NCBI RefSeq assembly: GCF_914271545.1
Contig: NZ_CAJZAH010000003.1
Location: 124,001 to 188,000, forward strand
Reading direction: 5' to 3'
DNA length: 64,000 nucleotides
Source: Cupriavidus respiraculi
Lineage (GTDB): Bacteria; Pseudomonadota; Gammaproteobacteria; Burkholderiales; Burkholderiaceae
Shown here: in pieces, positions 1-64,000 of the stretch
Layout of the letters: each line of letters starts with the position of its first letter
How positions within the stretch are numbered: the first letter of the stretch is position 1
Position numbers and translations under genes: made by a program
Notes under the pieces: model-generated
What the model was told of the DNA's origin: nothing
Database searches by the model: none
Seen by the model: only the letters and a program-made list of their open reading frames with translations

Positions 1-914
1 GCCAGAACACCATCGAGGCCCTGGGCCCGGTGCTGCCCGAATTCCTCGGCGGCTCGGCCGACCTGACCGGCTCGAACCTGACCAACTGGTCCGGCAGCAA
101 GGCGGTGCGCCACGATGCGTGGGGCAACCACATCAACTACGGCGTGCGCGAGTTCGGCATGAGCGCCATGATGAACGGCATCACGCTGCATGGGGGCTAC
201 ATTCCCTACGGCGGCACGTTCCTGACGTTCTCGGACTACAGCCGCAATGCGCTGCGCATGGCCGCGCTGATGAAGATCCGCTCGCTGTTCGTCTTCACGC
301 ACGACTCGATCGGCCTGGGCGAGGACGGCCCGACGCACCAGTCGATCGAGCATGTCGCCAGCCTGCGCCTGATTCCGAACATGGACGTCTGGCGTACCGC
401 CGACACCACGGAAACGGCCGTGGCCTGGGCCGAGGCGATCCGCCGCCAGAACGGCCCGAGCTGCCTGATCTTCAGCCGCCAGAACCTGCCGTTCCAGCGC
501 CGCGACGATGCCACCCGCGCCAATATCAAGCGCGGCGGCTATGTGCTGCGCGATGGCAGCAACCCGAAGACCCGCCGCCCCGACGCGGTGATCGTCGCCA
601 CCGGCTCGGAAGTGGGCCTCGCGGTGGGCGCCGCCGAGCAGCTGGCCGCCGAGGGCGTGCACGTGCGCGTGGTGTCGGTGCCGTCGACCACCGTGTTCGA
701 CAAGCAGGACGCCGCCTACAAGGCCGCGGTGCTGCCGGCCGGCGTGCCGCGCGTGGCGGTCGAAGCGGGCGTGACGGACTTCTGGTGGAAGTACCAGGTG
801 CAGGCCGTGGTCGGCATCGACACCTTCGGCGAGTCCGCCCCGGCTGGCGTATTGTTCAAGCATTTCGGGTTCACCGTCGAGAACGTGGCGAACACCGTGA
901 AAAGCGTGATCTGA
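1..914 (+). CDS. tkt: Transketolase, C-terminal part (5' end outside window)
   Basis: Transketolase moves two-carbon ketol units between sugar phosphates in the pentose phosphate and Calvin cycles, using thiamine diphosphate, in the cytosol. Only the last roughly 300 residues are present; the frame is open to the left edge (codons in phase with position 3). The pyrimidine-binding domain is visible, with the family motif around [14 protein letters not shown] and then the C-terminal domain ending in [12 protein letters not shown] complete enzyme has about 670 residues, so more than half lies upstream. gap follows 92 bp later on the same strand, a common sugar-phosphate gene pair in this lineage. 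Confidence 0.97.
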
Positions 915-991
915 AGCCGAATTCGTAGCGCGTGGGGCCGGCGGACTTCGCGCCGGCGGCTCCCGCGGCCAACCGTATTTTTTTCCTCTAG

Positions 992-2017
<1,026 letters not shown>

Positions 2018-2044
2018 CGCCTCGCGGGCAATAAGCCACTAGAG

Positions 2045-2078
2045 CGGCACTTTGCGATCCTCGCAAAGTGCCGTTTTT
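2045..2078 (+). terminator. Rho-independent terminator after gap
   Basis: A perfect 12-bp stem (CGGCACTTTGCG paired with CGCAAAGTGCCG) around a 5-base loop is followed directly by five T residues, 27 bases after the gap stop codon. Confidence 0.93.
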
Positions 2079-2329
2079 CTTTGCTGGCAAGGCGCGAACG
2101 ACAAAAATGAAGGGAAGAGGACCGCGGTCGTCGTGCCGGCCGGCCCCGCGCCCCCTCCAGCGTGGGGTTTCCGCTGATCGAAATATGCCTTTTTCGCTTC
2201 CCGGACCGCCGCTTTCCTCTTAAACTAAGCAAAGTTCGTCAAAACCGATCGGCGGAGCTGTGCCCGCGAGGGTGCACGACGGTGGCCCACCAGCGGCCAA
2301 CCCGCGATCAATCCGACCTGGGCGTGAAC

Positions 2330-3319
2330 ATGGTGAACGTAGACACCAAGCTGCTCGTGATCTTCACCGAGCTGCTGAGTAAGCGGAACGCGACCTATGT
2401 CGCCGAGAAGATGCATATGACGGCGCCCGCGGTATCCCATTCGCTGGGGCGGCTGCGAGAGATCTTCGACGATCCGCTTTTCATCCGCGTCCCGCACGGA
2501 CTCACGCCGACGCCGCGCGCGCTCGAGCTGGGCCCCAAGGTGCGCGACATGCTCGACCTGTGGTCCTCGATCAATCAGGGCGACATCGACGCCTTCGATC
2601 CCGCCGTCGCCACCGGCACGCTGAGCATCGGCTTCGGCGCGGAACTGGGCGACACGGTCTTCAACCGCTTCGTGCTGCGCATCAAGCAGCTCGCCCCCGA
2701 CCTGCATATCCGGCTGGTGGAGTCGCACTCCTGGGAGAGCGACGTCGCCTCGATGCGCGCCAACGAACTCGATCTGGCGTTCTCGCCGTTCCCGACCCGG
2801 CATCCCGAGATCGTCGAGGAGATGGTGACGTCGCTGAACCTGTGGGTCTGCGCGCGCCAGAACCATCCTGTGCTCAAGGGCACCTGCACGCTGGAGCAGT
2901 ACCTCGAATGCGGGCATATCTTCATGGCCCATACCGGCGGCTCCGGTCGTCCCGCACCGTCGCCGATCCCGCTGGACTACGCGCTGCAGCAGCGCGGCCT
3001 GAAGCGCAACGCCACGCTGACGGTGCATTCATGGCGGGCGCAGGCGGAACTGGCCTCGCAGACCGACATGATCTTCACGGTCAATGCGCTCACCAAGGAC
3101 ATGGCCTGCGAGACCTACGGCCTCAAGGCCTATCCGCTGCCGGCCGAGCTCAACACGACGCTGGGCCTGAACATGTTCTGGCATCGCAGCCGCAATACGC
3201 ATCCGATGCTGGTCTGGGCGCGCGGGCTGTTCCGCCAGGTGGTGGGTGAATTCGTCGGCGTGCCGGCCGGCGGCCGCGCGGCACTGTCGACGATCGAGGA
3301 GAACGCGGTCCAGTCGTGA
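2330..3319 (+). CDS. LysR-family transcriptional regulator
   Basis: A 329-residue LysR-type regulator. The N-terminal winged helix-turn-helix is clear (VAEKMHMTAPAVSHSLGRL), followed by the conserved DPLFIRVPHGLTPTPRA wing and a periplasmic-binding-protein-like effector domain. The ATG at 2330 puts the DNA-binding domain about where the family expects it. The frame stays open upstream to 2162, with alternative GTG starts at 2282 and 2324, and none has a strong ribosome site. It stands alone between the gap terminator and a bidirectional terminator shared with fur, so its target cannot be read from context. The ligand is unknown. Confidence 0.85.
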   Translation: MVNVDTKLLVIFTELLSKRNATYVAEKMHMTAPAVSHSLGRLREIFDDPLFIRVPHGLTPTPRALELGPKVRDMLDLWSSINQGDIDAFDPAVATGTLSIGFGAELGDTVFNRFVLRIKQLAPDLHIRLVESHSWESDVASMRANELDLAFSPFPTRHPEIVEEMVTSLNLWVCARQNHPVLKGTCTLEQYLECGHIFMAHTGGSGRPAPSPIPLDYALQQRGLKRNATLTVHSWRAQAELASQTDMIFTVNALTKDMACETYGLKAYPLPAELNTTLGLNMFWHRSRNTHPMLVWARGLFRQVVGEFVGVPAGGRAALSTIEENAVQS

Positions 3320-3343
3320 CCGTCGCGCTACGCTCGCAGGCAT

Positions 3344-3383
3344 AAAAAAACCGGCGGATCGTGAAGATCCGCCGGTTTTCTTT
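3344..3383. terminator. Bidirectional terminator between lysR and fur
   Basis: An A-run, a stem (CCGGCGGATC paired with GATCCGCCGG) around loop GTGAA, and a T-run lie between two convergent genes. The hairpin has T-tracts on both strands and can end transcripts from both sides. Confidence 0.9.
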
Positions 3384-3399
3384 TGAGCAGGCGATGCGT

Positions 3400-3831
3400 T
3401 CAGCGCTTGGGGCGGTAGGGGCAGGCGACCTTGGTGCAGTTGCCATACAGCGATAGCGCGTGTTCCTGCAGCGCGAAGCCGCGCTCGTTCGCGATGCTCT
3501 GCTGGCGCTTCTCGATGTCGGCGTCGTAGAACTCCTCGACGCGGCCGCAGTCGAGGCACACCAGATGGTCGTGATGCTTGCCCTCGTTCAGTTCGAAAAT
3601 GGCCTTGCCGGATTCGAAGTTGTTGCGCGAGAGGAGGCCGGCCTGCTCGAACTGCGTCAGCACGCGGTAGACGGTCGCAAGGCCGATGTCCATATGCTCG
3701 TTGAGCAGGATGCGATAAACGTCTTCGGCGCTGAGGTGGCGCTGTTCGCTGGTCTGGAAGATTTCGAGGATCTTCAGTCGAGGCACCGTTGCCTTCAGGC
3801 CGATATTTTTGAGGTCCGCCGGACTGGGCAT
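3400..3831 (-). CDS. fur: Ferric uptake regulator Fur
   Basis: Iron-responsive repressor of siderophore and iron-uptake genes. The 143-residue length and layout are typical: an N-terminal winged helix with the recognition segment [16 protein letters not shown], then a metal-binding dimerisation domain with the His-rich motif [11 protein letters not shown] and a second Cys pair near the C-terminus. It is divergent from bamE, with about 200 bp between them that must hold both promoters, as is common in betaproteobacteria. I could not find a convincing 19-bp Fur box in that interval. Confidence 0.97.
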
Positions 3832-4030
3832 AGGCGTGATTCCCTAGAGTACAATGTCTGGATTGTTGAATCATAAGGGTTTTGCCGGCAAAAGTCGCCC
3901 TGACGCGCCCGTCGCGTCCCTGCGGGCCTGGTGCCGGTTCCCGCGGCGAAGGTCCTGCGACACGTGTCCAGAGACGTCGGCCGGAATCGGCACTTTCCTT
4001 TCCCTTCGGTAAGCGAACAAAGCGAGATAC

Positions 4031-5570
<1,540 letters not shown>

Positions 5571-5612
5571 CCGCGCGGACCGGCGCCCCGTATTGCGGCG
5601 AAGGGCGGCGGT

Positions 5613-8350
<2,738 letters not shown>

Positions 8351-8425
8351 GCCGCGGCGCCCGTTTGCGCCGCCATCCGGCATCGTCACCGGCATCGTCA
8401 CGGACAGAGACAAGGAGCGTCAGCG

Positions 8426-8968
8426 ATGGATCGAACTGACAAGGGTTTGAACGAGGGCGGCAGCGCCGGCCCCGACCGCGGCCGCCGCGCCGCGCTGGCC
8501 GCGCTGCTGGCCGCCGGTCTCGTCGCGGGCTGCGGCTTCCAGCTGCGCGGCAGCTCCGACTTCGCTTTCAAGCGCATCTATCTCGGCATGCCGGCCAACT
8601 CGCTGATGGGCGCCGAACTGCGCCGGGCGATCCGGGGCGGCTCCGACACTCAGGTGGTATCCAATCCCAAGGAGGCGGACGCCCTGCTCGACGTCCTGGA
8701 AGACTCGCGCAGCAAGACCGTGCTGTCGATCACCACGTCCGGCGTGGCGCGCGAATACCGGCTGACGCAGCGCTTTTCGTTCCGGCTGCGGGATCAGGCC
8801 GGCAACGAGCTGATCGCGCCGTCGCAACTGGTGCTCACGCGGGACCTGACCTACAACGAGGCGAACGCGCTCGCCAAGGACTACGAGGAAGCGCAACTCT
8901 ATCGCGACATGCAGCGCGATATCGTGCAGCAGCTGATGCGCCGCCTGGCCGCGGCCAAGACCGCCTGA
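8426..8968 (+). CDS. lptE: LPS-assembly lipoprotein LptE
   Basis: Outer-membrane lipoprotein that plugs the LptD barrel and helps deliver lipopolysaccharide to the cell surface. The 180-residue protein has an unusually polar stretch of about 20 residues before the hydrophobic signal core, then lipobox VAGC with Cys36, followed at once by the family hallmark GFQLRGS. It sits between leuS and holA, the standard neighbourhood of this gene (older name rlpB). A later Met is not available, so the polar extension appears genuine. Confidence 0.93.
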
Positions 8969-9022
8969 GCGGTCGACGCCCGCATCGACGCCCATCCCAT
9001 TCCAGGAACAGCGCGCTCCCGC

Positions 9023-10063
9023 ATGCAGATCAAGCTCGACGGACTGGACGCCCACCTGCGCCAGGCCAAGGCCAAGGGACTGGCACCGCTCTACGTGGTC
9101 CACGGCGACGAGCACCTGCTGGTGCTCGAAGCGGTCGACCGCCTGCGCCAGGCCGCGCGCGATGCCGGCTTCTCCGAGCGCGAGGTGCTGGTGTCCGAGC
9201 GCGGCTTCCACTGGAGCCAGCTGGTCGAGGCGCAGCAGTCGATGTCGCTGTTCGGCGATCGCAAGATCGTCGAGCTGCGTATTCCGTCGGGCAAGCCGGG
9301 CAAGGACGGCGGCGAAGCGCTGCGCGCCGTCGCGGCCGCGCCTTCGCCGGACGTGCTGATGATCGTCACCTTGCCCCGGCTGGATTTCGCAAGCGCCAAG
9401 TCGGCCTGGTTCCAGGCGCTCGAAGGTGCCGGCGTATCGATCAAGGTCGATACCGTGGACCGGGCCCGGCTGCCGGCGTGGGTCGGCGAGCGGCTTGCGT
9501 TGCAGCAGCAGCGCGTCGAGGCGGGCGAGCCGGGCCGGCGCGCCCTGCAGTTCATCGCCGACAAGGTGGAGGGCAACCTGCTCGCCGCCCACCAGGAAAT
9601 CCAGAAGCTGGGACTGCTGTATCCGCCCGGCGTGCTGACCTTCGACCAGGTCCACGACGCGGTGCTCAATGTCGCCCGCTACGACGTGTTCAAGCTGTCC
9701 GAGGCCATGCTCGCCGGCGACGTGCCGCGGCTGGTGCGGATGCTCGAGGGGCTGCGCGGCGAGGGCGAGGCGACGGTCCTCGTGCTGTGGGCGCTGACGG
9801 AGGAAATTCGCGTATTATCCAAGGTCCGCCAGGGCCTGGCCGCCGGCAAGCCGATCGGCGTCCTGACGCGCGAATTGCGGGTCTGGGGCCCGCGCGAGAA
9901 GCTGGTCCCGCAGGCGGCCCAGCGGCTGTCGCTGCCCCGGCTCGAACAGGCGCTGGCGATGGCGGCAAGGCTGGACCGGCAGGTCAAGGGCCTGCGCGCA
10001 GGGGACGTACCGCCGGAGCCATGGGACGGGCTGCAGCAGCTGGCGCTGATGATCGCCCGGTAA
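9023..10063 (+). CDS. holA: DNA polymerase III, delta subunit
   Basis: The wrench subunit of the clamp loader, which opens the beta sliding clamp during replication. The 346-residue length fits. Recognisable parts are the N-terminal [21 protein letters not shown] segment, the [12 protein letters not shown] strand that contacts the clamp, and the C-terminal collar helices including [13 protein letters not shown]. It follows lptE by 54 bp and is probably co-transcribed with leuS-lptE. Confidence 0.95.
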
Positions 10064-10170
10064 GCCGCCGAACGCTTCCACGGCGCGATATCCGCCCCGC
10101 GCATTCCCCGGCGTTGCGCATCAGGTTACGGCATCACACATCGAACGGCCCGGGCGTCCCGGCCAGCAAT

Positions 10171-11451
10171 ATGAACGAGCTCGATCTCTCCCAGTACATG
10201 GACCGCGTGGGCCGTCAGGCTCGCGCCGCGTCGCGCGCGATGGCGCGCGCCTCCACCGCCGACAAGAACCGTGCGTTGCTGACCATCGCCGCCGCCATCC
10301 GGCGCGACGCGCCGGCGCTCAAGGCCGTCAACGCGCGCGATGTCGAGCGCGCGCGCGCCAACGGCCAGGACGCGGCCTTCATCGACCGCCTGACGCTGTC
10401 GGACAAGGCCATCGCGACCATGGCCGCGGGCCTGGAGCAGATCGCCGCGCTGCCGGACCCGATTGGCGAGATCGGCAACATGAAATACCGCCCGACCGGC
10501 ATCCAGGTGGGGCAGATGCGCGTGCCGCTCGGCGTGATCGGCATCATCTACGAGTCGCGCCCCAATGTGACCATCGACGCCGCCGCGCTGTGCCTGAAGT
10601 CCGGCAACGCCACCATCCTGCGCGGCGGTTCCGAGGCGATCGAGTCCAATACCGCGCTGGCGGCGCTGGTGGCCGAAGGGCTGGCCGAGGCGGGACTGCC
10701 GGCCGAAGCCGTGCAGGTGGTCGCCACCACCGACCGCGCGGCGGTCGGCCGGCTGATCACGATGACGGAGTACGTCGACGTGATCGTGCCGCGCGGCGGC
10801 AAGAGCCTGATCGCGCGGCTGATGGAGGAGGCGCGGGTGCCGATGATCAAGCATCTGGACGGCATCTGCCATGTCTACGTCGACGACGAGGCCGACCTCG
10901 ACAAGGCGGTGCGCATCTGCGACAACGCCAAGACCCAGCGCTACGCGCCGTGCAACACCATGGAAACGCTGCTGGTCGCCGCCGGGGTGGCGTCCGCGGT
11001 GCTGCCGCCGTTGTGCCGCATCTACCAGGACAAGGGCGTGGAGTTGCGCGTATGCGCCGACACGCGCGCGACCCTGGAAGCGGCCGGCTTCACGGGCCTG
11101 GTCGATGCCACCGAAGAGGACTGGGGTCTCGAATACCTGGCGCCGGTGCTGGCCATCCGCACCGTGGCCGGCCTGGACGAGGCCATCGACCATATCAACA
11201 CCTACGGCTCGGCCCATACCGATTCGATCGTGACCGAGAACTACAGCCGGGGCATGCGCTTCCTGCGCGAGGTGGACTCGGCCAGCGTGATGATCAACGC
11301 CTCCACGCGATTCGCGGACGGCTTCGAGTACGGCCTCGGCGCGGAGATCGGCATCTCCAACGACAAGCTGCACGCACGCGGCCCGGTCGGACTGGAAGGG
11401 CTGACGTCGCTGAAGTACGTGGTGTTCGGGCACGGCGAGATCCGCACCTGA
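10171..11451 (+). CDS. proA: Gamma-glutamyl phosphate reductase
   Basis: Second step of proline synthesis, reducing glutamyl 5-phosphate with NADPH to the semialdehyde. The ATG at 10171 gives 426 residues, the family norm; the open frame extends far upstream only as overlap with holA. The catalytic Cys261 lies in [14 protein letters not shown], and [18 protein letters not shown] is the nucleotide-site motif. The last proline-pathway gene, proC, is also in this window (54.3 kb), but proB is not. Confidence 0.96.
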
Positions 11452-11537
11452 TACCGGGCCGCCGCTTGCGGCCCTCGGCGCACCGCGGTGCCCGTCCCAC
11501 CATTCCCACTTTCTCCAATCACCACACGGATAATCCG

Positions 11538-11960
11538 ATGCTCTGGGTCAAGGCGCTGCATATCGTCTTTGTCGTATCCTGGTTTGCCGGCCTGTTCTAT
11601 CTGCCGCGCATCTTCGTCAACCTGGCGATGGAATCGGAGCCCGTGGCGGTGCAGCGGTTGCTGACGATGGCGCGCAAGCTGTTTCGCTTCATGACGCTGC
11701 TGGCGGTGCCGGCGGTGGCGTTCGGCTTGTGGCTGTACCTTGGCTACGGCATTGGCCGCGGGCCGGGGCAGGGCTGGATGCATGCCAAGCTCGCGCTGGT
11801 CGTGCTGCTGATCGGCTATCACCACGGCTGCGGCGTGCTGCTCAGGAAGTTCGAGGCCGGCCGCAACATGCGTTCGGATGTCTTCTACCGGTGGTTCAAT
11901 GAAGCGCCGGTTCTGGTGCTGTTCGCGATCGTCGTGCTGGTCGTGGTCAAGCCCTTCTGA
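11538..11960 (+). CDS. hemJ: Protoporphyrinogen IX oxidase, HemJ type
   Basis: Small integral membrane protein of 140 residues with four predicted hydrophobic segments. It opens with LWVKALHIVFVVSWFAGLFY, which carries the conserved membrane His of the HemJ/UPF0093 family, and has HAKLALV with the conserved His and Lys in the third segment. HemJ oxidises protoporphyrinogen IX to protoporphyrin IX in haem synthesis in bacteria lacking HemG and HemY. The ATG at 11538 follows proA by 86 bp. The older annotation of such proteins as CopD-like is a distant-fold similarity. Confidence 0.88.
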   Translation: MLWVKALHIVFVVSWFAGLFYLPRIFVNLAMESEPVAVQRLLTMARKLFRFMTLLAVPAVAFGLWLYLGYGIGRGPGQGWMHAKLALVVLLIGYHHGCGVLLRKFEAGRNMRSDVFYRWFNEAPVLVLFAIVVLVVVKPF

Positions 11961-12013
11961 GCCGGGGTCTTTCCTTCCGGCATCCCGCGCCGCACCGCCT
12001 TACCGAGGACACC

Positions 12014-12619
12014 ATGACAAAGCAGGTCGACTACTATCTCACCCCCCAATCGCCGTTCGCCTATCTTGGCCATGAGCGCTTCGCCGCCATCGCGCAGCAG
12101 CACGGCGCCCAGGTCAACCTGAAGCCCTGCGACCTCGGCAAGGTGTTCTCGGTCTCCGGCGGCCTGCCGCTCGCGCAGCGCCCGCCGCAGCGCCTGGCCT
12201 ACCGGCTGGTGGAACTGAAGCGCTGGAGCGAATACCGGGGGCTGCCGCTGAATCCGCAGCCCGCTTTCTTCCCGGTCTCCGGCGATCCGGCCAGCAAGCT
12301 GATCATCGCGGCCCAGCTGGCCAACGGCACGGCGCGCGCGATGGCGCTGACCGGTGCCATCTGCCGCGCGGTCTGGGCCCAGGACCGCAATATCGCCGAT
12401 GCCGCCACGCTGGCGCAGATCGCCGACGAGTGCGGTCTGGACGGCCAGGCGCTGCTCAAGGCCAGCGAGGCCCAGGCGGTGCAGGCCGTCTATGCGCAGA
12501 ATACGCAGGACGCCATCTCGGCCGGCGCGTTCGGCGCGCCGTGGTTCGTCCTCGACGGCGAGCCGTACTGGGGCCAGGACCGCCTGGACTTTCTCGAGCG
12601 GGCGCTGGCGCGCGGCTGA
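12014..12619 (+). CDS. 2-hydroxychromene-2-carboxylate isomerase family protein (kappa-GST/DsbA fold)
   Basis: A 201-residue DsbA-like thioredoxin-fold protein of the HCCA isomerase / kappa-class GST group. It begins VDYYLTPQSPFAYLGHERF, where the Ser after the aromatic Pro-containing turn is the glutathione-activating position. It ends in AFGAPWFVLDGEPYWGQDRL, the family signature. In naphthalene degraders the enzyme isomerises hydroxychromene carboxylate, but no aromatic pathway genes are near, so the substrate here is open. The ribosome site (GAGGA) is clear. Confidence 0.88.
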   Translation: MTKQVDYYLTPQSPFAYLGHERFAAIAQQHGAQVNLKPCDLGKVFSVSGGLPLAQRPPQRLAYRLVELKRWSEYRGLPLNPQPAFFPVSGDPASKLIIAAQLANGTARAMALTGAICRAVWAQDRNIADAATLAQIADECGLDGQALLKASEAQAVQAVYAQNTQDAISAGAFGAPWFVLDGEPYWGQDRLDFLERALARG

Positions 12620-12713
12620 ACGCTGGCCTACGCTGAGCGGACGGCGTCCCTCGCGCCGTCCACCTCCGGCCCCCGGGCCGGCCCGGCACCCATGCCGCAA
12701 CCATTCCGATGTC

Positions 12714-13991
12714 ATGACTGAAGCCTTTTTTGCCCCCTGCCCACGCGGCCTCGAGACCGCGCTCGCCGACGAGCTGCGCGAGATTGCCGCCCGGCCCGAC
12801 GTGGCCGCCGTGGCGCCGTTCGCGGTCCATCGCGAAAGCCCGGGCGGGGTCAGCTTCTCCGGCGAGATGGCGGCGGCCTACGCGGTGAACCTGCATTCGC
12901 GCATTGCCAGCCGCGTGCTGCTGCGCGTGGCCGCCCGCGGCTACCGCCACGAGGACGACATCTACGAACTGGTGCGCGCCCAGCGCTGGGAGCGGTGGTT
13001 CACGCCGGAGGAATCGCTGCGCGTCGATATCACCTCGCACAAGTCGCCGTTGCGCAGCCTGAACTTCACCGCGCTGCGCATCAAGGACGCGGTCTGCGAC
13101 GCCATGCGCGAGCGGCTCGGCGCGCGTCCCAGTGTCGATACGGTCAGCCCCGATGTGCGGATCTACGCCCACCTGACCGAGCATGACTGCACGATCTACC
13201 TGGACACCTCGGGCGAGCCGCTGTTCAAGCGCGGCTGGCGCATGGAGAAGGGGGAGGCGCCCTTGAAGGAGAATCTGGCCGCCGGCATCCTGCGGCTCGC
13301 GGGCTGGGCGCGGGGGGAGGGGGCGCAGGCCGGTGTCGTAGACCAGCCGTTCTACGACCCGATGTGCGGCAGCGGCACCTTCCTGGTCGAGGCGGCCCAG
13401 GTCGCGCTCGGCCTGGCGCCGGGCGCCGGGCGCACCTTCGCGTTCGAATGGCTCAAGGGCGCCGACAACCAGTCGTGGCGCACGCTGAAGGGCGAGGCCA
13501 GGGCCGCGCGAGAGCGCGCCGCGACGGCGCCGCTGGCGATCTACGGCAGCGATATCTCGACCGACATGCTCGCCATGGCGCAGGCCAACTGGCAGCGCGC
13601 CGGGCTGCCTGGAGACGCGCGGCTCAAGCAGGTCGATGCGCGCCACGTGCAGCCGCCCGTCGCCGAACCGGGGGTGCTGATCATGAATCCGCCCTATGGC
13701 GAGCGTATCGCCGTGCGCGGCGAACGGCGCGCGGCACCGGAGCCGATGGCGAGCGACAGCGCGGAGGAGCAGGCCGCGAACCAGTTCGCCAGCGCGTTCG
13801 CCGCCACGCTGAAACAGAACTTCGCGGGCTGGCAGGCATGGGTGTTCACCGGCGACCTCGGCCTGCCGCGCCGGCTGCGCCTGAAGGAATCGCGGCGCGT
13901 GCCGCTCTACAACGGCAATATCGAATGCCGCCTGTTCCGCTTCGACATGGTGCGCGGCGGCAATCGCGGCCCGGCTCCCGCCGCGGGCTGA
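12714..13991 (+). CDS. rlmL: 23S rRNA guanine-N2 methyltransferase, RlmL type (THUMP domain)
   Basis: A 425-residue class I SAM-dependent RNA methyltransferase. The N-terminal part starts FFAPCPRGLETALADEL and contains a THUMP RNA-binding domain (about residues 50-165). The catalytic domain shows the SAM loop DPMCGSGTFLVEAA and the amino-methylating motif NPPYGERI. In E. coli this activity is one half of the 702-residue RlmKL fusion; here only the RlmL half is present, which is the usual betaproteobacterial form. The start at 12714 was chosen because the family begins at the FFAPCPRG segment. Confidence 0.88.
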   Translation: MTEAFFAPCPRGLETALADELREIAARPDVAAVAPFAVHRESPGGVSFSGEMAAAYAVNLHSRIASRVLLRVAARGYRHEDDIYELVRAQRWERWFTPEESLRVDITSHKSPLRSLNFTALRIKDAVCDAMRERLGARPSVDTVSPDVRIYAHLTEHDCTIYLDTSGEPLFKRGWRMEKGEAPLKENLAAGILRLAGWARGEGAQAGVVDQPFYDPMCGSGTFLVEAAQVALGLAPGAGRTFAFEWLKGADNQSWRTLKGEARAARERAATAPLAIYGSDISTDMLAMAQANWQRAGLPGDARLKQVDARHVQPPVAEPGVLIMNPPYGERIAVRGERRAAPEPMASDSAEEQAANQFASAFAATLKQNFAGWQAWVFTGDLGLPRRLRLKESRRVPLYNGNIECRLFRFDMVRGGNRGPAPAAG

Positions 13992-14025
13992 GGCGGCCTC
14001 CGCGGGCGGCGGCGCGCAGCCCGGG

Positions 14026-15072
14026 TCAGTTGCGGTCGCGCCCGGTCAACGCATCGGCGTTGCGGCTGAATTCCCCCAGGAAGGTCTGGAAGCTGACGAC
14101 CGGTTCCTCCAGCAGGTGCCGCGGCAGGTCGAACAGCGCATAGAAGAACTCCTCGCGCCCCACGCAGACTTCGGCCGGCAGGCAGTACTGCTCCCAGTCG
14201 ATGCAGGCGGGCGTGTACATGCCGTTGCCGGGCCAGAAGAACGGCACGATGCGGGCCTCCCTGAGTCCCTCGATCAGGGCCACCGGTGCGTCGTAGGCTT
14301 CGGCCGATTCCACCTGGGTCGCCAGGCTCGCCCGGGTCTCGATCACCATCAGCGTGGTCTGGCCCCGCGCGGTCACCAGCAGGATGCCGGCCGGGTTGGG
14401 ATACAGGTAGTACTCGACGAAGCCATAGCGGGCGGCCAGCTGGCGCACCCGGTCGCCCAGCACCGGATCGGACAGGAAGGAAAAGGAGTGGCGCGTCAGC
14501 AGGTCGCGCAGCGTGCGCGACAGCGTGGCGAAATACTGCTGCTGCAGTGCGTCGATTTCCTGGTCCAGCCGAGCCACCATATTGCTGTCGTGCTTCTTGA
14601 CGTAGCGGTCGATCAGGCCGTGGTTGAAGCCCTGCACCGCGATGCCCTCGTCCGCCGTGCCGGTCAGCAGGATGGTCTTGCAGGGCAGTCCCTCCAGCGC
14701 CTGGCAGAACTCCAGCCCGTTCATCTGCGGCATCGAGTAGTCGACCACGATCACCGCCGGCTGCAGGAAGCGGGTCAGATCGTGGACCTGGCGGAAGATG
14801 CGGTCGATATCGAGCTGCACCGTGCGGCGCTCCGTCAGGAAGGTCAGGTCGTCATGGGTGACCCGCACCGGCAGGAAGCCGGTGAAGCGCGTGGTGTACG
14901 CCTCGCGGATCCATTGCAGCGCCTCGCGCGGATCGGTGAAGCTGATCACGGCGCGGCTGGGGTCCATCTGGAAGGCCAGGCTGTCGATGAAAGACTTGCT
15001 GTCGTCCACCAGCACGGTAAGGATGGGATGGTGGAAGACCGACAGATTCCTGTCCTGGGGGTTGAATGTCAT
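14026..15072 (-). CDS. Atypical response regulator resembling LqsR
   Basis: A 348-residue protein with an N-terminal receiver domain and a C-terminal region I cannot assign to any standard output domain. Receiver residues are intact: acidic pair Asp23-Asp24 (VLVDDSKSFIDSL), phosphoacceptor Asp111 (VIVVDYSMPQMNG), Thr in LLTGTADE and Lys in RYVKKHDS. Asp111 is about 55 residues later than usual because of an insert at roughly residues 60-105. That long receiver, the total length and the site near position 110 match Legionella LqsR as I remember it (347 residues, Asp108). There is no helix-turn-helix. It is a lone gene converging with rlmL. A role in the alpha-hydroxyketone circuit at 35-38 kb is inferred. 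Confidence 0.7.
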   Translation of the reverse strand: MTFNPQDRNLSVFHHPILTVLVDDSKSFIDSLAFQMDPSRAVISFTDPREALQWIREAYTTRFTGFLPVRVTHDDLTFLTERRTVQLDIDRIFRQVHDLTRFLQPAVIVVDYSMPQMNGLEFCQALEGLPCKTILLTGTADEGIAVQGFNHGLIDRYVKKHDSNMVARLDQEIDALQQQYFATLSRTLRDLLTRHSFSFLSDPVLGDRVRQLAARYGFVEYYLYPNPAGILLVTARGQTTLMVIETRASLATQVESAEAYDAPVALIEGLREARIVPFFWPGNGMYTPACIDWEQYCLPAEVCVGREEFFYALFDLPRHLLEEPVVSFQTFLGEFSRNADALTGRDRN

Positions 15073-15382
15073 GATGCGGTCGGCTCAGGGGCTGGCTCGG
15101 GGCAGTGCCTCCAGGGCGCTGCAGTCAACGTCATTCAAGGCCGTTCGGGCCGATAGGCCCGTCGGGAAACCGGTGGGCGCCTCGGTCTGGGTCGGTGCCC
15201 GGCGCGGCGGGGTGGACCGGCGCGCGCGGCGCGCCTGCTGGCGGACGCTGCGCGCCGTCGGCGCGGGCGCCGCAGGTACGAACGAAGCCCAGTATAGCGC
15301 GGCACACCGGCGTCGCAAGCGTCGCGCCGGTCCGGCATGCCGGGCGCCGCCCGGCGGCGTGCGGCGCCTGGCGGCGCGAGCT
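15073..15382. other. Intergenic region upstream of the LqsR-like gene
   Basis: About 310 bases separate the start of the LqsR-like gene from the end of pntB. The stretch is GC-rich, with no convincing reading frame. It carries a candidate minus-strand promoter (15291-15318), which would give the LqsR-like transcript a leader of about 210 bases. I saw no terminator hairpin with a T-run for pntB. Confidence 0.5.
15291..15318 (-). promoter_or_regulatory. Candidate sigma-70 promoter for the LqsR-like gene
   Basis: Read on the minus strand, TTGCGA (15318-15313) and TATACT (15296-15291) are separated by 16 bases. Both elements match the consensus at most positions. The predicted start lies about 210 bases before the LqsR-like ATG. 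Confidence 0.45.
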
Positions 15383-16855
15383 TCAGTCGACGGCCTTGAC
15401 CATGTCCTCGACCACCTTCTTGGCGTCGCCGAACACCATCATGGTCTTGTCCATGTAGAACAGTTCGTTGTCCAGGCCCGCGTAGCCGGCGGCCATCGAG
15501 CGCTTGTTCACGATGATGGTCTTGGCCTTGTAGGCTTCCAGGATCGGCATGCCGGCGATGGGCGAATTCGGGTCGTTCTTGGCCGCCGGGTTGACCACGT
15601 CGTTGGCGCCCAGTACCAGTACCACGTCGGCCTGGCCGAACTCGCTGTTGATGTCCTCCATCTCGAACACCTGGTCGTAGGGCACCTCGGCCTCGGCCAG
15701 CAGCACGTTCATATGGCCGGGCATGCGGCCCGCCACGGGGTGGATCGCGTATTTCACGGTCACGCCCTTCTCGGTCAGCATCTCGGTCAGTTCCTTCAGC
15801 GCGTGCTGGGCCCGCGCCACGGCCAGGCCATAGCCGGGCACGATGATCACGGTCTCGGCGTTGCCCATCAGGAAAGCCGCGTCGTCGGCCGAGCCGGACT
15901 TGACGTTGCGCTGCGCCTGGTCGCCCGCGGCCGCCGTGGCGGTCGCCCCGCCGAAGCCGCCCAGCAGCACGTTGAAGAAGGAGCGGTTCATCGCCCGGCA
16001 CATGATGTACGAGAGGATCGCGCCGGAGGAGCCCACCAGCGAGCCGGCGATGATCAGCATCGGGTTGTTCAGCGAGAAGCCGATGCCCGCCGCCGCCCAG
16101 CCCGAATACGAGTTCAGCATCGACACCACCACCGGCATGTCGGCGCCGCCGATCGGGATGATGATCAGCACGCCCAGCACGAAGGCGATCGCCAGCATCA
16201 CCAGGAACGGCGTCCACGCCTGCGTCATGAAGAACGCGATGCCAAAGCCCACCATGGCGACGGCCAGCGCGAGATTGACCATGTGCTGGCCGGGAAAGAC
16301 CACCGGCGCGCCCTGGAACAGGCGGAACTTGTAGCGTCCCGCCAGCTTGCCGAAGGCGATCACCGATCCGGAGAACGTGATGGCGCCGACGAAGCAGCCG
16401 ATGAACAGCTCGATGCGGTTGCCGGTGGGAATCTCGCGCGAGCCGGCCGGCGCGATGCCGAACGCCGCGGGTTCGGCCACCGCGGCCACCGCGATGAAGA
16501 CCGCGGCCAGGCCGATCAGCGAGTGCATCGCGGCGACCAGTTCCGGCATCTTGGTCATCTCGACCTTCCTGGCCACGTACGCGCCGATGCCGCCGCCGAC
16601 CACCAGCGCGACGAGGATCAGCACGAGGCCGGTGGCTACCGACGATTGCGCCTGGCCGGCCGCGAGGAAGTCGTCCTTGAGCTTGACGATCAGCGCCACG
16701 GTGGTCAGCGCGGCGATCGCCATGCCGACCATGCCGAAGGTATTGCCGCGCCGCGCGGTGGCGGGGTGGGACAGACCCTTGAGCGCCTGGATGAAGCAGA
16801 CCGAGGCCACCAGGTACAGCAGGGTCACGAGGTTCATGCTGACGAGGCCGGTCAT
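15383..16855 (-). CDS. pntB: NAD(P) transhydrogenase subunit beta
   Basis: Membrane and NADP(H)-binding subunit of proton-translocating transhydrogenase, which makes NADPH from NADH using the proton gradient. The 490 residues comprise about nine hydrophobic segments, then the soluble domain III with the NADP-binding [21 protein letters not shown] segment and the [10 protein letters not shown] motif near the C-terminus. Its start overlaps the pntAB stop by 4 bases, so translation is coupled. It is the last gene of the operon pntAA-panD-pntAB-pntB. Confidence 0.95.
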
Positions 16856-17178
16856 TTCACGGCCTCCTTGCCGTCGGCGCGCGCCTTCGGCTCCTTTTTC
16901 TTGAACATCTCCAGCATGCGCTGGGTCACCAGGAAGCCGCCGAACACGTTGACGGCGGCCAGCGCCACCGCCAGCGTTCCCATCACGCGGCCCACGCCGC
17001 CCTCGGTCAGGCCGGCGGCCAGCATGGCGCCGACGATGATGATGGCGGAGATCGCATTGGTCACGGCCATCAGCGGGGTGTGCAGCGCCGGTGTGACTGT
17101 CCAGACCACGTGGTATCCCACGTAGATGGCCAGCACGAAGATGATCAGGTTGATCACCGTGTGGTTCACCATTTCCAT
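16852..17178 (-). CDS. pntAB: NAD(P) transhydrogenase alpha subunit, membrane part
   Basis: A 108-residue protein with three hydrophobic segments ([18 protein letters not shown] onward), corresponding to the C-terminal membrane part of E. coli PntA. Here the alpha subunit is split over two genes. The start at 17178 is set by a strong GGAGGAG ribosome site 6 bases upstream; an open frame extends to 17301 but has no family similarity. It overlaps pntB by 4 bases. Confidence 0.93.
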
Positions 17179-17311
17179 CGTTGCTCCTCCGTTGCGTGAT
17201 TCGGTTGCTTCGCGTCTGTGATTGTTGTTGGCGAGAGTCCGTGCGGTGCCGCGGCGTCGCGCGACGGCTGGCTCCGGCCTTCCGCGCGACGGTTCATCCA
17301 TTCCGATCAGG

Positions 17312-17674
17312 TCAGACCTTCTTGATTTCCTTGATGCGGTTGTTGTCGTCGACCAGCACGATCTTCGGCTTGTAGTCGGCCAGTTCGGCGTCGCTCATCG
17401 GCGCGTAGGTGCAGATGATCAGGTGGTCGCCCAGATGGGCGCGCCGCGCGGCCGCACCGTTGAGCGAGATCTCGCCGGTGCCGCGCTGTCCCTTGATGAT
17501 GTACGTCGAGAAGCGCTCGCCGTTGTTCACGTTGTACAGCTCGATCTTCTCGTATTCCTTCATGTCTGCCGCATCGAGCAGATCTTCGTCGATGCCGCAC
17601 GAGCCTTCGTAATGCAGATCGGCCTGCGTGACGGTGACGCGATGCAGCTTGGCGCGGAGGATGATGCGTTGCAT
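17312..17674 (-). CDS. panD: Aspartate 1-decarboxylase precursor
   Basis: Makes beta-alanine from aspartate for pantothenate and coenzyme A. The 120-residue proenzyme has the self-processing site YEGSCGID: cleavage between Gly24 and Ser25 turns the Ser into the pyruvoyl group. The [14 protein letters not shown] and [11 protein letters not shown] segments are characteristic. The gene sits between the two halves of the split transhydrogenase alpha subunit, 117 bp after pntAA and 133 bp before pntAB. No panB or panC is nearby. Confidence 0.96.
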
Positions 17675-17791
17675 GGTGTTGCGGTTCCTTCTGTAAGGCA
17701 GTGAATGCGGACCCCGTACGCCGCGTCGCGGCGTACCGGCGGTCCGGTGAGGCAGGCGCCGCGAACGCGGCGCCGGAAAACGAAAAACCCG

Positions 17792-18913
17792 TCAGGCCGC
17801 CTTGCGTACCACCTGGCCATCCTTGCTCATCAGGCAGGCGGCGACGATATCGTCGTCGAGATTGACGGCGAGGCGCCCGTCCTTGTCCACGATGAGCTTG
17901 AGGAAGTCGAGCACGTTGCGCGCGTAGAGCGCCGAGGCGTCGGCGGCGACCATGCTCGCCAGGTTGGTATGGCCGATCAGCGTCACGCCATGGCGCTCGA
18001 CCACCTCGTCGGCGACTGTCAGCGGGCAGTTGCCGCCCTGGGCGGCCGCAAGGTCGACCACCACCGAGCCGGGCTTCATCGCCTGCACCGTCTCTTCCTT
18101 GAGCAGCACGGGCGCCTGGCGGCCCGGAATCAGCGCCGTGGTGATCACGATATCGGCCTGCCTGGCGCGTTCGTGGACGAGTTCGGCCTGGCGCCGCATC
18201 CAGTCCGGCGGCATCGGTCGGGCATAGCCGCCCACGCCCTGAGCGATCTCGCGCTCCTCGTCGGTTTCGTACGGCACGTCGAGAAACTTCGCGCCCAGGG
18301 ATTCGATCTGCTCCTTGACGGCCGGACGCACGTCGGACGCCTCGATGACCGCGCCCAGGCGCTTGGCCGTGGCGATGGCCTGCAGGCCGGCGACACCGGC
18401 GCCCAGGATCAGCACCCGCGCTGCCTTTACCGTGCCGGCGGCCGTCATCAGCATCGGCATGAAGCGCTGGTAGTGATGCGCGGCGATCAGCACGGCCTTG
18501 TAGCCGGCGATATTGGCCTGGGAGGACAGCACGTCCATGCTTTGCGCCCGCGTGGTGCGCGGGGCGGCCTCGAGCGCGAACGCGATGATGCCCGCGGCGG
18601 CCATGCGCGCGTTGTTCTCGCCATCGAAAGGATTGAGCATGCCGATCAGCGCGGAGCCGGCGCGCATCTGCGCCAGTTCGCCATCGTCGGGCGCGCGGAC
18701 CTTGAGCACCAGCTCGGCCCCCAGCGCCTCGGCCGCGCTGCCGATGCGCGCCCCGGCCGCCTCGTAGGCGGCATCGGGCTGGCTCGCCCGCACGCCGGCC
18801 CCGGACTGCACGACGACCTGATGGCCGAGCGCAACGTATTTCTTGACGGTCTCGGGGGTGGCGGCGACACGGGTCTCGCCGGCCCGCGTCTCCTGCGGGA
18901 TGCCGATTTGCAT
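17792..18913 (-). CDS. pntAA: NAD(P) transhydrogenase alpha subunit, NAD-binding part
   Basis: Soluble NAD(H)-binding domain I of the transhydrogenase; 373 residues. It starts MQIGIPQETRAGETRVAATPETV, the alanine-dehydrogenase/PntA N-terminal signature, and carries the Rossmann loop GAGVAGLQAIATAKRLGA. Two ATGs lie close together. The one at 18919 would be only 2 bases from the AGGAG ribosome site, whereas 18913 is 8 bases away and is preferred. First gene of the pntAA-panD-pntAB-pntB set. Confidence 0.94.
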   Translation of the reverse strand: MQIGIPQETRAGETRVAATPETVKKYVALGHQVVVQSGAGVRASQPDAAYEAAGARIGSAAEALGAELVLKVRAPDDGELAQMRAGSALIGMLNPFDGENNARMAAAGIIAFALEAAPRTTRAQSMDVLSSQANIAGYKAVLIAAHHYQRFMPMLMTAAGTVKAARVLILGAGVAGLQAIATAKRLGAVIEASDVRPAVKEQIESLGAKFLDVPYETDEEREIAQGVGGYARPMPPDWMRRQAELVHERARQADIVITTALIPGRQAPVLLKEETVQAMKPGSVVVDLAAAQGGNCPLTVADEVVERHGVTLIGHTNLASMVAADASALYARNVLDFLKLIVDKDGRLAVNLDDDIVAACLMSKDGQVVRKAA

Positions 18914-19116
18914 CGTCATTTCTCCTGATGGCTGGCGCCGCGCCGGGGAGGCGGGCTGTCCGGGCTCGTTGTAGGGCGCGCGGCGGGCCGCGGCGCACAA
19001 TTTTTCCGCAGCTTACAGCAATACCTGTCGTATTTGTGACCAGCCGCATGGCCGATTTGCGGCTATGCGGAAGGGTCATGAATGGCGTTCCGGCTGCACG
19101 AAAAAACCGCAGCCGG

Positions 19117-19122
19117 TACAAT
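19117..19122 (+). promoter_or_regulatory. Candidate -10 element for the Nudix-mnmA operon
   Basis: TACAAT lies 27 bases upstream of the Nudix ATG, a spacing that fits a short leader. The matching -35 hexamer is poor, so this rests mainly on the -10. Confidence 0.4.
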
Positions 19123-19148
19123 GCCGGATTGCCTAAAAATTGAGCATC

Positions 19149-19664
19149 ATGTCCAAGGATTGGAAAGCCAGCGTCACGGTTGCCGCGGTCATCGAGCGCG
19201 GCGGCCGCTTTCTGCTGGTGGAAGAGGAAACCCCCGACGGCCTGCGGCTGAACCAGCCCGCCGGCCACCTGGAGCCCGGCGAAAGCCTCGTGCGCGCCGT
19301 GATCCGCGAAACCGTGGAGGAAACCGCCCACAGTTTCGAGCCCCGCGCGCTGCTGGGCTGCTATATCGCCCGCGCGCCCTCGGCAGGCACGCTGGAGCGC
19401 CCTGGCGGCGATATCACCTATGTGCGCTTCGCTTTCACCGGCGACCTCGGCGCGCTCGACACCGGGCGGCCGCTGGATACCGGCATCGTGCGCACGGTAT
19501 GGATGAGCGCCGACGAGATCCGCGCCTGCCCCGAGCGGCACCGCTCGCCGCTGCTGCTGGCCTGCGTGGAGGACTACCTGGCGGGCAAGCGGTTCGCGCT
19601 CGACGCGCTGTACACGCATCCGTCGGCGGTCGATGCGGTGCCGGGCACCGGAGCGGCATCGTGA
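19149..19664 (+). CDS. Nudix hydrolase (NudJ-like)
   Basis: A 171-residue Nudix hydrolase. The Nudix box spans about residues 39-61 ([20 protein letters not shown]), with the Gly, Glu and REXXEE metal-binding residues all present; the last Gly of the motif is Ala. The family cleaves nucleoside diphosphate-linked compounds, and NudJ relatives hydrolyse thiamine pyrophosphate and nucleoside triphosphates. The ATG at 19149 is used. Its stop overlaps the mnmA GTG start in GTGA, so the two genes are translationally coupled, a pairing known in several proteobacteria. Confidence 0.88.
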
Positions 19665-20776
19665 GCGGCGCGACCGGTTCCATCGGCGCGGGCCGACGTG
19701 TGGTGGTCGGCATGTCCGGCGGCGTGGATTCGTCCGTGACGGCGTGGCTGCTGAAGCAGCAGGGCTACGAAGTCATCGGCCTGTTCATGAAGAACTGGGA
19801 GGACGACGACGACAGCGAGTACTGCTCCACGCGGCAGGACTGGCTCGACGTCGTCTCGGTGGCCGACCTGATCGGGGTCGACGTGGAGGCGGTCAATTTC
19901 GCGGCCGAATACAAGGACCGGGTCTTCGCCGACTTCCTGCGCGAGTATTCGGCCGGCCGCACCCCGAATCCCGACGTGCTGTGCAATGCCGAGATCAAGT
20001 TCAAGGCATTCCTGGACCACGCGATGTCGCTGGGCGCGGATACCATCGCCACCGGGCACTATGCGCGGGTGCGCCAGGTGCGGGAGGGGAGCGGCGAGGG
20101 CCGCTTCGAACTGCTCAAGGCGCTGGACCATACCAAGGACCAGAGCTACTTCCTTCACCGCCTGAACCAGGCGCAGCTGTCGCGCACGCTGTTTCCGCTG
20201 GGCGAGATGCCCAAGACCGAGGTGCGCCGGATCGCCGCCGACATCGGCCTGCCCAACGCGAAAAAGAAGGACTCGACGGGTATCTGCTTCATCGGCGAAC
20301 GCCCGTTCCGCGATTTCCTGAACCGCTACCTGCCCACCAAACCGGGACCGATGAAGACGCCGGAGGGCAAGGTGGTGGGCGAGCATATCGGGCTGGCGTT
20401 CTACACGCTGGGCCAGCGCAAGGGCATTGGCCTGGGCGGCAGCCGGGACGGCAGCGGCGATGCGTGGTATGTCGCGCGCAAGGACATGGCGCAGAACACG
20501 CTGTATGTCGTGCAGGGCCATGACCATCCGTGGCTGCTGTCCAGCGAACTGCGGGCGGCCGACCTGTCGTGGGTCGCCGGCGAAGCGCCGCCGTCCGGTA
20601 CCGCGCTGTCGGCCAAGACGCGCTACCGCCAATCGGATGCGCCTTCGACGGTCGCGGCAGTGGACGCTGGCGCCGTCCAGCTGCGCTTCGCCGAGCCGCA
20701 ATGGGCCGTCACGCCGGGGCAGTCGGCGGTGCTGTATCACGGCGAGGTATGCCTGGGCGGCGGGATCATCCAGTAG
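19661..20776 (+). CDS. mnmA: tRNA-specific 2-thiouridylase MnmA
   Basis: Adds sulfur to position 2 of the wobble uridine in Lys, Glu and Gln tRNAs. The 371-residue product has the PP-loop [10 protein letters not shown] near residue 18 and two catalytic cysteines in [12 protein letters not shown] and [13 protein letters not shown]. The GTG start overlaps the Nudix stop by 4 bases. Sulfur is supplied by the IscS/Tus relay, which is not encoded nearby. Confidence 0.97.
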
Positions 20777-20913
20777 CCGCGCTGCCGGTTGGGCGCGGGC
20801 CGCCCGCCGACACAAATCGGTAACCGATAAGGCGGCCACCTTTTTGGCATCGCATTCCGCCGCGCGCTCGCATCCTTGCCGCTCCGGCCCCCGGCCGCCA
20901 CGGATGCCCGGCG

Positions 20914-21861
20914 ATGCGCGAGCAATGCGATGCCTCCTACAAGCTCATGTTCTCCATGCGGAGGATCGTCCGCGACCTGATCGTGGGCTTCGTGCCGGAC
21001 GAGTGGCTGCACGGCCTGGACTTCGATACGCTGGAGAAGGTGCCGTGCAGCTATGTCAGCGACGACCTGCGCCAGCGCGCGGACGATGTGGTCTGGCGGC
21101 TTCGCGTCGGCGGCGAATGGGCCTACCTGTATCTGCTGATCGAGTTCCAGAGCACCGTCGACGCGTTCATGGCGGTCAGGGTCAAGACCTACGTAGGGCT
21201 GCTGTACCAGGACCTGATCCGGGCCGGCAAGGTGTTGCCCGGCCGCATGCTGCCGCCGGTGCTGCCGATCGTGCTCTACAACGGAGATGCGCCCTGGACG
21301 GCGGCGAGGGATCTTGCCGACATGGTTCCGTCCGCGCCGGGGGTGGTGGGACAGTACCGCTCGACGCAGGGATATCTGTTGATCGACGAGAACCGGTGCA
21401 GCGACGCACAGCTCGCGGCCAGCGAGAACCTCGTCGCCTGCATGATCCGCTTCCAGCGCGCCCCGAGCATCGAGGTGATGTGCGAGGTCGTCGACTGGCT
21501 CGATCGCGGGATACGGGACGACGCGGAACTGCGGCGTACTGTCGCGCTATGGCTGGGTGCGGTAGTCTCCAGGCGTAGCGGCAACACGCTGACGCTGCCG
21601 AAAATCGAGGACCTCAAGGAGCTCAATATGACGCTGGCTCAACGCTTCGATGAGTGGAAGGAGCAGTACACCCAGGAAGGGGTGCAGCGAGGCATCCAGC
21701 AAGGCGAGGCCCGGCTGCTGGAGAAAATGCTGGCGCGTCGCTTCGGGCCGCTTCCGCCCGACGTCGTCTCGCGCATTGCCGCCGCGCCGGAGGAGCAGAT
21801 CGATGCCTGGGCGGATCGGCTTTCGAATGCCGGTTCGCTGGACGATATTTTCGGCCGCTAG
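20914..21861 (+). CDS. Rpn-family PD-(D/E)XK nuclease, DUF4351 C-terminus
   Basis: A 315-residue protein of the Rpn/YhgA (recombination-promoting nuclease, often labelled putative transposase) family. The N-terminal nuclease core shows DASYKLMFS, then RADDVVWRL and LLIEFQSTVD, where the Asp and the E-x-Q pair are the PD-(D/E)XK metal-binding positions. Residues about 235-315 look like the DUF4351 tail (ARLLEKMLARRFGPLPPDV). E. coli relatives cleave DNA and raise recombination frequency. The gene is alone, closed by a perfect hairpin. Such genes are patchily distributed, so it may have arrived by transfer, though composition gives no sign. Confidence 0.85.
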   Translation: MREQCDASYKLMFSMRRIVRDLIVGFVPDEWLHGLDFDTLEKVPCSYVSDDLRQRADDVVWRLRVGGEWAYLYLLIEFQSTVDAFMAVRVKTYVGLLYQDLIRAGKVLPGRMLPPVLPIVLYNGDAPWTAARDLADMVPSAPGVVGQYRSTQGYLLIDENRCSDAQLAASENLVACMIRFQRAPSIEVMCEVVDWLDRGIRDDAELRRTVALWLGAVVSRRSGNTLTLPKIEDLKELNMTLAQRFDEWKEQYTQEGVQRGIQQGEARLLEKMLARRFGPLPPDVVSRIAAAPEEQIDAWADRLSNAGSLDDIFGR

Positions 21862-21887
21862 ATCGCCAAGACTGAAGCTGCCTGTGG

Positions 21888-21924
21888 AAAGGGCTGGTTC
21901 CCGCGTCGCGGGAACCAGCCCTTT
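21888..21924. terminator. Bidirectional terminator with 18-bp stem
   Basis: The two 18-base arms (21888-21905 and 21907-21924) are perfectly complementary around a single T, flanked by A-run and T-run. It lies between the convergent Rpn-type gene and gst and can serve both. Confidence 0.9.
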
Positions 21925-21953
21925 TCATTGCATCCCGCGAAGGCCGCTGCGCC

Positions 21954-22568
21954 TCAGCCGCGCGGCGGTTCCGTATCGATGAACGACTGGCGCTTGCTGA
22001 TCCTGTCCTGGAACACGGCCAGGTTCGGATGCCGTTCGCGCCAGGGGATCTCGGGAAAGCGGAAATCCAGATAGGCCAGCGCGCAACCCACCGCCACGTC
22101 GGCCAGCGAATAGTGGTTGCCCGCGCACCACTGGCGGTCCGCCAGTCCGTTCGACATGGCGACCAGCGCCGCGTCGATCTTGCCCAGCTGGCGCTGGACC
22201 CAGCGCTCGCTGCGCTCGCCTTCCTCGCGTTGCGTCTTTTCCAGCCGGACCAGCAGGGCGGCGTCCAGCAGCCCGTCGGCCAGCGCCTCCCAGCAGCGCA
22301 CCTCCAGCCGTTCGCGACCGCTCTGGGGAATCATGCGGCTGACCGGCGTCAGCGTATCGACGTACTCGACGATGACGCGCGAATCGAATACCGCGCCGCC
22401 ATCCTCCATCACCAGGCAAGGCACCTTGCCCAGCGGGTTGTACTGGCCGATGACGGTGTCGGCCGACCAGACGTTCTCCTCGATGACCTGACAATCGATC
22501 TTCTTCTCCGCCATCACGACGCGCACCTTGCGCGCGTAAGGGCTGGTATGCGATGCATACAGCTTCAT
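21954..22568 (-). CDS. Glutathione S-transferase family protein
   Basis: A 204-residue cytosolic GST. The N-terminal thioredoxin-like half begins KLYASHTSPYARKVRVVMAEK, where Ser/Tyr near residue 10 are the candidate thiol-activating positions, and has the cis-Pro segment GKVPCLVMEDG. The helical C-terminal half contains the N-capping motif SLADVAVGCALAYLDFR. The substrate cannot be read from sequence. It is divergent from purB, with a 398-bp gap carrying an inverted repeat. Confidence 0.9.
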   Translation of the reverse strand: MKLYASHTSPYARKVRVVMAEKKIDCQVIEENVWSADTVIGQYNPLGKVPCLVMEDGGAVFDSRVIVEYVDTLTPVSRMIPQSGRERLEVRCWEALADGLLDAALLVRLEKTQREEGERSERWVQRQLGKIDAALVAMSNGLADRQWCAGNHYSLADVAVGCALAYLDFRFPEIPWRERHPNLAVFQDRISKRQSFIDTEPPRG

Positions 22569-22585
22569 GTTCTCCCCTTGAGCTC

Positions 22586-22668
22586 GTTATGAAGTGCATC
22601 GGCGCTCCGTGGCACGGGCGGACTGGCGCCGGAACGCGCGCCGCCGCCGGCCCAATGCACTTCGTAAC
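22586..22668. repeat. Inverted repeat upstream of gst
   Basis: GTTATGAAGTGCAT (22586-22599) is mirrored by ATGCACTTCGTAAC (22655-22668) with one G-T wobble over 14 positions. The 55-base spacer is very GC-rich. The repeat begins 18 bases upstream of the gst ATG, so it would sit in the leader or promoter of gst. Confidence 0.7.
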
Positions 22669-22802
22669 AGGCTGTCGGATGGTGCCCCGGAGTATACCCG
22701 CGGGACATGGTGGTCCGGCGCGCGGTGTACGTGCCGGGACGCCGGTCGTCGCGCCGCATAGACGGTGTGTGCGACGAGTGCCCGGGCCGGCGAAGCGGGT
22801 GG

Positions 22803-22808
22803 TAAAAT
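22803..22808 (+). promoter_or_regulatory. Candidate -10 element for purB
   Basis: TAAAAT in a GC-rich background, 158 bases upstream of the purB ATG. No clear -35 at 16-18 bp spacing. Confidence 0.3.
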
Positions 22809-22960
22809 CCCCGCTTTCCGCGCGCCGGACCGCCGCTTCGAGCGCCGGATCCGTCTCTTTCTTGCGTTCGCGTCGACCCCGGTGTCGGCCTGGTATCGCT
22901 GCCCACATGGCGCCTTACCGGTTCCTGCCGGCCTTTCCGTCCGTCCCATCCCTCCAGTAG

Positions 22961-24343
<1,383 letters not shown>

Positions 24344-24380
24344 GCGGTAAAGCATGTCGCGGGCGTGTCGCGCCCGCACT

Positions 24381-24414
24381 GGTTTTCCCTCTCCCCGCAC
24401 GGGCAGAGGGAACC
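24381..24414. terminator. REP-like hairpin between purB and gltI
   Basis: An imperfect inverted repeat, GGTTTTCCCTCT with AGAGGGAACC plus an inner CCCG/GGG stem, lies between two convergent stop codons. A second short hairpin (GCGGGCG/CGCCCGC, 24359-24377) precedes it. The CCCTCTCC...GGAGAGGG-type palindrome recurs in intergenic regions of many proteobacteria. It could terminate both genes. Confidence 0.55.
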
Positions 24415-24454
24415 AGACCCGCCGGGGCGCCATTCGAGCCGCCCCACGATGTTC

Positions 24455-25366
24455 TTACTGGAACGCCTTGTCGTTCGGGTTGGCGAACAACTCCTTCATC
24501 TCAGCCTGCATCGGGTAGTTCATGTTGATGTTGCGCGGCGGGATCGGCTTCAGGAACCACTTGGTGTAGAGCTGCTCCGCCTTGCCGGACTTCATCATGT
24601 CGGCGATCACGTCGTCGGCGAGCTTCTTGAACGCCGGATCGTCCTTGCGCAGCATGCAGGCGTAGTTCTCGGTCTGCAGCGGCGTGCCGGTCACGATGAA
24701 GTCCTCGGCATTGCGGGCTTTGGTCCGTTCCCCGTACAGCAGCGGCTCATCCATCACGAAGGCGACGGCGCGGCCCGTTTCCAGCGTCAGGTACGACTGG
24801 CCGTGGTCCTTGGTGCTGATCAGGTTCATCTGCGTACCCTTCTCGCCGTTCATCTTGACCAGCAGGCGCTCGCCGGTGGTGCCCGCAGTGGTCACCACGT
24901 TCTTGCCCTTCAGGTCCGGGAAGTCCTTGATGCCGGAATCCTTGCGCACCAGCATGCGGATGCCGTAGACGAAGATGCTGTTGGAGAACGCCACCTGCTT
25001 CTGGCGCTCCAGATTATTGGTCGTCGAGCCGCACTCCAGGTCGATGGTGCCGTTCTGCATCAGCGTGATGCGGTTCTGCGAGGTGATCGGCGTCAGCTTC
25101 ATCTGCAGGTTCGGCAGCTGCAGCTGCGACTTCACCTTGTCGACGATGGCCAGCATGATCTCGTGCGAGTAGCCCATTACCTCGCGGCCGTTGGTGTACG
25201 AGAACGGGATCGAGGACTCGCGGTAACCGAGCGAGATCACGCCGGTGTCCTTGATCTTCTTGAGCGTGTCGGTTTCCTGGGCCTGCACCGTCGCGGCCGC
25301 GGCGAGCGCCACCGCGGTGCACAGCAGTTGACGGACGGACCCCTTGGTAATGTGGAACGGCTTCAT
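24455..25366 (-). CDS. gltI: Glutamate/aspartate-type ABC transporter substrate-binding protein
   Basis: A 303-residue periplasmic binding protein of the polar amino acid family. A signal peptide covers about residues 1-29, with likely cleavage after VQA. The mature part starts with the family pattern DTLKKIKDTGVISLGYRESSIPFSY, and NGTIDLECGSTTNNLERQK is characteristic of GltI orthologues. Ribosome site AGGAG 9 bases upstream. The permease (gltJ, gltK) and ATPase (gltL) genes normally next to it are absent on both sides, so it is an orphan or partners with a remote transporter. Confidence 0.9.
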   Translation of the reverse strand: MKPFHITKGSVRQLLCTAVALAAAATVQAQETDTLKKIKDTGVISLGYRESSIPFSYTNGREVMGYSHEIMLAIVDKVKSQLQLPNLQMKLTPITSQNRITLMQNGTIDLECGSTTNNLERQKQVAFSNSIFVYGIRMLVRKDSGIKDFPDLKGKNVVTTAGTTGERLLVKMNGEKGTQMNLISTKDHGQSYLTLETGRAVAFVMDEPLLYGERTKARNAEDFIVTGTPLQTENYACMLRKDDPAFKKLADDVIADMMKSGKAEQLYTKWFLKPIPPRNINMNYPMQAEMKELFANPNDKAFQ

Positions 25367-25477
25367 GTTATTGCTCTCCTGGTGGTGGAACGGCTCGCTA
25401 CCTCATTTGCTACTGAATCGTTGCCGGGTCAATACGGTAAGACCCATCCCCGGCCATCACACCGGGCGCCGGCAGGC

Positions 25478-26740
25478 TCATGCCAGCGCCGCGCTGTAAT
25501 CCTGTGCCTGCACCGCCGGCTGCCGTCCGGCCATGGCGTCGCCGAGCAGGCCGGCGCTTCCCATCGCCAGCGTGAATCCGAGCGCCCCGTGGCCAATGTT
25601 GAGCCAGAGCCCTGGCACGCGGGACTGCCCCACCAGCGGCAGGCCGCTGGGCGTGGCCGGACGCAGGCCGGCCCATGGCTGCAGCTGGTCCAGCGTGGCG
25701 TGCCGCGCCAGCCCGCCGAACAGCGCGCGCGTCTCGGCCAGCAGCGTGCCGGCGCGGCGCGCGTCTATGCGGGTGTCGGGCCGGGTCAGGTCGGCGATGC
25801 CGGCCACGCGCAGCGTATTGCCGATGCGGGCATAGACGATCTTGCGGGCCGAGTCGGTGACGCTGATATGCGGCGCGCTGGCGCCATCGCTGACCGGCAC
25901 GGTGATGCTGTATCCCTTCAGCGGCCACAGCGGCGGCCGCAGCCCGTGCGGGCGCAGCAGCGCCACGCTGCCGATGCCGCCCGCGACCACCACCGCATCC
26001 GCGGCTTCCAGGCCCCGTTCGGTGCGTACCCCGCTGACCCGTCCGCCCTGGCGCTCGATCGCCTGCACCGCGGTGCCGAAACGCAGGGCGACGCCGGGCC
26101 TGCCTTGCAGCAAGCGTGCCAGGCCCACGCAGAAGCGATGGCAGTCGGCCACTTCCTCGCTGGGCGTGAAGATCGCCCCCGCGATCTGGTCGCGGATGCC
26201 GGCCAGCGCCGGCTCCAGCGCGACCGTGGCGGCGCGGTCCAGCGCCTGCTGCTCGCAGCCCAGCGTGGCCTGGAAGTCCAGCAGCCGGCGGGCGGCGTCG
26301 AATGCCGCCGGATCGCGGTGCACGATCAGCTTGCCGCGCCGGGCCAGATCGAAATCGATCGCGTGGTCGGCGGCGAACGCCTGCATCAGGTCGCGCGAGT
26401 AGAAGGCCAGTCGCAACAGCCTGCGCGTGGTGGCGTCGCTCGCGGCGCTGGTGCAAGACCGCACGAATTGCAGCAGCCAGCGCCATTGGGCCGGATCCAG
26501 GCCCGGGCGAAAGCGTAGCGGGGAGTCGGGCCGCAGCAGCCAGCCCGGCACCTTGGACAGCACGCCGGGGCCGGCGAGGGGGGCCACGTAGCTGTAGCTC
26601 AACTGGCCGCCGTTGGCGAAGCTGGTTTCCAGGCCGGGGCCGTCGCGGCGTTCCATGACGGTGACCTCGTGCCCGTCGTTGGCCAACCGCCACGCGGTGG
26701 TCATGCCGACCACGCCTGCTCCGATGATGACGACCTTCAT
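25478..26740 (-). CDS. D-amino acid dehydrogenase, DadA-like
   Basis: A 420-residue FAD-dependent oxidoreductase of the DAO superfamily. The N-terminal dinucleotide motif is VVIIGAGVVGMTTAWRLA, and SFANGGQLSYSYVAPLAGPGVL is the DadA substrate-site signature. The C-terminal IGHGALGFTLAMGSAGLLGD closes the FAD site. DadA oxidatively deaminates D-amino acids and passes electrons to the respiratory chain. The start at 26740 lies directly before the Rossmann strand. It is divergent from a LysR gene and 111 bp upstream of gltI in the same direction, which suggests co-transcription and amino acid catabolism. Confidence 0.88.
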   Translation of the reverse strand: MKVVIIGAGVVGMTTAWRLANDGHEVTVMERRDGPGLETSFANGGQLSYSYVAPLAGPGVLSKVPGWLLRPDSPLRFRPGLDPAQWRWLLQFVRSCTSAASDATTRRLLRLAFYSRDLMQAFAADHAIDFDLARRGKLIVHRDPAAFDAARRLLDFQATLGCEQQALDRAATVALEPALAGIRDQIAGAIFTPSEEVADCHRFCVGLARLLQGRPGVALRFGTAVQAIERQGGRVSGVRTERGLEAADAVVVAGGIGSVALLRPHGLRPPLWPLKGYSITVPVSDGASAPHISVTDSARKIVYARIGNTLRVAGIADLTRPDTRIDARRAGTLLAETRALFGGLARHATLDQLQPWAGLRPATPSGLPLVGQSRVPGLWLNIGHGALGFTLAMGSAGLLGDAMAGRQPAVQAQDYSAALA

Positions 26741-26865
26741 TGGCTGCCCTTGCAATGTGATGGGCGCCAGCGTAGCGGAGCGGGCTTCGGCTGCCCAATG
26801 CGAAGACGTCCGGATCCATGTCTTCAGGCTATAGTGTCCGGCATCGACTCCCTAACCTTGTCACC

Positions 26866-27819
26866 ATGCGACTACGCCAGATCGAAGTGTTTCGCGCCGT
26901 GATGCTGACCGGCACCGTCACGGAGGCGGCCCGGCTGTTGCATATCTCCCAGCCGGTGGTCACCCGCGTGCTGCAGCATGCCGAGACCTCGCTCGGCTTC
27001 CGCCTGTTCGACCGGGTCAAGGGCCGGCTGCAGCCGACGACGGAGGCGGTGGCGCTGTATGGCGATGTTCAGCGGCTATATGGGGAGATCGAGCGGGTGC
27101 GGCGGGTGTCGGAGAGCCTGCGCCACAAGGGCGCGGGGCGGCTGCGCGTGGCGGCCACGCCCAGCCTGGCGGCGCCCTTGCTGGTGCCCGCGGTCCGCCG
27201 CTTCTGCGCGCGCCATCCGGACACCCAGGTGCAGGTGCTGACCCACCATACCGACGAGATCGTGCAGGCCTTGCTGCGCAACGAACTGGATCTTGGTTTT
27301 GCCTTCGCGCCGCCGCGGCACGAGGCCATCGACGGCGAGCCGGTGGCTACCGGCCGGATGCTGCTGGCGGTGCCGCGCGAGCAGCCGCTGCCCGGTGGCG
27401 GCCGGCGGGCCCGCGTGCCCATGCGGCAGCTGCTGGACCGGGCCTTTATCGACTACGACGACAACAGCTCGCTGGGTTTGCTGGTGCGGCAGATGCTGGC
27501 GCGCAACGCGCTGGAACCGCGCTCCACGCTCGAGGTCCAGACGTATTCGCTGGCGCTCTCGCTGGTCGAGAGCGGGCTGGGACTGGCCGTGCTGGACCAG
27601 TTCACGGCGCTGGGCGCGCCCGCGGACCGGGTCAGCCTGCACGACCTGCAACCGGCCCTGGCGTTCGAGATCCATATGCTGCGTGCGAGCCACCGGGGCA
27701 TTTCCAGCCTGGCGGACGACATGCGCGAGCAGTTCAGGCTGGCCGCCGCGGAACGGGGCGCCAGCCTGCCGTCGCGGCTCGAAGCGCCCGCCGTGACCTT
27801 CGACCATGCACTGAAGTGA
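26866..27819 (+). CDS. LysR-family transcriptional regulator (divergent from dadA-like gene)
   Basis: A 317-residue LysR regulator. The helix-turn-helix TVTEAARLLHISQPVVTRVLQHAE and wing LGFRLFDRVKGRLQPTTEA are clear, and the effector domain begins near residue 90. The ATG at 26866 is right before the DNA-binding domain (MRLRQIEVFRAV). With 125 bp separating it from the divergent dadA-like gene, the standard expectation is that it controls that gene and possibly gltI. The effector is probably an amino acid, by context only. Confidence 0.88.
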   Translation: MRLRQIEVFRAVMLTGTVTEAARLLHISQPVVTRVLQHAETSLGFRLFDRVKGRLQPTTEAVALYGDVQRLYGEIERVRRVSESLRHKGAGRLRVAATPSLAAPLLVPAVRRFCARHPDTQVQVLTHHTDEIVQALLRNELDLGFAFAPPRHEAIDGEPVATGRMLLAVPREQPLPGGGRRARVPMRQLLDRAFIDYDDNSSLGLLVRQMLARNALEPRSTLEVQTYSLALSLVESGLGLAVLDQFTALGAPADRVSLHDLQPALAFEIHMLRASHRGISSLADDMREQFRLAAAERGASLPSRLEAPAVTFDHALK

Positions 27820-28019
27820 GCCGGCGGGCCGGGGCCACCGCGGCATGTTCAATCGGTTTGAATATGTCAGTGAAGATGGGGGCTTCCCGGCCGCCTTGGG
27901 AAGCACAATAATGCGACCATCCGCTCGTTCACGAGCACGCCGGAGCGCCTGGCCATCGTTGGCTGCCCCGGCGCGACCGACAAAGAATATGAAGCGCCCC
28001 CGCGCAGGAACCGTTATCG

Positions 28020-28610
28020 ATGCGTCAGCCAACTTCGCCGTCCCCTTCGCAGCCCGCCGCCGGCACACCCCACGCCTACGGGGCGACCGCCATCGGCCTG
28101 CACTGGATCGTCGCGCTGCTGATCCTCGGGGCCTTCGCCTTGGGCCTGTACATGACCGGCATTCCCGGCTTCACGCCCACCAAGCTGAAGCTGTACTCGT
28201 GGCACAAATGGCTGGGAGTGACGGTGTTCGCGCTGGCGCTGATCCGGGTGCTGTGGCGCCTGACCCATGCCGCGCCCCCGGTCGCCGCCGGCACGCCGGC
28301 CTGGCAGGCGACGGCCGCCCACGCGGTGCACCGGCTGCTGTACGCGCTGATCGTCGTGGTGCCGGTGACCGGCTATTTCTACAGCCTGTCGGCCGGCGTC
28401 CCGGTGGTGTACCTGGGCGTCTGGCCGCTGCCCGTGCTGATCGAGCCGAATGACACGGCCAAGGAGGTCCTGAAGCAGGCCCACATCTGGCTGAACTATC
28501 TGATGGCGGCCATCGTCGCCGTCCATGCGGCCGCGGCGGTCAAGCACCATGCCGTCGATCGCGACGGCACGCTGGGACGTATGCTGCCGTTCCTGAAGTC
28601 AGGCAAGTAG
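28020..28610 (+). CDS. Cytochrome b561
   Basis: A 196-residue membrane protein with four transmembrane segments. Conserved His residues occur in IGLHWIVALLIL, LYSWHKWLGVT, AHIWLNYLMAAIVAVHAAAA and near the end, consistent with two b-type haems of the bacterial cytochrome b561 (CybB/YceJ) family. It carries electrons in the cytoplasmic membrane, probably from quinol. The next two genes encode YceI proteins, as in the E. coli yceJ-yceI pair. Confidence 0.9.
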   Translation: MRQPTSPSPSQPAAGTPHAYGATAIGLHWIVALLILGAFALGLYMTGIPGFTPTKLKLYSWHKWLGVTVFALALIRVLWRLTHAAPPVAAGTPAWQATAAHAVHRLLYALIVVVPVTGYFYSLSAGVPVVYLGVWPLPVLIEPNDTAKEVLKQAHIWLNYLMAAIVAVHAAAAVKHHAVDRDGTLGRMLPFLKSGK

Positions 28611-28708
28611 TCGGCATGCCGGGAATGCCCCGGCATGCGCACCCGTTTCCGAATCCTGGCGCCCGGGTCAAAGCTCGCGCGGCGCCGGCAATCTGCAAGG
28701 AGTATTGG

Positions 28709-29278
28709 ATGCAACGTATCAACCGACCCGGCATGTGGCTGGCCGCGGCCGCGCTGGCCACGGCCGGCATCACCGCGAATATCGCGTCGGCGCAGGTCGA
28801 CGTGGCCAAGAGCTCGGTCACGGCCGTGGCGCGCCAGATCGGCGTTCCCATGGAGGGCAAGTTCAGGAAGTTCGACGCCGCGGTCGACTTCGATCCCGCC
28901 AGGCTGGCCACGTCCAGCGCCAAGGTGGAGATCGACGTCGCCAGCTTCGAGATCGGCGACGCGGCCACGACCAAGGAAGTCAAAGGCCGCGACTGGTTCG
29001 ACGCCGCGCGTTTTCCAAAGGCCGTGTTCCAGTCGACCGGCATCCGCAACGGCGCCGCGGGCAAGTACGACGTGACCGGCAAGCTGACCATCAAGGGCAA
29101 GACGGTCGACGTCGTGGTGCCCGCGACCTATCGCCAGGAAGGCGCCGGCCAGGTCTTCGAGGGTGTGCTGCCGATCAAGCGCACTGCCTTCAACATCGGC
29201 GAGGGCGACTGGAAGGACACGTCGGTCGTCGCCGACGACGTCCAGATCAAATTCCGTATCGTCACGGCGAAGAAGTAA
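28709..29278 (+). CDS. YceI family periplasmic protein (first copy)
   Basis: A 189-residue lipocalin-like YceI protein with a cleavable signal peptide (cleavage probably after IASA-Q). The mature part has the domain's strand pattern, including [32 protein letters not shown] and [15 protein letters not shown]. YceI relatives bind isoprenoid lipids such as polyprenyl quinone precursors. The ATG at 28709 has an AAGGAG ribosome site. It lies 98 bp after cytochrome b561. Confidence 0.9.
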
Positions 29279-29357
29279 GGCCGCGGCGGGCAGCCGCCGT
29301 TGCGCCGTCGATTGCTGTTGGTTCACCCCCATTCATTCACGATTTTCCGGAGCACCC

Positions 29358-29948
29358 ATGACCCTGCGTTCCCTCGTTCTCGCCCTTGCCGCCGCCTCGG
29401 CCACCCTCGCCGCCGGCGCCGCCTCGGCCGCCGCGGTGACCTATAACCTCGACCCGAGCCATACCTACCCGAGCTTCGAGGCCGATCACCTGGGCGGACT
29501 GTCCAAGTGGCGCGGCAAGTTCAACAAGTCGAGCGGCGTGGTGACGCTGGACCGTGCGGCCAAGACCGGCACGCTGGACATCAAGATCGATACCGCCTCG
29601 ATCGACTTCGGCCACAACAAGATGAACGAGCACGCCACGAGCCCGGACATCTTCGACGCGCAGGCCTATCCCGAAGCCACCTACAAGGGCAAGTTCTCCA
29701 AGTTCGCCGGCGACGTGCCGACCGAGGTGGACGGCGTGCTGACGCTGCGCGGCGTGTCCAAGCCGCTGAAGCTGGAGATCCGCGAGTTCAAGTGCATCCA
29801 GCATCCGATGCTCAAGCGCGAAGCGTGCGGCGCCGATGCGTTCGCCACCTTCAACCGCACCGACTTCGGCGTCGACTACGGCGTCAAGATGGGCTTCAAG
29901 CCCGAGGTCAAGCTGGCCATCCAGGTCGAAGGCGTGCGCGCCGACTGA
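29358..29948 (+). CDS. YceI family periplasmic protein (second copy)
   Basis: A 196-residue YceI protein with a signal peptide (ASA at about residue 24) and the signature start [27 protein letters not shown]. It keeps the canonical [17 protein letters not shown] segment and is closer to classical YceI than the preceding copy. The C-terminal half carries two Cys residues in [19 protein letters not shown], which could form a disulfide. It ends the b561-yceI-yceI operon, followed by a strong terminator. Confidence 0.93.
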
Positions 29949-29982
29949 TCGGGTCGCCGCCCGCGGCGCGGGCAGTACCGGC

Positions 29983-30015
29983 AAGGCCGGGTTCGTCGGC
30001 GAACCCGGCCTTTTT
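29983..30015 (+). terminator. Rho-independent terminator after the second yceI
   Basis: A 13-bp perfect stem (AAGGCCGGGTTCG with CGAACCCGGCCTT) around loop TCGG is followed by T residues. It isolates the phcB promoter from upstream transcription. Confidence 0.93.
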
Positions 30016-30332
30016 CTTTGGTGCGGCGCGACGGTTACCGGGGCCGTTGTCCGCATGGGACTCGCACAGTACAATCGGTGCGACTTATGCTGCGCGGCGC
30101 GGCAGTCCTTGCCGCAAGGCGCGCGCGCCGTTCGTGCCGCCGGCCGTGCGGCAAGCCCCCAACCCTGACGTTCCGAGGCCGCCACAGGCCCCATCCCTAT
30201 GTCCTGATTTCGTCGTCGCGCTTCGCCCACCGCCGACCGGTCGCGGCCCTTGCCGCTCGCCAAGCCTGACCGCCGTGGCATGGCCACCCGCGTGTCAGCC
30301 CGCATACTTCGGATTTCCCCTGGCGCCTAACT
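30016..30332 (+). other. phcB upstream region and leader
   Basis: About 320 bases between the terminator and phcB. A sigma-70-like promoter (30047-30075) lies far from the gene, leaving a leader of about 250 bases. An Arg-rich 60-codon open frame (30087-30269) exists in the leader but lacks a ribosome site and looks like chance. Confidence 0.5.
30047..30075 (+). promoter_or_regulatory. Candidate sigma-70 promoter of the phc operon
   Basis: TTGTCC (30047-30052) and TACAAT (30070-30075) are separated by exactly 17 bases. It is the best promoter-like match I saw in the window and is the only good candidate between the preceding terminator and phcB. Confidence 0.6.
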
Positions 30333-31724
30333 GTGTACTCCCAAACGCAAATCGATCCGGTGGTCAGCTTCCGCAACTCGCAGGGCGAGCAGGTGCGAGG
30401 TACGATCATCAACCTGCAGAGAAAGTCGCTGGTGATGGAGGTCTACAACCCGTACTCCATCGTCCAGGTCAGCGAGGTGCTGAGCGAGCTCAGCGTGCGT
30501 ATCGGCACCAAGAACGCCTACCTCGGCAAGGCCGTGGTGATGAGCCTGGTCAATACCGGCCTGACCGCGGTGGTATCGCTGACGCTGATCGACGAGTGGC
30601 GCGAGCTGAGCGACCTGCCGAACGAGCCCCGCTCGGTGGGGCGCGAGGCGGAATTGTTCGTCAACGACTGGGACGCGCGCTTCAATATCCGGCGCGACTA
30701 CCAGATCGTGGTCAACGAGATGCGCGCCTTCCTGTCCGAGGTGTCGCGCTGGGTCGAGCAGGTGGACCTGACCGAGAACCTGCCCAAGACCGACGGGCGC
30801 CTGCGCGAGGACGTGTTCGCCGAGCTGGCCACGCCCATCATGGTCAAGGTCAAGACCTACCTGGACCGGCTGGAGGCGGAGGCCGAGCGCGTCGACCCGG
30901 AGATCGCCCCGGTGCACCGCACCTACGCCCAGTCCGCGCTGCATCCGCTGCTGCTGCGCGCGCCGTTCGTGTATCGCACTTTCACCAAGCCGCTGGGCTA
31001 TGCCGGCGACTACGAAATGGTGAACCAGATCCTGAGCGATCCGCAGCAGGGGCCCACCACCTACTTCCAGATCGTCAATACCGCCTTCCTGAAGGCGGCG
31101 GTGGCCACGGCGCACCGCAACCGCATCGATCTGCTGGTGGACTTCCTGTCGCGCCAGGCCGACGCCGCGCGCGCGGCCGGGCGCACGTACCGCGTGCTGA
31201 ACGTGGGCTGCGGCCCGGCCTTCGAGATCCAGCGCTTCGTGCGCGAGTACCCCAACCCCGAACTGCTGTCGTTCCAGCTGGTGGACTTCAGCGAGGAGAC
31301 GCTCGAATACACCCGCGCCTCCATCGAGCGCGCCGCCACCGGCGCCGGCCGCAAGGTGGCCGTGGAGATGCTGCACCAGTCCGTCCATGAGCTGCTCAAG
31401 CGCAAGATCTCGGCGGGCGATCCAAGCCTGCGCGAGTTCGACGCGGTCTATTGCGCGGGCCTGTTCGACTACCTGTCCGACAAGGTCTGCGCGCGCCTGC
31501 TGAGCTATTTCGCCGCCCGCACCCGTCCCCAGGGCGAGCTGCTGGTGACCAACGTCCATTCGGACAACCCCGAGAAATTCGGCATGGAGCATCTGCTGGA
31601 GTGGTACCTGATCTATCGCGACGAGGCGAGGATGGAAGCGCTGCTGCCCGAGAACTCCAGCGCGCACAAGCTCTACGTCGACGCCACCGGGGTCAACGTC
31701 TTCGCCGAAGCGACCATCGCGTGA
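30333..31724 (+). CDS. phcB: PhcB-type SAM-dependent methyltransferase (quorum signal synthase)
   Basis: A 463-residue protein with a class I SAM-methyltransferase domain in its C-terminal half: glycine loop VLNVGCGPAFEIQ near residues 288-300 and acidic strand LVDFSEETLEY. In Ralstonia solanacearum PhcB makes the methyl ester quorum signals 3-OH-PAME or 3-OH-MAME from hydroxy fatty acids. The N-terminal 85 residues look like a small beta-domain, perhaps PilZ-like but without a clear RxxxR motif. The start is GTG with no good ribosome site; the next Met is too far in. First gene of phcB-phcS-phcR-phcQ, and the neighbours make the assignment strong. Confidence 0.87.
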   Translation: MYSQTQIDPVVSFRNSQGEQVRGTIINLQRKSLVMEVYNPYSIVQVSEVLSELSVRIGTKNAYLGKAVVMSLVNTGLTAVVSLTLIDEWRELSDLPNEPRSVGREAELFVNDWDARFNIRRDYQIVVNEMRAFLSEVSRWVEQVDLTENLPKTDGRLREDVFAELATPIMVKVKTYLDRLEAEAERVDPEIAPVHRTYAQSALHPLLLRAPFVYRTFTKPLGYAGDYEMVNQILSDPQQGPTTYFQIVNTAFLKAAVATAHRNRIDLLVDFLSRQADAARAAGRTYRVLNVGCGPAFEIQRFVREYPNPELLSFQLVDFSEETLEYTRASIERAATGAGRKVAVEMLHQSVHELLKRKISAGDPSLREFDAVYCAGLFDYLSDKVCARLLSYFAARTRPQGELLVTNVHSDNPEKFGMEHLLEWYLIYRDEARMEALLPENSSAHKLYVDATGVNVFAEATIA

Positions 31725-31782
31725 TGCCCGGATGCGGCGCCCTGGCGGCGCCCGAGCCTGGATCACTTCTGACAAAGCGCCG

Positions 31783-33114
31783 ATGAGCACCAACCAACTT
31801 TACGCCGGGTACGAGAACGAGCTGGCGGACTTCCGTCTGGCCTTCAGCCGGGGCGGCGCCTATACGGCCATCGCGCTGGTGCTGCTGGGCATGGGGCTGG
31901 ACTATGGCCAGTACCCGCAGTGGCAGGGGCCGTTCGCCGCCGCGCGCATCGTGGTGTCGCTGGCGATCGCCGGCATCGTAGTGGCGCTGTACAGCGCCGC
32001 GGGCCGGCGCCTGGTGCCGTGGCTGACGCTGACCTGGCTGCTGCTGCCGCAGATCATGATCGCGTGGATGATCCAGCAGACCGACGGCGTCGCCTCGCCG
32101 TACTACGTCGGGCTGTATCTGGCCATCTTCGCCTCCGGCATCGCGCTGCCGTTCGGGCTGTTCCAGAACCTGGTGTTCGGGCTGATTTCCTACCTGTGCT
32201 ACCTGGTGGCCTGCCTGCTGCATCCGGCGGGCATCGAGCCGGTCGGCACCTTTATCCTGAACTCGCTGTTCATCCTGTTCGCGGCCGCCGCCAGCGCCGT
32301 GTACACCTTCTTCAACGAGCGCGCCCGCTTCATGCTCTTCACGCTGAAGGCGGAGGTCACGCGCAAGAATGCCGAACTCGAGGGCATCAACCGCAAGCTG
32401 ATCGACATCAAGGGGCAGATGCTGCAGCAGGAAAAGATGGCCGCCATCGGCACGCTGGCGGCGGGCCTGCTGCACGAGGTCAACAACCCGGTCAATTTCT
32501 GCCTGATGGCGGTCGAGGTCGCCATGGAGGAGCCCGCGGCCAAGAAGGAGCCGGCGCTGCAGGAATGCCTGGTGGACGCCAAGGATGGCATGAAGCGGAT
32601 CCAGCATATCGTCTCGGACCTGAAGACCTTCGCCTATCGCAAGCCCGGCGCGGAGGCGGAGGGTCAGCCCTTCCTGTTCGAGAAGGCGCTCGATTCGGCC
32701 ACGCGGCTGACCGCGCACGAGCTGCGCGGGGTGCAGATGACCCGCGAGCTGCCGGCCGACACGCTGGTGCTCGGCGACGAGGCCGCCATCATCGGCGTGC
32801 TGATCAACCTGTTCTCCAACGCGGCGCTGGCCATGCGCAAGGCCGGCACCGCCGCGCCCGCCATCCATACCCGCGGCGAGTGGCGCGATGGCCGGCTGCA
32901 TCTGACCGTGCGCGACAACGGTCCGGGCATCGCCACCGAAAACCTGGCGCGGGTGTTCGAGCCGTTCTTCACGACCCGCGACGTGGGCCAGGGCCTGGGA
33001 TTGGGACTGTCGATCAGCTATGCGGTGATCGAGCGGCACGGCGGCCTGCTGTTCGCGGAAAGCGAGCTGGGCCAGTGGACGGCCTTCAGCTTCGATCTGC
33101 CACCGGCGGAATGA
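31783..33114 (+). CDS. phcS: PhcS-type membrane sensor histidine kinase
   Basis: A 443-residue kinase. Residues about 25-178 form six hydrophobic segments with hardly any soluble sensing domain, as expected for a receptor of a lipophilic signal. After a coiled-coil linker (about 185-215) comes the H-box AAGLLHEVNNPVNF with His231, then an N-box in LINLFSNAALAM, and G-boxes DNGPGIA and GQGLGLGLSISYAV. In R. solanacearum PhcS senses the PhcB product and phosphorylates PhcR. The ATG at 31783 is 58 bp after phcB, and phcR follows 7 bp after its stop. Confidence 0.87.
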   Translation: MSTNQLYAGYENELADFRLAFSRGGAYTAIALVLLGMGLDYGQYPQWQGPFAAARIVVSLAIAGIVVALYSAAGRRLVPWLTLTWLLLPQIMIAWMIQQTDGVASPYYVGLYLAIFASGIALPFGLFQNLVFGLISYLCYLVACLLHPAGIEPVGTFILNSLFILFAAAASAVYTFFNERARFMLFTLKAEVTRKNAELEGINRKLIDIKGQMLQQEKMAAIGTLAAGLLHEVNNPVNFCLMAVEVAMEEPAAKKEPALQECLVDAKDGMKRIQHIVSDLKTFAYRKPGAEAEGQPFLFEKALDSATRLTAHELRGVQMTRELPADTLVLGDEAAIIGVLINLFSNAALAMRKAGTAAPAIHTRGEWRDGRLHLTVRDNGPGIATENLARVFEPFFTTRDVGQGLGLGLSISYAVIERHGGLLFAESELGQWTAFSFDLPPAE

Positions 33115-33121
33115 GGACGCG

Positions 33122-34252
33122 ATGAGCGATGTCAGGCAATCCCGGCTAACCGTGCTCTACGTCGACGACGAGGACATGGCGTGCAAGTACTTCGCGCGTG
33201 CCGCCGGCCCGGGCTACGAGGTGCTGACCGCGGACGGCGCGGACGCCGCGATGGCGTTGCTCGCGCGCGAGGGCGCCCGGGTCGCGGTGCTGGTGACCGA
33301 CTTCCGCATGCCCGGCCGCAACGGCGGCGACCTGTTGCGGCAGGTCGCGCAGGAGTATCCGCAGATCGTGCGCCTGCTGGTGACGGCCTATGCGGACAAG
33401 GACATGCTGCTGCAGACCGTCAACAGCGGCGAGGTGTTCCGCATCCTCGAGAAGCCGCTGGGCGTGCAGGCGGTGCGCGACGTGCTGGAGCTCGCCCACG
33501 AGCGCTACCGCGAGCGGCTGGCGCGGCGGGAGCGTTTGATCGCCATCGACGAGACGCTCGCCTTTCTCGCACATGAACTGAACACGCCGCTGGCTGCGAT
33601 CGCCAACTTCGCGCGCGGCGTCGAGAGCCGCAGCGCCGCCGACTTGGACGCGCAGCGGCAGGCCGAGATCGGCCAGGCCGCCGCGGCGATGCAGAGCAAC
33701 GCGCAATATTGCCTGGCGGTGATCTCGTCGTTCCTGCAATCGGTGCGCGGCAATGGCGGACGTCCGCTGGCGGCCGGCGACGAGCACGAGGTCACGGCCG
33801 GGCGGCTGATCGCCGCGCTGCTGGACAGCTATCCGTTCGAGGGGGCGCAGCGCGGCTGGATCGAGGTGGAAGTGCTGGGCGACTTCCCGGTGCAGACGCT
33901 GCCCAATTGCGTGTCGCTGGTGCTGTCATCGCTGATGAGCAATGCGCTGCGCGCACTGGCGGGCCAGGCCGAACCGCGGCTGCGCTTTGTCGTCGAGGCC
34001 GAGCCGGAGCCCGCGATCCGGATCGCCGACAACGGTCCCGGCATCCGCCCCGACGTGATGGAGCGCCTGCTGGTCGATCCGGTCACCACGCACGCCGCGG
34101 CCGGCGGCAATGGCCTGGGCATGATCTTCTGCAATCGGGTCATGCAGTCTTTTGGCGGTGGCATCCGTGTCGAGTCGATGGCGGGCGCCGGTACCACCGT
34201 GACGCTGGATTTTCCCAATACCAAGAGTCGAATGCATAGGAGCGATCGATGA
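33122..34252 (+). CDS. phcR: PhcR-type hybrid: receiver followed by histidine kinase domain
   Basis: A 376-residue protein in which a receiver domain comes first and a kinase domain is the output. Receiver: LYVDDEDMACKYF with the acidic pair, phosphoacceptor Asp60 in LVTDFRMPGRNG, and Lys in ILEKPLG. Kinase: His151 in FLAHELNTPLAAI, N-box SSLMSNALRAL, G1 IADNGPGI and a GLGMIFC loop. This order is the known peculiarity of PhcR in R. solanacearum, where it relays the PhcS signal and thereby relieves repression of PhcA function. The GAGG ribosome site is good. Its stop overlaps phcQ in ATGA. Confidence 0.88.
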   Translation: MSDVRQSRLTVLYVDDEDMACKYFARAAGPGYEVLTADGADAAMALLAREGARVAVLVTDFRMPGRNGGDLLRQVAQEYPQIVRLLVTAYADKDMLLQTVNSGEVFRILEKPLGVQAVRDVLELAHERYRERLARRERLIAIDETLAFLAHELNTPLAAIANFARGVESRSAADLDAQRQAEIGQAAAAMQSNAQYCLAVISSFLQSVRGNGGRPLAAGDEHEVTAGRLIAALLDSYPFEGAQRGWIEVEVLGDFPVQTLPNCVSLVLSSLMSNALRALAGQAEPRLRFVVEAEPEPAIRIADNGPGIRPDVMERLLVDPVTTHAAAGGNGLGMIFCNRVMQSFGGGIRVESMAGAGTTVTLDFPNTKSRMHRSDR

Positions 34253-35235
34253 ACGATGCGACCACCAACCAGGCGTCGCCCCCGGCGATTCTGTTCGTCG
34301 ATGATGAGGCCACCGCGGTCAAGTACTTCCAGCGGGCCATCGGCGCGCTGGCGCCGGTCATCACTGCCGGCTCGGTCGAGGAGGGCAAGGCGTTGCTCGA
34401 CGCCCACGGCGACACGCTGTCGGTGCTGGTGTCGGACCAGCGCATGCCGGGGGAGTACGGCAACGAGCTGCTGCGCTACGCGCGCGAGCGCTATCCGCAC
34501 ATCGTGCGGATCCTGACCACCGCCTATTCGGAGCTGGAGCACACCGTCGAGGCGGTCAACGAAGGCCAGATCCACCGCTATATCAAGAAGCCCTGGGACA
34601 TCACCGCGCTGCGCATGGAGCTGAAGCAGGCGCTGGAGATTGCCGGGCTGCGCAAGGAGCGCGACCAGCTGATCCGCGAGAAGCTGAGCGTGGTGCAGCG
34701 CCAGACGCTGGCCGGCCGCATCGGCACGCTGCAGGCGCTGTGCATCGCGCTGGTCGGCCCCGGGCGCTTCCAGCCGCTCGAGACTTATCTGTCCACCGCC
34801 GCGCTGGCCGGCGTGGACAACCCCGAGCCCGACTGGCTGCGGATGGACTATGCGGATCTGGTGGGCGCGGAGAGCCGGCGCGGCGGCGAGTTCGGCCACG
34901 CCGTGGCGACCCAGCTGGGCGCGCTGCGCCAGCGTGGCGCGGCCGGTGCCGATCCGCTCGCCGTGGTGGCGCAGGCCGCCGCCGGTCCGCTGCGTCATCA
35001 GGGCGTCGAACTGGTGGCCACGGACGGGCGTGCACTGGCCGAATTTCTCGCCGGCCCGGTAGGCGAGCCGGTGTCCGCCGCGCATGCCGCGTGGCTCGCG
35101 AGCCTGCTGTGGCTGGAAGAGAGCGGCGGCGCGCTGCACGCGGTGCGCGAGGGCGGCGCGGTGCTGCTGCGCGCCGGCCAGCGCGGCGCCGAGTTTCCGG
35201 CCGACCGGCTGGCGGTCTGGATCGAGCAGTTCTAG
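34249..35235 (+). CDS. phcQ: PhcQ-type response regulator
   Basis: A 328-residue response regulator. The receiver has AILFVDDEATAVKYF, Asp63 in LVSDQRMPGEYG, a Thr in ILTTAYSEL and Lys in YIKKPWD. A helical linker (residues about 125-165) leads to an Ala/Gly-rich C-terminal region with no recognised DNA-binding or enzymatic motif. In R. solanacearum PhcQ belongs to the same quorum circuit. It overlaps phcR by 4 bases at the start, and at its end shares the bases CTAG with the stop codon of the convergent minus-strand gene. Confidence 0.83.
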   Translation: MNDATTNQASPPAILFVDDEATAVKYFQRAIGALAPVITAGSVEEGKALLDAHGDTLSVLVSDQRMPGEYGNELLRYARERYPHIVRILTTAYSELEHTVEAVNEGQIHRYIKKPWDITALRMELKQALEIAGLRKERDQLIREKLSVVQRQTLAGRIGTLQALCIALVGPGRFQPLETYLSTAALAGVDNPEPDWLRMDYADLVGAESRRGGEFGHAVATQLGALRQRGAAGADPLAVVAQAAAGPLRHQGVELVATDGRALAEFLAGPVGEPVSAAHAAWLASLLWLEESGGALHAVREGGAVLLRAGQRGAEFPADRLAVWIEQF

Positions 35236-35657
35236 GAAGAGGACTTGGCCGCGCCGACGTGTCCGCGCGCGCGCGGCGGCGAAGACAGTTCCGGTTCGCC
35301 GGGGCGCGCATGGCGCGCCAGCGCGGCCATCAGGTCGTCGACGAACTGGCGCGACTGCTTCTGCAGGATCATGTCCGCCGCATACTGCTGCAGGTAGGCC
35401 AGCTCCTGCGGCCGCAGGTTCTCGTTGACCAGCAGCACCAGGTTCAGGCAGATGGCGCGCGTCGCATGGCAGAAGCGTTCGCAGTCCACGAACGGGGGAT
35501 GGTGGTCCACCACCATCGTCACGGTCCCCGGCGCACTCGCCTCGACGAAGGCGCGGGCGTCGCCGAAGGCGCGGAACCTGCGGTTGGGATAGCGATCGGC
35601 GAGCAGAAACTCCAGGCTGTCCAGGAACGACACGGACGGGGAGACGATGGCAATCAT
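35232..35657 (-). CDS. Degenerate receiver-domain protein
   Basis: A 141-residue stand-alone receiver-like protein. The opening VSPSVSFLDSLEFLLADRY aligns with VDDSKSFIDSL of the LqsR-like protein at 14 kb, but the Mg-binding acidic pair is replaced by Ser-Pro. Asp51 (MVVDHHPPFVD) and a late Lys (MILQKQS) remain, while the Thr/Ser switch position is Asn (LLVNENL). It may therefore be a phosphorylation-impaired receiver or a binding partner. The ATG at 35657 has AGGAG 9 bases upstream. An ATG at 35681 overlapping the kinase stop in ATGA is the alternative. Last of the synthase-kinase-receiver set. Confidence 0.75.
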   Translation of the reverse strand: MIAIVSPSVSFLDSLEFLLADRYPNRRFRAFGDARAFVEASAPGTVTMVVDHHPPFVDCERFCHATRAICLNLVLLVNENLRPQELAYLQQYAADMILQKQSRQFVDDLMAALARHARPGEPELSSPPRARGHVGAAKSSS

Positions 35658-35677
35658 GCGTTGGGACTCCTGCTCGT

Positions 35678-36976
35678 TCATTGGTCCGCCGCCGTTGGCT
35701 GCGCGAAGCGGCGCGGCGGCGGAAAATCGATCGCGAAGCACGTATAGCTGCCGAATTCCGAGCGGCAGGATATGGTCGCGCCCCATTGGGCCAGCACGCT
35801 GCGGCAGAAGGACAGGCCGATGCCGTTGCCCGAGCCCGGCGGGTAGGTGTAGAAGCGGTCGAAGATGCGGTCCAGCACCTCGCGCTGGATGCCCTCCGCG
35901 GTATCGGTGAACTCCAGCGTGCCGCGTCCGCGCTCGCCCGGCGCCACCGCGATGGTGATCACGCCGCGGCCGGCCCGCGCGATCGCGCGCAGCGCGTTCT
36001 TGAGCAGATTGTTCAGCACCATCCGGAACATCTGCTCGTTGCCGTTGACGATCACCCCGGGCGCCAGCGACAGACGGATCTGCTCGCGCTCGTCCTCGTG
36101 ATAGAACGGATAGTCGTTGACGGCGCGCCGCACGGCCTCCGCGAGATCGAAGTTGCTGCGCGGGATCGATACCTGGTCGCGCGAATTGGCCAGCAGCAGG
36201 TCGATGCTGCCGTGCACGTTGCGCACCTCGATGCGCATGCGGCGCAAGGCCTCGTAGAGCCGTTCTGCCCGCGCCGCCGCGGTGTCCGGCGATTCCAGCA
36301 GGCCGGGCAGATGGCGCTCGAAGCCCACCAGGGTGCTCTCGATACTGGCCAGCGGCGTGCGCAGTTCGTGCGCCACCGATGCCAGCGCGGCCGCCATGCC
36401 GCGCTGCTTGGCTTCGAGCAGCACCCGGCGGTCCAGCTTGATGACCAGGATCACGATCACGAAGAACGCCAGGATCGGCAACTGCTCGCCCAGATGGGTC
36501 TGGCCCTCCAGCGTGAGCGGGGCATGGCTGATGCTGTAGAACAGCCCCGCCAGCGCGCCGCCCACCAGCAGCGAGCAGGTCGCGAACACCACGCCGAAGT
36601 GGTAGACGATGATGACCGAGCCGAGCAGCGATTCCGACCACACCAGATTGGCCCCGTTCATCAGGTACATGTACGAGAACAGGAACGGCAGCCCGATCGT
36701 GATGGCCACGAACGAATAGGGCAGCAGCCACGGCTTGCCCTTGAGCCGCATGCTGAATACCAGCGGCAGGAACAGGGCGGTGCACAGCGCGCGCAGCGGC
36801 AGGCTTTCATAGGGCTGCGGAAACACGTGCGCCCAGATGAAGTAATACAGCGGATGCCCCACGACGCCGAGCAGGCCGACGTACTGCAGCTTCGTCAGTC
36901 GGGCCAGCGACTCGTCATCGAAACTCGATGGCCTGGCCTCGTTGATATGCGTCGCAATCCTGGACAACAAATCCAT
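35678..36976 (-). CDS. CqsS/LqsS-type membrane sensor histidine kinase
   Basis: A 432-residue kinase. Residues about 28-180 hold six hydrophobic segments, with the short motif GHPLYYFIWAHVFPQPYE at the end of the first, which I recognise as typical of the CqsS/LqsS alpha-hydroxyketone receptors. The kinase core follows: His203 in SVAHELRTPLASIE, N-box LNNLLKNALRAI and G-box GSGNGIGLSFCRSVL. It has no fused receiver, like LqsS and unlike CqsS. The ATG at 36976 directly precedes the amphipathic N-terminus. It lies 111 bp after the synthase gene and its stop overlaps the upstream alternative start of the receiver gene. Confidence 0.82.
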   Translation of the reverse strand: MDLLSRIATHINEARPSSFDDESLARLTKLQYVGLLGVVGHPLYYFIWAHVFPQPYESLPLRALCTALFLPLVFSMRLKGKPWLLPYSFVAITIGLPFLFSYMYLMNGANLVWSESLLGSVIIVYHFGVVFATCSLLVGGALAGLFYSISHAPLTLEGQTHLGEQLPILAFFVIVILVIKLDRRVLLEAKQRGMAAALASVAHELRTPLASIESTLVGFERHLPGLLESPDTAAARAERLYEALRRMRIEVRNVHGSIDLLLANSRDQVSIPRSNFDLAEAVRRAVNDYPFYHEDEREQIRLSLAPGVIVNGNEQMFRMVLNNLLKNALRAIARAGRGVITIAVAPGERGRGTLEFTDTAEGIQREVLDRIFDRFYTYPPGSGNGIGLSFCRSVLAQWGATISCRSEFGSYTCFAIDFPPPRRFAQPTAADQ

Positions 36977-37087
36977 TGGTTCGGTCTTTCGCTGGTGCCG
37001 CGTGATGCCGCTGCCAAAGCGGCGGTGCCCTGTCTCGCGCCGGCCGTGCCGGTCCTGTGCTGCCGCCGCCAGCATCCCGGCGCCCGG

Positions 37088-38359
37088 CTACGCGCCGGCC
37101 AGTTCCTGGGCGCTGCGCCGGCGCTGGCGCCCGCGCCGGGTCGACGACCAGTTGTCCAGGTCGACCTCGTCGCGCATGTCCGCGCATACGTGCAGCAGCC
37201 GCTCCAGATCCTGCTCGGTATGGCCGGCGTTGAGCGTCAGGCGGACCAGGGAGCGGTTCTTGGCCGTGGCAGGTGCACAGAATACCGCGCCGAACACCCC
37301 GCGTCGCTGCAAAGCGTTGCGAAGGCGCAGCGTCTGCGGTTCCGAGCCCGCTTCCAGCGCGATGATCTGCTCGGTGCCGTCCGACACGTTGTAGCCGAGC
37401 CGGGTCAGCCCCTCGCGCAGCGTGCCGGCCATCCGGTGCAGGCGGGCACGCCGGTCGTGGGCCGCCGAAATGAACGTCAGCGCGGCATCGAACCAGGCGA
37501 TCTCGTGCGACAGCAGGCCCGAGCTGAAGATCGCCGGGCGCGACTCGCAGGTGAAATAGCCCTTGAACTCGCTGGAACAGGTCACGAAGCCCGCCCGGCC
37601 GGCGAAGGCCTTGGCCAGCGACGCGGTGCGGAAATGGACGCGGTCGGCCAGACCCAGCGCGCACACCAGGCCGGCGCCGTTGGGGCCATGGGTGCCGAGC
37701 GAGTGCGATTCGTCGACGACCAGGATCGAGCCGCTTTCCTCGGCCACGCGCGTGAGCGCCGTCAGCGGCGCGACGCTGCCCGTGGTGCTGTAGACCGAAT
37801 CGACCACGATCACGCCCGGGCCGTGCTTGGCGATCTGCGACTGGGCGTGGTCCACGTTGTTGTGGATGAACGGGATCGCCCGCGCGCCGGCCGCGAGCGC
37901 TCCTTCCCACAACGAGGCGTGGGCCGACATGTCGAGGTAGACGGGCACATCCGGCCCGGCCAGTGTCTGCACCAGTCCCACGTTGGCCGCCCAGCCCGAA
38001 TGGCATACCACGCCGTCCTCGGCGGACATGAAATGGGCGAGGCGGCGCTCGAAGGCCTGCTGCGCCGATTCCCCATACATGAAGACCGAGGACATCAGCA
38101 GCTCATGGCTGCCTTCGTCCAGCGCCTGCGCCTGCCGGCGGCGCAATCCCGGCACGGACAGCAGATCCAGATAGTCGTTGCTGGACATATGCAGCGCATC
38201 GGGCTGCGGCGTCAGGCCGTGCAGCAGATGGTCGCCGCCCCAGACGTTCTGCATGCGGTCCACGTAGTGGGCCTGCATCCGGCGGGTGACAAAGTCGGGG
38301 AGATGGCGCTCGGCGCGCGCAAGGGGATTGCCGTGGACGAGTCTGGCCAAATCCGTCAT
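37088..38359 (-). CDS. CqsA/LqsA-type alpha-hydroxyketone autoinducer synthase
   Basis: A 423-residue PLP-dependent aminotransferase-fold enzyme of the alpha-oxoamine synthase family. Schiff-base Lys250 lies in RTASLAKAFAGRAGF and the PLP-ring Asp in LVVDESHSLGTHGPNGAG. The SSNDYLDL start and the TASLAKAFAG lysine motif resemble CqsA and LqsA more than BioF or Kbl, and an adjacent CqsS/LqsS-like kinase supports that. CqsA condenses an acyl-CoA with an amino acid or SAM-derived donor to give the CAI-1/LAI-1 class of signals. The C-terminus has a basic Arg-rich tail. The ribosome site AGGAG is 6 bases from the ATG. BioF-like synthesis of another oxoamine is the alternative. Confidence 0.82.
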   Translation of the reverse strand: MTDLARLVHGNPLARAERHLPDFVTRRMQAHYVDRMQNVWGGDHLLHGLTPQPDALHMSSNDYLDLLSVPGLRRRQAQALDEGSHELLMSSVFMYGESAQQAFERRLAHFMSAEDGVVCHSGWAANVGLVQTLAGPDVPVYLDMSAHASLWEGALAAGARAIPFIHNNVDHAQSQIAKHGPGVIVVDSVYSTTGSVAPLTALTRVAEESGSILVVDESHSLGTHGPNGAGLVCALGLADRVHFRTASLAKAFAGRAGFVTCSSEFKGYFTCESRPAIFSSGLLSHEIAWFDAALTFISAAHDRRARLHRMAGTLREGLTRLGYNVSDGTEQIIALEAGSEPQTLRLRNALQRRGVFGAVFCAPATAKNRSLVRLTLNAGHTEQDLERLLHVCADMRDEVDLDNWSSTRRGRQRRRSAQELAGA

Positions 38360-38544
38360 ATCGAACTCCTGTAGTCAGTTGGATCGGAAACTGCGTGGAT
38401 GACGCCTCGTGAGCGCCATCGGAATGCGGGAAGACGACCGGAACCGACCGCGGAGACAGCGAGTGCAGATCGGACGGCCGTGCAGCGAATAACGCGATGC
38501 ATGCCGCGTCTGAGCACAATGAGTGACGCGGATTACGCCAAGAA

Positions 38545-38574
38545 TATTAAGTCAGTGCCGAAATTCGGGCGCAA
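38545..38574 (-). promoter_or_regulatory. Candidate promoter of the autoinducer synthase gene, with internal palindrome
   Basis: On the minus strand TTGCGC (38574-38569) and TTAATA (38550-38545) are 18 bases apart in an unusually AT-rich patch. Between them lies the inverted repeat CCGAA-A-TTCGG (38558-38568), which could be an operator. The start site would be about 180 bases upstream of the synthase ATG. Confidence 0.42.
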
Positions 38575-38639
38575 CTCTACAAGTCTGTATTTCGCCACTT
38601 CCTCCGCCTTCCGTGTTCCCGAACGAACCGACGCCGCGC

Positions 38640-39797
38640 TCAGCCCGCGGCGGGCTGGGCCGTCACCCGCCCGGCATGCTCTTCCTCCGTCACTTCGCCT
38701 GGCTTGAGATTGCCCAGCGGCGACAACAGCGCCGGATCGAACGGCCGCGGCTGCAGCGCGGCGGCAAGCCGCCCAGGAAAGTCGGGATTGGCCAGCGCCC
38801 CCCTGCCCAGGGCCACCAGGTCCGCCCCTTGCCGCAGCACTTCCAGCGCGCGCGCCGTATCGTGCAGGCCGCCGTTGGCCACGATCGGCAGGCCGGGCGC
38901 CGCGCGCCGCGCGTGCTCGACCAGGCTCGAGGGATCGCCCGGAAAGGCCGGGCGCCACGCCTCGAATTCCGTGACGTGCAGGTAGTCGACACCCGCCCCG
39001 GCCAGCGCGCCGAACACGGTCGCTGCGCCTTGCGCGGCTTCCGGCCACTTGTGATGGAAGTCGTTGACCTTGCCCTGCGAGATCCGTATCCCGAGCGGAA
39101 AGCCAGCGCCCACCGCCGCGCGCACCGCGTGCGCCGTCTCGACGGCGAGGCGGACGCGGTCCTGGATGTCGCCGCCCCAGCGATCGGTGCGTTGATTGGT
39201 GTGCCCGGTCAGGAACTGGTCCAGCAGATAGCCGTTGGCGCCGTGGATCTCCACCGCGTCGAACCCGGCCACCTCGCGGGCCAGCGTCGCGGCGCGCGCG
39301 AATCCGGCGACGGCATCGCCGATCTCCGCCTCCGTCATCGCGCGCGGCATCCGGTAGGGGCCTGTGCCGGCGTACACCCGCATCTGTTCGCCGACCGGCC
39401 GGACCGCGGACGGTCCGACCGTGTCGCCGCGGAAGCGGTTCGCCTGGGACAGCGCGCCGGCGTGCATCAACTGCGCGACGATGCGTCCGCCGCCTGCGTG
39501 CACCGCGCGCACCACGTCGCGCCAGGCCAGGGCCTGCGCCATGTCGGTCAGGCCGGGCTGGTTCGCATAGCCTTGCGCGTAGGCGCAGTCGGTATAGATG
39601 CCCTCGGTGATGACGAGACCGAAGCCGCCGCGTGCAAAGCGCGCGTAGTAGCGCGCCATGGCGGCGGTGGGTACGCCATCGTCGGTGGCGCTGATGCGGG
39701 TCATCGGCGCCACCGCGAGGCGGTTGGGCAACGTCAGCGGCCCCAGCCGGAACGGCGCCAGCAGGCCAGGCAGGTCGGGCAGTGCGGGCCGTGTCAT
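38640..39797 (-). CDS. NADH:flavin oxidoreductase, Old Yellow Enzyme family
   Basis: A 385-residue FMN-dependent ene-reductase. The beta-barrel shows LPNRLAVAPMTRISA, QLMHAGALSQANRFRG, the active-site HGANGYLLDQFLTGHTNQRTDRWGG segment, and the phosphate-binding end VANGGL...LVALGRGALANPDFPGRL. Relatives reduce activated C=C bonds in enones, maleimides or nitro-esters. The ATG at 39797 overlaps the stop of the ridA-like gene by 4 bases, so the pair is one translational unit, divergent from a LysR regulator. Confidence 0.9.
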   Translation of the reverse strand: MTRPALPDLPGLLAPFRLGPLTLPNRLAVAPMTRISATDDGVPTAAMARYYARFARGGFGLVITEGIYTDCAYAQGYANQPGLTDMAQALAWRDVVRAVHAGGGRIVAQLMHAGALSQANRFRGDTVGPSAVRPVGEQMRVYAGTGPYRMPRAMTEAEIGDAVAGFARAATLAREVAGFDAVEIHGANGYLLDQFLTGHTNQRTDRWGGDIQDRVRLAVETAHAVRAAVGAGFPLGIRISQGKVNDFHHKWPEAAQGAATVFGALAGAGVDYLHVTEFEAWRPAFPGDPSSLVEHARRAAPGLPIVANGGLHDTARALEVLRQGADLVALGRGALANPDFPGRLAAALQPRPFDPALLSPLGNLKPGEVTEEEHAGRVTAQPAAG

Positions 39798-40192
39798 GTC
39801 CGGTCCTCCGCGGCCAGCGCGATCGCCTCGATCTCGATCATCGCCTCCGGCGAGTACAGCGCGGAAACTTCGACGATGGTGTCGGCCGGATACGGCGTGG
39901 AAAACCACTTGCGGCGCAACGCGACGATCTTCGGGAAATGCGCCATCGAGGTCAGGAAGATGGTCACCTTGGCGATGCGGTCCAGCCCCGAGCCGGCCGC
40001 TTCCAGTGCGCGCCGCAGGTTGCGGAAGGCCTGGTCGGCCTGGCGGTCGAAATCGTCGGGCGCGACGATGGTGCCGTCATCGCCCACTCCCGCCTGGCCG
40101 GACACGAAGATGAAGCCGCCCGCGCGGATAGCTTGGGACAGCAGGTAGGGGGCGTAAGGGTCGGGTTGCGTATGGACTTGTTCGAGAGGCAT
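39794..40192 (-). CDS. RidA/YjgF-family protein lacking the catalytic arginine
   Basis: A 132-residue RidA-fold protein with the usual FIFVSGQAGVGDDGTIV start, the DRIAKVTIFLTSMAHFP segment and IEIEAIALA C-terminal strand. In RidA the imine-deaminase Arg sits in VEVARLPK; here the corresponding stretch is VEVSALYSP, so the Arg appears to be Ala. It is therefore more likely a Rid2-7 member with another role, possibly acting on an intermediate of the flavin oxidoreductase encoded by the overlapping next gene. Confidence 0.87.
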   Translation of the reverse strand: MPLEQVHTQPDPYAPYLLSQAIRAGGFIFVSGQAGVGDDGTIVAPDDFDRQADQAFRNLRRALEAAGSGLDRIAKVTIFLTSMAHFPKIVALRRKWFSTPYPADTIVEVSALYSPEAMIEIEAIALAAEDRT

Positions 40193-40271
40193 GGCTTGCT
40201 CCGGCTGATGGTTGAGTTACGATCACCCACCGGGCGGTGCCGCAGCGGGTATGGCAAGTATCGTCACCGCT

Positions 40272-40287
40272 GTTTGGCCCGACAAAC
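40272..40287. promoter_or_regulatory. Putative LysR-type operator
   Basis: The dyad GTTTG-GCCCGA-CAAAC contains a T-N11-A core (T at 40274, A at 40286) and lies in the 132-bp divergent interval between the ridA-like gene and the LysR gene, 37 bases before the regulator's start. This is the standard position for an autoregulatory LysR recognition site. Confidence 0.55.
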
Positions 40288-40324
40288 GTTGATATTTCAG
40301 GGAACAGATGAGTACACCTTATCC

Positions 40325-41233
40325 ATGGGGGCGGCCGTGAGACGGCTTCCGGCGCTCGGGGCGCTGCGCGTGTTCGAGGCGGCCGCACGGCGCCAGAGCT
40401 TCAAGCTGGCCGCGGAGGAACTGCATGTCACGCCGACGGCGGTCAGCCACCAGGTGCGGCTGCTGGAGGAATACCTGGACACCCGGCTGTTCGAACGCCA
40501 GACCCGGCGGGTGCGGCTGACCGCCGCCGGGCACGCGCTGTTTCCGGCCGTGCGGGACGGGCTGGACGGGTTCGAGCGCGCCCTCGAAACGGTGCGCCGC
40601 GCCCGCGCACCGAAGGTCGCGACGTTGTCGTCCACCGTCGCTTTCACCGCCCGGCGGCTCGCGCCCCGCGCGGGCTCGTTCCGTGCCGAGCATCCCGACT
40701 GGACGCTGCGGCTGGACGCCACCAACGCCCCCGTCGATCTGGACGCCGATGCCGACGCCGCGGTCCGCTACGGCGACGGGCACTACCCGGGCCTGCTGGT
40801 GGAGCCGCTGTTCGTCGATCGCTTCGCCCCCGTCTGCAGTCCCCGCCTGGGCCTGCGCGACGAAGCGGATTTGCGCGGCGCCACGCTGGTGCACTTCGAC
40901 TGGGGACCGGCGGCCCGTGGCGACGAGCGCGCGCCGGTCTGGCGCGACTGGCTTGCCCGGGCTGGCGTGGGCGGCGTCGACGCCGACGCGGGGCTGTCCT
41001 TCACCGACGAGATCCATGCCGTGCAGGCGACGCTGGCGGGGCAGGGCGTCGGCTTGCTGAGCCTGACGCTGGTGGCCGACGAGCTGGCCGCCGGCGTGCT
41101 GGTGCAGCCGTTCGCGCTGTCGCTGCCCAGCTATCGCTACGACCTCGTGTACAGCGCCCGGGCCGCGGAGCGGCCGGCCACCGTGCTGCTGCGCCAGTGG
41201 GTCGGCGCGGCGTTCGGCGAAGGCCGCGGCTGA
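40325..41233 (+). CDS. LysR-family regulator, GcvA-like
   Basis: A 302-residue LysR regulator of the GcvA/AmpR-like branch. It starts RRLPALGALRVFEAAARRQSF with helix-turn-helix KLAAEELHVTPTAVSHQVRLLE, then LFERQTRRVRLTAAGHALFPAV. The effector domain shows the GcvA-type AAVRYGDGHYPGL segment. ATG at 40325 (a GTG at 40337 is possible). Divergent from ridA-like/OYE, which it probably controls. Followed by a perfect bidirectional terminator. Confidence 0.87.
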   Translation: MGAAVRRLPALGALRVFEAAARRQSFKLAAEELHVTPTAVSHQVRLLEEYLDTRLFERQTRRVRLTAAGHALFPAVRDGLDGFERALETVRRARAPKVATLSSTVAFTARRLAPRAGSFRAEHPDWTLRLDATNAPVDLDADADAAVRYGDGHYPGLLVEPLFVDRFAPVCSPRLGLRDEADLRGATLVHFDWGPAARGDERAPVWRDWLARAGVGGVDADAGLSFTDEIHAVQATLAGQGVGLLSLTLVADELAAGVLVQPFALSLPSYRYDLVYSARAAERPATVLLRQWVGAAFGEGRG

Positions 41234-41245
41234 ACCGCGCGGGCG

Positions 41246-41272
41246 AAAAAAAAGCGCCCGCGGGCGCTTTTT
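41246..41272. terminator. Bidirectional terminator between lysR and secF
   Basis: A perfect palindrome GCGCCCG/CGGGCGC is flanked by eight A and five T residues between convergent genes, so it works on both strands. Confidence 0.88.
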
Positions 41273-41290
41273 CGAGGGGACGGGAGGCGG

Positions 41291-42262
41291 TCAGGCCTGC
41301 GCGCCGTAGTTGGGGTCGTCGCGATCGATGTCGGTCGCCTTCTTCTCGCCCTTGACCAGGTCCTCGCGCTTGACGCCCAGCCACATGGCCAGCGCCGCGG
41401 CGACGAACACCGACGAGTAGATGCCGAACAGGATGCCCACGGTCAGCGCCAGCGCGAAGTAGTGCAGGGTGGGGCCGCCGAAGAAGAACATCGACAGCAC
41501 CATCATCTGGGTCGAGCCGTGCGTGATGATGGTCCGCGAGATCGTGCTGGTGATGGCGTTGTCGATCACCTCGTGGGTCGTCATCTTCCGGTACTTGCGG
41601 AAGTTCTCGCGGATCCGGTCGAAGATCACCACCGACTCGTTGACCGAGTAGCCCAGTACCGCAAGCACCGCCGCCAGCACCGACAGCGAGAACTCCCACT
41701 GGAAGTAGGCGAAGAAGCCCAGGATGATCACGATGTCGTGCAGGTTGGCGATGATGCCGGCGACCGCGAACTTCCATTCGAAGCGGAACGACAGGTAGAC
41801 CACGATGCCGACGATCACGCACAGCAACGCCAGCAGGCCGTCCGTGGCGAGTTCCTTGCCCACCTGCGGGCCGACGAACTCCACCCGTTGCAGCTTGACG
41901 TCCGGCGTGGCCGCCTGCAGCGCTGTCAGCACCTGCTCGCTTTGCTGGGCCGAGGTCACGGTCTTGCCGTCCGGGCCTTTCTGCAGCGGCAGGCGGATCA
42001 TCACGTCGCGCGAGGTGCCGAAGTTCTGCACCTGCACATCGGTATAGCCGAGCTTGCCGACCTGGCCGCGGATCTTTTCCAGGTCGGCGGGCTGCTGGTA
42101 GCTGACCTCCATCACCGTGCCACCGGTGAATTCGATCGACAGGTGCAGGCCCTTCTGCCAGAGGAAGAACACGGCGGCGGCAAAGGTCAGGAAGGAGATC
42201 ACGTTGAAGATCAACGCGTGCTTCATGAACGGAATGTCGCGCCGGATGCGGAAAAATTCCAT
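41291..42262 (-). CDS. secF: Protein translocase subunit SecF
   Basis: Inner-membrane partner of SecD that uses the proton gradient to aid late steps of protein export. 323 residues with six transmembrane segments, an N-terminal short periplasmic domain (FTGGTVMEVSYQQPADL), and the conserved GYSVNESVVIFDRIREN segment. Last gene of the minus-strand run queA-tgt-yajC-secD-secF. Confidence 0.97.
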   Translation of the reverse strand: MEFFRIRRDIPFMKHALIFNVISFLTFAAAVFFLWQKGLHLSIEFTGGTVMEVSYQQPADLEKIRGQVGKLGYTDVQVQNFGTSRDVMIRLPLQKGPDGKTVTSAQQSEQVLTALQAATPDVKLQRVEFVGPQVGKELATDGLLALLCVIVGIVVYLSFRFEWKFAVAGIIANLHDIVIILGFFAYFQWEFSLSVLAAVLAVLGYSVNESVVIFDRIRENFRKYRKMTTHEVIDNAITSTISRTIITHGSTQMMVLSMFFFGGPTLHYFALALTVGILFGIYSSVFVAAALAMWLGVKREDLVKGEKKATDIDRDDPNYGAQA

Positions 42263-42355
42263 GGTGAATCCTGTTTGTGCTGCTATTGAGTCGCTGTTGC
42301 GTGGACGGTGGCCGGGGCGGCGGGGGACATCCGATGCCGCCCGCGCGCCGCGCGC

Positions 42356-44227
42356 TTACTTGGCCACGCTGCCCTTGCTGTCGGTATCCGGCTTCCAGAT
42401 CTGGCCGATCGCCACGCTCTGCAGCTTCTTCTTGCGGCCGTACCAGAGGTTGACGAGGCCGCGGTTGAAGAACACCGCCGAGAACATCGAGGTCAGGATG
42501 CCCAGGCAGTGCACGACCGCGAAGCCGCGCACCGGGCCCGAACCGAAGGCGAGCAGGGCCAGGCCGGCGATCAGCGTGGTGACGTTCGAATCGAGGATGG
42601 TCGCCCAGGCGCGATCGAAGCCGACGGCGATCGCCATCTGCGGCGACGCGCCGGCGCGCAGTTCCTCGCGGATACGCTCGTTGATCAGCACGTTGGCGTC
42701 GATGGCCATGCCCAGCACCAGCGCGATGGCCGCAATGCCCGGCAGCGTCAGCGTGGCCTGCAGCATCGACAGCACCGCGATCAGCAACAGCAGGTTGACG
42801 CCCAGCGCGACGACCGAGAACACGCCGAACAGCATGTAGTACAGCACCATGAAGATGGCGATGGCCGCGAAGCCGTAGGCCACCGAATCGAAGCCCTTCT
42901 CGATGTTGTCGGCACCGAGCGACGGACCGATGGTGCGTTCCTCGATGATCTCCATCGGCGCGGCCAGCGAGCCGGCGCGCAGCAGCAGCGCCAGGTCGTT
43001 GGCGGCTTCGGTGGAATAGGAGCCGGTGATCTGGAAGCTCGAGCCGAGTTCGGACTGGATCGTCGCCACGGTCAGCACTTCGCCCTTGCCCTTCTCGAAC
43101 AGCACCAGGCCCATCGGCTTGCCGATGTTCTCGCGCGAGACGTCGCGCAGCACGCGGCCGCCCTGGCCGTCGAGCTTGATATTGACCGATGGGCGCTGGT
43201 TCTGGTCGAAGCCGGCCGAGGCGCTCTCGATACGGTCGCCCGTGAAGATCACCTGCTTCTTCAGCACCACCGGGGCGCCGTTGCCGTGCAGGAACAGCTC
43301 GCTGCCGAACGGGATCGGATCGCCCTGGCGCGGGTTGCGCGGCGCGTCCGGGTCGGCCAGCCGCGCTTCCAGCGTGGCGGTACGGCCGATGATGTCCTTG
43401 GCCTTGGCGGTGTCCTGCACGCCGGGCAGTTGCACCACGATGCGGTCGGCACCTTGCTGCTGGATCACCGGTTCGGCCACGCCCAGTTCGTTTACGCGGT
43501 TGTGCAGCGTGGTGATGTTCTGCTTGACCGCCGCGTCCTGCACCGCGCGGCGCGCGGCCTCGGTGAAGACGCCCACGATGTTGTTGCCCTCGGCGCTGAA
43601 CGCCAGGTCGCGCAGATTGTCGGCCAGCAGGCCGCGGGCCTTGTCGGCCTCGTCGGGGTTGTTGAAGCGCACCGTCAGGCGGTTGCCGTCGCGGTCGATG
43701 CCGCCGTGGCGGATGTTCTTGTCACGCAGCAGGGTGCGGGCATCGCCGGCCAGGCTGTCCAGCTTCTTGTCGACCGCGCCCTTCATGTCGACCTGCAGCA
43801 GGAAGTGCACGCCGCCGCGCAGGTCCAGGCCCAGGTACATCGGCAGCGCGTGGATGGCGCTGAGCCATTTGGGCGAGCCCGACAGCAGGTTCAGGGCGAC
43901 CACATAGGCCGGATCGTTGGGATCGGGGTTGAGCGCGCGCGACAGCGCGTCCTTGGCCTTGAGCTGCTCGTCGGTGGTGCGGAACCGCGCCTTGACCGAG
44001 CCCGAGGCGCCGGACAGGTCGAAGAACACGCCGTCCGGCTGCAGGTTGTTCTGCGCCAGCACCTGTTCCACCTGCTGCTGCATCGCCAGGTCCACCTTGA
44101 CGGTGGCCTTGCCCGACGACACCTGCACGGCCGGCGCTTCGCCAAAGAAGTTCGGGATGGTATAGAGGACGCCGATGACAAGAGCCACCAGAATCACGAG
44201 GTATTTCCAAAGCGGATAGCGGTTCAT
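42356..44227 (-). CDS. secD: Protein translocase subunit SecD
   Basis: 623-residue SecD with six transmembrane segments and the large periplasmic P1 domain. Characteristic stretches are LPMYLGLDLRGGVHFLLQVD near the P1 start, NELGVAEPVIQQQG in P1, and LVLGMAIDANVLINERIREE in the fourth membrane segment, which holds the proton-coupling Asp. It sits 93 bp upstream of secF and 191 bp downstream of yajC. Confidence 0.97.
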   Translation of the reverse strand: MNRYPLWKYLVILVALVIGVLYTIPNFFGEAPAVQVSSGKATVKVDLAMQQQVEQVLAQNNLQPDGVFFDLSGASGSVKARFRTTDEQLKAKDALSRALNPDPNDPAYVVALNLLSGSPKWLSAIHALPMYLGLDLRGGVHFLLQVDMKGAVDKKLDSLAGDARTLLRDKNIRHGGIDRDGNRLTVRFNNPDEADKARGLLADNLRDLAFSAEGNNIVGVFTEAARRAVQDAAVKQNITTLHNRVNELGVAEPVIQQQGADRIVVQLPGVQDTAKAKDIIGRTATLEARLADPDAPRNPRQGDPIPFGSELFLHGNGAPVVLKKQVIFTGDRIESASAGFDQNQRPSVNIKLDGQGGRVLRDVSRENIGKPMGLVLFEKGKGEVLTVATIQSELGSSFQITGSYSTEAANDLALLLRAGSLAAPMEIIEERTIGPSLGADNIEKGFDSVAYGFAAIAIFMVLYYMLFGVFSVVALGVNLLLLIAVLSMLQATLTLPGIAAIALVLGMAIDANVLINERIREELRAGASPQMAIAVGFDRAWATILDSNVTTLIAGLALLAFGSGPVRGFAVVHCLGILTSMFSAVFFNRGLVNLWYGRKKKLQSVAIGQIWKPDTDSKGSVAK

Positions 44228-44418
44228 CGTTGGCCAGTCGTTCTACGGTCGGCGGGGCGGACGGCGGGCGTCGGCACAGGCGACCCGTTGGCAAACAGCC
44301 GCCTGACGTTGCCGGTCGGGCCGGGCAGTATCAGGCGGCTGCTGGGGCACGCGCTTGAGCGGCGTGCCGGAAAGGCTTGCCGGCGCCCGCCGGGAAGGGG
44401 TGGGCGCCGGGAGCGGGA

Positions 44419-44748
44419 TCAGAGCGACTTCAGCGAGCCCTTGGGGAGCACCGTGGTGACGGCGTTCTTTTGCACGGTGATTTCGGTGCCTTCGGCGATC
44501 TCGAGGGTCACGTATTGCTCGTTGACCTTCGTGACACGGCCCAGGATGCCGCCGGCGGTGACCACTTCGTCATTCTTGGCCAGTGCTTCGAGCATGGCCT
44601 TGGCTTCTTTCTGCCGCTTCATCTGCGGGCGGATCATGATGAACCACAGCACCGCGAACATCAGGATGATGGGCAGGAAACTCATCAGGCCGCCTGCCGC
44701 GCCGCCGGTGGCGCCAGCGGTCTGGGCGAATGCGTTCGAAATCAGCAC
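44419..44748 (-). CDS. yajC: Preprotein translocase accessory subunit YajC
   Basis: A 109-residue protein with one transmembrane helix (about residues 20-40, MSFLPIILMFAVLWFIMIRP), then the YajC signature KRQKEAKAMLEALAKNDEVVTAGGILGRV. YajC associates with SecDF and YidC. Standard position between tgt and secD. Confidence 0.96.
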   Translation of the reverse strand: MLISNAFAQTAGATGGAAGGLMSFLPIILMFAVLWFIMIRPQMKRQKEAKAMLEALAKNDEVVTAGGILGRVTKVNEQYVTLEIAEGTEITVQKNAVTTVLPKGSLKSL

Positions 44749-44917
44749 GTTGCTTCTCCGTCACTAAGTGTATTCAAGGAATCGGGCATTCTACCACCCG
44801 CATAGGCCCCGATTTGCGTGTCTGCGGCGCATTACGGGTTTGTAATGCTCGCGTTGTCAAGGGGGCGGGCATCGCGAGCGGACGGGCGCGCCACGCAGTC
44901 CGCGCGGCGCGCCCCGG

Positions 44918-46102
<1,185 letters not shown>

Positions 46103-47149
46103 TCAGTCCTGCGGCTGGCGGGTCAGCAGCATCGCGTCGCCATAGCTGAAGAAGCGATAGCGCTGGGCGACGGCATGCCGGTAGGCGGCGCGGATGGGCT
46201 CGATGCCGGCCAGCGCCGACACCAGCATCAGCAGGGTCGACTTGGGCAGATGGAAGTTGGTGATCAGCGCGTCGACCAGCCGGAAGCGGTAGCCGGGGGT
46301 GATAAAGATATCGGTGTCGCCGCTGCCGGCCGCCAGCGTGCCGTCGGCCGCCGCGGCGGATTCCAGCGCGCGCAGCGACGTCGTGCCGACCGCGATCACG
46401 CGTCCCCCGGCGGCGCGCGTTTCCCGCACGGCCTGGGCCAGTTCGTCGGAGATCGCGTACCACTCCGAATGCATCTTGTGCTCGGCCACGTTTTCCGTGC
46501 GCACCGGCTGGAACGTGCCCGCGCCCACGTGCAGCGTCAGGAACGCGCGGCGCACGCCCATGCCGTCCAGGCGCGCGAACAGCGCGTCGTCGAAATGCAG
46601 GCCCGCGGTGGGCGCGGCGACCGCGCCCGGGTTGCGCGCGTAGACGGTCTGGTAGCGCGACTCGTCGTAGGCGTCCGGATCGTGCTCGATATAGGGCGGC
46701 AGCGGCAGGCGGCCGAACCGCTCGATCAGGTCCAGCGCCGGTTCGGGAAAGCGCAGCGTGAAGAACTGGTCCACGCGCGGCCCGACCACCACGTCGAAGG
46801 CTTCGGCCAGCCGCAGCGTGCTGCCCTCGGGCGGCGTCTTGGAGGCGCGCACCTGCGCGAGCACGGTGCGTTCGTCCTGCACGCGCTCCACCAGCACCTC
46901 GATCTTGCCGCCGCTCGCCTTGTGGCCGAAGAAGCGCGCCTTGATCACCCGGGTGTCGTTGAAGACCAGCAGGTCGCCGGGGCGCAGATAGTCGACGATA
47001 TCGGTGAAGGCGCGGTCGATCAGGCGGGCCGCGCCGTCACTGTCATCGCGCTGGACTACCAGCAGGCGGCTCGCGCTGCGGTCGGGCAGGGCGGTCTGGG
47101 CGATCAGTTCGGGCGGCAGGGGAAAGTCGAAATCGGACAGCGTCAGCAT
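46103..47149 (-). CDS. queA: S-adenosylmethionine:tRNA ribosyltransferase-isomerase
   Basis: Transfers and isomerises the ribosyl group of SAM onto preQ1-tRNA to give epoxyqueuosine. The 348-residue form from ATG 47149 begins [15 protein letters not shown], the family start. The longer open frame upstream is only the strand opposite recG. Motifs include [31 protein letters not shown] and [17 protein letters not shown]. It heads queA-tgt-yajC-secD-secF and is divergent from recG. Confidence 0.96.
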
Positions 47150-47224
47150 GATGGCAAGGCGGGGGCCGGTGCCTGGCGTCCCTCGGGGCCCACCGGATGG
47201 CGGCTGGCGTGCGGGACACATGGG

Positions 47225-47249
47225 TACAATCGGCGAATCCGATATTGTA
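47225..47249. promoter_or_regulatory. Candidate divergent -10 elements, queA and recG
   Basis: TACAAT at 47225-47230 faces recG on plus, and a second TACAAT (minus strand, 47249-47244) faces queA. The two are only 13 bases apart, so the polymerases could compete. The -35 elements are weak on both sides. Confidence 0.4.
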
Positions 47250-47357
47250 AGGCTTGGCAGCAAACCGCCGCCTCGCCCACAATGGCGCCCCGTACGCGGC
47301 CTCTCGTGCCGCCTCGCGCCATCTTCTTTGCGCAGCCTTGCGCCGATCGCCGCCTCG

Positions 47358-49595
47358 ATGCCAGGAACCGTTTCCGACAGCAGTCCCGCCCTCGTCCACG
47401 CCGAACCGGCCGCACCGGCCGGCGCCTCCGCGGGCGCCACGTCCGCCAAGGCGGCGGGCAAGGACAAGGCGGGCAAGACGGCCAAGGCGGCGGGCAAGCC
47501 GGCCGGCAAGGCCACCACGGCCGCGGCGCGGCTGGCCAAGATGGGACTGCGGCGCGATGTCGACCTGGTCCTGCACCTGCCGCTGCGCTACGAGGACGAA
47601 ACCAGCCTGCTCACCATCGCCGAGGCCATCTCGCGGGCGGGCTTGGGACTGTCGGCCCAGGTCGAGGGCGAGGTCATCGCCAACGAGGTGGCCTTCCGCC
47701 CGCGCCGCCAGCTGGTGGTAAGAATTGCCGACGGCACGGGGGAACTGACGCTGCGCTTCCTGAACTTCTACGGCAGCCAGACCAAGCAGATGGCCGAGGG
47801 CGTGCGCCTGCGCGTGCGCGGCGAGGTGCGCGGCGGCTTCTTCGGCGCCGAGATGGTCCATCCCACCGTGCGCCCGGTGATGCCGGACGAACCACTGCCC
47901 GATCGCCTGACGCCGGTCTATCCCGCCACGGCGGGCATCTCGCAGGCCTATTTGCGCAAGGCCATCGCCGGCGCGCTGTCGCGCACGCCGCTGCCGGAAA
48001 CGCTGCCGCGCGCGGTGCTCGAAGGCCCGGCCGCGGCGTTGAAGCTGCATCCGCTGGGCGATTGCCTGCGGCTGTTGCACACGCCTCCTCAGCAGATCGA
48101 CGAGGCGGCGCTGGCCGAGCGTTCGCATCCCGCCTGGCAGCGCGTCAAGTTCGACGAACTGCTGGCACAGCAGCTGTCGCTCAAGCGCGCGCAGGCCGCG
48201 CGCCGCGACAAGAACGCACCGCCGATGCCGCGCCGCGCGGGCGGCCTCCTGGAGCGCTTCCGCGCCGCGCTGCCCTTCGCGCTGACCGGCGCGCAGCGCC
48301 GCGTGGTCGAGGAAATCGCTGCCGACATGGCCGCGCCGCATCCGATGCATCGCCTGCTGCAGGGCGACGTGGGCAGCGGCAAGACCATCGTCGCGGCGCT
48401 GGCGGCCTGCCAGGCCATCGACGCGGGCTTCCAGGCGGCGCTGATGGCGCCCACCGAAATCCTCGCCGAGCAGCACTACCGCAAGCTCTCGGCATGGCTG
48501 GAGCCGCTGGGCGTGCCGGTGGTGTGGCTGGCCGGCAGCCTCAAGGCGCGCGAGAAGCGCGAAGCGGTGGCCAAGGTGGAGTCGGGCGAGGCGCAGCTGG
48601 CCATCGGCACCCATGCGCTGATCCAGGACACCGTGCGCTTCGCCCGGCTCGGCCTGTCGGTGGTGGACGAGCAGCACCGCTTCGGCGTGGCCCAGCGGCT
48701 CGCGCTGCGCGGCAAGGCCGAGGGATCGGGCGAGGGCGCCGGGCGCGAGCCGGCGGCCCCGGGTGCCGACACGGTGCCCCATCAGCTGATGATGTCCGCC
48801 ACGCCCATCCCGCGCACGCTGGCGATGACGTACTACGCCGACCTGGACGTGTCCGTCATCGACGAACTGCCGCCGGGCCGCAGCCCCGTCGTCACGCGGC
48901 TGGTCAACGATGCGCGCCGCGACGAGGTGATCGCGCGCGTGCACCACGCGGCCGAACAGGGCCGGCAGGTCTACTGGGTTTGTCCGCTGATCGAGGAAAG
49001 CGAGGCCCTGCAGCTGCAGACCGCCATGGAGACCTACGAGACGCTGGTCGCGGCGCTGCCGGATCTGCGTGTGGGACTCGTGCACGGGCGGCTGCCGCCG
49101 GCGGAAAAGGCCGCGGTGATGGAGGCTTTCACCGCGAACCGGCTGCATGTGCTGGTGGCCACTACGGTGATCGAGGTCGGCGTGGACGTGCCCAACGCCT
49201 CGCTGATGGTGATCGAGCACGCCGAGCGCTTCGGCCTGGCGCAACTGCACCAGTTGCGCGGACGCGTGGGGCGGGGCAGCGCCGAGTCGGTGTGCCTGCT
49301 GATGTACCAGGCGCCGCTGTCGCCCACCGCCAAGGAGCGGCTGGCGACGATGCGAGAGACGACCGACGGCTTCGAGATCGCCCGGCGCGACCTGCAGATC
49401 CGCGGGCCGGGCGAGTTCCTGGGCGCACGCCAGTCGGGCGAGGCCATGCTGCGCTTTGCCGATCTGGAGACCGACGCCTGGCTGGTGGACCATGCGCAGC
49501 AGGCGGCCGAACTGATGCTGGCGCGGTTTCCCGAGGCGGTGGAGGCGCACCTGTCGCGCTGGCTTGGCGGACGCGAGCATTTTCTCAAGGCGTGA
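47358..49595 (+). CDS. recG: ATP-dependent DNA helicase RecG
   Basis: Superfamily 2 helicase that regresses stalled forks and processes branched DNA. From ATG 47358 it has 745 residues. The first 55 or so are an Ala/Lys-rich tract with AKAAGK-like repeats instead of the usual HhH-like start. The wedge domain begins near [14 protein letters not shown]. Helicase motifs are normal: Walker A GDVGSGKT (about residue 336), [23 protein letters not shown] and QLRGRVGRG. An upstream ATG (47220) is in frame but less likely. oxyR follows 151 bp later, the known recG-oxyR order of Burkholderia. Confidence 0.95.
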
Positions 49596-49746
49596 ACGCC
49601 ACTTCCTGCCGCTGCGGAGTGCCGCGCACTACCCATTTGGCGGGAACCGGGACAGATCGCGGAATCGAAGCTAAAATCTATCGCCGGAACGAAAGCGATA
49701 AGTCCGGACCACCGCGTACCCTCGCACCCTTAAGCCCCATCTGCTC

Positions 49747-50694
49747 ATGACGCTCACCGAACTCAAGTACATCGTCGCCGTTGCCCGCGAGCGCCATTTC
49801 GGCCGTGCCGCCGAAGCCTGCTTCGTGTCGCAGCCGACGCTGTCGGTGGCGATCAAGAAGCTGGAAGACGAGCTGAACGTGCAGATCTTCGAGCGCGGCA
49901 CGTCGGAAGTCTCGGTGACAGCCGTGGGCGAGCAGATCGTCGCACAGGCCCAGCGCGTGCTGGAGCAGACCATGGCGATCCGCGAGATCGCCAAGCAGGG
50001 CAAGGATCCGCTCGCGGGCCCGCTGCGCGTCGGCGTGATTTACACCATCGGGCCGTATCTGCTGCCGTCGCTGGTCAAGGAAATGATCCAGTCGGTCCCG
50101 CAGATGCCGCTGATGCTGCAGGAGAACTACACCGCCAAGCTGATCGAGCTGCTCAAGCAGGGCGAGATCGACTGCGCCATCATGGCCGAGCCGTTTCCCG
50201 ACTCGGGGCTGACCGTGCGGCCGCTGTACGACGAACCGTTCGTGGTCGCGGTGCCGCGCGGACACCAGCTCGAGGCCGCCGCCAACGTCTCGCCGGACGA
50301 ACTGAAGCTGCAGACCATGCTGCTGCTCGGCAGCGGCCACTGCTTCCGCGATCATGTGATCGGCGTCTGCCCGGAGCTCTCGCGCTTTTCGCAGGCGGCC
50401 GACGGCATCCAGAAGACGTTCGAGGGCTCGTCGCTGGAGACGATCCGCCATATGGTCGCCAGCGGCGTGGGCGTGACCGTGCTGCCCCGCACCTCGGTGC
50501 CGGACATGCATCCGAAGAACGATCTTCTGGCCTATGTGCCCTTCGCCGAGCCGGTGCCCGACCGGCGCGTGGTACTGGCCTGGCGCAAGAGCTTTACGCG
50601 CCTGCCGGCCATGGACGCGCTGTGCCGCGCCATCGCGGCGTGCGATCTGCCCGGCGTGCGGCGGCTCGATTCGGCGCTGGCCGAAGCGGCCTGA
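49747..50694 (+). CDS. oxyR: Hydrogen peroxide-inducible regulator OxyR
   Basis: A LysR-type peroxide sensor. The 315 residues start TLTELKYIVAVARERHFGRAAEACFVSQPTLS. The redox pair is intact and at the canonical positions, Cys199 in GSGHCFRDHV and Cys208 in GVCPELSRF, which form a disulfide on oxidation. Downstream lie katA and dps, two classical OxyR targets, so the local block is a compact peroxide-defence unit. Confidence 0.97.
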   Translation: MTLTELKYIVAVARERHFGRAAEACFVSQPTLSVAIKKLEDELNVQIFERGTSEVSVTAVGEQIVAQAQRVLEQTMAIREIAKQGKDPLAGPLRVGVIYTIGPYLLPSLVKEMIQSVPQMPLMLQENYTAKLIELLKQGEIDCAIMAEPFPDSGLTVRPLYDEPFVVAVPRGHQLEAAANVSPDELKLQTMLLLGSGHCFRDHVIGVCPELSRFSQAADGIQKTFEGSSLETIRHMVASGVGVTVLPRTSVPDMHPKNDLLAYVPFAEPVPDRRVVLAWRKSFTRLPAMDALCRAIAACDLPGVRRLDSALAEAA

Positions 50695-50756
50695 ATCCGG
50701 CCTGCGGGCTGGCGTCCGCCCAATCCCACCGTGGCCGGCTATTGCCGGCCATTGTT

Positions 50757-50820
50757 TTGGCCTATTTCATAGTTAGAAATAATCAAGTTCACGGATCGAT
50801 AGTCGTTAATTAGACTTCCT
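50757..50820 (+). promoter_or_regulatory. AT-rich control region between oxyR and the katA unit
   Basis: This stretch is markedly AT-rich against its surroundings. It contains two ATAG tetramers (50769-50772 and 50799-50802), the second followed after 7 bases by TTAG. OxyR sites are built from ATAG-N7-CTAT units, but the spacing here (30 rather than 22) does not fit the full motif, so OxyR binding is only suggested by position. Confidence 0.4.
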
Positions 50821-50861
50821 ACATCGACGCGGTGTGCGTCAGTCGCCCCAAGGAGTCAGGC

Positions 50862-50960
50862 ATGAACGGCCATCTTTCCCTCCCCTCGCTGAGCAGCCAT
50901 CTGCGCGACCTCGGGCGGAATCTGGCCGACTGCCTCGCCTGCTACGCCAACGTCCACTGA
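50862..50960 (+). CDS. 32-residue CxxC microprotein upstream of katA
   Basis: A short frame encoding 32 residues, with a strong Shine-Dalgarno (AAGGAG, 8 bases before ATG), in the leader of katA and 45 bases before its start. It is an amphipathic-looking peptide with three His and a Cys-x-x-Cys near the C-terminus (Cys24 and Cys27, in ADCLACYANVH). I do not recognise a family. It could be a regulatory leader peptide, a small redox or metal-binding partner of the catalase, or chance; the ribosome site and compact placement argue against chance. Confidence 0.55.
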   Translation: MNGHLSLPSLSSHLRDLGRNLADCLACYANVH

Positions 50961-51005
50961 CGCACCGCACCGCTTCGCCCGGACAACCACAAAAGAGAGG
51001 TCACG

Positions 51006-52457
51006 ATGAGCAGCAACGACAGCAAGGACATCCTCACCACCGCCGCCGGCGCCCCGGTCGCCGACAACCAGAATTCGCTGACCGCCGGCCCGCGCGGACC
51101 CATGCTGCTGCAGGACGTGTGGTTCCTCGAAAAGCTCGCCCACTTCGACCGCGAGGTCATCCCCGAGCGGCGCGTGCATGCCAAGGGCTCGGGCGCCTTC
51201 GGCACCTTCACGGTGACCGACGACATCACCCGCTACACCAAGGCCTCGATCTTCGCCCAGGTCGGCAAGCAGACCCCGCTGTTCCTGCGCTTCTCCACCG
51301 TCGCCGGCGAGCGCGGCGCGGCCGACGCCGAACGCGACGTGCGCGGCTTCTCGGTCAAGTTCTACACCGACGAGGGCAACTGGGACGTGGTGGGCAACAA
51401 CACCCCGGTGTTCTTCGTGCGCGACCCGCTCAAGTTCCCCGACTTCATCCACACCCAGAAGCGCAACCCGCGCACCAACCTGCGCGACCCCATCGCCGTG
51501 TGGGACTTCTGGTCGCGCCATCCCGAATCGCTGCACCAGGTCACCATCCTGATGAGCGACCGGGGCGTGCCGCAGAACTACCGCCAGATGCACGGCTTCG
51601 GCTCGCACACCTACTCGTTCATCAACGAGGCGGGCGAGCGCTTCTGGGTCAAGTTCCACTTCAAGTCGATGCAGGGCATCGCCAACTGGACCAACGAGGA
51701 AGCGGCCGCGGTGGTGGCCAGCGACCGCGAGAGCGCGCAGCGCGACCTGTACGAGAACATCGAGCGCGGCAATTTCCCGCGCTGGAAGCTGCGCGTGCAG
51801 ATCATGCCCGAGGCCGACGCGGCCACCTACCGCATCAACCCGTTCGACCTGACCAAGGTCTGGCCGCACAAGGACTACCCGCTGATCGATGTGGGCGTGC
51901 TGGAGCTGAACCGCAATCCGGACAACTACTTCGCCGAGGTCGAGCAGGCCGCGCTGAACCCGTCCAACGTGGTGCCGGGCATCGGCTTCTCGCCGGACCG
52001 GATGCTGCAGGGGCGCCTGTTCTCGTACGGCGACGCGCAGCGCTACCGGCTGGGGGTGAACCACCACCAGATTCCGGTCAACGCGCCCAAGTGCCCGTTC
52101 CACAACAGTTTCCACCGCGACGGCGCGATGCGGGTCGACGGCAACCAGGGCAGCAAGCTGAACTACGTGCCCAACCGGCTGGGCGCCTATGGCGCCAGCG
52201 CGCGGGCGAGCGAGCCGCCGCTGGCCGTCGGCGACCAGGCCGACCGCTTCGACCATCGCGAGGACGGGGACTACTACAGCCAGCCCGGCGCGCTGTTCCG
52301 CCTGTTCGACGAAGGCCAGCGCGAGCGTCTGTTCGGCAATATCGCCGCGGCGATGCAGGGCGTGCCGATGGAGATCGTCAGCGTGCAACTCGAGCACTTC
52401 CGCAAGGCGGATCCGGCCTATGGCGAAGGGGTTGAGCGAGCGCTTAAACTGAAGTAA
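51006..52457 (+). CDS. katA: Monofunctional haem catalase
   Basis: Splits hydrogen peroxide to water and oxygen. 483 residues, typical of small-subunit catalases. The distal His58 is in [13 protein letters not shown], the distal Asn in [20 protein letters not shown], and the proximal haem ligand Tyr341 in [12 protein letters not shown]. It has no signal peptide, so it is cytosolic. The AAGAGAGG ribosome site is close. Position behind oxyR implies peroxide induction. Confidence 0.97.
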
Positions 52458-52533
52458 TCAGCCGGCCGCCGGCCATCCGTGCTACAAGGTGGTCGGGCGG
52501 CCGGCAAGCGGCAACCGTCATCGGGAGACCATC

Positions 52534-52728
52534 ATGACCATGCTCCAATTGTTTGTCAGCGAGTGGAAACAGCTGCGGCGCGACGCACGCGAGAAGCGTC
52601 CCGCCAGCGAGGCCACGCGCCTGAGGCACAAGCTGTGGCGCAAGGAGGTCGGTCTCGCGGTGGTGGCGCTGGGCGCGATCGCCATGTTTGTGCACGCGGC
52701 GCGCGGTTTGTCGGGGCTCGTGGGGTGA
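52534..52728 (+). CDS. Small single-pass membrane protein
   Basis: A 64-residue protein: a polar, strongly basic N-terminal half (WKQLRRDAREKRPASEATRLR) and one hydrophobic helix (EVGLAVVALGAIAMFVHAARGL), so probably an inner-membrane protein with cytosolic basic head. GGGAGA precedes the ATG at 52534. Not recognised. It lies between katA and dps, which suggests a peroxide-response role or simply the same transcript. Confidence 0.6.
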   Translation: MTMLQLFVSEWKQLRRDAREKRPASEATRLRHKLWRKEVGLAVVALGAIAMFVHAARGLSGLVG

Positions 52729-52838
52729 TGCCATAATGTGAGCGCTATGCCGCACCGCGCCCGGCCCGGCCGGCGCGCAGCGGGGCGGCTTTGCTTTCTA
52801 CCCGGGCATTGGCCCCACCAGAACGGAGCGTATCTACC

Positions 52839-53324
52839 ATGGCAAAGAAGAACGAGATGGTCGTGAACATCGGCATCAACGACAAGGATCGCAAGAAGAT
52901 CGCGGAGGGCCTGTCCAAGCTGCTCGCCGATACCTACACCCTCTATCTCAAGACCCATAACTTCCACTGGAACGTGACGGGCCCGATGTTCAACACGCTG
53001 CACACCATGTTCGAGACGCAGTACACCGAACTGGCCCTGGCGGTGGACTCGATCGCCGAACGCATCCGCGCGCTGGGCTACCCGGCGCCGGGCACCTACG
53101 CCGAATACGCGCGCCTGTCGTCGATCAAGGAAGAAGAGGGCGTGCCCGAGGCGACCGAGATGATCCGCAAGCTGGTGGAAGGGCAGGAAGCCGTGGTGCG
53201 CACCGCCCGTTCGCTGTTCCCGGCCATCGACGCCGCCGGCGACGAGCCGTCCGCCGACCTGCTGACGCAACGCATGCAGACGCACGAAAAGACCGCCTGG
53301 ATGCTGCGCTCGCTGCTGGCCTGA
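52839..53324 (+). CDS. dps: DNA-binding ferritin-like protein Dps
   Basis: Dodecameric mini-ferritin that oxidises and stores iron using peroxide and shields DNA in starvation. The 161-residue chain has the ferroxidase residues in [13 protein letters not shown] and [16 protein letters not shown]. The ATG at 52839 gives a short Lys-containing N-terminus (MAKKNEM), used for DNA contact in many Dps. It follows katA in the OxyR block and has its own terminator. Confidence 0.96.
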
Positions 53325-53362
53325 TCCCCGCTCGAAGTTGGCCGCCCCGCGCGGCCGATCCG

Positions 53363-53399
53363 ACGCGCCGCGTCCCTCGGGACTGCGGCGCGTTTGTCT
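53363..53399 (+). terminator. Rho-independent terminator after dps
   Basis: Stem ACGCGCCGC-GTCCC pairs with GGGAC-GCGGCGCGT (one bulged T, loop TC) and is followed by TTTGTCTTT. It lies 39 bases after the dps stop and ends just before ubiA. Confidence 0.85.
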
Positions 53400-53421
53400 T
53401 TCCGCCCCCCGACCGTCTTCC

Positions 53422-54279
53422 ATGCTTAAACGTCTCGCCCTGTACGCGCGCCTGGTGCGCATCGACAAGCCCATCGGCACGCTGCTGCTGCTCTGGCCCA
53501 CGCTGTGGGCATTGTGGATGGCCGCGGGCGGGCCACCGGACGGCGGTGTGTTCTGGATTTTCGTGGCCGGCACCTTTCTGATGCGCTCGGCCGGTTGCGC
53601 GATGAACGACTGGGCCGACCGCGATTTCGACCGCCATGTGAAGCGCACCGCCGAGCGCCCGCTGACGGCCGGACGCATCGCCCCGTGGGAAGCGCTGGCG
53701 GTGGCCGCGGTGCTGGCGCTGCTGGCCTTCGCGCTGATCACGCCGCTGAACGCGCTGACCAAATGGATGGCGGTGGCCGCGGTGTTCATCGCCGGCACCT
53801 ATCCGTTCTTCAAGCGCTTCTTCGCCATCCCGCAGGCCTATCTCGGGATCGCCTTCGGCTTCGGCATCCCGATGGCCTTCGCCGCCGTGCAGGACCAGGT
53901 GCCGGCGGTGGCCTGGGTCATGCTCATCGCCAACGTGTTCTGGGCGGTGGCCTACGACACCGCCTACGCGATGGTGGACCGCGACGACGATCTGCTGATC
54001 GGCATGCGCACCTCGGCCATCACCTTCGGCCGCTTCGACGTGGCGGCGATCATGCTGTGCTACGCCGCCTTCCTGGCGCTGATGGGCTGGGCCGGCGCCG
54101 CGCTGGCGCTGGGCTGGCCGTACTGGGTGGGACTGGCCGCGGCGCTTGGCTGCGCGCTGTACCACTACACGCTGATCCGCGACCGCGACCGGATGCGCTG
54201 CTTCGCCGCCTTCCGCCACAACAACTGGCTGGGTGCCTGCGTGTTCGCCGGCACCGCGCTGGCGTACGCCCTGCGCTGA
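53422..54279 (+). CDS. ubiA: 4-hydroxybenzoate polyprenyltransferase
   Basis: Membrane prenyltransferase that attaches the polyprenyl tail to 4-hydroxybenzoate in ubiquinone synthesis. 285 residues, about eight transmembrane segments. Both Asp-rich motifs are present: [19 protein letters not shown] and [17 protein letters not shown]. The start at 53422 follows the dps terminator. It ends 7 bp from the end of the convergent proC. Confidence 0.96.
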
Positions 54280-54286
54280 CGCCCGG

Positions 54287-55126
54287 TTAGCTCTCGCGGC
54301 CGAATTCCTCGCCCATCTCCGTGCCGCGCGCCGCGGCCGCGGCCATCGCCTGCACGAAGCTGTCGGCCACGCCCTGCTGCTCCAGCACCGTCAGCGCCGC
54401 GTAGGTAGTGCCGCCCTTGGACGTCACCCGCTCGCGCAGCACGCTGACCGGCTCGGACGACTGCGCCGCCAGCGCCGCCGCCCCGCGGAAGGTCTGCACC
54501 GCGAGCTGGCGGCCCTGTTCGGCGGTCAGGCCTAGCTGCGCGCCGGCCTTTTCCATCGCCTCGATCATGTAGAAAACGTAGGCCGGGCCGCTGCCCGACA
54601 GCGCCGTGACGGCGTCCATGCGCGCATCGCCCTCGACCCACACGCACTGGCCCACTGCCTCCGCCACCGCCGTGGCCACCGCGCGATCGGTCTCCGGCAG
54701 TCCGGCGGGCGCGGTCATCCCCGTCATGCCCATGCCCGCCAGCGCTGGGGTATTGGGCATCGCGCGCACCACGCGGGCATGGCCGCCCAGCCAGCGCTGC
54801 ATGTCCTGCAGCCGGATGCCGGCCGCGACGCTGATCACCAGGCTGTCGCCGCCGGCGGCCTGCATCCGCGGCAGCAGCTGCACCGCCGCTTCGCGGAACT
54901 GCTGCGGCTTGACCGCCATCACGATGACCTTGGCCTCGGCCAGCGCCGCGTCGGCCGCCTCGCAGACCTGCACGCCGAGATCGCGCTGCAGGCGCTCGCG
55001 CGCCTGCGCGAAAGGATCCGCGACGCGCACCGAGCCGGGCGGCACGCCGCGCGCGATCAGGCCGCCGATCAGGGCGGTGGCGAGATTGCCACCACCGACG
55101 AAGCCGAAAGTAAGGGTAGAAAGCAT
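54287..55126 (-). CDS. proC: Pyrroline-5-carboxylate reductase
   Basis: Last step of proline synthesis. 279 residues from ATG 55126: the N-terminal NAD(P) motif is FGFVGGGNLATALIGGL, and the C-terminal signature is ALSGSGPAYVFYMIEAM with VTSKGGTTYAAL. It lies 104 bp downstream of yggS, the conserved yggS-proC pair. Confidence 0.96.
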   Translation of the reverse strand: MLSTLTFGFVGGGNLATALIGGLIARGVPPGSVRVADPFAQARERLQRDLGVQVCEAADAALAEAKVIVMAVKPQQFREAAVQLLPRMQAAGGDSLVISVAAGIRLQDMQRWLGGHARVVRAMPNTPALAGMGMTGMTAPAGLPETDRAVATAVAEAVGQCVWVEGDARMDAVTALSGSGPAYVFYMIEAMEKAGAQLGLTAEQGRQLAVQTFRGAAALAAQSSEPVSVLRERVTSKGGTTYAALTVLEQQGVADSFVQAMAAAAARGTEMGEEFGRES

Positions 55127-55230
55127 GAGGGTCTCTGGCTGGCTAGCGGATTGGAAACGAAGGAGAAGGTCCGGCGCCGTGGGCGGCGCTCGCATCTGGC
55201 ATCACGACAAAGGCGGCAATGAACGACGGC

Positions 55231-55932
55231 TCAGGCTGCGGCCGCGGGACGGGCGCCGAAGATGGCGGTGCCGATGCGCACCATGGTCGCCCCTTCCGCG
55301 ATGGCGGCCTCCATGTCGTCGGACATGCCCATCGACAGCGTATCGACCTCGATGCCGGCCTCCCGCAGTTCGCGCATCAGCTCGCGCATCCGCGCGAAGG
55401 GCTTGCGCTGCGCGACCGGATCGTCGGTCGGCGCCGGAATCGCCATCAGGCCGCGCAGCCGCACGCCGCTCAGTCCCGCGATCTCGCGCGCCAGCGGCAG
55501 CACCTGGGCGGGGTCGACGCCGCCCTTGCTGGCCTCCGCGCTGATATTGACCTGGATGCAGACCTGCAATGGCGGCAACGACGCGGGCCGCTGCGACGAG
55601 AGCCGCTCGGCGATGCGCAGCCGGTCCACCGAATGCACCCAGTCGAACTGCTCGGCGACCGCGCGCGTCTTGTTGCTCTGCAGGGGGCCGATGAAATGCC
55701 ACTGCAACGCGCCGCGCAGATCGGCCAGCTGCGCGATCTTGTCGCCCCCTTCCTGCACGTAGTTCTCGCCGAAGGCGTGTTGTCCGGCCTCGTGGGCAAT
55801 GCGCACGTCGGCCGCGGAAAACGTCTTGGATACCGCCAGCAACGCGACCGTGCCGGGCGGCCTGCCGGCTTGTTGTTCCGCCGCCGCGAGACGCCGCCTG
55901 ACGGCTTGCAAGTTGGCGACGATTACCGACAT
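55231..55932 (-). CDS. yggS: PLP homeostasis protein YggS
   Basis: A pyridoxal phosphate-binding protein that buffers vitamin B6 and affects amino and keto acid pools; 233 residues from ATG 55932. The PLP Lys is in ALLAVSKTFSAADV, and HAFGENYVQEGGDKI, WHFIGPLQSNKTRA and LSMGMSDDMEAAIAEGATMVRIG are family signatures. Divergent from pilT with only 54 bp between them, an arrangement conserved across many proteobacteria. Confidence 0.96.
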   Translation of the reverse strand: MSVIVANLQAVRRRLAAAEQQAGRPPGTVALLAVSKTFSAADVRIAHEAGQHAFGENYVQEGGDKIAQLADLRGALQWHFIGPLQSNKTRAVAEQFDWVHSVDRLRIAERLSSQRPASLPPLQVCIQVNISAEASKGGVDPAQVLPLAREIAGLSGVRLRGLMAIPAPTDDPVAQRKPFARMRELMRELREAGIEVDTLSMGMSDDMEAAIAEGATMVRIGTAIFGARPAAAA

Positions 55933-55986
55933 AATCCCGCGAACATATATAAGAAGCATCAATAATAAAAGTCGGGGTCATTATAG
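55933..55986. promoter_or_regulatory. Short AT-rich divergent promoter region, yggS and pilT
   Basis: The 54-bp gap is unusually AT-rich, with overlapping TATATAA- and ATAATAAAA-like stretches that could provide -10 elements in both directions. I cannot assign exact hexamers. Confidence 0.45.
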
Positions 55987-57030
55987 ATGGACATCGCGCA
56001 GCTATTGGCTTTCGCCGTCAAGAACAAGGCATCCGATCTCCATCTATCGGCCGACATGCCGCCGATGGTCCGAATCCACGGCGATATGCGGCGCATCAAC
56101 GTCGCCGCGATGTCGCACAAGGATGTGCACGCCATGGTGTACGACATCATGAGCGACACCCAGCGCAAGGGCTACGAGGAACGGCTGGAAATCGATTTCT
56201 CGTTCGAGATCGCGGGCCTCTCGCGCTTTCGCGTCAACGCCTATAACACCCAGCGCGGCGCCGCCGCGGTATTCCGCACCATTCCCTCGAAGGTATTGAC
56301 GCTCGAAGAGCTGCGCGCGCCGGCGGTATTCGCCGACCTGTGCATGAAGCCGCGCGGGCTGGTGCTGGTCACGGGGCCGACCGGCTCCGGCAAGTCGACC
56401 ACGCTGGCCGCAATGGTGGACCATCGCAACGAGCACGACATGGGCCACATCCTGACGGTGGAAGACCCGATCGAGTTCGTCCACACGTCCAAGAAAAGCC
56501 TGATCAACCAGCGCGAGCTCGGCCCGCACACCCATTCCTTCGCCAACGCGCTGCGCTCGGCGTTGCGCGAGGATCCCGACGTGGTGCTGGTGGGCGAACT
56601 GCGCGACCTGGAGACGATCCGGCTGGCGCTGACCGCCGCCGAGACCGGGCACCTGGTCTTCGGCACGCTGCATACCAGCTCGGCGGCCAAGACCATCGAC
56701 CGGGTGGTCGATGTGTTCCCGCCGGAGGAAAAGGACATGGTCCGCACCATGCTGTCCGAATCGCTGGAAGCGGTGATCTCGCAGACGCTGCTGAAGACGC
56801 GCGATGGCAACGGCCGCACCGCGGCGCACGAGATCATGATCGCCACCCCGGCCATTCGCCATCTCATCCGCGAGAACAAGATCGCGCAGATGTACTCGAT
56901 GATGCAGACCAGCAGCGGCCTGGGCATGCAGACGCTGGACCAGTGCCTGTCCGACCTGATCAAGCGCGGCCTGATCAGCTACGGCGACGCGCGCGCCGTC
57001 GCCAAGAACCCGGACGCGATCGCGGCCTGA
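55987..57030 (+). CDS. pilT: Type IV pilus retraction ATPase PilT
   Basis: Hexameric motor that depolymerises type IV pili for twitching. 347 residues; DIAQLLAFAVKNKASDLHLSADMPP start, Walker A GPTGSGKSTT near residue 130, the Asp box HILTVEDPIEFVH, Walker B DVVLVGELRDLETI and His box LVFGTLHTSSA. The AIRHLIRENK retraction motif is present. pilU follows 73 bp later. Confidence 0.97.
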   Translation: MDIAQLLAFAVKNKASDLHLSADMPPMVRIHGDMRRINVAAMSHKDVHAMVYDIMSDTQRKGYEERLEIDFSFEIAGLSRFRVNAYNTQRGAAAVFRTIPSKVLTLEELRAPAVFADLCMKPRGLVLVTGPTGSGKSTTLAAMVDHRNEHDMGHILTVEDPIEFVHTSKKSLINQRELGPHTHSFANALRSALREDPDVVLVGELRDLETIRLALTAAETGHLVFGTLHTSSAAKTIDRVVDVFPPEEKDMVRTMLSESLEAVISQTLLKTRDGNGRTAAHEIMIATPAIRHLIRENKIAQMYSMMQTSSGLGMQTLDQCLSDLIKRGLISYGDARAVAKNPDAIAA

Positions 57031-57103
57031 GCCGCGCCCATCCGGCCGCTTCGCCGCTTCCTTTGCCGATCCGCCGCCTGGCGCGGCGCCACCGAGGTAA
57101 CCC

Positions 57104-58243
57104 ATGCTCGACCGCGACTCCGCCCACAAGTACGTCAGCGACCTGCTCGCGCTGATGGTGAGCAACCGGGGCTCCGACCTGTTCATCACCGCCGATTTTC
57201 CGCCCGCCATCAAGGTGGACGGCAAGATCACGCCGGTCTCGCAGCAGCCGCTCACGCCGGTCCAGGCGCAGGGTCTGGTGCGGTCGATCATGAACGAGCG
57301 GCAGATGGCCGAGTTCGAGACCAGCCGCGAATGCAATTTCGCGATCAGCACGCCGGCTTCCGGGCGCTTCCGCGTATCGGCCTTTATCCAGCAAGGCAAG
57401 GCCGGCATGGTGGTGCGCACGATCAATACGCGCATCCCGACCGTCGGCGACCTGGACCTGCCGCCGACGCTGCACGAGATCGTGATGGCCAAGCGCGGCC
57501 TGGTGATCGTGACCGGCGCCACCGGCTCGGGCAAGTCGACGACGCTGGCGGCGATGCTCGACCATCGCAACGCCAACTCCTACGGCCATATCATCACCAT
57601 CGAGGACCCGATCGAGTACGTGCACGCGCACCAGAACTGCATCGTCACGCAACGCGAAGTTGGCATCGATACCGAGTCGTGGCACGTGGCGCTGAAGAAC
57701 ACGCTGCGGCAGGCGCCCGACGTGATCCTGATCGGCGAGATCCGCGATCGCGAGACTATGGAATACGCGATGCAGTACGCGGAAACCGGCCATCTGTGCC
57801 TGGCCACGCTGCATGCCAACAACGCCAACCAGGCGATCGACCGCATCGTCAACTTCTTCCCCGAGGAAAAGCGCCAGCAGTTGCTGATCGACCTGTCGCT
57901 GAACCTGAAGGCCATGATTTCGCAGCGCCTGCTGCCGCGCAAGGGCGGCAAGGGACGCGTGCCCGCCGTCGAGATCATGATCGGCACGCCGCTGGTGGCC
58001 GACCTGATCTTCAAGGGCGAGATCCACGAACTGAAGGAGGTCATCAAGAAGTCGCGGGAGCAGGGCATGGTCTCGTTCGACCAGGCGCTGTTCGAGCTGT
58101 ACGAGGCGGACAAGATCCAGTACGAGGACGCGCTGCGCAACGCCGACTCGCTCAATGACCTGCGGCTGATGATCAAGCTGCATGGCAGCCGTGCCGCCGA
58201 CACCGAGCCGGGCTCGGGTACCGACCATCTCAACGTGGTCTGA
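57104..58243 (+). CDS. pilU: Type IV pilus retraction ATPase PilU
   Basis: Accessory retraction ATPase that works with PilT under load. 379 residues, with Walker A GATGSGKSTT, Asp box HIITIEDPIEYVHAH, Walker B DVILIGEIRDRETM and His box LCLATLHANNANQ. It keeps the longer C-terminal tail that distinguishes PilU from PilT. Confidence 0.96.
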   Translation: MLDRDSAHKYVSDLLALMVSNRGSDLFITADFPPAIKVDGKITPVSQQPLTPVQAQGLVRSIMNERQMAEFETSRECNFAISTPASGRFRVSAFIQQGKAGMVVRTINTRIPTVGDLDLPPTLHEIVMAKRGLVIVTGATGSGKSTTLAAMLDHRNANSYGHIITIEDPIEYVHAHQNCIVTQREVGIDTESWHVALKNTLRQAPDVILIGEIRDRETMEYAMQYAETGHLCLATLHANNANQAIDRIVNFFPEEKRQQLLIDLSLNLKAMISQRLLPRKGGKGRVPAVEIMIGTPLVADLIFKGEIHELKEVIKKSREQGMVSFDQALFELYEADKIQYEDALRNADSLNDLRLMIKLHGSRAADTEPGSGTDHLNVV

Positions 58244-58323
58244 AAACGCCGCGCGATCGCGCGCTCGCATCGCAATAAGGCCGTCCGGCGCGGTATGCTT
58301 TGCGCTCCGATGAGGAGGTCGCC

Positions 58324-58842
58324 ATGCAAGACGCCAAGCCCAACGCCAGATCCAATGTTTTCCAGTTCGAAGCCAGTTCGCTCGCCGGGCAGCCGGTGCC
58401 GCTGTCGCAGTTCGAAGGCAGGGTGCTGCTGATCGTCAACACCGCCAGCGAATGCGGATTCACCCCGCAATACGCCGGCCTGCAGCAGCTTCACGACAAA
58501 TACGCGGCCCGCGGCTTCGAGGTGCTCGGCTTTCCGTGCAACCAGTTCGGCAAGCAGGAGCCGGGCGATGCGCAGCAGATCGGCCAGTTCTGCGAGACGC
58601 GCTTCGGAGTGGGATTCCCGATGTTCGCGAAGATCGACGTCAACGGCGCCAATGCCCATCCGCTGTATCGCTGGCTGACCGCCGAGGCGCCCGGGCTGCT
58701 GGGCATCGGCGCCATCAAGTGGAATTTCACCAAGTTCCTGCTGCGCCGCGACGGCACGGTGTTCAAGCGCTACGCGCCGCAGACCAAGCCGGCGGAGATC
58801 GAGAAGGACATCGAGGCGCTGCTGGCAGGCCCGGCCGCCTGA
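58324..58842 (+). CDS. Glutathione peroxidase family protein
   Basis: A 172-residue thiol peroxidase of the GPx/BtuE family. The peroxidatic Cys44 is in VNTASECGFTPQY, and the catalytic Gln and Trp-Asn come in FPCNQFGKQEPG and KWNFTKFL. These are Cys, not selenocysteine, enzymes and usually use thioredoxin. The start at 58324 is fixed by a near-perfect GAGGAGGT ribosome site. No signal peptide. It stands 80 bp after pilU. Confidence 0.92.
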   Translation: MQDAKPNARSNVFQFEASSLAGQPVPLSQFEGRVLLIVNTASECGFTPQYAGLQQLHDKYAARGFEVLGFPCNQFGKQEPGDAQQIGQFCETRFGVGFPMFAKIDVNGANAHPLYRWLTAEAPGLLGIGAIKWNFTKFLLRRDGTVFKRYAPQTKPAEIEKDIEALLAGPAA

Positions 58843-58894
58843 GCGGCGGGCCGGTCCGGCAGCGCTGCGATCCCCGCCGCCGCGCGCCGTCGGA

Positions 58895-60367
58895 TCAGGA
58901 GCAGGGCGCCGCGGTGGCGACGCCCGGACGGGTCGCCGCCGTGGTCGGCGATTCCTCCGCACCGAGCGTGTTGTTGGTGAACTTGCAGCCGTAGGCCGGG
59001 TTGGCCACCACCGCCGGGTCCAGTACCTCGTCGCCGGCCGGCTTCACGCCGTTCTGTTCCCAGTTGATCATGTCGTCGAACGCGGTCTGCTGCTCCGCCA
59101 CCGTGAAGTCGCAGTGGCTGATGCCGCGGATCGCGCGCTGCACGAGCCAGTTGGCGGTGCCGTTGGCGTCCGCGCGGCGCTTGTAGATCTGCTCCATGCT
59201 GAACGGCACGTACATGTCGCCGAGCGTATGGAGCGTGACCACCGGCACGCCGATGCGGGCATTGGTCTTAGGAATCCAGCGCACGCCGTCGCGGCGGGCA
59301 CGGTTCGCGTCGTCGGCGGGGACCACGCGATAGATCGTGTCGTTGAACGCCTGCTCGACGGCCGACACCGCGGGATCGTTGTCGAGCTGGAAGGTGATCC
59401 CGCGCGTATCGACCACGTTCTTGTTCAGGATGCCGTTGACCGAGCCGTCCTGGCCGAAGGTGCTCCAGACCGCGTCCTGCAGCGGCCTGGCGGCCGGCCC
59501 GCCGAAGCTGATATCGAACAGAGGCCGCTCGCCGCCGGTCAATCCCTTCACCACCTGTTTTAGCTTGTCGCCCTGCGGCGTGGTGGCGCCGGGATAGCTC
59601 ACGAACAGCGCGGCCTGCACCGCCGGCGCGATCTGCGCCCAGTTCGGCACCGGCCACGAGCTCGCGGGAAAGCCGGCGAGCTGCTGGGCCGCGGTCTGGT
59701 AGGCGCCGAAATAATTGAACAGCTCGGTGTCGCCGAGCACGCCGCACATCGGCACCGCGCCGTGGTAGCGCACCTTGTGGTTGGCCGCCTCGATGTTTTC
59801 CTCGTCCACCGCCGCGGCGGCAATATGGCCGCCCATGGAATGGCCGACGATATAGACGCGGCCGGGGGGCGCGAGCGCGCGGCCGTTGTCCAGCGCGATG
59901 CGCGGGAAGGCCAGCGCCAGCGCATTGGTGTCCTCCAGCCCGGCGCGTACGTCGTAGTAGTTCTTCGAATAGCTGGACGCGGCCCACGCATAGCCGGCGT
60001 TCAGCAGATGCCGGCGGATGCTCGGCATGGAGACGCTCAGTTCGGGCACCGTGCCCGCATAGCCGTGGGCGTACATCACCAGCTTGCCGTTCCAGTTCTT
60101 CGGCACCTCGATCCGGTAGCCGGCGCCATCCAGCACGCCCCACCAGCGGTCGGCATCCGGCGCGCCGGCGAGCGCGGCAAACGGCAGCCTGGTTGCGTCC
60201 GCGGTGAACGTGCGGTCGTCCTGCGCCCGTTTTTCCTCCGGCTCTACGACCGGGGGCTGCTCGACCACCGGCGGCGTGGCGTCGTCATCGTCGTCGCCGC
60301 CGCAGCCGTGCAGCAGCGCGGCGGCCAGCAGGACGAACGCGGTGGTCTTGCCAAGGTGTGGATGCAT
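58895..60367 (-). CDS. Lipoprotein alpha/beta hydrolase
   Basis: A 490-residue secreted lipoprotein. Signal core FVLLAAALLHGC gives lipidated Cys22, followed by GGDDDDD and a Pro/Glu/Val-rich tether (residues about 28-50). The hydrolase domain has LVMYAHGYAGT as oxyanion-strand motif and nucleophile Ser177 in VGHSMGGHIA. A later VTLHTLGDMYVPF could supply the Asp and RGISHCDF the His. A poly-hydroxyalkanoate depolymerase, peptidase or esterase are all possible; I cannot choose. GGAGAC before the ATG at 60367. Four Cys in the domain may pair in the periplasm. Confidence 0.8.
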   Translation of the reverse strand: MHPHLGKTTAFVLLAAALLHGCGGDDDDDATPPVVEQPPVVEPEEKRAQDDRTFTADATRLPFAALAGAPDADRWWGVLDGAGYRIEVPKNWNGKLVMYAHGYAGTVPELSVSMPSIRRHLLNAGYAWAASSYSKNYYDVRAGLEDTNALALAFPRIALDNGRALAPPGRVYIVGHSMGGHIAAAAVDEENIEAANHKVRYHGAVPMCGVLGDTELFNYFGAYQTAAQQLAGFPASSWPVPNWAQIAPAVQAALFVSYPGATTPQGDKLKQVVKGLTGGERPLFDISFGGPAARPLQDAVWSTFGQDGSVNGILNKNVVDTRGITFQLDNDPAVSAVEQAFNDTIYRVVPADDANRARRDGVRWIPKTNARIGVPVVTLHTLGDMYVPFSMEQIYKRRADANGTANWLVQRAIRGISHCDFTVAEQQTAFDDMINWEQNGVKPAGDEVLDPAVVANPAYGCKFTNNTLGAEESPTTAATRPGVATAAPCS

Positions 60368-60706
60368 CGTTGTCTCCGTGATTTTGGTTTTCGATGGCGG
60401 ATGCGATCCGGTGGTGCGCTGCATGGGGCGCTGGCCCGGGGGAGGGGGCGGCATTGCGAGGGGATCGCGCTGTCACTCTAAGCCCGGCCGGCCGTAACGT
60501 TAAGTGCGGCGATATGAAGGCGTCGATGCGGTGTCGCATGGTGGGGGATATCCCGCATCGTTCGAATGGGGCATCGGTGCTACGCGGAGCACCGTTTCGG
60601 AATTCGTCGGCAGCTTTTGCTTTGCGCGCGCACACCGGCATCGCGTCGCGGCGGCGGTGCTAACTTGGCGGCAATCGTCGTCCGGTCCCTTCTTTCAGGA
60701 CTCTCC
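60368..60706. other. Intergenic region between divergent hydrolase and unknown gene
   Basis: About 340 bases upstream of two divergent genes. It includes the palindrome TAACGTTA (60495-60502) next to a CCGGCCGGCC run. No clear promoter, RNA gene or reading frame was recognised. Confidence 0.4.
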
Positions 60707-61462
60707 ATGCCAGACATCTCCCCGATCCAGCCCACACCCATTCAACCGATTTCCCCCGCTCGATATGGCGGCGATACCGGTCCCGCGTTGCAGGCGTTCC
60801 CGCGCGATCCCGAGCGCAACTGGTACGAAACGGCGCGCAAGGAAATGCACAATCCCGGCGCTTCTCCCGCCGACAAGCCCAAGTGGATCAAGCCCGATCC
60901 TCCCTTGACGCCCGGCATGAGCCTCGCCGACCTGAAGGCGCTGGCGGTGAAGAACAACTGGGAAGCGATGGCTTTCACGCGCCCCGGTCCTCCCGCCGTG
61001 CTGACCGTCGTCCGGTTCCGCGCGGGCGGCGATCCGCTGGTCTCCACCGACGGCAAATCCTTCGCCGTGCTGGACGAGGTTCATCACCTGCCGACCATCT
61101 GGCAGCACCACGCCGACATCCATTGCCGGCGCGTCAAGGAGCAGAGCAGTTGGGACGAAGAGGCGCGGCGCCGGCATGTGGGCATGCATCTGGACGCGCT
61201 GGCGCAGCAGATCGACACGCTGGACCACGATCTGCAGGAGTACCGGAAGGCAGCCCTCGAGGCCGCCGACTCCTGCAGCCTGAAAGCCGCGGTGGATGCC
61301 TGCCAGATGCTGCGCACGAGGCTGGAAGCGGAACGGTCCGCCCTGATGGCCGAACAGGAAGTCGATCTGATGGAGCCGCGCGTGCTGCCACGCGCGCCGC
61401 AAGCGGTGCAGCCGCCGGTCCCTCCTGCCGTGGCCGCGCCGGGACAGCGTCTGACCAGATGA
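60707..61462 (+). CDS. Unrecognised protein with Pro-rich N-terminus and coiled coil
   Basis: A 251-residue protein I do not recognise. Residues 1-30 are rich in Pro, Ile and Ser (ISPIQPTPIQPISPARYGG). The middle contains NWYETARKEMHN and a globular segment around AVKNNWEAMAFTRPGPP. Residues about 155-220 are a likely coiled coil (LDALAQQIDTLDHDLQEYRKA), and the tail is again Pro/Ala-rich. It has no signal peptide or membrane helix. A secreted effector is conceivable from the Ser/Pro-rich start but unsupported. ATG at 60707 was chosen as the start of the polar N-terminus; the frame is open back to 60566. Confidence 0.6.
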   Translation: MPDISPIQPTPIQPISPARYGGDTGPALQAFPRDPERNWYETARKEMHNPGASPADKPKWIKPDPPLTPGMSLADLKALAVKNNWEAMAFTRPGPPAVLTVVRFRAGGDPLVSTDGKSFAVLDEVHHLPTIWQHHADIHCRRVKEQSSWDEEARRRHVGMHLDALAQQIDTLDHDLQEYRKAALEAADSCSLKAAVDACQMLRTRLEAERSALMAEQEVDLMEPRVLPRAPQAVQPPVPPAVAAPGQRLTR

Positions 61463-61475
61463 TGCGAGGCGGACT

Positions 61476-62201
61476 TCAGTGCGGAATGAAGGCCGCCAGC
61501 ACCGGCACCAGCACCGCCGTGACCACGCCATTCAGGCCCATGCCGAGCGCGGCAAAGGCGCCGGCCTCCTCGCTGACCTGAAAGGCGCGCGCCGTGCCGA
61601 TGCCGTGCGCCGCCACCCCGGTGGCGAACCCGCGCACGCTGTAGTCGCGCATGCCGAGCAGGTTCAGGATCTTGGTGGCGCTGACCGCGCCGATGATGCC
61701 GGTGCCCATCACCAGCACCGCGGTCAGCGAGGGCAGGCCGCCGATCTTCTCGGCCACGCCCATGGCGATCGGAATGGTCACCGATTTGGGCGCCAGCGAG
61801 CGCACCACCTCGGGGGAGGCGCCGAGCAGCCAGGCGATGCCCACCGCGGACACCACCGCGACGATCGAGCCGGCCAGCAGGCCGCCAAGGAGCGGCAGCA
61901 CGTTGGCGCGCAGCTTGGGCAGCTGCTGGTAGAGCGGCACCGCCAGCGCCACGGTGGCCGGTCCCAGCAGGAAATGCACGAACTGCGCGCCGTCGAAGTA
62001 AGTCTTGTACGGCGTGCCCGTCACCGTCAGCACCGCAACAAGCAGCGCGACCGCGATCATCACCGGATTGGCCAGCGGCGAGAAGCGCGCCCGCTGGTAG
62101 ATGCGGAAGGCGAAGACGTAGGCGAGCAGCGTGGCGGTCAGCCCCAGCAGCGGGCTGGCGGCCAGATAGACCCAGATTTCGTTGAGGCGGGGCGTGATCA
62201 T
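61476..62201 (-). CDS. lrgB: LrgB/YohK-family membrane protein
   Basis: A 241-residue inner-membrane protein with about eight transmembrane segments. It has the LrgB signature LAPKSVTIPIAMGVAEKIGG and the C-terminal RAFQVSEEAGAFAALGMGLNG. LrgB proteins act with LrgA as holin/antiholin-like or organic acid transport components. Its start overlaps the lrgA stop by 4 bases. Confidence 0.92.
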   Translation of the reverse strand: MITPRLNEIWVYLAASPLLGLTATLLAYVFAFRIYQRARFSPLANPVMIAVALLVAVLTVTGTPYKTYFDGAQFVHFLLGPATVALAVPLYQQLPKLRANVLPLLGGLLAGSIVAVVSAVGIAWLLGASPEVVRSLAPKSVTIPIAMGVAEKIGGLPSLTAVLVMGTGIIGAVSATKILNLLGMRDYSVRGFATGVAAHGIGTARAFQVSEEAGAFAALGMGLNGVVTAVLVPVLAAFIPH

Positions 62202-62605
62202 GCCTGTCCCCCGCTACCGTTTGCCGCCTCGTGCCCGGCGCCGGGCGCGCCTTCCCGCGGCGGCGGCTCCGGCTTGCGCATGAGAGCCCGCGTCACCAGC
62301 GCCGTGGTGGCGATGGCGAGCCAGGTCGACAGGACGAGCGCGACCAGCAGGGGCAGCCATTCGCCGCCGATGCGGCTGCCGTGCACCATGATGCCGACGC
62401 CGGCCGGCACGAACAGCAGCGACAGGTGCTTGAGCAGTTCGGAGGTGGTGCCCTGGATCACCGGCAGCAGCCGATCGTCGATCGCCAGCCAGCAGAACAG
62501 CAGGATCATCCCGATGACGGGACCGGGCACGGGCAGGCGCAGCGCGTAGCTGAACACCTCGCCGATGGATTGGAAGACCAGCAGGATGGCAAATGTCTGG
62601 AGCAT
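62198..62605 (-). CDS. lrgA: LrgA/CidA-family membrane protein
   Basis: A 135-residue membrane protein with four hydrophobic segments. The LPVPGPVIGMILLF and LFVPAGVGIM motifs are diagnostic for CidA/LrgA (YohJ). The C-terminus is a polar Pro/Gly-rich tail. It is coupled to lrgB by a 4-base overlap and lies 128 bp downstream of glcF on the same strand, suggesting a shared transcript with the glycolate oxidase genes. Confidence 0.92.
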   Translation of the reverse strand: MLQTFAILLVFQSIGEVFSYALRLPVPGPVIGMILLFCWLAIDDRLLPVIQGTTSELLKHLSLLFVPAGVGIMVHGSRIGGEWLPLLVALVLSTWLAIATTALVTRALMRKPEPPPREGAPGAGHEAANGSGGQA

Positions 62606-62733
62606 GCGACGGTGTGACGGATGGCGAGACGTGACAATACTGCCGCAGCCGCAATAAGGCCAGCGTCACGCTGCGTCAAATCACCACGCGCCGGGGCAGC
62701 GTCCGCCCACCGATTCCCGCTGGCGCGCCCCGT

Positions 62734-63978
62734 CTAGGCCGTCATCCGGTCCACCAGTTCGACCCAGTGCACCACGGGCGTGGGCGTGCCGCTTTGCAGA
62801 TGCGTGATGCAGCCGATATTGGCTGACACGATGGTCTCGGGTTGGGTGGCCTCCAGGTTGGCGAGCTTGTTGTCGCGCAGCTGATAGGCCAGTTCGGGCT
62901 GCAGCACCGAATACGTTCCGGCCGACCCGCAGCACAGATGGCTGTCGGCGCAGAGCCTGACGTCGATCCCCAGGCGGGTCAGCAGCGCCTCCACGTTGCC
63001 GCGTATCTGCTGCCCATGTTGCAGCGTGCAGGGCGGGTGGTAGGCGACCCGCTGGGCGCTGTCCCGCCTGTCGCCGGCGAGCTCCGCGAGCCGGTCGGCG
63101 AACTGCGGCAGGATTTCCGACACATCCAGCGTCAGCGCCGAGATGCGGGCGGCCCGTTCGGCGTAGCGGGGATCGTGGCGCAGCAGGTGGCCGTACTCCT
63201 TGACCATCACGCCACAGCCCGACGCGTTCATCACGATGGTCTCGGCGCCCGCCTCCACATGGGGCCACCAGGCGTCGACGTTGCGGCGCATATTGTCCAG
63301 GCCGCCGTCGTGGTCGCCATTGTGATAGCGGATGGCGCCGCAGCAGCCGGCGCCGTCGGCCACCACCATCTGCACGCCGAGCCGGCCGAAGACGCGCGCC
63401 GTGGCACTGTTGATATTGGGCGACATCGAGGGCTGGACGCAGCCTTCGAGCAGCAGCATCTTGCGCGCCTGTCCGGCTTGCGGCCACGGCCCGGCATCCA
63501 CCCGCGGCGGCACCTTGTTGCGCAGCACCGGCGGCAGCAGCGGACGCACGGCCTGGCCCACGCGCATCGCCGCGCCGAACAACCGCGGGCGCGTCAGTCC
63601 CTCGCGCAGCGCCCAGCGCAGCGCGCGCTGGCGCAGCGGCCGCCGGATGCCGGCGGCATCGAGCCGCTCGTCCACGACCTTGCGGCCGATATCCACCAGT
63701 CGGCCGTACCGCACCCCGGACGGGCAGGTCGATTCGCAGTTGCGGCAGGTCAGGCAACGATCCAGATGCAGGCGCGTGCTGTCCGACACGGGGTTGCCCT
63801 CGATGGCCTGCTTCATCAGGTAGATGCGCCCGCGCGGTCCGTCCAGCTCGTCGCCGAGCAGCTGGTAGGTCGGGCAGGTCGCGGTACAGAAGCCGCAATG
63901 CACGCACTTGCCCACGATGGACTTGGCCTCCTCGCCATCGGGAGTGTCGCGCAGAAAATCGGCCAGGGTCGTTTGCAT
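62734..63978 (-). CDS. glcF: Glycolate oxidase iron-sulfur subunit
   Basis: Electron-transfer subunit of the membrane-associated glycolate dehydrogenase GlcDEF, which oxidises glycolate to glyoxylate. 414 residues. Two 4Fe-4S ferredoxin motifs are at the N-terminus (CVHCGFCTATCP and CLTCRNCESTCP). Two CCG-type domains follow (GAGCCGAIRYHNGD and HLCCGSAGTYSV). The full length is in the window. The gene is transcribed leftward, so glcD and glcE would be expected just outside the right edge. Confidence 0.95.
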   Translation of the reverse strand: MQTTLADFLRDTPDGEEAKSIVGKCVHCGFCTATCPTYQLLGDELDGPRGRIYLMKQAIEGNPVSDSTRLHLDRCLTCRNCESTCPSGVRYGRLVDIGRKVVDERLDAAGIRRPLRQRALRWALREGLTRPRLFGAAMRVGQAVRPLLPPVLRNKVPPRVDAGPWPQAGQARKMLLLEGCVQPSMSPNINSATARVFGRLGVQMVVADGAGCCGAIRYHNGDHDGGLDNMRRNVDAWWPHVEAGAETIVMNASGCGVMVKEYGHLLRHDPRYAERAARISALTLDVSEILPQFADRLAELAGDRRDSAQRVAYHPPCTLQHGQQIRGNVEALLTRLGIDVRLCADSHLCCGSAGTYSVLQPELAYQLRDNKLANLEATQPETIVSANIGCITHLQSGTPTPVVHWVELVDRMTA

Positions 63979-64000
63979 GATAGGGGACGGGTTGGTTCGC

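Follow-up and report, generated by a model that had tools for sequence, protein, structure and literature searches.

Insertion as the likely origin of two adjoining quorum-sensing gene sets at the phc locus of one Cupriavidus lineage

Does the close pairing of two chemically distinct quorum-sensing gene sets mark a locus that integrates two signals, or has one set come to lie beside the other by an event in a single lineage? The question is raised by a stretch of 64,000 nucleotides from Cupriavidus respiraculi (NZ_CAJZAH010000003.1, positions 124,001 to 188,000; hereafter the window), in which a sequence-only reading had seen two such sets facing each other. Gene content and positions have confirmed that the two adjoining sets are real: phcBSRQ (30333-35235, plus strand) converges on a minus-strand synthase, kinase and small receiver. 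All four phc genes announced for the plus strand have been recovered near their expected places, namely phcB (30333-31724), whose product is a predicted SAM-dependent methyltransferase and synthase of the 3-OH fatty acid methyl ester signal, phcS (31783-33114, a membrane sensor histidine kinase with its start placed from relatives, the longest ORF opening earlier, at 31732), phcR (33122-34252, a hybrid of receiver, HisKA and HATPase domains) and phcQ (34249-35235, a receiver with a C-terminal part of no family assignment). This order of methyltransferase, kinase, receiver-kinase and receiver protein is the one expected for Phc and matches, as compared by order, that of Ralstonia phcB RSc2735, phcS RSc2736 and phcQ RSc2738 (PMC6989110). 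Two minus-strand ORFs nearby (28496-29332 and 29337-30305) have no family match and have been read as antisense shadows, not as genes.

Regarding the opposing set, the gene at 37088-38359 (minus strand) encodes, judged by its NCBIfam model and PDB matches, an alpha-hydroxyketone (AHK) autoinducer synthase of the LqsA/CqsA type, as had been proposed. The protein passes NCBIfam NF005526, 'alpha-hydroxyketone-type quorum-sensing autoinducer synthase', with 573 bits against a curated cut-off of 428, and fails the models for BioF (236 bits, cut-off 426) and glycine C-acetyltransferase (179 bits, cut-off 460); a BioF/Kbl identity of this PLP enzyme has been dropped on these scores. All three PDB matches at E <= 1e-50 are entries named 'CAI-1 autoinducer synthase', with E ~1e-107. 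The stretches DESHSLGTHGPNGAGL and ASLAK are common to the synthase and 3hqt, and the region that we take to carry the PLP lysine is as in CqsA. The synthase is full length and has kept its family motifs and coding composition.

Next to it, the gene at 35678-36976 (minus strand; longest ORF 35678-37075) encodes what is, by homology to kinases encoded beside AHK synthases, an LqsS-type membrane histidine kinase for AHK, in agreement with the CqsS/LqsS-type kinase claimed earlier. It is full length with coding composition kept, has no C-terminal receiver, and its motifs, which we take to be the H, N, G1, F and G2 boxes, are in line with those of relatives. A simple scan has found four hydrophobic stretches, two of which have room for a pair of helices. 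Over the sensor and kinase parts it shares ~44-49% identity with the main Cupriavidus type and 39-42% with the kinases of the G020/G022 type. Such a kinase adjoins the synthase in 40 of the 42 other synthase loci laid out, a count in which some loci are one place fetched twice; L088 and L194 are the two exceptions, and L194 is truncated where its contig ends.

The third gene of the set (35232-35681, minus strand) overlaps both the kinase stop (ATGA) and the phcQ stop (CTAG) and encodes a degenerate receiver-like protein of 149 aa, which has no Pfam match at E <= 1 and no meaningful PDB match. In a ranking set of LqsR rows, 28 receivers of the same genome (two of 30 having been dropped beforehand) and the PhcQ and PhcR families, ranks 1 to 18 are all LqsR rows (with one sequence appearing twice), with weak scores, at 20-23% identity and an hhalign probability of 56-64; realignment shrinks the aligned part to 30 columns. 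The protein scores 36 with the LqsR profile, and the highest of 20 shuffles 17; its alignment to the L009-led profile ends at residue 123 and skips the LqsR insert. The profile of the 28 receivers does not align it, and neither the PhcQ profile (12, shuffles up to 18) nor the PhcR profile (14, shuffles up to 29) recognizes it. A FixJ profile of three rows (28, best shuffle 17) also sees a receiver, and the genome's 28 receivers reach on average 52 and at most 73 against the LqsR profile, so that the match is weaker than that of an ordinary receiver. The LqsR reading therefore draws on the rank order and on the lack of an alignment to the general receiver profile, and the protein is probably a shortened, degenerate LqsR; in L009, LqsR follows the kinase with a 4-base overlap, i.e., in the very same slot. 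Asp59 and Lys108 are retained, Ser14-Pro15-Ser16 occupies the acidic-pair site at which LqsR has Asp-Asp-Asp/Ser, Val85 stands at the Thr position, and the LqsR insert and the C-terminal output domain are missing. Of the receiver protein that had been announced, a receiver-like gene is thus present and its acidic pair and output domain are not; such degeneracy casts doubt on a role as phosphorylated response regulator. The codon-position GC of its body (0.67/0.38/0.92) indicates strong coding composition, so that the gene was probably maintained until recently, and its tail, only 26 codons long, is non-coding-like. A search of 399 genomes has given weak matches in 11 others. Six of these have been inspected: L138 and L139 align near full length (~125 residues) and L137 over 63 to response-regulator-like ORFs, presumably of FixJ type, and the matches in L133, L134 and L136 look like chance. 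The protein is called receiver-like solely on account of the LqsR profile comparison and of these weak, almost complete alignments in L138 and L139. There is no match in G008 and G014, the sole genus-mates among the 399, none on plasmids at E <= 1, and none after the kinase at other Cupriavidus loci, by tblastn or among up to four longest ORFs per locus; most genomes of the genus have been covered at their fetched loci.

A full-length candidate for the response regulator lies outside the range of the sequence-only reading and had not been named there. The 348-aa protein encoded at 14026-15072 (minus strand) combines a receiver with an LqsR-type output region, shares 52% identity with the LqsR-like protein of L009, and matches over residues 8-311 (E 6e-45) the PDB entry 6sy9, labelled 'Response regulator', which we take to be Legionella LqsR. 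This PhcX/LqsR has been found in 36 of 36 Cupriavidus genomes, in 31 of them on the contig of phcB at a distance of ~10-27 kb. It would likely be the true partner of the AHK kinase, and it is a better candidate for a link between the circuits than PhcR or PhcQ, to neither of which anything found ties the kinase.

If the pairing served integration, the two sets should be expected together in related genomes, and this expectation has failed. phcB is present in 36/36 and the synthase in 24/36 Cupriavidus genomes examined; in all 23 others with both, 2-contig assemblies included, the two lie on different contigs. Both sets occur in 30 genomes across our surveys (match limits of 1e-80, 1e-90 and 1e-85 for the synthase and of 1e-30, 1e-40 and 1e-60 for PhcB) and stand less than 10 kb apart in the window only; in three genomes of one other genus the distance is ~40 kb. 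Linkage of the two systems is unusual and not conserved. Directly after phcQ, secF (41291-42262 in the window, minus strand) is the conserved neighbour in seven of seven relatives examined, six of which have a terminator-like hairpin in between. In the window, ~6.05 kb (35236-41281) missing from all seven relatives separates the two genes, and a hairpin that may terminate in both directions (41246-41272, stem 41254-41267) now lies at the secF side of this insert. Besides the AHK genes, the insert carries an NADH:flavin oxidoreductase of the old yellow enzyme (OYE) type (38640-39797, minus), a RidA family protein (Pfam Ribonuc_L-PSP; 39794-40192, minus) and a LysR-type regulator (40325-41233, plus). 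As both systems are known and normally far apart, the pairing has the look of an insertion in one species and not of a conserved two-signal machine; the step from a tight pair to integrated signals fails on the gene arrangement of the relatives, and cross-talk through linkage is unsupported.

We therefore consider it reasonably probable that a DNA insertion has juxtaposed two known quorum-sensing modules in one Cupriavidus lineage. The resident would be phcBSRQ with PhcX/LqsR ~15 kb upstream, and the newcomer the AHK module of synthase, kinase and shortened LqsR-like receiver, which would have entered between phcQ and its terminator, with the unrelated OYE-RidA-LysR cassette arriving together with or beside it. 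In the most likely working, the synthase would form an alpha-hydroxyketone sensed by the kinase, and the phosphate would pass to PhcX/LqsR, because residues required for phosphorylation are missing from the local receiver. The circuits would meet, if at all, downstream via PhcX and PhcA, as they could in any Cupriavidus, and not due to their adjacency. One local effect of adjacency is conceivable: a terminator scan over 32000-37100 has given one weak plus-strand site, at 35984, and no terminator-like site where the convergent operons meet, so that the transcript of each may read antisense into the other. Against this, a second, simple scan reports at 35405 a plus-strand site of 5 pairs.

Whether the newcomer is foreign has been approached through trees. 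Left out of the synthase tree were matches below 330 bits, the second copy of the window itself and 22 rows that equal another row between residues 40 and 300; a partial copy in G305 (L113) is likewise not in it. The tree groups the window synthase with the copy of G022 (100/99), and both fall outside the main Cupriavidus clade of 25 rows (100/100). Beside the G022 copy lie genes of topoisomerase, SSB and DUF3701 phage-integrase type, and for ~8-9 kb around it there is no kinase gene. No telling repeats as a mobile-element scar have been found at the insert borders, no GC shift runs across the insert, whose GC content is ordinary, and no donor sequence has been found, so that it is the tree position alone that argues for a foreign origin. 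In the kinase tree (5 of 41 kinases dropped) the window kinase is the sister of the main Cupriavidus clade and not a member of it, which fits the preferred account; its long branch and its place beside the tandem operons of the genus speak against that account, as they would also fit an old, vertically kept paralogue.

The best-surviving alternative, possible if on balance improbable, supposes that the lineage's own old AHK copy has shifted to phc from another replicon, with no foreign DNA involved. Cupriavidus usually holds its AHK module on another replicon, as the contig survey suggests, the tandem synthase-kinase order resembles that of most Cupriavidus loci, the window kinase is sister to the kinases of that clade, and the OYE-RidA-LysR trio occurs elsewhere in nine relatives. 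Against it stand the mobile-looking setting of the sister synthase, the identity of only 61-71% between the window synthase and those of the genus (87-92% for most PhcB), and the different synthase type carried by G020 and G022, the two nearest relatives by PhcB.

That selection has joined the circuits into an integrated island, with both signals co-read via PhcR, PhcQ or the small receiver, appears unlikely. The two sets do adjoin and share the CTAG stop, the coding composition of the receiver body would fit a gene in use, and PhcQ influences signal production in Ralstonia (PMC6989110); the absence of the link from 23 of 23 genus-mates with both sets and its occurrence in one of 30 surveyed genomes, the lack of a promoter common to the convergent operons and the missing acidic pair of the receiver all weigh against it. 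A more elaborate proposal, which we hold to be rather doubtful, sees here a composite quorum-sensing locus that is still forming: an AHK module would have landed at phc with its LqsR cut to a phosphorylation-dead receiver that would not compete with PhcX, the new kinase would feed this phc-linked regulator, and the missing terminator would couple the two operons by antisense transcription in both directions. Quite doubtful, too, is that the AHK genes are cargo in decay, lacking any functional output; the shortened receiver with its non-coding-like tail and the lack of an adjoining full LqsR point that way, and the intact synthase and kinase as well as the retained full-length PhcX/LqsR point the other way.

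CqsA-type enzymes are able to yield enaminones, and the OYE and RidA genes adjoin the synthase on the same strand; that their products tailor the AHK signal via enamine intermediates is nonetheless very improbable, since among the nine trio-bearing relatives the synthase lies on another contig or more than 400 kb away in six and is missing from three. A role of the trio in the signal pathway has been set aside, as it stands apart from any synthase in all nine. Virtually no credence is due to the reading without a second circuit, in which the PLP enzyme would be a BioF or Kbl. BioF/Kbl and AHK synthases do form one enzyme superfamily, and the BioF model does match below its cut-off; the scores and structures given above and the adjoining LqsS-type kinase contradict this reading.

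What is new here is the arrangement; the parts are already known. No report of the adjacency has been found in the open-licence literature, with Figure 7 of PMC10653808, which draws arrangements by genus, as a possible earlier depiction. If the insertion account is true, this single species is a natural experiment on whether PhcX continues to respond to an AHK kinase, and the outcome would show how chemically different signals share one regulator; if it is not, the locus warns that adjacency in a single genome tells little about function. Among known systems, Cupriavidus taiwanensis likewise holds both circuits in one genome, and its Phc and Lqs-like (AHK) systems have both been shown to be functional (Wakimoto 2020, as summarized in PMC10653808). 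JqsA/JqsS/JqsR of Janthinobacterium sp. HH01 resembles the window in the clustering of synthase, kinase and response regulator and differs in that phc goes unmentioned in its paper (PMC3566124), whereas the window's local receiver is degenerate. As for Legionella LqsA/LqsS/LqsR (PMC10653808), synthase and kinase are clustered in the window too and an LqsR orthologue is in the genome, but this PhcX sits close to phc, with ~20 kb between it and the kinase. Ralstonia PhcX is likewise an LqsR-family regulator close to phcBSRQ, in a genus said to have mostly lost lqsA (PMC10653808), whereas the window has an AHK module at the phc locus itself. According to a proposal in the same text, LqsR has moved in Cupriavidus and Ralstonia from the operon to which it belonged to the phc locus; in the window the remainder of the AHK circuit would now have arrived there as well, with its own LqsR-like gene reduced.

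The two facing quorum-sensing gene sets proposed in the sequence-only reading have been found in place. On the plus strand, phcBSRQ (30333-35235), the fatty-acid methyl ester operon, encodes a methyltransferase, a membrane histidine kinase, a receiver-kinase hybrid and a receiver protein, and the minus strand carries the alpha-hydroxyketone (AHK) module, consisting of a synthase (37088-38359), a histidine kinase (35678-36976, with the longest ORF reaching 37075) and a 149-aa small receiver-like protein (35232-35681). The synthase passes the curated NCBIfam AHK synthase model with 573 bits (cut-off 428), and at E <= 1e-50 it matches nothing in the PDB but three CAI-1 autoinducer synthase sequences, with which it shares long identical stretches. 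An identity as BioF (236 bits, cut-off 426) or glycine C-acetyltransferase (179 bits, cut-off 460) has been rejected, both scores lying under their cut-offs. Aligned with its relatives, the AHK-module kinase retains its H, N, G1, F and G2 boxes and is devoid of a C-terminal receiver.

Regarding related genomes, the assumed linkage of the two sets has not been borne out. PhcB is present in all 36 Cupriavidus genomes examined, the window's own included (in G023 it is split into two pieces), and the synthase in 24 (E <= 1e-80); in each of the 23 other genomes having both, phcB and synthase are located on separate contigs. Two of these assemblies (G002 and G022) comprise only 2 contigs, presumably separate replicons. 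Neither phcB nor phcQ has been detected around the synthase in 14 named contigs (13 of Cupriavidus or Ralstonia), with flanks of up to 10 kb per side, less in L014, L017 and L021, where the contig stops sooner. An order-level sample of 399 genomes has yielded the synthase in 19, PhcB in 10 and both in 6; the corresponding numbers for 275 genomes of another family are 30, 16 and 5. When all surveys are pooled, 30 different genomes hold both genes, 26 of them on different contigs, and the window alone has them within 10 kb. The distance is about 40 kb in G084 (loci L192 and L193), G539 and G630, a loose linkage seen in 3/3 genomes of this one other genus found with both. The neighbourhoods inspected (7 phc and 13 synthase loci) have shown no phc-AHK link, and draft assemblies could conceal some.

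In 7/7 relatives secF follows phcQ after roughly 80-200 bases, with a terminator-like hairpin in between in six, detected in both directions in three, whereas in the window this gap extends over about 6.05 kb and the secF side of the insert bears a hairpin (41246-41272) that can be read either way. The AHK module is followed there by an old-yellow-enzyme-type oxidoreductase, a RidA protein and a LysR regulator. This trio is taken as a passenger, since it also occurs in 9 other Cupriavidus genomes, of which six have the synthase on another contig or >400 kb off and three have none. The GC content of the insert is ordinary and the repeats at its borders are unremarkable. Two further extra stretches have been observed against the same seven relatives: 24343-28073 (3.7 kb versus about 0.3 kb in 7/7), with a solute-binding protein, a presumably DadA-like FAD-dependent oxidoreductase and a LysR regulator, and 20790-21940, with a 315-aa ORF (20914-21861) that we assume to resemble an Rpn-type transposase/nuclease protein.

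The small receiver has no Pfam match and is not aligned by a profile built from 28 receivers of the same genome. An LqsR profile matches it with a score of 36 across 127 columns, compared with 17 for the highest-scoring of 20 shuffles; only 30 columns remain aligned after realignment, and in a single-sequence ranking places 1-18 are all LqsR proteins, one sequence appearing twice. Its gene overlaps the preceding kinase gene by ATGA, as does the LqsR gene of locus L009. Asp59 and Lys108 are retained, with Ser-Pro-Ser in the acidic pair region and Val85 at the Thr position, and the LqsR insert and output domain are missing. Codons 1-123 have a coding composition (GC 0.92 at third, 0.38 at second positions), codons 124-149 a non-coding-like one (0.77 and 0.73), and the stop codon overlaps that of phcQ in CTAG. 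In the simplest reading of this sequence, an LqsR gene has probably been truncated at the insertion joint; as identity to LqsR is just 20-23%, this remains a probable reading only.

For the origin of the AHK module, horizontal acquisition is favoured over an old paralogue shifted from another replicon. A 45-synthase tree places the window sequence outside the main Cupriavidus clade (25 rows, 100/100) and pairs it with one of two G022 copies (support 100/99); the window kinase has a long branch and groups as sister of the main Cupriavidus kinases (100/99). The window synthase shares 61-71% identity with those of the genus, compared with mostly 87-92% for PhcB, for which six genus-mates reach just 69-74%. 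The grouping G022 copy (L088:9408-10868) adjoins a topoisomerase, a single-strand binding protein and a DUF3701 phage-integrase-type protein, and no kinase lies within 8-9 kb on either side: a signal maker without receiver, on mobile-looking DNA. G020 and G022, the nearest relatives by PhcB, possess a convergent kinase/synthase pair of a different type (L090, L089) with no LqsR between.

A full-length synthase, a kinase with its motifs, the phc operon and PhcX, a PhcX/LqsR-family regulator (14026-15072, minus strand, outside the range of the sequence-only reading), are present. The AHK-module kinase may signal to PhcX, and both circuits could converge on PhcA. No terminator-like site has been found at the phcQ/small receiver joint; the scan of 32000-37100 gives a single site, a weak stem on the plus strand that falls within the kinase at 35984, and a simpler scan an additional weak site at 35405. 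Antisense read-through between the convergent operons would be conceivable. Nothing here speaks in favour of the cross-talk through PhcR or PhcQ suggested earlier; Ralstonia PhcQ is reported to affect signal production, not transduction to PhcA (PMC6989110).

PhcX matches PDB 6sy9 (E 6e-45), which we take to be Legionella LqsR. The regulator occurs in 36/36 genus genomes and shares the contig of phcB in 31 of them, about 10-27 kb away; in 13 of the synthase loci compared, an LqsR-like gene instead adjoins the kinase or synthase. Elsewhere, a conjugative plasmid of Paraburkholderia graminis carries a phcB-like operon (L203:15001-19376, 68% identity). In third position it has a gene annotated as a response regulator, which at 405 bp does not attain the length of phcR, and pel genes lie downstream. 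Direct Phc-AHK adjacency has not been found described in the open-licence papers searched, a set without the C. taiwanensis paper and without figure 7 of PMC10653808; the junction, observed in a single genome, combines known parts in a new way. According to PMC10653808, Phc and Lqs systems coexist in many Betaproteobacteria, both are functional in C. taiwanensis, and in Cupriavidus and Ralstonia LqsR is proposed to have moved out of the AHK cluster to the phc locus. The placement of PhcX/LqsR near phcB, in the window as in the genus, agrees with the relocation told there.
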